Below are positions 1-64,000 of a stretch of DNA of 64,000 nt, in pieces. Positions within the stretch are counted from its first letter, which is position 1, and every line of letters starts with the position of its first letter. Under the pieces are notes generated by a model. It did no database searches and was not told where the DNA came from. It saw only the letters and a program-made list of their open reading frames with translations. A program made the position numbers and the translations under genes. Location of the stretch: positions 1-64,000 of the forward strand of contig PUQB01000762.1 of assembly GCA_003024785.1 (NCBI GenBank). The letters are read 5' to 3'. Origin of the DNA: Selaginella tamariscina. Lineage: Eukaryota; Streptophyta; Lycopodiopsida; Selaginellales; Selaginellaceae.

Positions 1-90
1 AAACAAAATATACAAAAATGCCTTATGTTACACTCATTTACAACTATTCGTCACTTTAAAAACTCATTAACAATTCTTCTTCGCTATTAC
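1..90 (+). mobile_element. Copy 2 of the giant transposon, fragment left of copy 1
   Basis: This stretch aligns with 1765-1855 inside copy 1: the 3' end and 3' UTR of the ParB/methyltransferase-like gene, on the minus strand, including the Asn-Ser-(Glu)3-Leu tail codons and the ATACAAAAATGCC sequence of the UTR. It is the other half of the element that resumes at 14883. The rest of the left end of copy 2, including its HAD gene, lies outside the window. Confidence 0.8.
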
Positions 91-94
91 CTTA
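91..94. other. Putative target-site duplication CTTA, left side of copy 1
   Basis: The uninterrupted target in the sister copies reads ...TATTACCTTCTGA[G/A]TGAGGCG.... Around copy 1 the sequence is TATTACCTTA, then the element, then CTTATGAATGAGGCG, so CTT plus probably A is duplicated. Four bases is the best reading, and three is possible. Confidence 0.55.
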
Positions 95-121
95 ATGCAC
101 GTTGTAACTAAAGTGAGCATG
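95..121 (+). repeat. Left terminal inverted repeat of copy 1
   Basis: About 27 bp that match the reverse complement of 14851-14878 with a few mismatches and a one-base gap. The core GTTGTAACTAAA is shared by all five element ends visible in the window. Left-type ends read GCACGTTG and continue to ATACGTGAAAATGGG. Right-type ends read GCAAGTTG and continue to GCTATAGTCCCATTTCC, so the two ends can be told apart. Confidence 0.8.
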
Positions 122-355
122 ATACGTGAAAATGGGAATATAAAATAAATTACTAATTAATACTTAAGTTTTAATTATTAATTAATCATTTAATTAATAT
201 GTAATTAAGCCTTAAATATTAATTAATTAATTAATTAATCCTTCAATAACCTTACTTAGTAAGGAATATTCCTAAAATATCTTAGAATATTCATATTATT
301 CTAAAAATAGTTTACAATAATGAAGAAATACTATCAAACATAATTACAAATGAAA
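122..355. repeat. AT-rich left subterminal region of copy 1
   Basis: No gene. It contains TTAATTAA-type runs (about 176-240) and palindromic GAATATTC motifs (AGGAATATTCCT near 262, AGAATATTC near 284). The same motifs recur at the opposite end (14730-14790) and in copy 3, so they may be transposase contact sites. That is inference. Confidence 0.5.
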
Positions 356-1545
356 TCATTTTCTTATCAACATGTTAATTTTTTTATAAATACTTTCTTC
401 TATCATACAAAGAAATCTTTTCATTTTGTCTAAATCATCACTCTCCGGATTAATCAAATCATTTTGGTCAATATCTTGATGTTGTTGCCACCACTTAACA
501 CTCTCACGAATGCAATTGGGAGTTGCCATCCTTGTTAATACATAAGATGTGATAAGAGAAGGTCTGCATAAAGGCTCATCTAAAAACTGACGTTCCTTAA
601 GAATAATATTATAAAGCGCCCGGTTGCTATCCTTCATTTTATAAAATTCAATATCACGAGAAAGAAAAGCTTCAGGAAATGTATGATACGGTGGATACTG
701 CTCACAAAAATTTTCGAGATTCTTCTTTCTGAGGCACGTATCCAAGTAGTTCACTAGCTCATCCATGATATCGGTATCAGAATATGGATCGAAAGTGATT
801 GGATGAATACAAGCAATGTTTTGGTTGAGCATAGCCTTCTGAGGAGAGTCGTCTACTACTAACATCTGTGCGTTCTTCATTATCCTTAAGCGACTGATCT
901 CCCCATGAGTCCCAATTATTCTTTCATTCTTGAAGAAGTATGGCTTGCTTTCCTTTCTTATATTGTGAAATTCGAGAGGTTTATAACATTCGCTGGTCAA
1001 AAATCCAATCTTTACGAATCACCTCTTCTGCAACACTACAATGTTTCTTAAGTAAATTCAACAGCGGTGTTAAGTTATGAATCTGCATGCATGACCAAAT
1101 CCCCACAAGCGCACCCATCTCCTTAAGCTTTTGAAAGAGACGATCCAACCCTGGACGAAAAATAATATCATATCGAAATTTACCATGACAAGGAATGAAA
1201 TCTCCTTGTTTGATTTCTTTTTTCTATCCTGGGCCTTTGTCGATGAAGCAGAACACCATTGACATCCAACAACACAATATGGCCATGAGTAACATGAGAT
1301 AGCGTTGCCTCTTGAATACTTTGCAAATCACTTGTTTGCTCCCTTTCACATTTATCCGTTGCCACTATCTCGTTGCCTATCCCTTCATCATTTAATTGTA
1401 CATCATCCTTACAAGATTCAGATATTGCATGCGCTGAAGAAATTGATTTCGGAACTGAAGCCAATAAAAATGATGATGAAGTGGCCCCCATGGTAACGAT
1501 GTTTTGAGCTGCATTATTATCCATTTCCTGCATGAACTCTGTCAT
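356..1545 (-). pseudogene. FCP1/NIF-like HAD-family protein gene, copy 1 (frameshifted)
   Basis: Same gene as the intact copy at 50027-51193. Start ATG at 1545 corresponds to MTEFMQEMDNN. The frame breaks at about 1230, just after the HAD motif LLDVNGVLLHRQRP, where GGATAG-type bases are lost. It breaks again near 988, where two bases are missing compared with copy 3 (CGAATGTTATAAA against CGAATGTGTTATAAA). The last third is open and keeps the VVDDSP motif. One extra indel changes the last residues compared with copy 3, so the true C terminus is uncertain. Copies 1 and 3 are otherwise nearly identical, so the breaks are recent or are sequence errors. Confidence 0.7.
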
Positions 1546-1816
1546 TCTGACATGTGGCACAAGAAATTGTCGCCAAACCCCTCTCTTACCTCATGCAATG
1601 CTGAAAATCCATGTTCTCAATTATTTCATTACATCTGCAAAATGATAATTAGCTGACCTTAAAATTATCAAGGTATATTATTTACCTTGTTAATGTGTGA
1701 CCCATGTTTGAACTAAAAGCTTCATTAATCCTTGAGAATTTATTTTCTGTACAAATATAAAAGAAATATACAAAAATGCCTTATGTTACACTCATTTACA
1801 ACTATTCATCACTCTA
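1546..1816. other. Spacer between the two left-module genes of copy 1
   Basis: About 270 bp with no long frame. It holds the 3' UTR and poly(A)-signal-like TTTATT on the minus strand of the upstream gene, and possible splice borders upstream of the HAD gene. In copy 3 these are an apparent intron at 49886-49936 with GTAAAT donor and TTTTGCAG acceptor. The HAD gene may therefore have a 5' leader here. Confidence 0.35.
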
Positions 1817-4800
1817 TCAATTCATTATCAATTCTTCTTCGCTATTACCTTCTGAGTGAGGCGAAGAAGGTCTAAGCCGCTTGTGAGATGGTTCAAGATC
1901 TTCTGCATCTTCTATTGATGTTTCCATGGGTCCTGGAGTGTGCGAATGTTCTGTACTCCTCGAGATAACTTCCGGTCTAATATCTGATTGAAGTTCGTTC
2001 TCAGACTCCGAGATTGAACCAGATTCACCTTCAGAGCTATCGCACTTATCTGGAGGGAACTTTCTCAAATACGCCTTTATGGATTCGTTGGGGTACTCAG
2101 TTGAGACCCAATCTATCCACTTGTTCAGGTCCTCAACCATGGTCTTATCCTTTTCAACGGCAAACACACATGTATGCCGAAGGTAACACTCCTTCAAGAC
2201 GGACCCCCTAGTGCAGTAGTCAAAAACCCACGCATCACTGTGAGGACCCCTGATCAAGTTGACGATGCTCCGTGCCGCTTGACTTGTAATGTTTGGATAA
2301 CGTACATTGCCGAATACGTCACTCATACCTATCGGTGTATCGGATGGAGGTTCAGGGCCGTTGGAGTGCAAACAGATGCCTGGCCAGTCATTTGGAAGCT
2401 TGAAATTGTTTGGCGCATTCCTAACAACCAAGTGAACAACGTATCAATGCACTTGGGATTAGCATCGTTCATATAAAATCCTGTCCAACGATGTCTATTC
2501 TTCTTGGCGAAGGCGAAGGCAAAAGTATCGGTGACATGAGCAAGAATCAAGAAATAAATACCTGAAAAAGTAGGTATCAGTGAAGAGCGCAAGCATGAAT
2601 TCAATAATAAATACCTTCTATGTATATGCTTGCACGGCTAAGTTTCTCCACCAGATCCTCTAGTGCCCTATCTGTCGAAAGATTTTTTGACACCCGCCGA
2701 TCCATCACGAACAATTGAAACGGTTTCCTACAAGCAGTGATGTTACCCCATAAAGTCTCCGAATCTAACAACAAACATCTGTAGGGCTTGTCGTGATTCG
2801 TAGCATCCTCCTTTATAAGGTTCAATTCGGTTCTCCGCTGCTGAAGGACTGCCATAAGAGAAGGCGTCATCCCAATGTTCTCCTTTTTGGCGTTGGCGTG
2901 CAATAGATTCTTGCCTAGATCTTCCGATTGGTTCACCCATTCGACAAGCATATCATCGTTCGTCACATGCAAATATTTGCTGACCTCTTCATATGTTGAA
3001 GTCGAGGTCCAACCCAGTTTGTGGCAGTGTATTCCCAACCACTCCTTGAAATGCCTGACCGTCTTCAACTCCATTGCCTTGAGATGAAAAGGAGAGGTTG
3101 GGCTGCTGTTATTAATTTGTAGTTTGCCATCGATCACCAAATCAGCCAAGACTTCCATCTCCTCCATCGTTGTTCCATTTAAAGGCTTCAACCATGTGAG
3201 CTTGAAATCGTTGTCTACATCCTTTAGATTGAACAGACTTAGCCTTCGGCGTCTTACTGGGTTTCTTTGCAGACTTTTCTGAGGGCTCCCCTTCACTTGT
3301 CTGCTTCTTCTTCAGTGTTCCTTTTGAAAAGGATTCCATAATCCCCAACCATTTGGCAAAGATCCTATCTTCGGGGCAAGAAATCAACATCATCAGAAAG
3401 GATGTTTCCTTCCCGCCCACCTGGGCAAAATCAACTGCTGCAATTTCTTCAACTCTCTGAGGAAAAAGACAGATTAATATACCGGCGAGATAAATCCCGC
3501 CCAAACAATTTGCTTACCCGGTATTCCGCAGATTGTGTATTCCCTGCGGTAGCTCTTTGTGGTCGCTGAAGAGATTCCCACACGGCTCGCGTGTGTTTAA
3601 ACTTCTCCCATATTTTGCTGTTGTAGTGGTTGGTGTCGGCAGCGTCCCATTCCGCCGATAACTTATGGTACTGCTCGATTGTGAGATTCGGCTTAGCTAA
3701 AAACGCCGATCTTTTTGTCAGCTTCTCACGGGTATGCTCGGAAAGTTTTGTTGCCATCGTTCCTTTGTTGTGTTCATCGAGAAGTCGTTGGGCTGCCGTT
3801 ATTGTGTGCTGGCCACTAATGATGTAGTACTTGATAGATTTTTATTCTCCGTCTGAATCTTCATGAGTTGTTCTGGTGTTGTGATCCAGACTTTGTCAGC
3901 GCCCTTCCTTCTTTCATAGTATGGACACAAAACAGCATTATGTGGAACGGTATAAGAATTGTCGTCCTTCATCTTCTCCATGAGCTCAGCTACACGTTCC
4001 TGGTTGAGTGGCCTGTAATTGAAGTTTGGGTTGACGCTGCAATATTTAACCCTACAAGGATAAATCTTATCATCCAACATCATTTCCTTGTGACTTATTG
4101 CAGCATGAGATGCCACAGGTGCAGCTGACAAAACGATTGATGATTTTCTTTTGCGATCCGAATCAACATGTGTGATCCCCGACTGCAGCTGTTCTAGTGT
4201 TCTCGGCACACTCTTCCAGCTCCCGAAGCTTCCTAAGCAAATTGAACGTGATCTGTAGAGAACCTGAGACCGAGCCACCCTTCTCAATCTCCCTTATGAT
4301 GTCGCTGTGTTCTTTCTTCAATGTGAAAGGGAAGATTGCTCCACTTGCTGATTTTCTGTATTGTGAAGCAATATCTCCTGACAATACACCTACTCGATGA
4401 GTCTGAAGATTTCGAAGTAGACATCCAGATGGATCCCCTCCATAGATGGGCTTTCGTTGAGTTGAAGAAGAACTCCAAGGTCAACATCATTAGTGAACAC
4501 GTGAACGTCATTATCCACAAGTCGACAAAACCACCCGAAATTAATGTTGTAACTGACGACCTCTGGATCCGAGAACGTGACATTGGATGGAACAAGGCAT
4601 ATGTGTCGAGCATCGTCCAATCTGGGTTCGCAGCCTGCTTTCGGGTGCTTGACTAGCGAATCTACTTTCCATTGTTTTGCTTGTCCATGAGATGTGACAG
4701 AGGTTAATTTGACAGCAGCCATGGTTGCTCCAATGCGCTTCCCATTTATCTTAAAATATGGCCAAGTTGATTCCAGAATCCCCCTGCCCATCTCTTCTCC

Positions 4801-4918
4801 TGCTCTTGTCTTTAATGTCACCTCAATTCCACATCTGAATACAAAAATGATTAGTTCAAGTATCCGAGTATAACAGATTTTATTTTAATTCTTACCCAGA
4901 ATTTGACGACGACTCCAT
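1817..4918 (-). pseudogene. ParB-like plus DNA-methyltransferase-like gene, copy 1 (frameshifted)
   Basis: Four exons on the minus strand: 4896-4918, 3518-4834, 2615-3456 and 1817-2561. The introns are 4835-4895 (61 nt), 3457-3517 (61 nt) and 2562-2614 (53 nt), all GT-AG and at the same places in copy 3. Parts of the frame are better here than in copy 3: the N-terminal exon joins cleanly (MESSSNSG-CGIEV) and the segment after intron 2 is open. Breaks are one- or two-base indels: in the LRKLREL region near 4220, before the ParB box near 3840, and at 3222 (two bases missing against copy 3). The product is described at 46652-49754. Comparing copies shows the ancestral gene was continuous apart from the unresolved break near 4220. 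Confidence 0.65.
3484..3501. repeat. Degenerate array palindrome inside intron 2 of the ParB/methyltransferase-like gene
   Basis: GGCGAGATAAATCCCGCC, a two-mismatch copy of the 18-bp array palindrome, lies within the 61-nt intron 3457-3517. Copy 3 has it at 48068-48085. Confidence 0.7.
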
Positions 4919-4957
4919 ACTAATGACTCGATCTCCTTGTTTGATCAAATCGTCCTT
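4896..4957 (-). other. First coding exon and splice acceptor of the left-module gene, copy 1
   Basis: A TTTTGCAG acceptor at 4958-4965 precedes 39 nt of leader and the ATG at 4918, with an in-frame join to the next exon over a 61-nt intron. The acceptor implies an upstream leader exon. In copy 3 a CACACAG|GTGAG donor lies at 43946/43947. In copy 1 the matching site near 7772 reads CACACAGTGAG, one G short. Confidence 0.5.
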
Positions 4958-5059
4958 CTGCAAAATAATACACTATAATACAAATCATATAAAAACGCAC
5001 ACACACTTGTATAAACCCGAATATACAAAAATAATACACAGAGAGAAGTAGACGTAATT

Positions 5060-5145
5060 AACTGTCCGAAGCTCACATTTGTGTAGTGCAAAAGAAAGAT
5101 AACATTTCGTTTTAGAACCACCACAAATGTGAGCTCTGGACAGTT
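5060..5145. repeat. Hairpin-forming inverted repeat, copy 1
   Basis: Arms of 24 bp (5060-5083 and 5122-5145) are complementary except for two adjacent bases, separated by a 38-nt loop. The arms contain AGCTCACATTTGTG and its complement. The hairpin lies in the presumed leader intron, between the palindrome array and the first coding exon, and is kept in all three copies. Confidence 0.85.
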
Positions 5146-5259
5146 TTACATAGATTCCTAGCTTTTACTCGAAATATTATGATAAGATGATAAAAGTAAA
5201 TAAAATGAGATATGCAACTTATATATACTAATACACATATATATTCACATGGAAGGTGC

Positions 5260-6816
5260 GGCGGGATTAATCTCGCCACCCCTTCAATGCCTCCTGAAAG
5301 AGTGGGCGGGATTAATCTCGCCACCTTTCTGGAGGCCTTGAACGGGAGTGCGGAATTAATCTTGCCACCCTTCTCGGTCTCAGAGAGAACTGGGCAGGAT
5401 TTATTTCTCACACCCCTTCAGTGACTCCAGAAAGGAGGCGGGATTAATCTCGCCCACCATGTAAGGATGGTTAAATGAATTTCCCCACCCTTCCCAATTC
5501 TCTCCATTGGTATGTTGAAACCTTCTACGTCTCAGACAGAAACGTTTGGGATTGGTCCGACTCACCAATGGAGAAAAAGGAAGGGTGGCGGGATTCATTC
5601 CTCCAACAGGCATTGAAGACTCGGCGGGATTAATCCCGCCGCCCAGGGCCTTCACTCGGTCCCTATGCGGCGGGATTAATCCCGCCGGACGCCAATTCCC
5701 TGCGCGGAATCGGGCGGGATTAATCCCGCCGCCTAGGCACTTCAGGCAGGCCAATGGCGGCGGGATAAATCCCGCCCGATTCCGCGCAGGGCATTGGCGC
5801 GGCGGGATTAATCCCGCCTCCCAGGCCCTTCACTCGGCCTTAGTCGGCGGGATTAATCCCGCCGAACGCCAATGCCCTGTGCGAAATCTTGCGGGATTAA
5901 TCCCGCCGCCTAGGCCCTTCAGGCAGGCCAATGGCGGCGGGATAAATCCCGCCCGATTCCGCGCAGGGCATGCGTACGCGGCGGGATTAATCCCGCCCAC
6001 CATGTAAGGGATGGTGAAATTAATCCCACCACCCTTCTCAGTTCCCTCCATTGGTATTTTGTAAACCTTCTCCGTCTCAGACAGAGTTAGTCGGGATTGA
6101 TTCAACATACCAATGGAGGAAAAAAAGGGTGGCGGGATTAATCCCGCCACCGGGTAATGAAGGTTCGGAGAGACTAATCCCGCCGCCCTCTCGTAAATCA
6201 TGCGCTCACACATATATATTGGCTGCGGCATTTTGAACAGGGATGGGTGGGGGCGGGATTAATCCCGCCGCTTATATCCTGCGGAAGTGCCTGAGCGGCG
6301 GGATTAATCCCGCCGCCCTCCGCGAAGGGCATGAGCGTGGGGATTAATCCCGCCGTTCATGTCCTGCGTGAATTCCCTGGGCGGCGGGATTAATCCCGCC
6401 GCCTTACGCGCAGGACATGTCATGCAGGCTCTTCGGTTAGCCTTCCGTGCAGGATCTTTCATGCAGGCTCTTCGGTTAGCCTCATGAGCGGCGGGATTAA
6501 TCCCGCCGCCCATCCCTGTAAATGCCCTGCGCGGAATCCGGCGGGATTAATCCCGCCCATTAGGGCCTTCACACAGGCCATTGCCGGCGAGATAAATCCC
6601 GCCGCATTCCGCGCAGGGCATGGGTGAGCGGCGGGATTAATCCCGCCGCCGAGGCCCCTCACGCAGGCCATGGGCGGCGGGATTAATCCCGCCGCTCTTC
6701 GGTTTGTCCTAGAGCGGCGGGATTAATCCCGCCGCCGCCCTATGGCCCCAACCAATGCGGCGGGATTAATCCCGCCGCCGAGGCCATAAACCTATAGCGG
6801 CGGGATTAATCCCGCC
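5260..6816. repeat. Palindrome array A of copy 1 (ParB/methyltransferase side)
   Basis: Some 30-odd units of the 18-bp perfect palindrome GGCGGGATTAATCCCGCC or close variants (ATAAATCC and TCTCGCC forms), mostly 40-48 bp apart. The spacers are themselves related, with recurring GCCCTGCGCGGAATC and CACTCGG-type words. The array gives long spurious reading frames on both strands (GGINPA/AGLIPP repeats) that are not genes. Variants increase toward the gene-proximal end (5260-5560), where units read TCTCGCC. Confidence 0.95.
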
Positions 6817-6839
6817 GCTCGAGGGGCTTAGCGTGTGTG

Positions 6840-6896
6840 CGAGAGATAAAATTAATAAATAAAAAAATTATACAGATAAAAACACACACATATATA

Positions 6897-6934
<38 letters not shown>

Positions 6935-7770
6935 GTATATGTATGTATGTATGTATGTATAGGAGTGTACGTGTGTGTGCAAGAGATAGATAAATAAATA
7001 AAATTATACAGTACTGGTACACATAATATATGTGTGTACATAGGTATATATATGTGTGTATATGTATATCGTGTGTATGCGTGTGAGCGAAACAAATAAA
7101 ATCATACAGATAAACAAACACACACACACACATATATATACACAGGAGTGTGCGTGTGTGTGCGAAAGATAAAACTAATAAATAAATAAAATTATACAGA
7201 TAAACACACATATATATGTGTGTATATAGATATATAATCCATAGAAAAAGAGAGAGTCTGTGAATATATAAGCATATATATAAACTAGTGTTGTATACTA
7301 TTTGTTAATATGCATTGATTATATATATATATATATATGTTAAAGCAGTGTGCGTGTGTGTGGGAGAGATAGATCAATAAAAAAAATTATATAGATACTG
7401 GTACACATAATATATGTATGTATATATGTATATAGGTATATATAATATGTGTATATGTATATTGTGTGTATGCGTGTGTGAGCGAAACAAATAAAATTAT
7501 ACAGATAAACACACACATATATAATGTGTGTATATAGATATATAACCCATATGAATATATATAGCATATATATAAAACTAGTGTTGTATACTATTGTTAA
7601 TATGTATTGATTATATATATATATATATATATGTACAGCAGTGTGCGTGTGTGTGGGAAGAGAAGATTAATAAAAACAAATTTATAGATACTGGTACACA
7701 TAAAATTATACGCACACTCCTATACTATATACATACATACATATACACACACACACACACACACAGATCT
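6840..7770. repeat. Microsatellite block of copy 1
   Basis: (TA)n, (GT)n/(CA)n, (GTAT)n and (ATAC)n tracts mixed with a higher-order unit containing GTGCGTGTGTGTGCGAGAGA, then AATAAAATTATACAGAT and ACTGGTACACATAATATATG, repeated several times. Reading frames rich in His, Thr, Tyr and Ile here are repeat artefacts. Confidence 0.9.
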
Positions 7771-7960
7771 CACTGTGTGCACAGCCGCCGGCCGCCGATT
7801 TCACAACCGCCGCCTCTTGAAACCCTAAGAATATACCTAAACCCTAAAGGAATTAAATATATATATTAACCCTAATAGAATATTCCTTCTGAGAATATAC
7901 TTAAACCCTAAAAAGAATAAAATATAGATTCGCCTAAACGAATATTCTTTCATTATATTA
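7771..7960 (-). promoter_or_regulatory. Telo-box-rich putative leader/promoter of the left module, copy 1
   Basis: A GCCGCCG-rich stretch (7785-7815) is followed by several AAACCCTAA or ACCCTAA motifs (about 7820-7915) in an AT-rich context. In plants, telo-boxes near GCCGCC-rich 5' leaders are common in promoters of growth-related genes. The equivalent stretch in copy 3 (43745-43946) ends in a good splice donor pointing toward the left-module gene. Promoter activity is inferred from position and composition only. Confidence 0.4.
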
Positions 7961-7989
7961 TTAGCGCGTGCGTGTGCGTTGGTGTATCA

Positions 7990-8900
7990 CATACACCCCA
8001 AAAAATATAAATCATGCAGGGATTTAACATGTATGTCCATGAGAGTGTTAAAGTTTCATGTGTATCAATATACATACACATTGCATATATTATACACATA
8101 ATATATACACACATTGCATATATAATACAACATAATATATACATACACACGTGTATACACACAGACATACATACATATTACATGGGTTTAGGTTTAGGGT
8201 TTAGGGTTTTGGATTTAGGATGGATCATGCATGGTGTGTATGTATGAGAGAAGAGAGTGTTGAAAAATTATTTTTGTACACATTGCATATATTAGTACAC
8301 ATATATACTTACACATATTATACACAGATATACATACATAGTATATGAGAGAAGAGAGACAGTACATATTATGGATCATGCATGGTGTGTATTATACACA
8401 CAGACATACATACATATTAGTACATAATATTAGAGAGACCGAGTACATATTATAGATCATGCATGGTGTGTATGTTTGAGAGAAGAGAGACAGTACATAT
8501 TAACATGGATCATGCATGGTGTGTATGTATGAGAGAAGACAAAAGTACACATATATACATACAGAGTACACATATATACATACACACGTGTATACACACA
8601 GACATACATACATATTACATGAGTAAATTCATTGTGTTACATATTAGGGTTTAGGGTTTAGGGTTTAGGATGGATCATGCATGGTGTGAAGAGAGTGTTG
8701 AAAAATTATTTTTGTACACACATGTAATAGGGTTTAGGGTTTAGGGTTTGCTCCCAACAAGCTTAATATAAATATTACACATGTAAATTCAATGTGTTAC
8801 ATACACACAGATTGAGTACATATATCATACATGCGTTGAACATGATGTTTTCAATAAAGAAGCAACATATTTCTTCAGTTTGGTTTAGGGTTGTGCATGT
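7990..8900. repeat. CATGCATGG-type repeats with interstitial telomere motifs, copy 1
   Basis: Repeated units around GGATCATGCATGGTGTGTATG followed by AGAGAAGAGAGACAG and TACATATTA, plus ACACGTGTATACACACAGAC units. Plant telomere runs (TTTAGGG)2-3 occur near 8186-8212, 8645-8668 and 8728-8749. No coding potential is seen. Confidence 0.8.
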
Positions 8901-8989
8901 GTGTGCATATGTGTTTTTGTAAGTTCTTGTAATGCGTGTGTAAATTTATGATTGTGTTTATATATGTGTGCAAAACAAACATCGAATAA

Positions 8990-9800
8990 TTAAGAAAATA
9001 ATATTAATAAACACACTATGAACATATTTTAAATTATACATAATAATATATGATTTTATCTAATATATAGCCATATATAGTTTTAATAATATATATTAAT
9101 TTAATATTGATAAAAAGGTTTAACATTGAAATATTCTTGAAATAATAAGAAATTAATTGAGAAAATCCCATTAATATATACAAATGTAAATTAAGTACTC
9201 AAATAATTAACTAAATTAATTATCATAATCATGTTTAATATTGGAATATTCTTGGAATAATAAGAAAATAATAAAGAATATCCCATTAATATAAAGAAGA
9301 TTAATTACTCAAGTAATTAAGGAAATGATATTAATATTAAAACTATGAACATATTTAATTATACATAATAATACATCATTTATTATATATGTCATATATA
9401 GTTTTAATAATATATATTAATTTAATATTGATAATAAGGTTTAACACATGAATATTCTTGAAATAATAACAAATTAATTGAGAAAATCCCATTAATATAT
9501 ACAAATGTAGAATAATTACTGCAATAATTAAGAACAAGACTAATTTAATTATGATAATCAGGTTTAATATTAGAATATTCTTCAAATATTAATAAAATAA
9601 TAAAGAATATCCCATTGATACTAGGAAATGAAAACTAAATACTCGAGTAATTAAGAAAATAATAATAATAAACAGACTATGAATATATTTTAAATGATAC
9701 ATAATAATATATCAATTTATTTATTGTATAAGTATATATTTATATATATATATAATATAAATATACTTGAATACTAAGAATGTAGAATATAGTCTAAAAT
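8990..9800. repeat. AT-rich degenerate tandem repeats, copy 1
   Basis: At least four related units of roughly 115-130 bp built on the words GAATATTCTTGAAATAATAA, ATCCCATTAATAT and TACTC(A/G)A(G)TAATTAA, starting near 9130, 9247, 9448 and 9573. No gene is seen. Copies 2 and 3 have the same block. Confidence 0.75.
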
Positions 9801-10019
9801 TTCGTAATATTAAACAGCTTGAATCACTTGAATAACATTAAATGCAATTTTAAAATACTCATTGGAACTGGAGAGTATATATGTCAGAGTGTCGGATATT
9901 TGTGTCAACTCATCTTAAATTTTATTTTCTGTTCTTTTTAAAAAATTTGAATTTCTGACATATGTATTGTCGGTCTGACATGTAAATTTGAAAATGCATT
10001 TAATTTCCCACTCAAATTC

Positions 10020-10172
10020 AGATCTGGTTCTTTCTCCGGCAAGGGTTTCTTCATTTCTGTATTTTTCACTCTTTAGATCTTCTTTTTTCTTCATAGTGAT
10101 CATCTCAGGAGCGAGATTAAATTGGGTGCTATTCTTTATAGGAAAGCACGGCGCCTTCAGTGCTGTTTACAA
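10020..10172 (+). promoter_or_regulatory. Putative 5' leader exon of the transposase gene, copy 1
   Basis: A CT-rich stretch (TTCTTTCTCC to CTTCTTTTTTCTTC) resembling a plant 5' leader is followed by GGCGCCTTCAGTGCTG and a good donor, TTTACAA|GTAAGTATT, at 10173. The acceptor TTATTTATGTGCAG ends at 11246. This would put array B inside a 1,074-nt leader intron. Copy 3 keeps the donor. In copy 2 it has decayed to GTATTATA. This is inferred from splice-site appearance only. Confidence 0.45.
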
Positions 10173-10342
10173 GTAAGTATTATAAACAAATTTAAAAATA
10201 CTTATAAAGATTCACTCTCTTACATTCTCTCTTAAAATTACAATTTAGGGGTTTAGGAATGCATTAGGATTATAATATATTCCGTTAGGGATTTATCCCG
10301 TTTAAATATCCTTTTAACTTAATATTCTAGGTTAACCGGGGC

Positions 10343-11099
10343 GGCGGGATTAATCCGGCCATTTCTTTTTCGCCTCTTCGAAGAGGTGGCGGGATTAATC
10401 CCGCCACCATCTCTCGGGCAATGCTTCTCCGCCACTGAAAAAGAGTGGCGGGATTAATCCCGCCGATAACCTTCTCAACTGATGAAGAGTTACCAGAATT
10501 TATTAGAAAGAGTTGTCGGCGGGATTAATCCCGCCAACCATTTTAGGAGGCAGGGAAGGGGTGGCGGGATTAATCTCGCCACCACATCCCTGTTTTAAGG
10601 ATTTGGGGACAGGATTTATCCCGAGATCTCTTTGAAATCATAGTTTTGGAGAGAGTTATGTGCGGGTTTAATCCCGCCACCCATTCCCCGTCGTAAGAAT
10701 TGTGGGCGGGATTAATCCCGCCTTGGACTCCCTCCGACAAGGAAGAGCCGGCGGGATTAATCCCGCCGCTCCCCCGAGGGGAAGAGGCGGCGGATTAATC
10801 CCGCCGACTCTTCCGGCGAGGGAGTCGGCGGGATTAATCCCGCCGACTCTCCTCGTCGAGAGAGAGTCGGCGGGATTAATCCCGCCGACTCCTCTCCGAG
10901 AGAGTCGGCGGGATTAATCCCGCCGGACTCCCCCGAGGAGGAAGGCGGCGGGATTAATCCCGCCGGCTCTTCCTTGTCGGAGGGAGTCCAAGGCGGGATT
11001 AATCCCGCCGACTCTCTCCGAAGGGGTTGAGTCGGCGGCGGGATTAATCCCGCCGACCGTTCCTCGTCGGAGGGATTCGTGGGCGGGATTAATCCCGCC
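10343..11099. repeat. Palindrome array B of copy 1 (transposase side)
   Basis: About 16 units of GGCGGGATTAATCCCGCC, mostly perfect in the gene-proximal half (10705-11099), 36-70 bp apart. The spacers here are CTCTCCGA/CGAGGAAG words, often in inverted pairs around the palindrome and different from array A spacers. The array ends about 150 bp before the first coding exon of the transposase. Confidence 0.95.
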
Positions 11100-11252
11100 C
11101 ATCAGTTGTATTAATCAAACATGAGATATTATCTCTAAACATAATTATGTATTATTGCATATGCATATTATTAAGTAACCGTAATTCAGATTTCTTAAAA
11201 TATTGCATAAACAGATATCATAAATAATACAATTATTTATGTGCAGGACAAT

Positions 11253-14200
11253 ATGTTTAATACTGGAGATAAAGTATGTCTTCTTCGGAACAACGAGATA
11301 GTTGGCACTGGAACTGTGGAAGTTCGAGATAATAATGCATCATGTCACAATATTGCCCAAGGATCTTGTGTGTACGTATGGGTGAACACCATTTACAAGC
11401 ATGTTGAGGTTCTGGGAATGGAATTTGAGGAGGGTTCTCCTGTATTGTGGAATTTGGATGAAGTCAAGGCTGACACAGAATATGCAGAGTCACAAACAAA
11501 TAGTAGCACGAGTTTACCAGATGATGGCTTGCCTGCTGTGATGGATGAGGTGATTCTCTTTCTTCGTGAGATTGAAGTCGGAAGAGGCATCATCACAGCT
11601 ATAAATCCAATGGAAGCAGTGTCAGAAGAGAAACTAGGGTCCGACTTCGTGGGTGTAGTTGTGACAGAGGTTTCACCTAATGGCACATTGTATCCTGGAT
11701 CCCTCGTGAGGTGGCGAACATCTGAATTAAGACGGCAAGATGGTTCAACATATTCTGGGTTGGATTTCAATAATAACAACCCGGAAGAACAACTCATATT
11801 TGAAGAGGTTCCTTGCATTGGTCCTATTGTAAGAAAAAGGCGATTCATGGGTTGTAGATCTTCCCCTGCAAGTTTCAGCAAGAGGGTAAAGATGGATCCT
11901 ACATCTTCCGAAAGTGTTACGAGCATTTCCACGATTGACTGTTGCAAGAAGAAGTGTTGTCAGATGGCAGACCGGAATGAAATTACCCAATGTAGACATG
12001 TCTTTCGTATGCTCACCCAAAAGCAAAGGCATGAGTTTGTATATGCTGCACTAACTGGGTGTATTGATGGAATGGCCTCGGACACAGGTTATCAGAGTAC
12101 ATCCATGGTATTTAATAAGGTGGCCATCTGCTTCAAAGCTTGGTACAGTATATACGGGATCCCAAAGACCACGTTCTACCGTCGGAGGGATGAGTGGCTA
12201 GATGGAGCGCGAACCTCAGTTCATGGGAACACTCGCTTGGTCAAAACCCGCTCTCACATCATGGCAGCCATAGAGATACTCAAGGCTTTTGTGGAAGCAA
12301 ATGCAGACAGGATGCCTCACAAATGCCGAACCACAAATGCAGGGGTCAGGGAAAATCTCAAGGTTTTGCCTTCAATCTACACTCAATTGAAACTGTGTGA
12401 ACATGTGAACAAGTGCCTCAGTTTGATGGGGCTCCAAGCAATCTGCACTGGTACCTTCAACAACATATGGAATACTCATTTTAAGGATGTGGAGATTGCA
12501 AAACACTCTAGCTTTTCTAAGTGTGACACTTGTACATCATTGAAGGCTGCAGAGGCTTGTGCAAAAACCTTGGTGGAGATCACTACCATTCAAAGGAAGA
12601 TGGAGGCCCACATGATTGCACAACAAACTTGCCGGTCTCAGTACTATGCACACCGCATGCTTTCTGTGTCACGCCCATCAGAGTACCTGTGCTTGATCCA
12701 TGACAAGATGGATCATTCAAAGACCAGCATTCCAAAGCTCTTTGCAACACCAAAGTGCCTTGGAAATGTCATGAAACTTCCGATTTCATTGACAGGTGTG
12801 CTAACACATGGACACGGTTGTGAGTCATATGGACACTTTTCACTTCCACATTGGTCTAGCGACTCCAATTTCACTATTGGGTCGTTAGCCATGTGTTTCA
12901 GAAACCTTGAAGCCCACTCACAGACAAGTCCTATCAGTGATCTCAAAGTGAAGAAACAACACCTTCAACCTTTACATAATGCTCTCATGAACACGTCTGC
13001 ACTTGAGGCTACTTGGGAATATGAGAGGCATTGTCAGCAGCCTGCACAAAAAATAGATGGCCCTGTTGAGAGTTCAGGTTCAGTGGAGGGATCTAGCTCA
13101 AATAGTGTACATGTGTCCTCAACATCAAATAAGCTTCCTCGTCATTTGCTTTTACAGATGGATAATTGTGCAGGCGAGAACAAAAATAGGTAAATCATTT
13201 TACTTAAGGGTTTCTCAAGCTCATACTTACTTTTATTTTCTAGATATGTGCTAGCATACTTGTCAATGCTTGTTGCCAAAGGTGTGTTTGAAACAATCAC
13301 GCTCAGTTTCCTTATGGTTGGTCACACTCATGAAGATATTGATGCGTTCTTCAGCAAGGTCTCCAACTCTACAAAAAGGACAAGTGCACTTACCTTACCG
13401 CATATGATGAATCTTTTTGAAAATTGCATCTCCAAAAAAAGTTGTGCTTTGCTTGTGACTGAGGTGCCAGACTTCAAAAAATTTCTCAAGGAGTATATAA
13501 AAGAAGGGAGTGATTCTTTAGTTGGTCACCTTGTGCCGCTACAATTCTTTTTCTCCATACGAGATGGTATACCTATTATGCAGTACAAGTTACGGCCATC
13601 AGAGCAGGAGTGGTTACCGAAAGAGGGCTTAATGCTCTTCAAAAGTGGAGAGGATGGAAAGCCACTTCTCCCAGAAGGACAACCAGACCCTATTCCATTG
13701 AGTGCCCAGCTCAAGGAACAAGAGGTTATTATTGATGGCATCAAAAAATATGTGGCATGGGTTCAAAAATCGATGCCAAAGAATTCTGATAAGGCAACTG
13801 GTTACTCAGAACTATATAAGCATGTGGTCAACTATTGGGAGACTGTTGTTCGAGAGTTGGAAGGGCCTACTGTCACAAGTACAGAATTGCAACACCCTTT
13901 CTGGCCTAAAACAAGGTGGCGAGAGGAGATTGAAATGACATCACTGAGCATAGACGACATAGAAGCCAGTAGTGATGTGGAAGTGCAAACCCCACACTTT
14001 GTTGGACAAAGGAACCAAAAACCTAAAGCATACTTTGATTGCTGCAAGGATCTTCAAAAACTAATGATGGTTCTCATTACTCCAGATGCGTCATATAATC
14101 AGCCTATTTGGATGGGTCAAATTATCGACACACCTGAAGTAATCACAAAAAATAGTATTGTTAAGGTTGCATGGTTCAAACCACAAAAAAGGCGACACGA

Positions 14201-14372
14201 GAAGGAGAGCGAAAGATATAATGGATGCCTAGAGAAAACATGGTCTCCCAATCAAAAAGACCCAGCATGTTTTATAAATGTTAAATCCATTCGATATGGG
14301 TGGATGTCAAGAAGCGTTGATAAAGTCACGATTAACAAAACTGCAAGGGAATGTATGTTTTCTGAAGCTTAA
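11253..14372 (+). CDS. DUF7869-like RNase H-fold transposase, copy 1 (intact, 2 exons)
   Basis: Exons 11253-13189 and 13244-14372 join over a 54-nt GT-AG intron (between KNR and YVLAYL) to give about 1,021 aa. I chose ATG 11253 because a good splice acceptor ends at 11246. Residues about 1-75 resemble the Tnp1/En-Spm-like N-terminal domain (DKVCLLRN, GTGTVEV, VYVWV). Then come a Cys cluster (CCKKKCC), a second (FSKCDTCTSL), and a core with IHDKMDH (D484, D487), LLQMDNC (D637) and HTHEDID (E676, D677, D679). These acidic residues are plausible RNase H-like catalytic positions. The core resembles plant and protist proteins carrying DUF7869. The C-terminal QPIWMGQIID region looks like a small beta-barrel. 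It is the only fully open copy here and the best candidate for the mobilising enzyme. The catalytic assignment is inference. Confidence 0.8.
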
Positions 14373-14850
14373 AGCAATTACAAAATTATAAAATATCATA
14401 TATTTAATATTCATAATTATTATAAACTCTTTAATAATAGTACCAAATTGTATACTTAACTATATAAATTTAAAAAATGATATGGAAGATTGACTATATT
14501 ATTATAGGATTTTATATATATATTATTACTACTACAAATTTTTAATTAATAATGTTATATTTAAATATTAATATTTTAATAACAACATCAATATTTATAT
14601 AATGTACCTCTTATGCTCTTCCTTAATTGTTATATTAGGCAATATATTATATAATTTAATACATTCTACTTTTATAATGTTATTAATTTTTTTCAATGAA
14701 TGCTATAATTTATTAAAGGGTAGAATACAAAATAGAATATTCTAAAGAATATTCTTTTTCAAACATATATTCTAAAGAATATTCCTTTAATATTAGAAAA
14801 TGCTAATTAAATAGCTAAAATTGCTAATTATTAGGAAATGGGACTATAGC
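14373..14850. repeat. AT-rich right subterminal region and 3' UTR, copy 1
   Basis: No gene. Poly(A)-type and AT-rich sequence, then clustered AGAATATTCT palindromes (about 14734-14790) mirroring those at the left end. It is almost identical in copies 2 and 3. Confidence 0.6.
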
Positions 14851-14878
14851 CATGCCCATTTTAGTTACCAACTTGCAT
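14851..14878 (-). repeat. Right terminal inverted repeat of copy 1
   Basis: Reverse complement begins ATGCAAGTTGGTAACTAAAA. It pairs with 95-121 and is nearly identical to 36772-36798 (copy 3) and 26064-26089 (copy 2). Confidence 0.8.
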
Positions 14879-14882
14879 CTTA
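14879..14882. other. Putative target-site duplication CTTA, right side of copy 1
   Basis: Second half of the duplication described at 91-94. Copy 2 sequence resumes immediately after it with TGAATGAGGCGAAGAAGG. Confidence 0.55.
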
Positions 14883-17087
14883 TGAATGAGGCGAAGAAGG
14901 TCTAGGCCGCTTTGTGAGATGGTTCAAGATCTTCTGTATCTTTTGTTGATGTTTCCATGAGTAATGGAGTGTGTGAATGTTCTGACTCCTCGAGATAGCT
15001 TTCGGTCTAATATCTGATTGAAGTTTGTCCTCAGACTCTGACATTGAACTAGATTCATCTTCAGAACTATCGCACTTATCGGGAGGGAACTTTCTCAAAT
15101 ACTCCTGTATGGGTTTGTTGGGTAGTCAATTGAGAACCTTTCTATCCACTTGTTCAGGTCCTCAACCATGGTCTTATCCATTTCAACGGCAAACACACAT
15201 GTTATCCCAAAGGTAATACTCCTTCAAGATGGACCCCTAGTGCAGTAGTCAAAAACCCACGCATCACTGTGAGGACCCCTGATCAAGTTGACGATGCTCC
15301 GTGCCGCTTGACTTGTAATGTTTGGATAACGTACATTGCCAATACGTCACTCTCAGCTATCGGTGTATCAGATGGAGGTTCAAGGCCGTTGGAGTGCAAA
15401 CAGATGCATGTCCAGTCATTTGGAAGTTTGAAATTGTTTGGCGCATTTCTAACAACCAAGTGAACAACCAAATCAATGCACTTCGGATCAACATCATTCA
15501 TATAAAATCCTGTCCAATGAAGTTTATTCCTCTTGGCAAAGGCAAAGGCAAAGGTATCGGTGACATGAGCAAGAATCAAGAAATAAATACCTGAAAACGT
15601 AGATATCAGTCAAGAGTGCAAGTATGAATTCAATAATAAATACCTTCTTTGTACATGCTTTGCACGGCTAAGTTTCTCCACCAAATCCTCTAGTGTCCTG
15701 TCTGTCGAAGGATTTTTTGACACCCGCTGATCCATCATGAACAATTAAAATGGTTTCCTACAAGCAGTGATGGTACCCCATAAAGTCTCTGAATCCAACA
15801 ACAAACATCTGTAGGGCTTGTCATGATTCGTAGCATCCTCCTTTATAAGGTTTAACTCGGTTCTTCGCTACTGAAGGACTGCCATAAGAGAAGGCATCAT
15901 CGCAATGTTCTCCTTTGGTGTTGGCGTGCAATAGATTCTTGCCCATATCTTCCAATTTGATTCACCCATTCGACAAGCATATCATCGTTTGTCACATGCA
16001 AATATTTTCAGAGCTCTTTGTATTTTGTGGCAGTGTATTCCCAACCACTCCTTGAAGTGCCTGACCGTCTTCAACTCCATTGCCTTGAGATGAAAAGGAG
16101 AGGTGGGGCTGCTATTGTTAATCTGTAATTTGCCATCAATCACCAAATCAGCCAAGACTTCCATCTCCTTCCATCGTTGTTCCATTTAAAGGCTTCAACC
16201 ATGTGAGCTTGAAATCGTTGTCTACATCCTTTATAGATTGAACAGACTTAGACTTTGGGATTGCAGCATGGGATGCCAAGGTGCAGTTGACAAAACAACT
16301 GATGATTTTCTTCTACGATCCGAATCAACATGTGTGATCCCGATTGATGCTGTTCTAATGTTCTCGGCACACTCTTCCAGCTCCCGAAATTTTCTAAGCA
16401 AATTAAACGTGATCTGTAAAGAACCTGAGACCGAGCCACCCTCTCAATCTCCCTTATGATGTCACTGTGTTCTTCTTCAATGTGAAGAGGGACGATTGCT
16501 CCACTTGTGGATTTTCTGTATTGTGAAGCAATCTCTGCTGAGAATACACCCTACTCGATGAGTCTGAAGATCTTCGAAGTAGACATCCAGTTGGATCCCC
16601 TCCATAAATGGGCTTTCGTTGAGTTGAAGAAGAACTCCATGGTCAAACATCATTAGTGAAGACATGAACGTCATTATCCATGAGTCGACAAGACCACCCG
16701 AAATTAATGTGTAACTGGCGACCTCTGGATCCGAGGAACGTGACATTGGATGGAACAAGGCATATCTGTCGAGAATCGTCCAATCTGGGTTCGCAGCTTG
16801 CTTTCGGGTGCTTGACTAGCGAATCTACTTTCCATTGTTTTGCTTGTCCATGAGATGTGACAAAGGTTAATTTGACAGCAACCATGGTTGCTCCAATGCA
16901 CTTCCATTTATCTTAAAATATGGCCAAGTTGATTCCAGAATCCCCCTGCCCATCTCTTCTCCTGCTCTTGTCTTTAATGTCACCTCAATTCCATATCTGA
17001 ATACAAAAATGATTAGTTCTTCAAGCACATATCCGAGTATAACAGATTTTATTTTAATTCTTACCCAGAATTTGACGACGACTCCAT
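14883..17087 (-). pseudogene. Methyltransferase-like gene of copy 2, ParB domain deleted
   Basis: Remnant of the gene described at 46652-49754, start ATG at 17087. It is broken by the copy 1 insertion: the last codons are at 1-90. It carries many indels and, near 16250-16262, jumps directly from the KSVQS linker sequence to the region encoding HAAIS upstream, removing about 0.85 kb that encodes the ParB-like domain and intron 2. The methyltransferase-like part (14900-15950) is recognisable but full of frameshifts. It cannot make the full protein. Confidence 0.75.
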
Positions 17088-17228
17088 ACTAATGACTCGA
17101 TCTCCTTGTTTGATCAAATCGTCCTTCTGCAAAATAATACACTATGAATACAAATCATTATAAAACGCACACACACTTGTATAAACCAAATATACAAAAA
17201 TAATACACAGAGAGAAGTAGACGTAATT

Positions 17229-17315
17229 AACTGTCCGAAGCTCACATTTGTGCTAGTGCAAAAGAAAGATAATATTTTGTTTTAGAACCACCACAAATGT
17301 GAGCTCTGAACAGTT
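17229..17315. repeat. Hairpin-forming inverted repeat, copy 2
   Basis: Arms 17229-17252 and 17292-17315, equivalent to 5060-5145, with one further mismatch in the second arm (CTGAACAG). Confidence 0.8.
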
Positions 17316-17429
17316 TTACATAGATTCCTAGCTTTTACTCGAAATATTATGATAAGATGATAAAAGTAAATAAAATGAGATATGCAACTTATATATACTA
17401 ATACACATATATATTCACATGGAAGGTGC

Positions 17430-18546
17430 GGCGGGATTAATCTCGCCACCCCTTCAATGCCTCCTGAAAGAGTGGGCGGGATTAATCTCGCCACCTTTTT
17501 GGAGGCCCTGAAAGGGTGTGCGGGATTAATCCGCCACCCTTCTCGGTCTCAGAGAGAAACTAGGCAGGATTTATTTGGCACACCCCTTCAGGGGCTCCAG
17601 AAAGGCGGCGCGATTAATCTCGCCCACCATGTAAGAGATGGTGAAATGAATCTCGCCACCCTTTCTCAGTCCCCTCTATTGGTATATTGTAAAACCTTCT
17701 TCATCTCAGACAGAAACGTTTGGGATTGGTCTGACTCACCAATGGAGGAAAAAAAGAAGGGTGGCGGGATTCATCCCTCCACTAGGCATTGAAGGCTCGG
17801 CAGAATTAATCCCGCCGCCCAGGCCCTTTCCACAGGCCATGTGCGGCGGGATTAATCCCGCCGAATTCTGCACAGGGCATGGGCGTGCAACGGGATTAAT
17901 TCTGCCGCCCATGGCCTCCGTGCTGGGCCTAAACGGCGAGATTAATCCCGCCGCCCACGCATGCCCTGCGTAGAATTCAGCAGGATTAATCCCGCCGCAT
18001 GCCCATGCCTTGTGCGAAATCTGGCGGGATTAATCCTGCCGCCTAGGCCCTTCGGATAGGCCTTTGGCGGTGGGATAAATCCCACCAGATTCCGCACAAG
18101 GGATGCGTACGCGGCGGGATTAATCCCGCCGTCTAGGCCCAGCACGTAGGCCATGGGCGGCGGGATTAATCCTGCCGGACGCCCATGCCCTGCGCAAAAT
18201 CCGGCGGGATTAATCCCGCTGCCTAGACCCTTCCGATAGGCCATTGGCAGTGGGATAAATCCTGCCGGATTCCGCGCAAGGCATGCGTAGGCGACGGGAT
18301 TAATCCCGCCGCCTAGGCCCAACACGCAAGCCATGGCTGGCGGGATTAATCCCGCCGCTCTTCGGTTAGCTTCATGGACGGCGGGATTAATCCCACCGCT
18401 CATGAGACTAACCGAATAACCTACCTGAAATGGCAGCGAGATTAATCCCGTCGCTCATGAGGCTAACCGAATAGCCTGCCTGAAAGGCGCGGGATTAATC
18501 CCACCACCGAGGGTCTAACCATATAGCGACGGGATTAATCCCGCGC
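17430..18546. repeat. Palindrome array A of copy 2 (degenerate)
   Basis: The same array as 5260-6816 but shorter and more eroded. Many units have one or two changes at the CpG positions (CCCACC, CCTGCC, GGTGGG), consistent with C-to-T decay of methylated CpG. Confidence 0.9.
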
Positions 18547-18547
18547 T

Positions 18548-18843
18548 ATACACATATATATATTTATATGTATATGTGTGTGTAGGAGAGTGCGTGTGTG
18601 TGCCAGAGATAGACAAATTAGATAAAATTATACTGATACACACACCATATGTATATGTATATGTATATCGTATGTGTGTGCTAAATAAATTAAATATACA
18701 TACACACACACACACACACATATATATATGTATATGTATATTTATGTATATGTATATGTATATACAGGAGTGTGCGTGTGTGTGCGAGAGATACAATTAA
18801 CAAATCAATAAAATTATACAGATACACACACATATATGTGTGC

Positions 18844-18879
<36 letters not shown>

Positions 18880-18968
18880 GTATAGGAGTGTGCGTGTGTG
18901 TGCGAGAGATAAATAAATAAATAGAATTATACAGATACTGGTACACATAATATATGTATGTATATAAG

Positions 18969-19003
<35 letters not shown>

Positions 19004-19190
19004 ATGTATATCGTGAGTATGCGTGTGTGAGCGAAACAAATAAAATCATACAGATAAACAAGAGTGTGCGTGTGTGTGCGAAAGATAGAGATTTAAATTA
19101 TATTATTAAGATACAAACACATATAAATATATATGTGAATAAAAATAAATAAAAAACTCAGGAGTGTGCATGTGAGAGAGAGAGATCTCA
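18548..19190. repeat. Microsatellite block of copy 2
   Basis: TA, GT/CA and GTAT tracts with the AGGAGTGTGCGTGTGTGTGC higher-order unit, as in 6840-7770. No gene is seen. Confidence 0.85.
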
Positions 19191-19400
19191 CCTATGTGGT
19201 GTGAGAGAGATCTCATAGCCGCCGCCTCCACCGCCTTGCTCTTGAAACCCTAGGAATATACCTAAACCCTAAAAGAAATAAAATATATATTAACCCTAAT
19301 CGAATATTCCTTTTAAGAATATATTTAAACCCTAAAAAGAATAAACTATAGATTCGCCCTAAACAAAATATTCTTTCATTATATTATCAGCGTGTGCGTG
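19191..19400 (-). promoter_or_regulatory. Telo-box-rich putative leader/promoter of the left module, copy 2
   Basis: A GCCGCCGCC-containing stretch followed by AAACCCTAG, AAACCCTAA and AACCCTAAT motifs, matching 7771-7960. On the minus strand a CACATAG|GTGAG donor lies near 19193. Function is inferred. Confidence 0.35.
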
Positions 19401-19439
19401 TGCGTGGGTGTACACATACACCCCAAGAATAAAAATCAT

Positions 19440-20300
19440 GCAGGGGTTTAACATGTGTGTGTCCATGAGAGTGTTAAAAGTTTCATTGTGCAGCGATACA
19501 TATATACACACATAGTATTATACACATAGACATACATACATATTAGTACATATTAATATTAGAGAGACAGAGTACATATTATGGATCATGCATGGTGTGT
19601 ATATATGAGAGAAGAGAGACAATACATATTATGAATCATGCATGGTGTGTATGTTTGAGAGAAGAGAGACAGTACATATTAACATGGATCATGCATGGTG
19701 TGTATGTATGAGAGAAAAGAGAGAGTGTTAACAAATTAAATTCATACATATTGCATATATTAGTACATACACACGTGTATACACACATACATACATACAT
19801 ATTAATGTGTAAATTCAATGTGTTACATAGGGTTTAGGGTTTAGGGTTAGGATGGATCATGCATGGTGTGTATGTATGAGATGAGTGAGTGTTAAAAAAT
19901 TATTTTTGTAACATTGCATATATTAGTACACATATATACATACACATATTATATACAAATATACATTATACATAATACATAATATTGTAACATCAGTACA
20001 TATTATGGATCATGCATGGTGTGTATGTATGAGAGAAGAGACAGGCTACATATTATGGATCATGATCATGCATTGTGTGTATATATGAGAGAAGGGATTA
20101 TGCATGGTGACATTGTGTATGTATGAGAGAAGAGAGAGAGTGTTAACAAATGAAAAATCGTACACATTGCATATATTAGTACATATTTACATACACACGT
20201 GTATACACACAGACATACATATATATTACATGTGTAAATTCAATGTGTTACACATGATGTTTTTCAATAAAGAAGCAACATAAATTTCTCAAGTTTGGTT
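19440..20300. repeat. CATGCATGG-type repeats with telomere motifs, copy 2
   Basis: Repeated GGATCATGCATGGTGTGTATG and AGAGAAGAGAGACAG units, with a short TTTAGGG run near 19830-19850. Confidence 0.8.
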
Positions 20301-20399
20301 TAGGGCAATGTGCATGTGTATGCAATATGTCTCTGTAAGTGCTTTTAATGCGTGTGCACGTGTATATATAAAATTTATGATTGTGTTTATATATGTGTG

Positions 20400-21230
20400 C
20401 AAAACAAACATCGAAATAATTAAGAAAATAATATTAATAAAACACACTATGAACATATTTTAAATTATACATAATAATATATAATTTTATCTAATATATA
20501 GCCATATATAGTTTTAATAATATATATTAATTTAATATTGATAATAAGGTTTAACATTAGAATATTCTTGAAATAATAAGAAATTAATTGAGAAAATCCC
20601 ATTAATATATTACAAATGTAGATCAAGTACTGAAATAATTAACTAAATTAATTATGATAATCATGTTTAATATTGAAATATTCTTGCATAATAAAAAATA
20701 ATAAAAGAATATCCCATTAATATAAAGAAGATTAATTACTCAAGTAATTAAGAAAATGATATTAATACACACACTATGAACATATTTTTAAATTATACAT
20801 AATAATACATCATTTTATCTAATATATAGTCATATATAGTTTTTAATAATATATATTAATTTAATATTGATAATAAGGTTTAACATAGAATATTCTTGAA
20901 ATAATAACAAATTAATTGAGAAAATCCCATTAATATAAAAAAATGTAGAATAATTACTGAGATAATTAAGAATAAGACTAATATTTATAGAATCAGGTTT
21001 AATATTGAAATATTCTTTGAATATTAAGAAAATAATAAAGAAATCCATTAATAGTAGGAAATGTAAATTAATTACTCGAGTAATTAAGAAAATAATAATA
21101 TAAACAGACTATGAATATATTTTAAATGATACATAATAATATATCAATTTATTTATTGTATTAGTATATATATATATATATAATATAACTTAATAATATA
21201 TACTTGAATATTAAGAATGTAAAATAATTA
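20400..21230. repeat. AT-rich degenerate tandem repeats, copy 2
   Basis: Equivalent of 8990-9800 with small indels. No gene is seen. Confidence 0.7.
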
Positions 21231-21766
21231 CAAAAATTTCGTAATATTAAACAGCTTGAATCACTTGAATGACATTAAATGCAATTTTAAAACACTCATT
21301 GGAATTGGAAAGTATATATGTCAGACTGTCGGTTATTTGTTTCAACTCATTTTAAATTTTCTTTTCTGTTATTTTCAAAAATTTCGAATTTCTAACATAA
21401 GTATTGTCGGTCTGACATGTAAATTTGAAAATGCATTTAATTTTCCATTCAAATTCAGATCTGATTCTTTCTCCCTTCATTTTTTTATTTTTCACTCTTC
21501 AGATTTTCTTTTTTCTTCTTAGTGATCAGCTCAGGAGTGACATTAAATTGGGTGCGCTATTGTTTATAAGAAAGTACAACGCCTTCAATGCTATTTACAA
21601 GTATTATAAACAAATTTAGATATATTTATAAAGATTCACTCTCTTACATTCTCTCTTAAATTTAGAATTTAGGGGTTTAGGAATGCATTAGGATTACAAT
21701 ATATTCTGTTAGGGATTTATCCTGTTTAAATATACTTTTAACTTAATATTCTCGGTTAGCCGGAGC

Positions 21767-22555
21767 GGCGGGAATAATCCGGCCATTTTTTTTTTGCCTC
21801 TTCGAAGAGGTGGCGGAATTAATCTCGCCACCATCTCTTTATGGCAAAATTAGTTCGGGCAATGCTTCTCCGCCTCTTAAAAGAGCGGCAGGATTAATCC
21901 CGTCGATAACTCTCTCAACTGATAAAGAGTTACTTGAATTTATTAGAAAGAGTTATTTACGGGATTAATCTCGCCAACCATTTTAGGAGGTAGAAAAGGG
22001 GTAGCGGGATTAATCTGCCATCACTTCCCTGTTTTAAATTTTGTGAGCAGGATTCATCTTGAGATTTTTTTAAAATCATAGCTTCGAAGAGAGTTGTGGG
22101 TGGGATTAATCCCGCTACCTATTCTTTATCGTCAGAGTTGTGGGCGGGATTAATCCCACCCCCTCTTCTCATTGGAGGATTTGCGGCGGGATTAATCCTG
22201 CTGCCTTTCTCCGACGAGGAAGATCGGCGTGGGATTAATCTCGCCGGTACTTCCTCGTCGGAGGGAGTCTACGGCGGGATTAATCCGTCACCTCTCCGAC
22301 AAGGAAGATCGAGGCGGGATTAATCCCGTCGCTTCTTCCTCGTCAGAGGGAGTCCGCGGCGGGATTAATCCCACCGCCTCTCTCTGACGAGGAAGATCCG
22401 GCGGCGGGATTAATCCCGCCGAGTCTCTCCGATGGGGTACAGTCGACGGCGGGATTAATCCCGCCGACTCTCTCCGAAGGGGTAGCTTCGTCGGCGGGAT
22501 TAATCCCGCCGGCTCACTCCGAAGGGGTATAGTCGGCGGCGGGATTAATCTCGCT
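21767..22555. repeat. Palindrome array B of copy 2 (degenerate)
   Basis: Equivalent of 10343-11099. Distal units are strongly eroded (GGATTAATCTG, CCCGTCG). The units nearest the gene (about 22400-22520) are still perfect. Confidence 0.9.
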
Positions 22556-22709
22556 CATCAGTTGTATTAATAAAGCATGAGATATTATCTCTATACATAA
22601 TTATGTATTATTGCACATGCATATTATTAAGCAATCGCAATTCTGATTTCTTAGAAATATTACATAAACATATATCATAAATAACATAATTATTTATGTG
22701 CAAGACAAT

Positions 22710-25590
22710 ATGTATAATACTGGATGTCTTTTTCGGAACAACGAGATAGTTGGCACTGGAACTGTGGAAGTTCGAGATGATAATGCATCATGTCACAATA
22801 TTGCCCAAGGATCTTGTGTGTACGTATGGGTGAACACCATTTTCAAGCATGTTGAGGTTCTGGAAATGGAATTTGAGGAGGGTTCTCTGTATTGTGGAAT
22901 TTGGATGAAGTCAAGGCTGACACAGAATATCCAGAGTCACAAACAAACAGTAACACGAGTTTTCCAAATGATGGCTTGCCTGTTGTGATGGATGAGGTGA
23001 TTCTCTTTCTTCATAAGATTGAGGTTGGGAGAGGCATCATCACAGCTATAAATCCAATGGAAGCAGTGTCAGAAGAGAAACTAGGGTCCGACTTCGTGGG
23101 TGTAGTTGTGACAGAGGTTCACCTAATGGCACATTGTATCCTGGATCCCTCGTGAGGTGGCGAACATCTGAATTAAGACGGCAAAATAGTTTAACATATT
23201 CTGGGTTGAATTTCAATAATAACAACCCGAAGAACAACTCATATTTGAAGAGGTTCCTTGCATTGGTCCTATTGTAAGAAAAAGGCGATTCATGGGTTGC
23301 AGATCTTCCCCTGCAAGTTTCAGCAAGAGCGTGAAAATAGATGCTACATCTTTCGAAAGTGTTACGAGCATTTCCACGATTGACTGTTGCAAGAAGAAGT
23401 GTTGTCAGATGGCAGACCGGAATGAAATTACCCAATGTAGACATGTCTTTCGTACGCTCACCCAAAAGTAAAGGCATGAGTTTGTATATGCTGCACTAAC
23501 TGGGTGTATTGATGGAATAGCCTCGAACACAGGTTATCAGAGTACATCCATGGTATTTAATAAGGTGGCCATCTGCTTCAAAGCTTGGTACAGTATATAC
23601 GGGATCCCAAAGACAGTTCTACCGTCGATGATGACTATGGAGCGCAACCAGCATGGGAACACTCGCTTGGTACCTTCACACATATGGAATAGAATACTCA
23701 TTTTTAAGGATGGAGGATGTTCAAAACACTCTAGCTTTTCCAAGTGTGACACTTGTACATCATTGAAGGCTGCAGAGGCTTGTGCAAAAACCTTGGTGGA
23801 GATCACTGCCATTCAAAAGAAGATGGAGGCCCACATGATTGCACAACAAACTTGCCGGTCTCAGTACTATGCACACCGCATGCTTTCTGTGTCACGCCCA
23901 TCAGAGTACCTGTGCTTGATCCATGACAAGATGGATCATTCAAAGACCAGCATTCCAAAGCTTTTGCAACACCAAAGTGCCTTGGAAATGTCATGAAACT
24001 TCCGATTTCATTGACAGGTGTGCTAACACATGGACACGGTTGTGAGTCATATGGACACTTTTCACTTCCACATTGGTCTAGCGACTCCAATTTCACTATT
24101 GGGTCGTTAGCCATGTGTTTCAGAAACCTTGAAGCCCACTCACAGACAAGTCCTATCAGTGATCTCAAAGTGAAGAAACAACACCTTCAACCTTTACATA
24201 ATGCTCTCATGAACACGTCTGCACTTGAGGCTACTTGGGAATATGAGAGGCATTGTCAGCAGCCTGCACAAAAAAAGATGGCCCTGTTGAGAGTTCAGGT
24301 TCAGTGGAGGGATCTAGCTCAAATAGTGTACATGTGTCCTCAACATCAAATAAGCTTCCTCGTCATTTGCTTTTACAGATGGATAATTGTGCAGGCGAGA
24401 ACAAAAATAGGTAAATCATTTTACTTAAGGGTTTCTCAAGCTCATACTTACTTTTATTTTCTAGATATGTGCTAGCATACTTGTCAATGCTTGTTGCCAA
24501 AGGTGTGTTTAAACAATCACGCTCAGTTTCTTATGGTTGGTCACACTCATGAAGATATTGATGCGTTCTTCAGCAAGGTCTCCAACTCTACAAAAAGGAC
24601 AAGTGCACTTACCTTACCGCATATGATGAATCTTTTTGAAAATTGCATCTCCAAAAAAAGTTGTGCTTTGCTTGTGACTGAGGTGCCAGACTTCAAAAAA
24701 TTTCTCAAGGAGTATATAAAAGAGGGGAGTGATTCTTTAGTTGGTCACCTTGTGCCGCTACAATTCTTTTTCTCCATACGAGATGGTATACCTATTATGC
24801 AGTACAAGTTACGGCCATCAGAGCAGGAGTGGTTACCGAAAGAGGGTTAATGCTCTTCAAAAGTGGAGAGAATGGAAAGCCACTTCTCCCAGAAGGACAA
24901 CCAGACCCTATTCCATTGAGTGCCCAGCTCAAGGAACAAGAGGTTATTATTGATGGCATCAAAAAATATGTGGCATGGGTTCAAAAATCGATGCCAAAGA
25001 ATTCTGATAAGGCAACTGGTTACTCAGAACTATATAAGCATGTGGTCGACTATTGGGAGACTGTTGTTCGAGAGTTGGAAGGGCCTACTGTCACAAGTAC
25101 AGAATTGCAACACCCTTTTGGCCTAAAACAAGGTGGCGAGAGGAGATTGAAATGACATCACTGAGCACAGACGACATAGAAGCCAGTAGTGATGTGGAAG
25201 TGCAAACCCCACACTTTGTTGGACAAAGGAACCAAAAACCTAAAGCATACTTTGATTGCTGCCAAGGATCTTCAAAAACTAATGATGGTTCTCATTACTC
25301 CAGATGCGTCATATAATCAGCCTATTTGGATGGGTCAAATTATCGACACACCTGAAGTAATCACAAAAAATAGTATTGTTAAGGTTGCATGGTTCAAACC
25401 ACAAAAAAGGCGACACGAGAAGGAGAGCGAAAGATATAATGGATGCCTAGAGAAAACATGGTCTCCCAATCAAAAAGACCCAGCATGTTTTATAAATGTT
25501 AAATCCATTCGATATGGGTGGATGTCAAGAAGCGTTGATAAAGTCACGATTAACAAAACTGCAAGGGAATGTATGTTTTCTGAAGCTTAA
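22710..25590 (+). pseudogene. DUF7869-like transposase, copy 2 (broken)
   Basis: Same gene as 11253-14372. The first kilobase has lost the GDKV codons near the start and carries several one-base indels and an early stop. About 200 bp are deleted near 23670, corresponding to about 12245-12455 in copy 1. The intron (equivalent of 13190-13243) is at about 24410-24465 and its sites are intact. From about 23750 onward the sequence is nearly identical to copy 1 but still has one-base deletions: CTTTTGCA against CTCTTTGCA at 23960, TTTAAACA at 24508, AGAGGGTTAA at 24842 and CCCTTTTGGC at 25115. QMDNC and HTHEDID remain readable in separate frames. No functional protein is expected. Confidence 0.8.
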
Positions 25591-26063
25591 AGCAATTACA
25601 AAATTATAAAATATCATATATTTAATATTCATAATTATTATAAACTCTTTAATAATAGTACCAAATTGTTTACTTAACTATATAAATTTAAAAAATGATA
25701 TGGAAGATTGACTATATTATTATAGGATTTTATATTATATATATATTATTACTACTACAAATTTTTAATTAATAATGTTATATTTAAATATTAATATTTT
25801 AATAACAACATCAATATTTATATAATGTACCTCTTATGCTCTTCCTTAATTGTTATATTAGGCAATATATTATATAATTTAATACTTCTACTTTTATAAT
25901 GTTATTAATTTTTGTTCAATGAATGCTATAATTTATTAAAGGGTAGAATACAAAATAGAATATTCTAAAGAATATTCTTTTTCAAACATATATTCTAAAG
26001 AATATTCCTTTAATATTAGAAAATTTAATTAAATTGCTAATTATTAGGAAATGGGACTATAGC
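25591..26063. repeat. AT-rich right subterminal region of copy 2
   Basis: Nearly identical to 14373-14850, including the paired AGAATATTCT motifs. No gene is seen. Confidence 0.6.
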
Positions 26064-26089
26064 CATGCCCATTTAGTTACAACTTGCCT
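26064..26089 (-). repeat. Right terminal inverted repeat of copy 2
   Basis: Reverse complement contains GGCAAGTTGTAACTAAATGG, matching the right ends of copies 1 and 3 with one substitution in the first bases and one deleted A. Confidence 0.75.
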
Positions 26090-26300
26090 ACTCAAGATAT
26101 CTTCTAGGGTTTTGGGATGGTCATTCAGGGAACTTAGGGTAGGACTTTAAGTCTTTTATTTAATTAGGCATCTGAGTCAAATTTTGGGGTTATCTTGAAA
26201 GACTTAGGGTTGCTCACACAGGATGATAACACTAGATAGCCACTAAGCAGCCATGTGTTGCCATGTGTTGGTCCTTTGGATTAAAACTCTGACAAAGTGA
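26090..26300 (-). mobile_element. LTR-retrotransposon LTR-like fragment flanking copy 2
   Basis: Reads like the reverse complement of about 61830-62045. Shared words include GGGATGGTCATTC, ACTTAGGGTAGGACT, AAGTCTT, CAGCCA(T/C)GTGTTG and TTAAAACT(C/G)TGACAA. Copy 2 is therefore inserted in a member of the LTR-like repeat family found again at 61.8-63.5 kb. Confidence 0.6.
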
Positions 26301-28266
26301 AGTAAGTTTTGAAGGACAACTATTACATCTCCAGAGCATGGTCGAGTCGTTGATAAGTCAAAAAGACGTCCACCATGGTGAAGTAAGTCTAGCACAAAAG
26401 GTTTATGACCACTACAACTCTTTAGACAAGCAACTTCATGAGAATCCAACATCACAGGCCAACTATACAAGCAATAAAAAGTACTAATTGATATGATTCA
26501 GGCATATAGCGAGAAAATGTGTGGTGTCCTTACCAAGCTCAAGAATTTCAACCTAACAACTACCATCACTACTGAGAAAATTGAAGAACTCCAAATACTC
26601 CAAAAGAAAACTAGAAGCTCAAGGCAGTTGTGGCAATGCAATAATTCCAGTCCGGGGATGTAATTAGTCATTTAGAAAAATTTTAGTTATGTTTCTTTCT
26701 TTGGGCATATACTTAAAAATTAGTACATATTGTGAAAATATAAGAGTTAAATGAGAACACAGGATTACGGGCTATCACGGAGACTAAGACGGAATATGCA
26801 TTAACAAGCTTAGCGAAATACCACTTATTCAAAAGTTATTCATAACGGCAAGAAAGAGGTTACTTAACTGTTTTTATCTCGTTATCACTGTTGCACTGGA
26901 TTTACAATTTGACTATGTTTGTGAATATTAACATATACTTGCGTAACACTTCATTCTTCTGATTAAGCCATACTTATCTTCACTACTACCACTTATCACA
27001 ATAATACTAAAATATCACTTGACTAAACCATACTTATCTTCGTATCAGTGTTTTCACTAGTTATGACATCATGATAACACTAGAACATCACTTAACATTG
27101 TTAATGTGGTTATTACACATGGCACAATAAATTTGAAAGCGTAACTATACTATCTCACTATCATTCTTATTATCCTTATTATCACAAAAATTTATAGTGG
27201 CTATTACTATTAGGATATGATTCATACATCAAGATAATATTAATATTAAAATGTACATATACCAATATGTACCATTAAGACATTAATCATTAGGATGTAG
27301 CTGCATTATTATTAATACTCATATTTAAAATCACATAGCACACAATAATTCAGCCATAACAGGGATGTTCATTTTCACGGGTTTAACAATTTCCATTGTT
27401 GTTTAATGTCGGTTCCACCCTATACGGTTTCGAACGGGAAGCTAATGGACACTGTCACTGTATATACGAGATCTCTTGCATTTTCATTTCCAGGTCGTTT
27501 CCTTTTCCTCTTCCTAGGCAGTCTTCTCCTTGCAGCCCTAGGAAGTCAGGGCGGATTTCTTAGTATCTAAAGCTGTAGTAAGTAGTTCACATCGTTACAC
27601 GTTTCCACACATATTTGTAAGTAGTTTACGTCGTTACACGTTTCCACACATATTTTGTAAGTAGTTTACGTCGTTACACGTTTCCACACAACAAATATGT
27701 GTAAATATATGTACCAAATCCCGTAATACCTTGTGTGTTAAAGACTACGTTACATGTACATTTCTTTTGAAGAGTCCAATTATACATGCCAGAAAGGATT
27801 ATCTTTGTTATCGCTTGATGCATCAATTACAATCCAATCCTATAGGAAAGACAGTGCTTAACGTTTGTGAAAATGGGGCTCATATCCATGAGGCCTCTAA
27901 AATCCATATCCAACTATATTAAAAATACTTGTTTACCATGCCTATTCTGAGCTCTTTCGGCATATATATCGTGATAAACGTACACAACCTTCATGCTAAT
28001 TATTTCTGTCATAAGTTTGAAGTGGGCATGATTAAGGGTCTTTTTCATGTGAATAATTGTTTTCTTTTTTCATTTTTTTCTATGAGCATAACATGAGTGC
28101 TAGAGCACTTGACACAAGAACACTTCCGTTATACAGCCCTTCTATATTATTCAAACCAAGCTGAGTAATCAAGATGGTTACTCAACTTGCTCAACTTGGT
28201 GCTTATGTCTTCTGAAGGGGAGGCTGCTAAGCAAGTCCTTCAAATTTATGATGCGACTGACTTTGA
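26301..28266. other. Intergenic region between copy 2 and the ABCG gene
   Basis: No convincing gene. A 55-codon open frame at 26494-26661 (starting MIQAYSEKMCG, predicted helical) could be a retroelement gag remnant and is too weak to call. Two related CCATACTTATCTTC stretches lie near 26968 and 27027. A triplicated unit at 27577-27690 is listed separately. Confidence 0.5.
27577..27690. repeat. Three tandem copies of a 43-44-bp unit
   Basis: Unit GTAAGTAGTTTACGTCGTTA followed by CACGTTTCCACACATATTT, repeated three times with one or two differences. Confidence 0.85.
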
Positions 28267-29005
28267 TCATAACAACAACAGTGCTCTATATATAAAGATC
28301 ATGAGAAACAGCACTGCAAAGTCCACCCATTTGGACCTCGAAAGGTCGACTTGATATTGATTTAGCACGGTTCGACCAGTAAGCCTTGGTTGAGAAGGAT
28401 CAACATTGTCAAACTCTAGTCCCAGAAAGTCATTTTGGTATAACCCCTGCATAATTACATAGTTAAGTTACTACCTAGCATACTAACTTACCTGTAGCAA
28501 GTACGTGTGGAAGGCTACGTAATGCAAAGGTATTTCCATAAACCCTTTGGTAATTCGTTAGCAAGCTTGAAAAATCCATCAACTAGCATAAAGAGTCCTG
28601 CATGTAGCAGAAGAGATAGCTTATAATTTAGTGAATGAGTACTTAATTAGTAAAAAATACCAGAATTCCTGCTCCAGTGATAATTCCCATGAGAAAGTTC
28701 GGCACTACTGTTGCAACACACATCATCAAACTTTCAACCACGGCCACCGCTGCAAATAAGTTGAGAACGAAATATGCAAAATGGTTGAATCCTGGGTGCA
28801 ATTTCACCATATTGTAAAAGATAGCTGTTGATCCCAAAGATATCAAGAACAGGTATGGAGCCGAAGATATAGTGTTTGCAATCACAAACACGAGCTCTCC
28901 ATAGTGTCCATTTTGACTCTCGTGATAGAATACCTGCAAGTAGTATCATTATACATGTTCTACTGTATATTATGAATAGAGACACAGACTCTTTGAAGTT
29001 CTCGT

Positions 29006-29034
29006 GTTTGTGTGTGTGTGTGTGTGTGTGTGTG
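29006..29034. repeat. (GT)n microsatellite in an ABCG intron
   Basis: Uninterrupted GT dinucleotide run in the intron between exons 8 and 9. A second CA-rich run lies at about 29160-29186. Confidence 0.9.
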
Positions 29035-30718
29035 AAGTAAAACATACTTTCATGTCCTCCACGAATGATGGGAATCCTCCAATTGACATGAACGTTAAGA
29101 AGCTACCAATGAAAGATATGCAACCAACCCTTGACTGAAAAACCAAGTGTTAGTCTATAACACACACAGACACACACACACACACTTACAGCAATGGATC
29201 CATATTCTTTACCAACGTCAAAGTAGATACTGCCAATGACAACACTGAGGACCAAGTAAATGAAGAACGAAGCCAATAGTATCCGAGGTCTCTAGTCATG
29301 TTTTTGAAAGACCTCCTGGTTAACGTTAATAACCTGGTTTATGGGACCTGCCTTAGAAGCCAAGTCTATAGAGTAGGCATTCTCTTCTCCTTTCTAACAA
29401 AAATGATATAAACTAGATTTAATATTAAATAAAATAACAAAATATTACTCAATGAATGTTCTTACCTTCTGCGATAGCTCCTCAACTTTTGATTCTAATG
29501 CAGGTAAACATTCTTTTTGAAAAGCATCTATAACCACTTTGATCACTTGTGATGTAGATAGTGTACTCCCATACGACTCTATATCTTGTGTAGATTCCTG
29601 AAAAAACAATCATTAATATGATATCTTTCAGAAATTCATTTGTATATGTACCTTGAATCTCTCTTGAACTTTCTCAAAGTCAGAGTTTACAGTGTGAAGA
29701 TAATGATCAGATGGATTGCGTCTTGGGGGACAAGGGAATCCAGCGTTTGCAAAGAACTGCACATATTTAATTAGTATTGTAATCATGGCATATATATTAA
29801 ATGAATAAAACACATATATTAAGTTTAAAATATATACTTTTCCAGCTTCTGAGGCATCTCCAAAGTAAATAAGACTTCCTTGCGAAGTAGACATAAATTA
29901 TCGAACGTTCGAAGACTTCACTTCCAGGCTGGTGGATGGAGGCTATCATGTTCTCTTGCGTGTAGCACGAGCGAGGTTCTTTATAGTTCTCACAACAAAA
30001 TATGCTGATGCGCTGCAAATCATCCAGATAATGTTTATATATGCGTGTAATACATGTAGGTATGGACAAGGTGTGTGAGTGTGTGTGTGTAAATATATAT
30101 ATATTCACGTGCACACAAGTAGAGATCGAGTCGAACAACACGTATTCGTCTGTTTGTACATGTCAAGTCTTTATAAATGTAAATCATTTCTTTTCTTTTC
30201 TTTTCTTTTTTTAATATATATCTATATTAGCTTACCTGTCTAAGCCACTGGTAGGCTCATCGAGGAACAAGAGTGAAGGCTGTGTAAGAATCTCCAAAGC
30301 AATGCTCACCCTTCGCTTCTCACCTCCACTCAAGCCACGGAATTGCCAGTTCCCGACCATGGTATTTTCTGCAGTCTTCCAGGCCCATCTCAGATATCAC
30401 ATCATCAAACACCTCCATCTTCTGTTTATGTGAATAACTGCGAGGAAGGCGAAGATTTGCTGAGTAACATATTGTTTCCAACACAGTAAGCGTTCCTATG
30501 AGTGTATCCTGTTGTGTTACATATGCCTGCATAGATTTTAAAACTAAGTTGACTCTACAAACAAGGATTATATATTCTTACCGCAATTCCATGCCTCAGA
30601 CTTGCTTGTAAGTGCCCATTCACATAAACAGATCCTTGTCGAGTGGCATTCTTTGACAATCTACCTGTTGTTATAAGATACATTGACCCGATTCGGGTAG
30701 AATGATTCATCGATAATC

Positions 30719-30778
30719 CAGAGAGAGAGAGAGAGAGAGAGAGCGCGAGAGAGAGAGAGAGAGCGCGAGAGAGCGAGC
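30719..30778. repeat. (GA)n microsatellite in ABCG intron 1
   Basis: GA tract with GCGC interruptions, between exon 1 and exon 2. Confidence 0.9.
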
Positions 30779-31021
30779 ATGGTTACATAGTTTGCATTTC
30801 TAAAGAACTTGGGTACCAAAAAATGTACCTGCAAGCGAATCAAGCAAGGTGGACTTGCCAGAACCAGAAGGACCCATGATCGCGGTGATCTGGCCAGATT
30901 GAGCATATCCAGACATCTTTTCAAGTATAACTCGTCCCTTGCTTGTAGACACGCTCAAATTCTTCCAAGCAACATCCATCTCGAGCACTTGAGATTTTCC
31001 ACACTCAGCCGTAGTGGTCAT

Positions 31022-32558
31022 ATATAAGGAGTTTATCTCAAGACTCAAACTACAGTCAAAGTCGGAATTCACGACACTTGAAGCCCACTCTTACGAAATG
31101 ATTATTTTATCGGATATAACTTAACAAAAAAACTATTGTTACTTGTTTGGCATCTTGGTCAGATGCTTAATATATTTGTTTTTGTGAAGTTTTCTATAAA
31201 ATTTTGCTTTTAATAAACTACCTTTCAAAACTGCATCTTCTTCCCCACAACTATACATATAAACTTATAAGTTTAAAGAATATGAACTTGTAAGTTTTAA
31301 GATTGTAATCTTCTATTAAATTAGTAAAAGAATTAATTAATTAAAAATTTATTAATGTTGATGATTAATTAGTAACAAAATAATCGGAACTCCCACTCGA
31401 GGTTGCGTTTGGAATTTGACTTAGACATGGTATTGATGTCTATGTCATACAGTGAGCTCATACTCGGTTTGAACTCCGACTCGGTTTCTAGCCCAGATAG
31501 TGAGCTTGGACTCATTTTCTAATTTGGATAGCGAGTTTGGACTCAATTTCTAGCCCGAACGTTGCGATTGGGACTCAGACTCTAGTACAATCTGATTGTA
31601 AACTATATAAGACATATGATGCATCTTCACTATTTACTTGTAATAATCGATCTTTGATTAATGTGCCCATTTTAACAAACGTGAGCATACTATATTCTAC
31701 ATGGCCATGTTCATATATATAATGTTATACTAACGAATTATATACGAGCACCCGTGCAAAGTAACAATGTTACCTTATCTATATTAATTAGTAAATCAAG
31801 CTAAATACACTCTTTTTACACTAAAATAAAACGGACATGTTTATGTGAATACGAATCACGCGTATATGTATATACAAAAGTATATGGTTACTGCAAGGGC
31901 TGCAGGCGTGAGAGCTAGATATTTCATGGGCTATTTAATATAATGTTTAAAGCCTCCCTGTTTAATATACCTATGCCAACGTAGAGCTGGAAAATTTTCA
32001 GCACTTGATGACAAGTGAGACATCTTTTTTGATTTTCTTGCAGTGGATAGTTGTATTTTTATCCCCAGAATGCACCCTTTACCAAGATTTGTATACTTTC
32101 TTATAAGTAAATACACATAGTTCCTTATCAAACATGATAGTCAACACAATCTAGACCATTGATTTTAAATTCAAATTAAATACTTAAAAGAAAAGATTTC
32201 ACACGTCACGATCAGCAAGACAAAAGTTAATAATATATTTTATGTTAATGATTAAAATGAAATTTATATAAATGATAAAATCAAGTAAAGGGATTTCATT
32301 AAGTTGTTTTAAGGAATTTCAATTTGATTATTTTAATAAATGAAGTTTCATATGTAATCTTTCTAAATTACAGTATATTTTTATACTCTGGACATCAGCA
32401 ACTTATTTAGTAATATCAGCAACTTATTTATACATTATGCATACGTGTGTTGAACTCGAGAGAATAAAAATATTACATCAGCAACTTATTTCTTAAGCAA
32501 ACTCTAGAAATCAATTAAACAACTTAAATACACTTAATATACGCCAAGAATAACTTCG
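31022..32558. other. Intergenic region between ABCG and VWA-dCache genes
   Basis: AT-rich, no gene seen. At 31440-31570 there is a short run of three to four degenerate units of about 35-45 bp with the words AGTGAGCTTGGACTC and TTTCTAGCCC. The region should contain the ABCG promoter and the 3' UTR of the VWA gene. No clear element could be fixed. Confidence 0.5.
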
Positions 32559-35023
32559 TCACTTACTAAATGGTGATGTATCTGGTGTAATCCACTCCGG
32601 CTTCTTATTTAAACTTAACATACTTTCTACTAGTTTTCTACGCCTTCTTTTCTTCAAAATAACGACCAAAACTATAGCGAAAACAAAACAGCGGCTACAG
32701 TGGAGATAGCAGCCGCGACACTGGTAATGAGATCAGTGTGTCTATCAGAAGAACAGTTGCTTTCACAACAAACATAGTCCGAGATTGAGCTTGTAAGATC
32801 CTTTTTTTGACAAACAGGAGTGAGCTGAATAACCGTGCAATTTGAACTTTCATGCACAGTCACTGAGATAACGTGTTTTACACACGCAGATATACGAGCA
32901 CACATGTACACACACACTCAGAAATGCTTAACTGGTTTTGGTTGGAAAAAGCTTGTTGACGTGATGGAGTAGCACTTCTGTTATAAACAGCCTCTTGCAG
33001 CCCGTTCTCCTTCATCATCGAGTCCACGATTATATCTATAGCTGCTACTCCTATTAGTCGCTGGTTTGCATCAAACGCTGAAAAAAATTAGCCAACCAAG
33101 TTAAGCGCTATTATCTCTCTCACACGCACATGTGTAGTGCATACTTATCGTACGAGTGTAAGAATACCTGGATATGCTGAAGTGGTGACATTTCCAAGTC
33201 CGGATCTATCATCGTACACTGGTACCCAAACAGGTCTCTTCTGAACACTAACAAATCGAATCCAAGCAATATAGTCTAGGTAGCTTTGCACTTTCCACAG
33301 AGGGTTATCCTCGTCTTTAATAATCTCAAATGTCATGTTCACGTTGTTTTGCATTTTAGTTAAGTTTGCATCATTAGAGCTGTCGTATCCGATCCTATAA
33401 AGGAAAACTGCAACATTTGCTTCATTCAGCTCTCCTAGCACGGGGCTCATATCCGTAAAATTCAGATTGCTAGCAAATTGTCCGCTTGTGAAGACGAGTA
33501 ATACCTATGTATTATCCCATATGTTAAAGTATGTGTACATAATGTATGTGTGTATGTGTATGTATTTTACCTTTAGGTCAGTAGTCGTCTTGAAGAATTG
33601 GAGAGCTTTTGAAAGGGCTTGTTTCACATCATTTTGCTTGTTATCAACTTTTATCTTCTTAACAGCTTCCTTTAAAGATATAATATCCGATTGATTTTGA
33701 GAACTATCAATGCCTTGCAATGAAACTGAAACCTGCATTTGTAAGTAAAACACAAACACACACACATAACACACACTCTGTTTGTAGAACATACCGGGGC
33801 TCCAATGAGTTCACCACTGATTGTTGAAATAACCACTTGATCGCCATTGGTAAGCGTGTTTAAGAGTTCCATTAAAATCGTCTTAACAACGTCTGAGCAT
33901 GAACTTGATGATAAAGGTTCAACGGGATTGCTCATGGAGGTTGAAGTATCCATGAGAATGTATAAAGACTTTACCACGGCAAGCATATTAATGTACCATG
34001 GTCTTCTTCTTGGGTCATAGTTTGAGCACTGGTCCCCATCAAGAAAATCCTGTACAATGTATAATAGTTAAATAAGTATTATATCTATCTATCATGCGTC
34101 TGTGTGTGTGAGATACATACTCTCCCTGGGAACGTATAGAGATATCCCTCGGCAGCTCCAAAGAATACCCAGGCCTTGTTCGGCTCTCCTCTACTTTTCC
34201 AGGTCTCTTCTAGTTTCTGATTAAGTGGCTTCTGAGCACAAATAGATTTCTGGAATTCGTAATTGCCTTCCAATGCCAAAGGCGATATCCTACATTCGTT
34301 ATAATAGAAAATCTTAGAACATTTTCTGTGTGTTTCCTTGAAACACATGCACACACAGGGCGCATAATATGTGTGTGCTCCAAATAACCTGATATAAGAA
34401 TTTGTTGTTGAAACACGTAACTGGTGGCAGGAACTGCAGCAGCCTGGATTTTTGCTTACATTTAAGAATGTCAAGGATTGGATTTCATTTCTCCCCTGTG
34501 GCATACAAGCTTGCCTCATGCATGTACTTGGTGTGCATTTTACTAACGAATCTGCAAATAACAAATGTCATTTATACTTAAATAAATCAATATTATTTAA
34601 ATGGCAAATGCACATGCGGCACGTGTGTGTCTGTGTGTTGTGCGTGTACATATGTATATTGGTAAGGACTTGATTTCGTTTTATAAAGCAATAAGTGTAA
34701 AACCATGTATAACCTGTTTTAAACTATAAGTTAATCAGAATTGTTCTGGACTTTAAAAAGATTATAACGTCTCCTACCCTCGAAGTTAAAGACGAGTATA
34801 CATAATTTAGATAAGCATAGGATATATAGTATATATATAGAGAGAGAGAATTACCACAAATATGTCCAAGATTTGAAACAGCTTGATTGGCGATTTCCTG
34901 CACCTGAAAGTCCGTTAAATCCAGAAGATCTTTAATTTTATTGTTCTGTGAATGCACCAATTGTAGTAGACAGAGTATCTGTAACCAGAGCACTGGCTTT
35001 ACACGAATCATGGTATTTCTCAT
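32559..35023 (-). CDS. VWA-dCache domain membrane protein (alpha2-delta-like), 8 exons
   Basis: Exons on minus: 34855-35023, 34389-34551, 34121-34289, 33795-34049, 33571-33732, 33168-33504, 32916-33077 and 32559-32872. Phases agree across all seven introns. The product starts with a signal peptide (MIRVKPVLWLQILCLLQLVH). A Cys-rich ligand-facing segment follows, then the hallmark YDPRRRPWY that precedes the VWA domain, with a MIDAS motif DTSTSMS. Next is a Cache-type segment with WVPVYDDRSGLGNV and DANQRLIGVAAIDI. The order matches animal calcium-channel alpha2-delta subunits and related algal or plant VWA-Cache proteins, so an extracellular sensor or adhesion role is likely. The C terminus is ambiguous. 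The frame stops at 32672 after a hydrophobic tail, while another frame gives a membrane anchor with KKRRRRK and ends at 32559. One indel would join them. Confidence 0.75.
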
Positions 35024-35670
35024 ATGAGGAAGAAAATGATTCATATGTGAAGGTCAAAGTCGCAATTGGTGAGTGTATACCCAGGGGGCCTAAGAGTCGC
35101 ATTTTCGCTTATGTGGAAGTGGATTTCATCAACTAGAAGTGTCCAGGAATGTATGTTTTATAAATATAAATAAAAAGATAGATCTATTGCTAATTTTACT
35201 TATGTAGTATAAATAAATAAAATGATAAATCTATTGCTAATTTTACTTAAAGAATTGGTCTATAATACCTTCAACATTTTCCGATTTGTGGTGAGTATTA
35301 ATCAGTAGTTTCGTTGACTTCTGTTTCTTTATAGATTGAATAAGACTTGAATATTCGTAGTAGATATGTTTTAAATATGAATAGTTAACAGCTTAACATC
35401 TATTCGTTGTTGCATTGTCAATGACAAAATTCTCATAGTGATTTTGAAGATTAAATTGTCTCATATTCACACATTGTTGTTGAATACATCACGGATATAG
35501 TAGATATTGCCATTCAATTTTTCTCATTTTGCTGGTTCTCATCAGATTTCTCAAATCTGGTAACTAACCAGATTTGTGGGATTTAAACCGAGTTAATGGT
35601 TAATTAAGGAGTTGAGGAATGGATTCTCATCAATAATAATTTATGAACTGCTAATATTTAAAATGAACTT
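35024..35670. other. Upstream region of the VWA-dCache gene
   Basis: No gene. A roughly 40-bp direct duplication (AGAT...CTATTGCTAATTTTACTTA) occurs at about 35176-35207 and 35222-35251. Otherwise AT-rich sequence. Confidence 0.5.
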
Positions 35671-35674
35671 GTAT

Positions 35675-36771
35675 GGTGCATGTGTATTGCTACAATTCCA
35701 TATATTATGATTAGAATAGTGAGATTGTAATAACCAAAAGATTGGTTTTAATATTGATCATATAAATTAGGATTTTGAATTAATACAATATGCATATTTC
35801 TATATTCTAAAGTTTCACATTAGCAAAGGTGATAATTATTCTTATGGAGCATTAAAATTTGTGTTTTTTTTGTGTAAATTTTCTTTATCTTTTTAAATCT
35901 AGATTTTCTATTGTTTATATTTTTTGTTTTTGTAGATTTATATTTTATTCTTTTTGTCCATGGTTACATAATAGGTAAATCCTTGATATGTAGAGTAACT
36001 ACTCATATAATTATTAAATGTTATGCAGATGCAACTGAACAATTAGACTCAGTTAATGATAACATTCACGATACATGGTACTACTTTTCATGTTCTTGTT
36101 ACGAATTTTTAAGTTTGACCTGATTTCTTTTGTGAAAGTCATGAGGATGATATGTACCATTAGTTAATCACTTCACGATGGTTATTATATATCATTCCTG
36201 AGACGATGTTCGATGTTTGCAAGAGTTTCTTACTTGATGATGTTGTAGTTATACAATGGTTTGGATGTAGTAACTCGTGAGAATTAGAGTACTTTTTCAG
36301 CAGTTTTCAAATGCATGTTTCGGCACATTGACAATTATGACAATGCTTTTCAACAATTGCATCATATTCGTCAGGAGTTGTCTGAGTTGGTGATGCAATT
36401 TGGTGTTCGCTTTCGGAGCTTTTTACTTTGTGTAAAGTCTAACATGTCGGAATAGATCAAGTTAAGCATGTCGTGACTAGCACTTCATCAAAACCCTGTG
36501 GGACTTGTGCATGCATTGGCTCTAGTTACCCTTGATGATGCTTTGCGGTTACACAACAATATGAGATATTGTCTCTCCCACTTGTAGCTTTGTGTGTTCT
36601 AATTCCACTTCATGTTGGGAATGGTCATGCTCCGATGTAAGTTGATTTGTTGTTACCTATGTACCAAAACAAGGTCGAGGCTGTGGATGTGGACAAGGAC
36701 ATGCAGTCCATTGTTGGGTGTGTTGATGAAGTTGGACACACGCATCAGCATTATCAATGTTTTCTCGATTG
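35675..36771 (+). mobile_element. Ty3/gypsy retrotransposon remnant: LTR end and gag, interrupted by copy 3
   Basis: 35675-35830 resembles 55190-55350 (CATGTGTA[C/T]T..CTACAAT, GGTTT, ATATGCATAT, CTATATTC) and is read as an LTR remnant. 36290-36771 encodes, with stops, a gag-like stretch (FRHIDNYDNAFQQLHHIRQE) ending in a degenerate zinc knuckle, EVGHTHQHYQC. Copy 3 begins 18 bp later. It may be the left part of the element whose RNase H and integrase remain at 53.9-54.8 kb, separated by copy 3 and other insertions. Confidence 0.45.
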
Positions 36772-36798
36772 ATGCAAGTTGTAACTAAAATGGGCATG
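36772..36798 (+). repeat. Terminal inverted repeat of copy 3 (transposase-side end)
   Basis: Begins ATGCAAGTTGTAACTAAAAT and continues GGGCATGGCTATAG, the right-type end of copy 1 without the extra G. Confidence 0.8.
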
Positions 36799-37278
36799 GC
36801 TATAGTCCCATTTCCTAATAATTAGCAATTTTAGCTATTTAATTAGCATTTTCTAATATTAAAGGAATATTCTTTAGAATATATGTTTGAAAAGAGAATA
36901 TTCTTAGATATTCTATTTTGTATTCTACCCTTTAATAAATTATAGCATTCATTGAACAAAAATTAATAATATTATAAAAGTAGAATGTATTAAATTATAT
37001 AATATATTGCCTAATATAACAATTAAGGAAGAGCATAAGAGGTACATTATATAAATATGATGTTGTTGTTATTAAAATATTAATATTTAAATATAACATT
37101 ATTAATTAAAAATTTGTAGTAGTAATAATATATATATAAAATCCTATAATAATATAGTCAATCTTCCATATCATTTTTTAAATTTATATAGTTAAGTATA
37201 CAATTTGGTACTATTATTAAAGAGTTTATAATAATTATGAATATTAAATATATGATATTTTATAATTTTGTAATTGCT
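36799..37278. repeat. AT-rich transposase-side subterminal region, copy 3
   Basis: Reverse complement of 14373-14850, with the GAATATTC motifs at 36860-36920. No gene is seen. Confidence 0.6.
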
Positions 37279-40200
37279 TTAAGCTTCAGAAAAACATACT
37301 TCCCTTGCAGTTTTGTTAATCGTGACTTTATCAACGCTTCTTGACATCCACCCATATCGAATGGATTTAACATTTATAAAACATGCTGGGTCTTTTTGAT
37401 TGGGAGACCATGTTTTCTCTAGGCATCCATTATATCTTTCGCTCTCCTTCTCGTGTCGCCTTTTTTGTGGTTTGAACCATGCAACCTTAACAATACTATT
37501 TTTTGTGATTACTTCAGGTGTGTCGATAATTTGACCCATCCAAATAGGCTGATTATATGACGCATCTGGAGTAATGAGAACCATCATTAGTTTTTGAAGA
37601 TCCTTGCAGCAATCAAAGTATGCTTTAGGTTTTTGGTTCCTTTGTCCAACAAAGTGTGGGGTTTGCACTTCCACATCACTACTGGCTTCTATGTCGTCTG
37701 TGCTCAGTGATGTCATTTCAATCTCCTCTCGCCACCTTGTTTTAGGCCAGAAAGGGTGTTGCAATTCTGTACTTGTGACAGTAGGCCCTTCCAACTCTCG
37801 AACAACAGTCTCCCAATAGTTGACCACATGCTTATATAGTTCTGAGTAACCAGTTGCCTTATCAGAATTCTTTGGCATCGATTTTTGAACCCATGCCACA
37901 TATTTTTTGATGCCATCAATAATAACCTCTTGTTCCTTGAGCTGGGCACTCAATGGAATAGGGTCTGGTTGTCCTTCTGGGAGAAGTGGCTTTCCATCCT
38001 CTCCACTTTTGAAGAGCATTAAGCCCTCTTTCGGTAACCACTCCTGCTCTGATGGCCGTAACTTGTACTGCATAATAGGTATACCATCTCGTATGGAGAA
38101 AAAGAATTGTAGCGGCACAAGGTGACCAACTAAAGAATCACTCCCTTCTTTTATATACTCCTTGAGAAATTTTTTGAAGTCTGGCACCTCAGTCACAAGC
38201 AAAGCACAACTTTTTTTGGAGATGCAATTTTCAAAAAGATTCATCATATGCGGTAAGGTAAGTGCACTTGTCCTTTTTGTAGAGTTGGAGACCTTGCTGA
38301 AGAACGCATCAATATCTTCATGAGTGTGACCAACCATAAGGAAACTGAGCGTGATTGTTTCAAACACACCTTTGGCAACAAGCATTGACAAGTATGCTAG
38401 CACATATCTAGAAAATAAAAGTAAGTATGAGCTTGAGAAACCCTTAAGTAAAATGATTTACCTATTTTTGTTCTCGCCTGCACAATTATCCATCTGTAAA
38501 AGCAAATGACGAGGAAGCTTATTTGATGTTGAGGACACATGTACACTATTTGAGCTAGATCCCTCCACTGAACCTGAACTCTCAACAGGGCCATCTGTTT
38601 TTTGTGCAGGTTGCTGACAATGCCTCTCATATTCCCAAGTAGCCTCAAGTGCAGACGTGTTCATGAGAGCATTATGTAAAGGTTGAAGGTGTTGTTTCTT
38701 CACTTTGAGATCACTGATAGGACTTGTCTGTGAGTGGGCTTCAAGGTTTCTGAAACACATGGCTAACGACCCAATAGTGAAATTGGAGTCGCTAGACCAA
38801 TGTGGAAGTGAAAAGTGTCCATATGACTCACAACCGTGTCCATGTGTTAGCACACCTGTTAAAGAAATCGGAAGTTTCATGACATTTCCAAGGCACTTTG
38901 GTGTTGCAAAGAGCTTTGGAATGCTGGTCTTTGAATGATCCATCTTGTCATGGATCAAGCACAGGTACTCTGATGGGCGTGACACAGAAAGCATGCGGTG
39001 TGCATAGTACTGAGACCGACAAGTTTGTTGTGCAATCATGTGGGCCTCCATCTTCCTTTGAATGGTAGTGATCTCCACCAAGGTTTTTGCACAAGCCTCT
39101 GCAGCCTTCAATGATGTACAAGTGTCACACTTAGAAAAGCTAGAGTGTTTTGCAATCTCCACATCCTTAAAATGAGTATTCCATATGTTGTTGAAGGTAC
39201 CAGTGCAGATTGCTTGGAGCCCCATCAAACTGAGGCACTTGTTCACATGTTCACACAGTTTCAATTGAGTGTAGATTGAAGGTAAAACCTTGAGATTTTC
39301 CCTGACCCCTGCATTTGTGGTTCGGCATTTGTGAGGCATCCTGTCTGCATTTGCTTCCACAAAAGCCTTGAGTATCTCTATGGCTGCCATGATGTGAGAG
39401 CGGGTTTTGACCAAGCCAGTGTTCCCATGAACTGAGGTTCGCGCTCCATCTAGCCACTCATCCCTCCGACGGTAGAACGTGGTCTTTGGGATCCCGTATA
39501 TACTGTACCAAGCTTTGAAGCAGATGGCCACCTTATTAAATACCATGGATGTACTCTGATAACCTGTGTCCGAGGCCATTCCATCAATACACCCAGTTAG
39601 TGCAGCATATACAAACTCATGCCTTTGCTTTTGGGTGAGCATACGAAAGACATGTCTACATTGGGTAATTTCATTCCGGTCTGCCATCTGACAACACTTC
39701 TTCTTGCAACAGTCAATCGTGGAAATGCTCGTAACACTTTCGGAAGATGTAGGATCCATCTTTACCCTCTTGCTGAAACTTGCAGGGGAAGATCTACAAC
39801 CCATGAATCGCCTTTTTCTTACAATAGGACCAATGCAAGGAACCTCTTCAAATATGAGTTGTTCTTCCGGGTTGTTATTATTGAAATCCAACCCAGAATA
39901 TGTTGAACCATCTTGCCGTCTTAATTCAGATGTTCGCCACCTCACGAGGGATCCAGGATACAATGTGCCATTAGGTGAAACCTCTGTCACAACTACACCC
40001 ACGAAGTCGGACCCTAGTTTCTCTTCTGACACTGCTTCCATTGGATTTATAGCTGTGATGATGCCTCTTCCGACTTCAATCTCACGAAGAAAGAGAATCA
40101 CCTCATCCATACAGCAGGCAAGCCATCATCTGGTAAACTCGTGCTACTATTTGTTTGTGACTCTGCATATTTTGTGTCAGCCTTGACTTCATCCAAATTC

Positions 40201-40397
40201 CACAATACAGGAGAACCCTCCTCAAATTCCATTCCCAGAACCTCAACATGCTTGTAAATGGTGTTCACCCATACGTACACACAAGATCCTTGGGAAATAT
40301 TGTGACATGATGCATTATTATCTCGAACTTCCACAGTTCCAGTGCCAACTATCTCGTTGTTCCGAAGAAGACATACTTTATCTCCAGTATTAAACAT
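37279..40397 (-). pseudogene. DUF7869-like transposase, copy 3 (single frameshift)
   Basis: Exons 38462-40397 and 37279-38407 with the same 54-nt intron (38408-38461) as copy 1. The protein is nearly identical to copy 1: differences include SQGSC for AQGSC, STDDIEA for SIDDIEA and EVCFSEA for ECMFSEA. One base (G) is missing near 40107 in GCTGTGATGG, which shifts the frame after about residue 95. An internal ATG immediately downstream (MDEVILF at 40110) restarts an open frame of about 915 aa that keeps all Cys clusters and the acidic core but lacks the En/Spm-like N-terminal domain. If the missing base is real, an N-terminally truncated protein could still be made. Confidence 0.8.
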
Positions 40398-40551
40398 ATT
40401 GTCCTGCACATAAATAATTGTATTATTTATGATATCTGTTTATGCAATATTTTTAAGAAATCTGAATTACGGTTACTTAATAATATGCATATGCAATAAT
40501 ACATAATTATGTTTAGAGATAATATCTCATGTTTGATTAATACAACTGATG

Positions 40552-41465
40552 GGCGGGATTAATCCCGCCCACGAATCCCTCCGACGAGGAACGGTCGGCG
40601 GGATTAATCCCGCCGCCGACTCAACCCCTTCGGAGAGAGTCGGCGGGATTAATCCCGCCTTGGACTCCCTCCGACAAGGAAGAGCCGGCGGGATTAATCC
40701 CGCCGCCTCTTCCTCCTCGGGGGAGTCCGGCGGGATTAATCCCGCCGACTCTCTCCGACGAGGAAGGGAGTCCGGCGGGATTAATCCCGCCGCCGACTCA
40801 ACCCCTTCGGAGAGAGTCGGCGGGATTAATCCCGCCTTGGACTCCCTCCGACAAGGAAGAGCCGGCGGGATTAATCCCGCCGCCTCTTCCTCCTCGGGGG
40901 GAGTCCGGCGGGATTAATCCCGCCGACTCTCTCCGACGAGGAAGGGAGTCCGGCGGGATTAATCCCGCCGACTCATCCTCGCCGGAGAGAGTCGGCGGGA
41001 TTAATCCCGCCGGACTCCCTTCCTCGTCGGAGGAAGAGGCGGCGGGATTAATCCCGCCGGCTCTTCCTTGTCGGAGGGAGTCCAAGGCGGGATTAATCCC
41101 GCCCACAATTCTTACGACGGGGAATGGGTGGCGGGATTAAACCCGCACATAACTCTCTCCAAAACTATGATTTCAAAGAGATCTCGGGATAAATCCTGTC
41201 CCCAAATCTTTAAAACAGGGAAGTGGTGGCGAGATTAATCCCGCCACCCCTTCCCTGCCTCCTAAAATGGTTGGCGGGATTAATCCCGCCGACAACTCTT
41301 TCTAATAAATTCTGGTAACTCTTCATCAGTTGAGAAGGTTATCGACGGGATTAATCCCGCCACTCTTTTTCAGTGGCGGAGAAGCATTGCCCGGGAGATG
41401 GTGGCGGGATTAATCCCGCCACTTCTTCAAAGAGGCGAAAAAGAAATGGCCGGATTAATCCCGCC
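40552..41465. repeat. Palindrome array B of copy 3 (transposase side)
   Basis: About 20 units, most of them perfect GGCGGGATTAATCCCGCC. It is longer than in copy 1 because a block of about 180 bp (four units, beginning GCCGACTCAACCCCTTCGG) is present twice, near 40615 and 40793. It lies between the putative leader exon and the first coding exon. Confidence 0.95.
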
Positions 41466-41634
41466 GCCCCGGTTAACCTAGAATATTAAGTTAAAAGGAT
41501 ATTTAAACGTGATAAATCCCTAACGGAATATATTATAATCCTAATGCATTTCTAAACCCCTAAATTGTAATTTTAAGAGAGAATGTAAGAGAGTGAATCT
41601 TAATAAGTATTTTTAAATTTGTTTATAATACTTA

Positions 41635-41900
41635 CTTGTAAACAGCACTGAAGGCGCCGTGCTTTCCTATAAAGAATAGCACCCCAATTTTTTTAAATTC
41701 GCTCCTGAGATGATCACTATGAAGAAAAAAGAAGATCTAAAGAGTGAAAAATACAGAAATGAAGAAACCCTTGCCGGAGAAAGAACCAGATCTGAATTTG
41801 AGTGGGAAATTAAATGCATTTTCAAATTTACATGTCAGACCGACAATACATATGTCAGAAATTCAAATTTTTTAAAAAGAACAGAAAATAAAATTTAAGA
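41635..41900 (-). promoter_or_regulatory. Putative transposase leader exon and promoter, copy 3
   Basis: On the minus strand TTTACAA|GTAAGTATT lies near 41636, after a CT-rich leader, matching 10020-10172. Splicing from here to the acceptor at about 40403 would remove array B. Confidence 0.4.
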
Positions 41901-42029
41901 TGAGTTGACACAAATATCCGACACTCTGACATATATACTCTCCAGTTCCAATGAGTATTTTAAAATTGCATTTAATGTTATTCAAGTGATTCAAGCTGTT
42001 TAATATTACGAAATTTTAGACTATATTCT

Positions 42030-42850
42030 ACATTCTTAGTATTCAAGTATATTTATATTATATATATATATATAAATATATACTTATACAATAAATAAAT
42101 TGATATATTATTATGTATCATTTAAAATATATTCATAGTCTGTTTATTATTATTATTTTCTTAATTACTCGAGTATTTAGTTTTCATTTCCTAGTATCAA
42201 TGGGATATTCTTTAATATTTTATTAATATTTGAAGAATATTCTAATATTAAACCTGATTATCATAATTAAATTAGTCTTGTTCTTAATTATTGCAGTAAT
42301 TATTCTACATTTGTATATATTAATGGGATTTTCTCAATTAATTTGTTATTATTTCAAGAATATTCATGTGTTAAACCTTATTATCAATATTAAATTAATA
42401 CACACTATGAACATATTTTAAATTATACATAATAATACATCATTTTATCTAATATATAGTCATATATAGTTTTAATAAATATATATTAATATCATTTCCT
42501 TAATTACTTGAGTAATTAATCTTCTTTATATTAATGGGATATTCTTTATTATTTTCTTATTATTCCAAGAATATTCCAATATTAAACATGATTATGATAA
42601 TTAATTTAGTTAATTATTTGAGTACTTAATTTACATTTGTATATATTAATGGGATTTTCTCAATTAATTTCTTATTATTTCAAGAATATTTCAATGTTAA
42701 ACCTTTTTATCAATATTAAATTAATATATATTATTAAAACTATATATGGCTATATATTAGATAAAATCATATATTATTATGTATAATTTAAAATATGTTC
42801 CTAGTGTGTTTATTAATTTTATTTTCTTAATTATTCGATGTTTGTTTTGC
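42030..42850. repeat. AT-rich degenerate tandem repeats, copy 3
   Basis: Inverted equivalent of 8990-9800. Unit order is partly rearranged around 42390-42490 compared with copy 1. Confidence 0.7.
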
Positions 42851-42889
42851 ACACATATATAAACACAATCATAAATTTACACACGCATT

Positions 42890-43720
42890 ACAAGAACTTA
42901 CAAAAACACATATGCACACACATGCACAACCCTAAACCAAACTGAAGAAATAGGTTGCTTCTTTATTGAAAACATCATGTTCAACGCATGTATGATATAT
43001 GTACTCAATCTGTGTGACTGTATGTAACACATTGAATTTACATGTGTAATATTTATATTAAGCTTGTTGGGAGCAAACCCTAAACCCTAAACCCTAAACC
43101 CTAATATGTAACACAATGAATTTACTCATGTAATATGTATGTATGTCTGTGTGTATACACGTGTGCATGTATATATGTGTACTCTGTATGTATATATGTG
43201 TACTTTCTGTCTTCTCTCATACATACACACCATGCATGATCCATGTTAATATGTACTGTCTCTCTTCTCTCAAACATACACACCATGCATGATCTATAAT
43301 ATGTACTCGGTCTCTCTAATATTATGTACTAATATGTATGTATGTCTGTGTGTATAATACACACCATGCATGATCCATTAATATGTACTGTCTCTCTTCT
43401 CTCATATACTATGTATGTATATCTGTGTATAATATGTGTAAGTATATATGTGTACTAATATATGCAATGTGTACAAAAATAATTTTTCAACACTCTCTCT
43501 TCTCTCATACATACACACCATGCATGATCCATCCTAAATCCAAAACCCTAAACCCTAAACCCTAAACCCATGTAATATGTGTGTATGTCTGTGTGTATAC
43601 ACGTGTGTATGTATATATTATGTGTATTAATATATGCAATGTGTATGTATGTGTACACATGAAACTTTAACACTCTCATGGACACACACATGTTAAATCC
43701 CTGCATGATTTATATTTTTG
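42890..43720. repeat. CATGCATGATCC repeats with telomere motifs, copy 3
   Basis: Inverted equivalent of 7990-8900, with CCCTAAA runs at about 43076-43103 and 43545-43569. Confidence 0.8.
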
Positions 43721-43744
43721 AGGTGTATGTGATACACCCACGCA

Positions 43745-43946
43745 CACGCACGCGCTAATAATATAATGAAAGAATATTCGTTTAGGGCGAATCTATATTT
43801 TATTCTTTTTAGGGTTTAAGTATATTCTCAGAAGGAATATTCTATTAGGGTTGATATATATATTTAATTCCTTTAGGGTTTAGGTATATTCTTAGGGTTT
43901 CAAGAGGCGGCGGCTGTGAAATCGGCGGCGGCGGCTGTGCACACAG
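43745..43946 (+). promoter_or_regulatory. Telo-box-rich putative promoter and leader exon of the left module, copy 3
   Basis: Several TAGGGTTT motifs (43810-43900) are followed by a GGCGGCGGCTGTG stretch and the donor CACACAG|GTGAGATC at 43947. The acceptor TTTTGCAG ends at 46612, so a 2,666-nt leader intron would contain the microsatellites, array A and the hairpin. Confidence 0.45.
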
Positions 43947-43954
43947 GTGAGATC

Positions 43955-44222
43955 TGTGTGTGTGTGTGTGTGTATGTATGTATATATGTATAGGAGTGTG
44001 CGTATAATTTTATTTATTAGTTTTATCTCTCGCACACACACGCACACTCCTGTGTATGTATATGTGTGTGGGTGTGTGTTGTTTATCTGTATTTTATTTG
44101 TTTCGCTCACACACGCATACACACGATATACATATACACATATATATATATATACCTATATACATATATACATACATATATTATGTGTACCAGTATCTGT
44201 AAATTTTTTTTATTGATCTTGC

Positions 44223-44306
<84 letters not shown>

Positions 44307-44368
44307 GTGTACCAGTATCTGTAAATTTTTTTTTATTGATCTATCTCTCCCACACACACGCGCACTGC

Positions 44369-44414
<46 letters not shown>

Positions 44415-45080
44415 CAACACTAGTTTATATATATGCTTATATATTCATATGGGTTATATATCTATATACACACATATATATATGTGTGTGTTTTTCTGTA
44501 TAATTTTATTTATTTATTAGTTTTATCTCTCGCACACACACGCACACTCCTGTGTATGTATATGTGTGTGTGTGTGTGTTTGTTTATCTGTATGATTTTA
44601 TTTGTTTCGCTCACACACGCATACACACAATATACATATACACATATATATATACCTATATACATATATACATACATACAACACTAGTTTATATATATGC
44701 TTATATATTCACAGACTCTCTCTCTTTCTCTATAGATTATATATCTATATACACACATATATATGTGTGTGTTTATCTGTATAATTTTATTTATTTATTA
44801 GTTTTATCTTTCGCACACACACGCACACTCCTGTGTATATATATATGTGTGTGTGTGTGTTTGTTTATCTGTATGATTTTATTTGTTTCGCTCACACGCA
44901 TACACACGATATACATATACACACATATATATACCTATGTACACACATATATTAGGTGTACCAGTACTGTATAATTTTATTTATTTATCTATCTCTTGCA
45001 CACACACGTACACTCCTATACATACATACATACATACATATATATACACACACACATATATATATGTGTGTGTTTTTATC
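43955..45080. repeat. Microsatellite block of copy 3
   Basis: Longer than in copies 1 and 2, with pure (CA)n runs at about 44225-44275 and 44372-44403 and the same CGCACACACACGCACACTCC higher-order units. Confidence 0.9.
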
Positions 45081-45098
45081 TCGCTAAGCCCCTCGAGC

Positions 45099-46308
45099 GG
45101 CGGGATTAATCCCGCCGCGCCGCAGGCATGGGTGGCGGCGGGATTAATCCCGCCGCCGAGGCCCTTCACGCAGGCATGGCGGCGGGATTAATCCCGCCGC
45201 TCACCATGCCCTGCGCGATGCGGCGGGATTATCTCGCCGGCAATGGCCGAAGCTAATGGGCGGGATTAATCCCGCCGATTCCGCGCAGGCTTAGAGGGAA
45301 TGGCGGCGGGATTAATCCCGCCGCCAGGGAATTCACGTAGGACATGAACGCCGGGATTAATCCGGCCCCACGCTCATGCCCTTCGCGGAGGGCGGCGGGA
45401 TTAATCCCGCCGTTCATGTCCTGCGTGAATTCCCTGGCAGCGGGATTAATCCCGCCCCCACCCATCCTGTCCAAAAATGCCGCAGCCAATATATATGTGT
45501 GAGCGCATGATTTACGAGAGGGCGGCGGGATTAGCCGCCGAACCTTCATTACCGGTGGCGAGATTAATCTCCAAACTTTCATTATCCCATTGGTATGTTG
45601 AATCAATCCCGCCTAACTCTGTCTGAGACGGAGAAGGTTTACAAAATACCAATGGAGGGAACCGAGAAGGGTGGTGGATTAATTTCACCATCCCTTACAT
45701 GGTGGGCGGGAATAATCCCGCCGTGTACGCATGCCCTGCGCAGAATCGGGCGGGATTTATCCCGCCGCCATTGGCCTGCCTGAAGGGCCTAGGCGGCGAG
45801 ATTAATCCCGCAAGATTTCGCACAGGGCCTGGGAGGCGGGATTCATCCCGCCGAACGCCAATGCCCTGTGCGAAATCGGGCGGGATTTATCCCGCCCATT
45901 GGGATCGAGTGAAGGCCCTGGGCGGCGGGATTAATCCCGCCGAGTCTTCAATGCCTGTTGGAGAAATGAATCTCGCCACCCTTCCCTTTTTCCTCCATTG
46001 GTGAGTTGGACCAATCCCAAACGTTTCTGTCTAAGACGTAGAAGGTTTACAACATACCAATGGAGGGGACTGGGAAGGGTGGCGAGATTCATTTAACCAT
46101 CCCTTACATGGTGGGCGAGATTAATCCCGCCTCCTTTCTGGAGTCACTGAAGGGGTGTGAGAAATAAATCCTGCCCAGTTCTCTCTGAGACCGAGAAGGG
46201 TGGCAAGATTAATTCCGCACTCCCGTTCAAGGCCTCCAGAAAGGTGGCGAGATTAATCCCGCCCACTCTTTCAGGAGGCATTGAAGGGGTGGCGAGATTA
46301 ATCCCGCC
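45099..46308. repeat. Palindrome array A of copy 3 (ParB/methyltransferase side)
   Basis: About 25 units of GGCGGGATTAATCCCGCC and variants. It is shorter than the copy 1 array by several units. Gene-proximal units read GGCGAGATTAATCCCGCC, the complement of the TCTCGCC form in copy 1. Confidence 0.95.
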
Positions 46309-46422
46309 GCACCTTCCATGTGAATATATATGTGTATTAGTATATATAAGTTGCATATCTCATTTTATTTACTTTTATCATCTTATCATAATATTTCGAG
46401 TAAAAGCTAGGAATCTATGTAA

Positions 46423-46509
46423 AACTGTCCAGAGCTCACATTTGTGGTGGTTCTAAAACGAAATGTTATCTTTCTTTTGCACTAACACAAATGTGAGCTT
46501 CGGACAGTT
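46423..46509. repeat. Hairpin-forming inverted repeat, copy 3
   Basis: Arms 46423-46446 and 46486-46509, equivalent to 5060-5145. Confidence 0.85.
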
Positions 46510-46651
46510 AATTACGTCTACTTCTCTCTGTGTATTATTTTTGTATATTCGGGTTTATACAAGTGTGTGTGCGTTTTTATATAATTTATATTTATAGTGT
46601 ATTATTTTGCAGAAGGACGATTTGATCAAACAAGGAGATCGAGTCATTAGT

Positions 46652-49600
46652 ATGGAGTCGTCGTCAAATTCTGGGTAAGAATTAAAATAAAATCTGTTAT
46701 ACTCGGATACTTGAACTAATCATTTTTGTATTCAGATGTGGAATTGAAGTGACATTAAAGACAAGAGCAGGAGAAGAGATGGGCAGGGGGATTTGGAATC
46801 AACTTGGCCATATTTTAAGATAAATGGGAAGCGCATTGGAGCAACCATGGTTGCTGTCAAATTAACCTCTGTCACATCTCATGGACAAGCAAAACAATGG
46901 AAAGTAGATTCGCTAGTCAAGCACCCGAAAGCAGGCTGCGAACCCAGATTGGACGATGCTCGACAGATATGCCTTGTTCCATCCAATGTCACGTTCTCGG
47001 ATCCAGAGGTCGTCAGTTACAACATTAATCTCGGGTGGTTTTGTCGACTTGTGGATAATGATGTTCACGTGTTCACTAATGATGTTGACCTTGGAGTTCT
47101 TCTTCAACTCAACGAAAGCCCATCTATGGAGGGGATCCATCTGGATGTCTACTTCGAAGATCTTCAGACTCATCGAGTAGGTGTATTGTCAGGAGATATT
47201 GCTTCACAATACAGAAAATCAGCAAGTGGAGCAATCGTCCCTCTTCACATTGAAGAAGAACACAGCGACATCATAAGGGAGATTGAGAAGGTGGCTCGGT
47301 CTCAGGTTCTCTACAGATCACGTTCAATTTGCTTAGGAAGCTTCGGGAGCTGGGGAGTGTGCCGAGAACACTAGAACAGCTGCAGTCGGGGATCACACAT
47401 GTTGATTCGGATCGCAAAAGAAAATCATCAATCGTTTTGTCAGCTGCACCTGTGGCATCTCATGCTGCAATAAGTCACAAGGAAATGATGTTGGATGATA
47501 AGATTTATCCTTGTAGGGTTAAATATTGCAGCGTCAACCCAAACTTCAATTACAGGCCACTCAACCAGGAACGTGTAGCTGAGCTCATGGAGAAGATGAA
47601 GGACGACAATTCTTATACCGTTCCACATAATGCTGTTTTGTGTCCATACTATGAAAGAAGGAAGGGTGCTGACAAAGTCTGGATCACAACACCAGAACAA
47701 CTCATGAAGATTCAGACGGAGAATAAAAGATCTATCAAGTACTACATCATTAGTGGCCAGCACACAATAACGGCAGCCCAACGACTTCTCGATGAACACA
47801 ACAAAGGAACGATGGCAACAAAACTTTCCGAGCATACCCGTGAGAAGCTGACAAAAAGATCGGCGTTTTTAGCTAAGCCGAATCTCACAATCGAGCAGTA
47901 CCATAAGTTATCGGCGGAATGGGACGCTGCCGACACCAACCACTACAACAGCAAAATATGGGAGAAGTTTAAACACACGCGAGCCGTGTGGGAATCTCTT
48001 CAGCGACCACAAAGAGCTACCGCAGGGAATACACAATCTGCGGAATACCGGGTAAGCAAATTGTTTGGGCGGGATTTATCTCGCCGGTATATTAATCTGT
48101 CTTTTTCCTCAGAGAGTTGAAGAAATTGCAGCAGTTGATTTTGCCCAGTGGGCGGGAAGGAAACATCATTTCTGATGATGTTGATTTCTTGCCCCGAAGA
48201 TAGGATCTTTGCCAAATGGTTGGGGATTATGGAATCCTTTTCAAAAGGAACACTGAAGAAGAAGCAGACAAGTGAAGGGGAGCCCTCAGAAAAGTCTGCA
48301 AAGAAACCCAGTAAGACGCCGAAGGCTAAGTCTGTTCAATCTACAAAGGATGTAGACAACGATTTCAAGCTCACATGGTTGAAGCCTTTAAATGGAACAA
48401 CGATGGAGGAGATGGAAGTCTTGGCTGATTTGGTGATCGATGGCAAACTACAAATTAATAACAGCAGCCCAACCTCTCCTTTTCATCTCAAGGCAATGGA
48501 GTTGAAGACGGTCAGGCATTTCAAGGAGTGGTTGGGAATACACTGCCACAAACTGGGTTGGACCTCGACTTCAACATATGAAGAGGTTAGCAAATATTTG
48601 CATGTGACGAACGATGATATGCTTGTCGAATGGGTGAACCAATCGGAAGATCTAGGCAAGAATCTATTGCACGCCAACGCCAAAAAGGAGAACATTGGGA
48701 TGACGCCTTCTCTTATGGCAGTCCTTCAGCAGCGGAGAACCGAATTGAACCTTATAAAGGAGGATGCTACGAATCACGACAAGCCCTACAGATGTTTGTT
48801 GTTAGATTCGGAGACTTATGGGGGTAACATCACTGCTTGTAGGAAACCGTTTCAATTGTTCGTGATGGATCGGCGGGTGTTAAAAAATCTTTCGACAGAT
48901 AGGGCACTAGAGGATCTGGTGGAGAAACTTAGCCGTGCAAGCATATACATAGAAGGTATTTATTATTGAATTCATGCTTGCGCTCTTCACTGATACCTAC
49001 TTTTTCAGGTATTTATTTCTTGATTCTTGCTCATGTCACCGATACTTTTGCCTTCGCCTTCGCCAAGAAGAATAGACATCGTTGGACAGGATTTTATATG
49101 AACGATGCTAATCCCAAGTGCATTGATACTGTTGTTCACTTGGTTGTTAGGAATGCGCCAAACAATTTCAAGCTTCCAAATGACTGGCCAGGCATCTGTT
49201 TGCACTCCAACGGCCCTGAACCTCCATCCGATACACCGATAGGTATGAGTGACGTATTCGGCAATGTACGTTATCCAAACATTACAAGTCAAGCGGCACG
49301 GAGCATCGTCAACTTGATCAGGGGTCCTCACAGTGATGCGTGGGTTTTTGACTACTGCACTAGGGGGTCCGTCTTGAAGGAGTGTTACCTTCGGCATACA
49401 TGTGTGTTTGCCGTTGAGAAGGATAAGACCATGGTTGAGGACCTGAACAAGTGGATAGATTGGGTCTCAACTGAGTACCCCAACGATTCCATAAAGGCGT
49501 ATTTGAGAAAGTTCCCTCCAGATAAGTGCGATAGCTCTGAAGGTGAATCTGGTTCAATCTCGGAGTCTGAGAACGAACATCAATCAGATATTAGACCGGA

Positions 49601-49754
49601 AGTTATCTCGAGGAGTACAGAACATTCGCACACTCCAGGACCCATGGAAACATCAATAGAAGATGCAGAAGATCTTGAACCATCTCACAAGCGGCTTAGA
49701 CCTTCTTCGCCTCATTCAGAAGGTAATAGCGAAGAAGAATTGATAATGAATTGA
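46652..49754 (+). pseudogene. ParB/sulfiredoxin-like plus DNA-methyltransferase-like protein, copy 3 (best-preserved ParB part)
   Basis: Exons 46652-46674, 46736-48051, 48113-48955 and 49009-49754 (about 975 codons). The N-terminal third is of unknown fold. A ParB-like domain follows (about residues 270-360) with RPLNQERVAELMEKM and the box SGQHTITAAQRL, like the G-x-H-R box of ParB/Srx proteins. After a Lys-rich linker comes a region resembling beta-class N4/N6 DNA methyltransferases. FQLFVMDRRV sits where a DPPY motif IV is expected, and about 145 residues later VFDYCTRGS and VFAVEKD resemble motif I (DPxxGSG...GxExD). Fusion of ParB to such methyltransferases is common in bacteria and phages. 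The missing DPPY argues against normal catalysis. The tail is acidic. Breaks against copy 1: one base lost at 46793, indels near 47290-47365, one base lost near 48151. Domain calls were made by eye. Confidence 0.6.
48068..48085. repeat. Array palindrome inside intron 2, copy 3
   Basis: GGCGGGATTTATCTCGCC lies within the 61-nt intron 48052-48112, matching 3484-3501 in copy 1. Confidence 0.7.
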
Positions 49755-50026
49755 TAGAGTGATGAATAGTTGTAAATGAGTGTAACATAAGGCATTTTTG
49801 TATATTTCTTTTATATTTGTACAGAAAATAAATTCTCAAGGATTAATGAAGCTTTTAGTTCAAACATGGGTCACACATTAACAAGGTAAATAATATACCT
49901 TGATAATTTTAAGGTCAGCTAATTATCATTTTGCAGATGTAATGAAATAATTGAGAACATGGATTTTCAGCATTGCCATGAGGTAAGAGAGGGGTTTGGC
50001 GACAATTTCTTGTGCCACATGTCAGA
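49755..50026. other. Spacer between left-module genes, copy 3
   Basis: Contains an AATAAA at about 49826 after the methyltransferase-like stop, and a likely short intron 49886-49936 (GTAAAT...TTTTGCAG) upstream of the HAD frame. It may be the 5' leader of the HAD gene. Confidence 0.4.
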
Positions 50027-51193
50027 ATGACAGAGTTCATGCAGGAAATGGATAATAATGCAGCTCAAAACATCGTTACCATGGGGGCCACTTCATCATC
50101 ATTTTTATTGGCTTCAGTTCCGAAATCAATTTCTTCAGCGCATGCAATATCTGAATCTTGTAAGGATGATGTACAATTAAATGATGAAGGGATAGGCAAC
50201 GAAATAGTGGCAACGGATAAATGTGAAAGGGAGCAAACAAGTGATTTGCAAAGTATTCAAGAGGCAACGCTATCTCATGTTACTCATGGCCATATTGTGT
50301 TGTTGGATGTCAATGGTGTTCTGCTTCATCGACAAAGGCCCGAGGATAGAAAAACAGAAATCAAACAAGGAGATTTCATTCCTTGTCATGGTAAATTTCG
50401 ATATGATATTATTTTTCGTCCAGGGTTGGATCGTCTCTTTCAAAAGCTTAAGGAGATGGGTGCGCTTGTGGGGATTTGGTCATGCATGCAGATTCATAAC
50501 TTAACACCGCTGTTGAGTTTACTTAAGAAACATTGTAGTGTTGCAGAAGAGGTGATTCGTAAAGATTGGATTTTTGACCAGCGAATGTGTTATAAACCTC
50601 TCGAATTTCACAATATAAGAAAGGAAAGCAAGCCATACTTCTTCAAGAATGAAAGAATAATTGGGACTCATGGGGAGATCAGTCGCTTAAGGATAACGAA
50701 GAATGCACATATCTTAGTAGTAGACGACTCTCCTCAGAAGGCTATGCTCAACCAAAACATTGCTTGTATTCATCCAATCACTTTCGATCCATATTCTGAT
50801 ATCGATATCATGGATGAGCTAGTGAACTACTTGGATACGTGCCTCAGAAAGAAGAATCTCGAAAATTTTTGTGAGCAGTATCCACCGTATCATACATTTC
50901 CTGAAGCTTTTCTTTCTCGTGATATTGAATTTTATAAAATGAAGGATAGCAACCGGGCGCTTTATAATATTATTCTTAAGGAACGTCAGTTTTTAGATGA
51001 GCCTTTATGCAGACCTTCTCTTATCACATCTTATGTATTAACAAGGATGGCAACTCCCAATTGCATTCGTGAGAGTGTTAAGTGGTGGCAACAACATCAA
51101 GATATTGACCAAAATGATTTGATTAATCCGGAGAGTGATGATTTAGACAAAATGAAAAGATTTCTTTGTATGATAGAAAGAAAGTATTTATAA
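50027..51193 (+). CDS. FCP1/NIF-type HAD-family protein, copy 3 (intact)
   Basis: Open frame of 389 aa from ATG 50027 (MTEFMQEMDNN). The first 90 residues are low-complexity and probably disordered. The HAD fold follows: LLDVNGVLLH near residue 95 (motif I, usually DxDxT/V, here D-V-N-G-V), VGIWSCMQIHNL (motif II region), a Lys in the middle and VVDDSP (motif III). The WS..HN and DDSP patterns match the plant FCP1-like group of the NLI-interacting-factor family, whose relatives dephosphorylate the RNA polymerase II tail. The second Asp of motif I, the general acid, is Asn here, as in several plant relatives, so phosphatase activity is doubtful. As transposon cargo it could be a captured host gene. 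Downstream is only the subterminal repeat. The last codons differ by one indel from copy 1. Confidence 0.75.
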   Translation: MTEFMQEMDNNAAQNIVTMGATSSSFLLASVPKSISSAHAISESCKDDVQLNDEGIGNEIVATDKCEREQTSDLQSIQEATLSHVTHGHIVLLDVNGVLLHRQRPEDRKTEIKQGDFIPCHGKFRYDIIFRPGLDRLFQKLKEMGALVGIWSCMQIHNLTPLLSLLKKHCSVAEEVIRKDWIFDQRMCYKPLEFHNIRKESKPYFFKNERIIGTHGEISRLRITKNAHILVVDDSPQKAMLNQNIACIHPITFDPYSDIDIMDELVNYLDTCLRKKNLENFCEQYPPYHTFPEAFLSRDIEFYKMKDSNRALYNIILKERQFLDEPLCRPSLITSYVLTRMATPNCIRESVKWWQQHQDIDQNDLINPESDDLDKMKRFLCMIERKYL

Positions 51194-51455
51194 AAAAATT
51201 AACATGTTGATAAGAAAATGATTTCATTTGTAATTATGTTTGATAGTATTTCTTCATTATTGTAAACTATTTTTAGAATAATATGAATATTCTAAGATAT
51301 TTTAGGAATATTCCTTACTAAGTAAGGTTATTGAAGGATTAATTAATTAATTAATTAATATTTAAGGCTTAATTACATATTAATTAAATGATTAATTAAT
51401 AATTAAAACTTAAGTATTAATTAGTAATTTATTTTATATTCCCATTTTCACGTAT
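51194..51455. repeat. AT-rich HAD-side subterminal region, copy 3
   Basis: Inverted equivalent of 122-355 with GAATATTC and TTAATTAA motifs. No gene is seen. Confidence 0.5.
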
Positions 51456-51482
51456 CATGCCCACTTTAGTTACAACGTGCAT
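51456..51482 (-). repeat. Terminal inverted repeat of copy 3 (HAD-side end)
   Basis: Reverse complement begins ATGCACGTTGTAACTAAAGT, matching 95-121. Confidence 0.8.
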
Positions 51483-52475
51483 ATGCTGTTTGTTAGAGTA
51501 TCCAACCCCATGACACAACCCCAAAGGGCATGCCTTGAACATTGTATCATGTGACATTTAGCCCAGTATCACATTTCCATGTGACACTGCCTTCCCCGAT
51601 ATGGGCTATCATGCCATAGCCCTTAGATTCAAGAGTTGCACCAAGTGCCACAAACGTGGCTCTTAAATGCCAACTTTAGAACCCTTTAGTGAACCCTCAA
51701 GAACTGGTAATGTGAACCCATCAAACAAGATCCCACGCCCATGGTTGGACAAGGACATAAATTTGGCCATGAGTGTTACACCTAGCTTGACGTGGAGGAG
51801 GAGGCTGGAGACAAGCCTCAACCTCTGCCTCTTGAAACGTGCATTTCGACAAGACCTTTCAGGCATGAATTCACCAACGTTAAGAGTGAGCTACCCCGAA
51901 GGTGGGACGTACCCCTATCATCTGGAAGTTAGGGCGGCACAATAGAGGGTTGTGCCTTAATGACACAAGCTAGAACTTGCACCAGGAAGAAGAGTAACGA
52001 GCTCAGTCATGAACCCATGAACCCTCACTTCTACATATTCTACCTTATTTATGTGACAGAGGCCCCCTCCCTATTTTCCTGTTTACATAAGTGGGCTGGC
52101 ATGGAATCTCATTCCCAGAGGGAATATATTTGGTGAGTTATCCATCGACTCCTAACCCTAACTTGACAAATCTAGGGGTATTTCTAAACATATTCGACAT
52201 GCTGAACTCACCGGAACTAACCATTAACTCAATCGGGACATAGAAAACCTAGGTAAGAGTTTTCTAGATGGAAGTGCTAGCTTCGCCTAGAGTTTCTTGC
52301 AAATACCTAATGACACTTGGCTGGACCATCACTAGATATCCAAGTGCACTAAGCGGGCCTATTGTTTCTACACCTAGGGCTTATTAACATAGTACAATAG
52401 GTAACAACAATCAACATCCAAAGTAAAAAAGGAGTCATAGTAGAAACTATGACATACATGCTCAAGTTCATCTTT
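51483..52475 (-). mobile_element. LTR-like repeat block, copy a
   Basis: Direct-repeat partner of about 62490-63465, similar along its whole length: CATGACACAACCCCAAAGGG, GGGCTATCATGCCATAGCCC, CCAAGTGCACTAAGCGGGCC, CAATCAACATCCAAAGTAAA. Copy 3 of the giant transposon abuts its left edge. It is probably part of an LTR or untranslated region of a gypsy-type element. It has no coding potential. Confidence 0.65.
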
Positions 52476-53240
52476 TATTCTCTCATTCTGTTGTTACAGT
52501 TATTGTCTTTATTTGTGCTACACGGTAGAGCCATGCCACAAAGGACAACCATCTAGGAGCCCGAGACTCACACTCCTTAGCATGCAAGGCATCCACCAAG
52601 AACCACAAGCACCCCATCCTCCAACAATATAAAATATGGTAAGGCTGACCATGCTAACTTGGATGCCCCTTGATCTACCTAAGTCTTTTATGATAACAAA
52701 CACACTCATGCTTGTTCATGGAATGAGACTGGTAAACCGTTCGGGTGGACGATCATGAACTTGAGGTCAATCTTTATGGGTGGTGCCAAGTTAAGCTTTT
52801 GACCTTGTTTTTGGTGTGAATTAGTTGACCTGCAATCATGCTAAGTGTGACTTTGGAAAGTCTTCCCCTTGTTTGACTTTTCATCATTTTCTTTCTTTCA
52901 TCTTATTTTTTATTTCACTTCGTTTGTCGCTTCTACCTTTACTTTAATCACTTTATCTTACCCTTATTTCATATCATCTTTTCTTCATGCTCTTATATTC
53001 CCTTTTTAGATCCCTCAAATAATTGTTGTAATGCAACAATTGATTAGTTCATGCAATACAATCCGAAAGACGATCGACAAAACGGCCAAGATATTATACC
53101 TTATTAAGAAAGTGTTGTACATCATTGACACATTTTGACTTAGAACCATGACAAGTTTGTCAAGATTGATTTGCAAACCTTCATGGGAAATGTGATAGCC
53201 AAGATAAGTGGTGTCCTTGGATCCAACTATACACTTAGAT
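52476..53240. other. Intergenic or degenerate retroelement sequence
   Basis: No gene recognised. Short frames only. It lies between the LTR-like block and a reverse-transcriptase remnant. Confidence 0.4.
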
Positions 53241-53800
53241 CACTTCACCTTAAAACCAGCTTCTCACAACTAATTCAAAACTTTGCGTACATCACATATA
53301 TGTTTTCCCCTCTAAGTTGATCAAAACATCATAAATAAAGTCAACAATCACCTCCAGCATATCACAAAGAACCTCGTCCATTATACGTTGGAAAGTCGCA
53401 AGAGCAATGTTTAAATTGAAAGGCAACACCAAAAACTCATATAATTCATCTGGTGTTCAAAAAGCAGTCTTAAGAATGTATATGTTGATTATTAGAACTT
53501 GTCAATATCTAGAGGCAAGATCTAGCTTGGTGAATCAATGGCTCTACTTTAGTCGATTCAAAAGTTTTGTAGTATAAAGAAATGGGTAAACATTCAAAAT
53601 AATTACATCATTTAATGGGCAATAATTGATGTAAAATTAAATGCTTCTATTTGGCTTCATCATAAGATGAGGTTCACATGTCCAAAGACTTTGAGACTTC
53701 TGGATAATAGCCTTCTTCAACATTTTCTTAACATTTACCTGCAAGATCTTGAGCTCCTTCAGTGACTAACGCCAAATAGATACCTTAATTGGCCAACATC
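53241..53800 (-). mobile_element. Ty3/gypsy reverse-transcriptase remnant
   Basis: The minus strand translates, with stops, to a typical gypsy RT stretch: VLPFNLNIALATFQRIMDEV near 53430-53370, then VIVDFIYDVLI where FVVVYLDDILI-type YxDD is expected. The catalytic YLDD has decayed to FIYD. Orientation is opposite to the RNase H/integrase remnant that follows. Confidence 0.65.
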
Positions 53801-53869
53801 CCTAGTTGAAATATGGTGACGTGTTGCAATCTTAGTTCCAGACAAGGAGAGATTAGTATACTCCTTTGT

Positions 53870-55190
53870 TGCGGATGTTGTTAAAGTTGTCAACATCATC
53901 TTTTGTTGGTTTAAGGATTGTGAGTAGGCATTTATAAATCTTAAGGAATTATTGACGACTCCAATTTTGGCATATCCTAATTACACTTGTCCCTTTATTT
54001 TGTGTGTGGATGCTTATAACATCATTCTTAGGGCTGTGCTGATAGAAAAGAATACGAGTGTGCCTAGTCAGTGTCATTCCATTGCGTACAGCAACCATAC
54101 AAAGAGGTGAACTACTCCACGACAGAGAAGGAGTGTATAGTAGCGGTTAGGGTTTTAAGAAGCTCCATGCCTACTTACATGGTTCTTAGATGCCACTCGA
54201 AAGTGATCATATTGCAGTCACTTTATTGTTAAAGTAGAAAAAACTTGGTTGGTCGTACTATTTAGTGAGTCTTGAAGCTTTATATTTACGACATCGAGGT
54301 TGTTCATTGTCCATGGAGTTTCATGGATGATGCTAACATTCTTTCTTGAGCTCCTTTTCCACCTTCTCTCTCTTCTTTTATTCCTGAGGAGCAAGTTTTC
54401 CCGCATCAATGGATTTTTGAACATAGATTTGGTGCTGTAACAATTGAGTTCAGTGTCTACAAGGTGTAGCTTTGGTTTTGTCTTCTTTGGATTAGGTTTG
54501 TCATGTTGGACATCTTGGTTGGGGATATGTCATACTTTCACGAGTATTATCGTCCTCAGACAGATGGTTTCGTGGAACGACTTGTTAGGACTTTTAAGAG
54601 GATGATTGTGAAGTATGTAAACTTTTAACATTTGAATTGGGATGATTATTTGTCGTCTCTTTAATATGCTTATGTCACTAGAGTACAAAGTTCTGTTGGT
54701 ACTTCACCATATAAGCACTTATATAATTGTGACCCGGTGTTACCAACAGAGTTTGGTTTACCTTCACGCTTGCCATGAGCTATTGATGCTAAGTCAGGGA
54801 TTGGTATTTGACGAGCATTCTTCCATTGGTTTAAGTGGAGTCTATAAAAACATTTGAGCCATGTATAAGTTCTGTGCTACAGCTTATCATTTTTCACATG
54901 CAAAGTACAAAATGAATGAGTTGGTGTTTGGTTCATTTTCTCAAACTTATGATACGTGGTTTGGCCAAGAATCTCCTTGCTTAGTGGAAGGATGTTGTGG
55001 CAAGTAAGGACACAAGTTTATAAGGTTTGGCATGACATTCAACCCAATCGTGTATATACATCGCCTAAAGCATTTCGTGCAACATGTCAAAAATAAGTTC
55101 TGCCACTTACAAATCCACTGATGCCTCCTCTTGATGGGCCCCTACCAAAGAACCTTTATAATCTTCCATCCTTTCGAGATGAGGGGATGA
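53870..55190 (+). mobile_element. Ty3/gypsy RNase H and integrase remnant
   Basis: The plus strand gives FINLKELLTTPILAYP and PFILCVDAYN (RNase H start, DAS-type motif) at 53920-54030. Further on it gives YRPQTDGFVERLVRTFK (integrase core, HPQTDGQTE-type) near 54548-54600, then NWDDYLSSL and VGTSPYKHLYN. Stops and frameshifts are frequent. It may belong with the gag/LTR remnant at 35675-36771. Confidence 0.7.
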
Positions 55191-55350
55191 TGTAAGGTCC
55201 ATGTGTACTACTACAATGTCATATACTATTATTGGTGTTAGTGGGATTTTAATAATAGTCGAATTGGTTTCAATCTAGACCATTTGTTCATGTATATAAA
55301 ATAGAGTTTTGGGCTCATATATGCATATTCTATATTCCAAGCTCTCACAA
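55190..55350 (+). repeat. LTR remnant related to 35675-35830
   Basis: Begins ATGTAAGGTCCATGTGTACT and follows the integrase remnant in the expected 3' position. Similarity to 35675-35830 is moderate, with small gaps. Confidence 0.5.
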
Positions 55351-57530
55351 ACTTAAATAAATCAATGCCAGTCAACTTTAATAAGTAAGCTAATTAAATA
55401 ATGATTGATGTACAAGAATGGTCAAGATGCAGGCATTAAAACTTAGCAAAAGAAGCAAATTGAATGACCAACTCGACCCTTCGGAATGGAGGATTATGAT
55501 TGGCATTACGATGATTTGAATACAGGAAAGGAAAAATTGTTATTCAATAGCAACTCAGAACTGGTGGAGATTGTGTAAATGTCAAATTAACATTCGTCGA
55601 TGGTAGATTGATATTCCTTTCCAAAATTAAGCATTTATATGCCAAATTGAAATGGCACCAAGATGTCAATCATGGTTCACGGTTGGAAAACGGTTTCTCT
55701 AATGTCAACACAATAATTTTGGTCATTGGGTGGGACCATCTATTAGCCTAGCTATTAGTAGAAAAAAGAGTGCTTCTTATGGAATGTATAATATAATATT
55801 TTATTTTTCAACCTTAATTTTCTAATTCCTTCTTATAATGTCTTTGTTCAAAATTAAAAGAAACAAAAAAGTATAAGAAAGCATGGAGAAAAGGAAAATT
55901 TAATAAAGATAAGGGAAAATTGGAAAAAAATGAGTAAAGAAAATAATAAAGAATGATATGAAAGATGGAATATAATGAAAAACATATAATAATTATGAAA
56001 ATTATCTTTAAAAAAAGAAAAAAGATTAAAAATAATAATATGAAAAACTAGTGCTAGACTAAAATTATGTTTCCATTAAAATAATTAACATTACTAAAGA
56101 CTATGTTAAGAATATACCTTTTCAAATCTTTTAGAGTGAAATATATTAAGGATATGTTAAAAACTTTAACATAGTTAGGAGAATGGTGAAGTACTGGCTG
56201 CTTATGTGATATATAACACATTATTACTGTTATAAAAATCAACTTTTGAACAAATTATATTGTACCCAAACAAAATTTATTTTAAAAATCCTCTTTTAAT
56301 AAACTTAAATATTTATTCAATATAGACTTGTACAATACAAGTATACCTTTATATGCAAAACTAATTCAAAACAGTTTTTCATGAATAATACTAAAATGAG
56401 TATAGTTTAGTGTCATTAAAGTTTGTTATGTTAAATGTTAATATTTTAATTATACATTTGCTTGAGATTATAAACCTTAAACGATTAAATGGATTGTCTT
56501 ATGAACCTTATTTAACCATTCTAGAATTTGTTTAGCACATTGCACTTACTTTTGCCCTTGATTATCACCTTTATAATTGAAGTGTGATGGTATTGAATAC
56601 TTTGGATTAATTACATATTCCCTAATCAATACATTTTAAAAAGTTCGATTTGCACATCCTCACCATTATTTTTAATATTTTGGAAACCTTTTTGGCACCT
56701 CATTCTTAAAAATTATAACTTAGTTTTTAAATTGTATTCAACCTATTATTTAATATGCAATCTTTAAAACTTTGTTAATCCTTTTTATCTTGTTTCTTAA
56801 TGGTTTGGTTTGATTCCTAATTATGAACATAAATTCATCAAAATGATATGGAAAGCAAAACTTCTCACATATATAAAACTTGAATTTTAAAATAAAAATT
56901 GATGATGTGCTGCTTAAAAGTGATAATATGTCACCCAAAAATAGAGTCACAAATTTTAAATCACACTAAGTCTGAACATCATTAATTGTACCATAATATA
57001 TAGCATTGTCATGACATGGTTATCACATAATATATAGCATTGCCATGACATGATTATTATATGTGTCATTACCATTAGATTAAACATTTAGTAAAATATC
57101 TAATGGCTGTCATTTAACATGTTATGTGATTTACAAAGTGAGACTTATTATTAATGAAGTGAGCTATATGTGGATTAGACGTGTTCATTTGAAAGTTTAT
57201 TTTTAACAATTTGACTATCATAATACATTTAAGACGTCCACATTTTCTTATGCATATCTTTACTAGTTGAGCTCATGAGTCCTAATGTCTTTTTAAAAGT
57301 CAAACTTGGGGTAAAATAAGTGTTTCTGATGCATAAAAAACCCTTTGATTGTTAGATTTAAACGATCGAATAAACTATATCTTAATGAATGAAATTGTTC
57401 AATTGCCATGTCAATCATTGAATTTAATTAGTTTGAACAATGTAGATTGTCAGATTCAAAGTTCACTTCGTGAATACATCACTCACTTAATGTAATTAAT
57501 ATATAAGAACACAAATATATTAAGTTTATC
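55351..57530. other. AT-rich intergenic region
   Basis: No gene, tRNA or clear repeat recognised. A short direct duplication (CATAATATATAGCATTG[T/C]CATGACATG) is visible at about 56992-57050. Confidence 0.5.
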
Positions 57531-57534
57531 CTAA

Positions 57535-57865
57535 ACTAAACCCTTAACCTAGTTGTTATCTTTAACATAGTGAATTTGTTTCTAAGTTGGATCCTTAACC
57601 AATTATGGTGAGTTTATGTTTAATTATTTAATAACCCTTAACTTAGTTGTTATTATTAACTTAATTATTTTATTCCTAAGTTGGACCCTTAATTAAGTTG
57701 TTATTTGTAATCTGGTGAATTTATTCTTAAGTTGGCCCTTAACTCATGTGTTATTCTTAACCTAGTGAAATTATCCCTAAGATGGACCTAGGTTTACCCA
57801 TAATTATTTAATGACCCTTAATCATGTTGTTATCCTTAACTTGGTAAGTTTATCCTTCTATCTCA
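57535..57865. repeat. Degenerate tandem repeat, unit about 55-60 bp
   Basis: Five or six imperfect units built on ACCCTTAACCTAGTTGTTAT, CTTAACCTAGTGAATTTATT and CCTAAGTTGGACC. No coding potential is seen. Confidence 0.75.
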
Positions 57866-58620
57866 AGCACTTCATTTGTGAGTACAAAAGTTGGATGTGA
57901 TGCAATTGGTTGGGGGGGACACAATTGTATATTCAAATGTAATGGATTGGCCTCCATGGAAATGTGTGTGTTAGTTGTGACTCTCCATCGGATATCACTT
58001 CAACACTTAATTAGTCGAGAACATGTGATGGGAATTTGTGTTAGCACAAGACTTAGTTATTAAATAAAGATTGTCCAATATGCCTTGAGGATTCACATAA
58101 ATGAGCAATTACCAGCTTGATATGGACACTCCATAGCATGTTGCATGCTTGGTCCCTTTATTGTTTAAGCAACAACAAATGTGCCACATGCAGGTATGTA
58201 ATACATTATTATACATGGTTGCAATCTTGGCCTTGTAGCAACCAGAAATTATGTTATTTCGAGACTATTCGGCAGCTCGATGGAACCATGCTTAATTATA
58301 GAGGAGTGTTTTAACGGGCAAGAGATGAGAGGAGGATTGTAAGTATCGTAGTGCTCAGGATTGAGAGTGGATCTACCAATATCGAGAGATAGCTTATCAC
58401 TCAGAACATGGTAAAACCCAATATTTTAGCTGATACAAAAAGCTCAAGGAACCTAGTAACCAATTCAGATTGATCACTTGATTTTAATGAATAATTTCTC
58501 TTTTGATTGCATATATGTTAAAAAATATTGTGTTCAGTTGATTTCAAAATGGAATACAGAAATGTAACTTGTGATCATCATGAACAATATTTCCACAATT
58601 TGCAAGAAGATTTTCCCACG
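57866..58620. other. Intergenic region
   Basis: Nothing recognised. Two short open frames of about 60 codons have no recognisable motif. Confidence 0.4.
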
Positions 58621-58624
58621 AATT

Positions 58625-59055
58625 GAGACTCAAGCTCCACAAAGCAACTATATAAAGTGAGATTCTAAGCCCACAAAGTGAGAATTTTGCATATGAAGTT
58701 AGACTCTATCCTTACAAAGTAAGATTCCAAGTCCACAAAGTGAGAGTCATGCCTCATAAATAAGATTCCAAGCCCATGAAGTGAGATTTCATGCCCACAA
58801 ATGTGAGAGTCATACCATATGAAATGAGACTCCAAACCCACAAAGTGAGACTTTCACATTACAAAATAAGACCCTCACCTTACAAAACATATGAAGTGAG
58901 ACTCTAAACTCACAAAGTGGACTTTTGCCCTACAAAATGAGACCTAGCATTATGAAGTGAGACCCTTACTTTACAAAATGAGACTTTAGCACTATGAAGT
59001 GAGAATCCAAGCCCACGAAGTGAAGCTTATGCCTTATGAAGTGAGACTCCAACAT
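58625..59055. repeat. Minisatellite with about 20-bp unit
   Basis: Some 20 degenerate units around CACAAAGTGAGACTCCAAGC, alternating with TTATGAAGTGAGACTC and TTACAAAATGAGACC variants. Confidence 0.85.
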
Positions 59056-59114
59056 TATTATGGTAGCTCTTGTCATGAAATTTATTCTTTAACGTTGACA
59101 ACACACATAACTAC

Positions 59115-59393
59115 TTGCAATTTGTTCAGAAAACAACTGCTTATAACTTGTCCAAACTCCTGAGTCCAATACATGTAAGCATGTCTGGTGGTCAGTACGA
59201 AGAAGACTTCCTTGATGCAATGAAAAGAAAGAAACTAAATAAAGCACATAATATTGAAAAAAAATTCATTACAACAGCTATTAATACCTCTGCTAGAATC
59301 TATAATATTTGTAAGTGTTATGATGATTTGCAATGTCTCCCTACATTCACTAAATCTACATTTGTAGAAACAAAACAAGGACATTGTGGTTAA
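59115..59393 (+). CDS. Short open frame of unknown nature
   Basis: A 92-codon frame with a Lys-rich centre and no recognised domain. The start at 59115 is TTG-type context (first Met codon near 59172). It lies between the minisatellite and a gypsy remnant. Most likely chance or a retroelement scrap. Confidence 0.12.
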   Translation: MQFVQKTTAYNLSKLLSPIHVSMSGGQYEEDFLDAMKRKKLNKAHNIEKKFITTAINTSARIYNICKCYDDLQCLPTFTKSTFVETKQGHCG

Positions 59394-59559
59394 TGTCGTA
59401 AGCTGGGTATAGCCCAAGCAATTAAAGATAATGCACCACAAATAATGGGTTGGAAGGTGTTGCAATACCTATGGTAATTATCAATGTCCTACCTTAACAA
59501 GGTATAATGAGCATTAGAGGTTTGATTTAGCATCAACCATATGCCACTTTATTTTAACA

Positions 59560-61520
59560 ACCACTAATTTTTATTCATTCTATCAACAAAATCCCAATTA
59601 TGAACTCATCTAGATAGTCTTTAAACATATTATCCATCATTGTGCAAAAAATTGTTGGAGCATTGCACAATTCGAATAGCAAGACTATAAATTCAAATGA
59701 TTCATAACGCATTCAAAAAATGGTCTTTTCAAGTGTCATTCTTTGCTACCTGAATCTGATGGTACCTAGTATATTCTTGAAAAATACTTAACTTTTGATA
59801 GCCTATCAAATAAGTCATCCATCGTAAAAGAGGGTACTTATGTTTGATGGTTATCACATTCAAACGCTTGATAATCCACACACATTCGCATTGTACCATC
59901 TTTTTTAATTACAAACAAGATTGATGCACCATACAATGATCGACTATGTCAAATATGTTTTCAACCAATCAATTCCATTAGTTGTCTGTTCAATTCCATT
60001 TAGCTCGGGTGGTAATTCTTCTGGCAACACGTCCTTAAATATATTTAAGACTTTCAAAATGGACCAGGAATAAATTCTTGACCATCTCTTATCTTGACTT
60101 CATTGGTACTTAAAACCATCATAAGAAATACACGTTTCCGATGTCTAATTGCCTTACACAACTAAGTTAAGGTAAGGACATGGGATTATAATCTTTATCA
60201 ATTAGCATTTCCATCATGAGTGTCATTTTTCTAACAGCCTCTTTGTCTGCTGCTAATGTGATTCAATTATCCCTGAATCCGTTTATTTCGATTACATGTT
60301 TATGAAACCATTCCATACCTAACACAAAGTAAAACCCCATTATATTCAAGACAAATAAATCTAGCTTAGCCTTTCAACTTTTGATTTAAACAGAAATTGC
60401 CCTTGCTATGTTATTAGTATTTTGAAAACCTTTGCAAAATTGAAAACCTTTCACTCATTTTTGTTACATCCAAATTCAATGAATGAGTTAAACTAGTCGA
60501 TATGAAATTGTATATTACTTTAATATCGATCATCGTTCGGACTCAGTCCCCTCGTATCCTTCCTGTCAAATAGCAAAGGGTTAGTTTTGTCTTGAATCAA
60601 ATAAGGCAGGTTGTGTCTGGCATAATATCACTTCTTCTGACTCATTTTTTTTATTTTTAAGCATTACAGTTCAACAACTTCCTCTTTACCATTGCCAGGA
60701 AATGTCCCGATTGTTATGACGATGCCCGACAATCTTTAACAAAATGACCATATTATTGCATTATAACACTTTGGGACTCCACTTGCAGATTGCGGAGGAG
60801 TAGACTTCGGAGTCGGCCCTTGGCCTATTGAGGTGGTGATAACACTAACGATTTCCTGAAATTTGGTGGGTCTTAATGTGTCTGAAAACTTGGAACTGCC
60901 GACAAAGGGGCTTGCACTTTGATTTGATGGCAACTGAGTTGGTCTTTTATAGAGTCCTCTCCACCCAGACTTTGAAGGATAACTTTGTAATTTAGGTTTT
61001 GGTTCATCATCTTTATTGTACAAGTCTCTAACAACATGCCATAAGTAGTTTTTTTATGCTGCCTCTTGACATTTCCAATAACTTATTGACTTGTACCTTA
61101 GGGATCTCTCTTTTCAGTCTTTTCATTCAAGCTATTCATGAAGCAACTTCAAGCTTCATCATCACTCATATTTGGGACCAAACGCCGTACACTTTTGAAC
61201 CGATAAACATAGTCCATCGGGCTTCCCTAAATTCCTTATTTACAAAGTGCTAAGTTAGCACACAATCACAATCAAAGGTCATTCGGCCTATACTGCTTTT
61301 TGATTTTCTTTTTTATGTGTTTCCAGTTATTTTGGTATCCACGTTCACCTTCAACAATCCGCCACCAAGTCTTAGCTTCTCCTTAAATAAACGCTTGACA
61401 CATGCAACCTTTTCTGTCTTTCTCACGAAAGTGGCTTCGAAATAACTTTCCATATCATACAACCAATCATCCAGAACCTTGTAATCCTTTGAAACCATAA
61501 AATTTGAAGGCTTGACCGCT
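59560..61520 (-). mobile_element. Ty3/gypsy retrotransposon remnant (gag, zinc knuckle, RT)
   Basis: In minus-strand order: a gag stretch at 61498-61313 (DDWLYDMESYFEATFVRKTE), a Pro/Ser-rich linker at 61023-60740 running into a decayed zinc knuckle (VPKCYN...), protease-like sequence with many stops, and RT at about 59990-59600 (GTMRMCVDY motif, then DRLSKVKYFSRI). Order and orientation fit one element reading leftwards. All frames are interrupted. Confidence 0.7.
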
Positions 61521-61759
61521 TGAACTTACTAGGACCTCCACCATCTACTTATGTTGAAGAATCTTATTAAGAGGAACCTAACACTAAATTATGCTTCTTC
61601 TTCTTTTCCTTTTTCCGTTTCTGGCTGCGGAACATTTGGTATTGCAACAGTTGCTGAAATTCAAACAACAACGTTATTATTCGATCGTTCAACCCCAAAA
61701 CATCCTCTTAAAGTTCATTCAGAACATCCATCATTATTTCTTGCCAACTAGGCCGTTGT

Positions 61760-63465
61760 CTAACTCTAGGGGGTCAACCCGGGTCAACTTCATCAATCTT
61801 CTCATTTTGAGCCTCTGCGACAATTGTCACAGTTTTAACCCAAAGGGTCAACACGTGGCTGCCAAGTGGCCATTCGGTGTCATCACCCTATGTGAGCAAT
61901 GTTAAGTCTTCCAAGATAACCCTAAGAGTCTGACTCAGAGGCCCAATTAGGCAGAAGACTTAGAGTCCTACCCTAAGTCCCCTAGAATGACCATCCCTTA
62001 AACCCTAGAGGATAACCCGAGTAAACTTTAGGATCCTGTCCTAGTAGACCTAGACAGGCTCATGCCCTAACCCCACAAAGGAGATGTGTCTCACACATAC
62101 CCCTTGCAGAATCACCCTCATTCGGGAGTACAACCCCTTTAGGGCGACAAGGGTACCCTAAACCACAACTAACCCTTAAGGGTTTGACTGGCCGAGTCAT
62201 ACCCTAGACCTAGGGCTAATACTTAGTGAGGACACAAGTGTGCACCTTAGGCGAACACGAGTGTTCTGCTAAGTAAACTCCCTAAGGCTAGGTTTGGATA
62301 ACCCTAAGTACATAACCTTGTGAGTGCTTCACGAAAAGGCTCATGCTAACAAGCTTAAGTTGTTCAACCCCTGGATTACAAGGAGAACACTCCCCTAGCC
62401 AAGTGTGCCTAAGCACACCTAGTTCGATATCTAACCTCTCTTGAGCAAATGCCCAAGGCTTAGCATCCTAGTGCGAGCACAAGCATGTCTGTTTGCTAGA
62501 CCCCCTTAACAAGCCCACGACACAACCCCAAAGGGCGTGCCTCAGGTATTGTATCGTGTGATTTCTAGCCCAGTGTCACATCTCCATGTGACACTACCTT
62601 CCCCATTGTGGGCTATCATGCCATAGCCCTTAGATTCAAGAGTTGCACTAAGTGCCACAAATGTGGCTCCTAAATACCAACTCTAGAACCCCTTAGTGAA
62701 CCCTCAGAAACTAGGTAATGTGAACCCATCAAACAAGATCCCATGCCCACGGTTGGACAAGGACACGAATGTGCCTTGCTTGGCCATGAGTGTTACACCT
62801 AGCTTGATGTGGAAGAGGCTGGAGACAAGCATCAACCTTTGCATCGTAAAATGTGCATTCCGATAAGACCTCCCAAGCGTGGATTTGCCAACATTAAGGG
62901 TAAGCTACCCTGAAGGTGGGACGTACCCTTGTCATTTGGAAGTTAAGATGGCACAACAAAGGGTTGTGCCTTAACGACACAAGCTAGAGCTTGTACCGAG
63001 AGAAGAGTAACGAGCTCAGTCATGAACCCAGGAACCCTCACTCCTATATACTACCTTATTTATGTGATAGAGGCCCCCCCCTATTTTCAAATTTACATAA
63101 GTGGCTGGCACGGAATCTCATTTCCAGAGAGAATATACTTAGTGAGTTATCAATCGACCCCTAAACCCTAACCTGTCAAACCTAGGGTATTTCTAAACAT
63201 ATCCGACATGTCGAACTCACCGGAACTATCCATTAACCCAACCGGACACGAAAAACCAAGGTAAGAGTTTTCTAAACGGAAGTGCTAACTTCGCCTAGAG
63301 TTTCTTGCAAATACTTAATGACACTCGGCCGGACCATCACTAAATATCCAAGTGCACTAAGCGGGCCTGTTTCTTCTATATCTAGGGCTTATCAATATAC
63401 TACAGTAGGTAACAACAATCAACATCCAAAGTAAAAGAGGAGTTATAGTAAAAACTATGACAACA
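61760..63465 (-). mobile_element. LTR-like / untranslated repeat block, copy b
   Basis: 62490-63465 repeats 51483-52475 directly, and 61830-62045 matches the inverse of 26090-26300. No gene. It sits upstream (minus sense) of the gag remnant at 61.5 kb, so it may be the LTR and leader of that element. Confidence 0.55.
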
Positions 63466-63822
63466 ACCCTCTCTACCTTAGGCTCTAGTTGCTTTCTCTT
63501 GCTCATCATATTGAGCCCTAGTTTCAACACTAGGAGAATATGCTTGGAATATTCCCAATACAAAGTTGAAAACACCCTGCACAAGTTGTACACCCACACA
63601 CATCAGCTTGAACTAGCATAAGACTTTAGACTTACCTAAAATCTCACACTGACCGCTGAGCAAGTGTTCTCCAAAGATTAATAACTCACAGGATCAAACT
63701 CTCTGCGTAGAATATAGACATGTCAACTAAAAGTGATAGAGTAATCAAGAATTTAAAGTTATCTAAACACTGAAACACCTATGACTTTAGGCAGTCCTAC
63801 TGACCGTAGAGAACTTGTTCCG

Positions 63823-63837
63823 ATACCAATTGTCAGA
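63823..63837 (-). other. Possible retrotransposon primer-binding site
   Basis: The minus strand reads TTGGTATCGGAAC directly after CTGACA, close to TGGTATCAGAGC, the initiator-Met-tRNA primer site of many plant LTR elements. The sequence beyond (63838-64000) shares the GCCACAAAGGTGGCT...TAACCCTAGAA pattern with the LTR-like blocks. Confidence 0.4.
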
Positions 63838-64000
63838 AGCCACAAAGGTGGCTTGCTAGATGCTAACCCTAGAATCCTTCTCTAGAAACCTCCATGATAT
63901 CTAGTAAAGTGCCCGTGTTAGGAACCCATCTCTTAGGAACTCACAAACCTAGTTGGCCAAGTCCACAGTCAAGGCTCACCTTGTGAGTCTGAATTTGTGG

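Follow-up and report, generated by a model that had tools for sequence, protein, structure and literature searches.

In bacterial ParB-parS systems, palindromic sites are clustered, and the VANDAL elements are transposons of the Mutator-like type. According to the parts of the reports used here, VANDAL elements encode the anti-silencing protein VANC, with which methylation is lost (PMC5735166, PMC10398659); VANC motifs form arrays in introns and upstream regions, are nearly private to a family and, as demonstrated experimentally, are bound by VANC, the VANC21 motif being the 9-base YAGTATTAY (PMC5735166). A second relevant system is Sola1-1_Ec32 of the brown alga Ectocarpus, a giant Sola-1 transposon in which a gene for a ParB plus DNA-methyltransferase protein lies opposite the transposase. 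The sections of that report used here put forward that proteins of this type may bind the transposon encoding them and modify it, and they cite cases from green and red algae (PMC12477816). Because of the Ectocarpus element, a ParB-methyltransferase gene opposite the transposase of a giant transposon is a known kind of arrangement (PMC12477816, same sections).

We analyzed a window of 64,000 nucleotides, the whole stretch examined, at the start of a contig of Selaginella tamariscina. The unit at 95..14878 is a real 14.8-kb cut-and-paste DNA transposon that encodes a DUF7869 transposase. This copy A (14,784 bp, plus strand) starts with the left terminal inverted repeat ATGCACGTTGTAACTAAAGTGAGCAT (95..120, plus) and ends with the right one, ATGCCCATTTTAGTTACCAACTTGCAT (14852..14878, minus), and it sits inside a second copy, B. 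The insertion of A into B was deduced because the sequence left of A (1-94) continues at 14879 onward, the two parts matching copy A positions ~1767-1850 and 1850 onward, and because the 4-bp CTTA is duplicated. Copy B thus consists of positions 1-94 together with sequence past the window start, and of a right part at 14879..26089 (plus) that is decayed, with internal deletions and with a stretch of the transposase missing. Copy C (36772..51482, minus) is complete. In a self-comparison of the window, A and C were 98-99% identical in the gene parts and ~93-94% identical in the middle, and the identity of copy B was 88-93%, but 98% over the last 2.4 kb. The sequence-only reading of this locus had described three copies of one unit with shared inverted ends, which was borne out for A and C, whereas B is only partial.

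The terminal inverted repeats are imperfect and ~26 bp long. Complete elements were listed with their target duplications, as the sequence-only reading had suggested: among 13 copies checked for ends, both ends were readable in 10, and nine of these had identical 4-bp flanks (TTAG, TATG, AAGG, ATAA, CTTC, ATAA, CCTT, ATGT and CTTA), the exception being copy C, which has no visible 4-bp duplication (GCAT/CAAT). The element therefore has the inverted ends, the target duplication of fixed length and the encoded transposase of a terminal-inverted-repeat transposon, and its duplications have the 4-bp length of the Sola superfamily, a length given for Sola2 in the part of the report used (PMC3627910). 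Several other features were observed in and around the copies. Short tandems of the plant telomere-type repeat TTTAGGG occur in the element middle (8184-8219, 8644-8669, 43075-43104 and 43533-43569). A direct repeat of ~960 bp, 86% identical (51503-52458 and 62510-63465), adjoins the end of copy C and perhaps represents long terminal repeats. A host-like ABCG-type ABC transporter lies between the copies, within 28646-35053 on the minus strand (ABC2_membrane, E=3.8e-14; ABC_tran, 4.9e-8), where minus-strand frames also resemble a VWA-type protein by eye, with no Pfam match.

The genome searched comprised 300.7 Mb in 1391 contigs. The C-terminal domain of LEAFY was present in it at one place (two exon matches, E=1.7e-53 and 3.2e-24) and in 0 of 14 control genomes, which assigns the host to the streptophytes, i.e., land plants together with related algae. 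DUF7869 gave at least 300 genome matches (150 of 4250 first-look places were scored), and all eight loci taken from this search belonged to the family of the window element (~95-99.6% over the transposase part). Ten further copies, chosen by transposase matches, were all collinear with copy A over the span between the minus-strand genes and the transposase, both included; internal gaps occurred, the majority of them in the middle part. The gene set does move as one giant transposon, as had been proposed. One copy, C1182, lacks element positions 10230-12428, i.e., the upstream array R described below and the greater part of transposase exon 1. A 185-aa stretch of the ParB-like protein described below was 100% identical at 128 of 150 scored places and 99% identical at the other 22 (4866 first-look places). 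One of the 128 is copy C of the window, and the genome total is thus at least 150 places. At 20 of the 150, the stretch lay in an open frame of 477-478 aa, which could hold the whole of exon 2. The left element end was found in full length at at least 40 places (40 scored of 1333 first-look candidates). The terminal inverted repeat was present at 29 of 30 left-end loci, and the 28 usable flanks, counted without the one locus lacking the repeat and another whose flank was too short, were all different by eye, one locus being within another copy. The element is abundant, high-copy and recently active in this streptophyte plant genome.

The transposase gene occupies 11253..14372 on the plus strand, with coding exons at 11253-13189 and 13244-14372 separated by an intron placed by eye. 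The two exons matched DUF7869 (PF25273) at 47.2 and 94.1 bits against a curated cut-off of 26, confirming the earlier assignment. A set of 5.8 billion proteins (5494 candidates) yielded three relatives, P0001-P0003, which are 33-37% identical; two of the three have a precomputed DUF7869 annotation, and acidic motifs are kept across them. From its place in the element, we infer that DUF7869 is a transposase domain. Two minus-strand genes diverge from the transposase gene, with long structured arrays between, as had been described. The first, a HAD/NIF gene, is broken in copy A (356..1590, minus; open reading frames at 359-1018, 984-1223 and 1183-1590), and in copy C it forms an open frame of 388 aa (50027..51193, plus) with the motif LLDVNGVLLH. 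The copy C protein matched the Pfam family NIF (E=7.9e-12; 45.6 bits against a cut-off of 21.8), and its earlier description as an FCP1-like HAD gene was upheld. The catalytic motif of HAD proteins is DxDx(T/V). In the five displayed copies aligned there, LLDVNGVLLH departs from this motif in that the second Asp is replaced by Asn.

The second minus-strand gene is the large accessory gene, which spans 1817..4918 in copy A (exons 4896-4918, 3518-4834, 2615-3456 and 1817-2561, by eye) and 46653..49754 on the plus strand in copy C, where frame breaks are present. The GT and AG of its three introns are conserved in all 12 copies compared. On the other hand, the whole frame is open in none of the 12, scattered one-base indels being found, which may reflect decay or assembly error. 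By eye, its motif order recalls that of a ParB/methyltransferase protein (CSVNPNFNYRPLN...ISGQHTITAAQRL; VFDYCTRGSVL). The expected SAM and catalytic stretches read DYCTRGS (DYCTRGP in copy B) and DSETLWG or DSETYGG in six displayed copies. However, ParB/methyltransferase homology stayed at chance level in Pfam, NCBIfam, PHROGs, PDB sequences, proteins, phages and viral contigs. Specifically, none of 8000 and 5997 candidates scored in the protein set passed, the phage search gave one match at E=7 and three at E=9, and in IMG/VR two sets of pattern matches, numbering 1 and 8, yielded no confirmed case. The ParB_N profile had zero genome-wide matches at E<=10 (the control matched in 11 of 14 genomes), the N4/N6 methyltransferase profile was unmatched by the accessory gene, whose motifs are degenerate, and AlphaFold2 run on the single sequence of the ParB-like part returned a mean pLDDT of 39, a value too low to weigh for or against the fold. 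The sequence-only reading had called this gene ParB/methyltransferase-like and had itself named beforehand a lack of profile support for these folds as one way of refuting it; the folds were not supported at profile level, leaving the motif order seen by eye, and for this reason we call the gene no more than ParB-like. Just upstream of the gene, an interrupted inverted repeat was seen by eye at 5055-5160, around CTCACATTTGTG / CACAAATGTGAG, with a counterpart in copy C at about 46425-46515.

The arrays between the divergent genes consist of near-copies of one perfect 18-bp palindrome, GGCGGGATTAATCCCGCC, spaced by ~45 bp and numbering 24-45 per copy in 12 copies; the sequence-only reading had seen that structured arrays are present and was silent on their make-up from a single private palindrome. 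Array L (5260..6816) lies upstream of the ParB-like gene and array R (10343..11099) upstream of the frame that encodes the transposase. Array R is probably inside a 5' intron whose donor (about 10171) and acceptor (11246) were placed by eye. A degenerate site is located in the second intron of the ParB-like gene (3484-3501; 48068 in copy C). With up to three mismatches allowed, 115 sites (57 exact) were found in the window against 0.01 expected; copy A accounts for 44, copy B for 34 and copy C for 37, the rest of the window having none, and exactly 45 bp separated 16 neighbouring pairs of exact sites. Copies A and C and the ten further copies had 29-45 sites each, apart from C1182, where array R is missing and 24 sites were counted. 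Across 58 loci, 366 sites fell in element-homologous sequence (some loci overlap each other or the window), and the palindrome was absent from the 57,392 non-element bases of these loci and from the window's other 23,201 bases. An outer half-site common to these arrays and to the second family described below was considered and rejected, as AGTC precedes only 7 of the 57 exact palindromes.

We then compared the palindrome with its surroundings. Over 446 units from 12 copies, which were themselves selected by palindrome similarity, the 18 palindrome positions had an information content of 1.49-2.0 bits, and flanking or linker positions had 0.02-0.52 bits. In a copy-to-copy rate test, 13 comparisons were made: linkers had changed significantly more than palindromes in nine of them, once at p=0.049, and the other four gave no significant difference, palindromes having changed more in one of them (p=0.051); a fourteenth pair was dropped for having too little sequence. 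We place weight on the information content rather than on the rate test because shifts of the unit confound the latter. These private palindrome arrays may be how the element recognizes its own copies. A search of titles and abstracts, in which few subscription journals were covered, found no palindrome arrays beside ParB-like transposon genes, and this counts as weak evidence of absence.

Both accessory genes bear signs of purifying selection, as judged from codon comparisons. The main test compared copy C136 with copy C for the accessory genes and with copy A for the transposase; each value comes from a single copy pair with uncorrected p, and 0-35 gap or stop codons were dropped per comparison. 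The ParB-like gene gave dN/dS of 0.12 in exon 2 (p=1e-8; 22.5/136 synonymous and 11.5/518 non-synonymous), 0.15 in exon 3 (p=1e-7; 21/166 and 13/638), 0.43 in exon 4 (p=0.03; 11/151 and 18/563) and 0.44 in the N-terminal part (p=0.07; 9/104 and 14/361). The HAD gene gave 0.39 (p=0.02; 10/204 and 16/825), and the transposase gave 0.23 in exon 1 (p=2e-5; 19/420 and 16/1512) and 0.20 in exon 2 (p=0.02; 5/231 and 4/894), so that per-site synonymous changes exceeded non-synonymous ones throughout. When copy B, which is decayed, served as the reference, most ratios were closer to 1, with 0.32 for ParB-like exon 2 (29 codons only), 0.87 for exon 4 and 0.57-0.83 for the transposase parts, but exon 3 stayed at 0.22 (74 codons skipped). 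These values bear on the idea that the element carries its accessory genes as captured passengers and that the palindrome array is a functionless satellite that has spread. The failure to find homologs, the variation of array size from 24 to 45 sites among 12 copies and the weakness of selection in HAD and in some parts of the accessory gene would suit that idea, but constraint in ParB-like exons 2-3 equals or exceeds that in the transposase, the gene set is the same in all ten extra copies, and the palindrome is nearly invariant amid randomized linkers; we consider it very improbable.

The reading that we prefer, to which we give a probability of roughly one half, is that the element is a plant variant of the Sola1-1_Ec32 kind with a VANC-like self-recognition module made of a protein and an array. 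The ParB-like accessory protein would bind the palindrome as a symmetric dimer, each copy would thereby be marked by ~40 clustered sites, and binding would regulate the element's own promoters across all copies, or shield them from silencing, as VANC does in VANDAL. The methyltransferase-like part would probably be related to the algal giant-transposon ParB-methyltransferases, though divergent from them and possibly inactive, and the HAD/NIF-like protein would be accessory. Judged against the part of its description used here (PMC12477816), Sola1-1_Ec32 is likewise a giant cut-and-paste transposon with a large gene, read as ParB-like plus methyltransferase-like, opposite the transposase. It is longer (21.5 kb, against 14.8 kb here), its protein has 1104 aa against ~970 codons here, the HAD/NIF gene and the degenerate methyltransferase motifs set the window element apart, and palindrome arrays do not appear in that part of the description. 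Thus, the earlier statement that no plant element with this gene set was known is partly answered by Ectocarpus. VANC is the closest worked-out mechanism, and by analogy, the window element appears to fit its plan with a palindromic site: both have an accessory gene and a short motif densely repeated in tandem arrays that are intronic or upstream and nearly private, although binding was demonstrated for VANC in the report sections used and is inferred for the window protein. The clustered palindromic sites beside a ParB-like gene also recall ParB-parS; unlike in that system, the window protein is not matched by the ParB profile, a ParA-like gene was not noticed, and a segregation role is not suggested.

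A second family in the same genome provided a comparison for the methyltransferase part. The N6_N4_Mtase profile had at least 150 scored matches (739 candidates); those listed were all over the cut-off, nearly all covered profile positions 163-220 of 221, and the window contig was not among them. The family was examined at two places, on contig C982 (loci L059 and L061) and on contig C14 (L060). At C982:526500-536500 (L061 and L059), a plus-strand gene with the motif DGNHR is ParB-like by eye and had no match to the ParB profile; its methyltransferase end matched PF01555 at 39.6 bits (cut-off 26.7) over 56 profile positions and contains a GSGTG stretch, unlike the DYCTRGS of the window gene. 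The divergent minus-strand gene has a SWIM-like finger (E=0.0014) at 18.5 bits, just under the cut-off of 19.6. Between the two genes lie five perfect palindromes of 22-28 bp, ~40 bp apart, with the common core CCCAGTCGGCATGCCGACTGGG. The prediction that an equally distant palindrome array would accompany further methyltransferase matches was followed in three upstream stretches of 1.3-1.4 kb: at L064, the L061 palindrome occurs twice in perfect form, and this locus probably belongs to the same family, L062 has the half-site CAGTCGGC as split inverted copies without a perfect palindrome, and L063 has neither palindrome nor half-site. This second high-copy family is likely a transposon, and it is a candidate for a transposon family carrying DNA-methyltransferase cargo in the same plant.

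The second family resembles the window element in its divergent genes, in an array of perfect palindromes ~40 bp apart and, by eye, in a ParB-like motif (DGNHR), but it differs in having an N6_N4_Mtase match over the cut-off, the palindrome CCCAGTCGGCATGCCGACTGGG and a SWIM match instead of DUF7869. Similarity between the two was undetectable: in a profile comparison of the accessory gene with the second-family protein (L059/L060), scores fell below the best of 40 shuffles both for the methyltransferase part (14.7 against a shuffle maximum of 18.5; reversed, 13.8) and for the ParB part (16.3 against 20.9; reversed, 10.3). An alternative is that the accessory protein is an active ParB-methyltransferase that modifies the array with N6-methyladenine or N4-methylcytosine. 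We regard this as improbable: the motif order seen by eye in exons 3-4 and the Ectocarpus proposal (PMC12477816, in the part used) speak for it, whereas methyltransferase profiles are unmatched and the DYCTRGS/DYCTRGP and DSETLWG/DSETYGG stretches are unlike the GSGTG of the second family.

A further explanation is that the palindrome is bound by the transposase or by a host cell-cycle factor, the arrays being S-phase enhancers and the accessory proteins being otherwise employed. Plant transposons have amplified E2F sites. In favour of this explanation, the half-site GGCGGGAT resembles an E2F site, and each of the two divergent genes has an array upstream of it; however, a different palindrome adjoins the second family's own methyltransferase-like gene, and GGCGGGAT is absent from that family's six loci. 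These two observations fit a site coupled to the accessory gene better than one host factor, and we hold the host-factor or transposase explanation to be rather unlikely. Returning to self-recognition by the accessory protein, it is conceivable, and we put it forward tentatively, that a ParB-like protein and a private array of long palindromes together make up a portable module for marking or de-silencing self copies in at least two unrelated repeat families of this genome. By analogy with parS, each family might then have its own palindrome, bound by its own protein, a suggestion that is equally tentative.

For the algal ParB-methyltransferases, binding to their own element has been proposed, and the DNA target is unnamed in the part of the report used here (PMC12477816); the palindrome arrays offer concrete, testable targets. 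The present element extends this kind of transposon to a streptophyte plant. If the reading is true, plant transposons would have a second route, besides VANC, to recognize and free their own copies.
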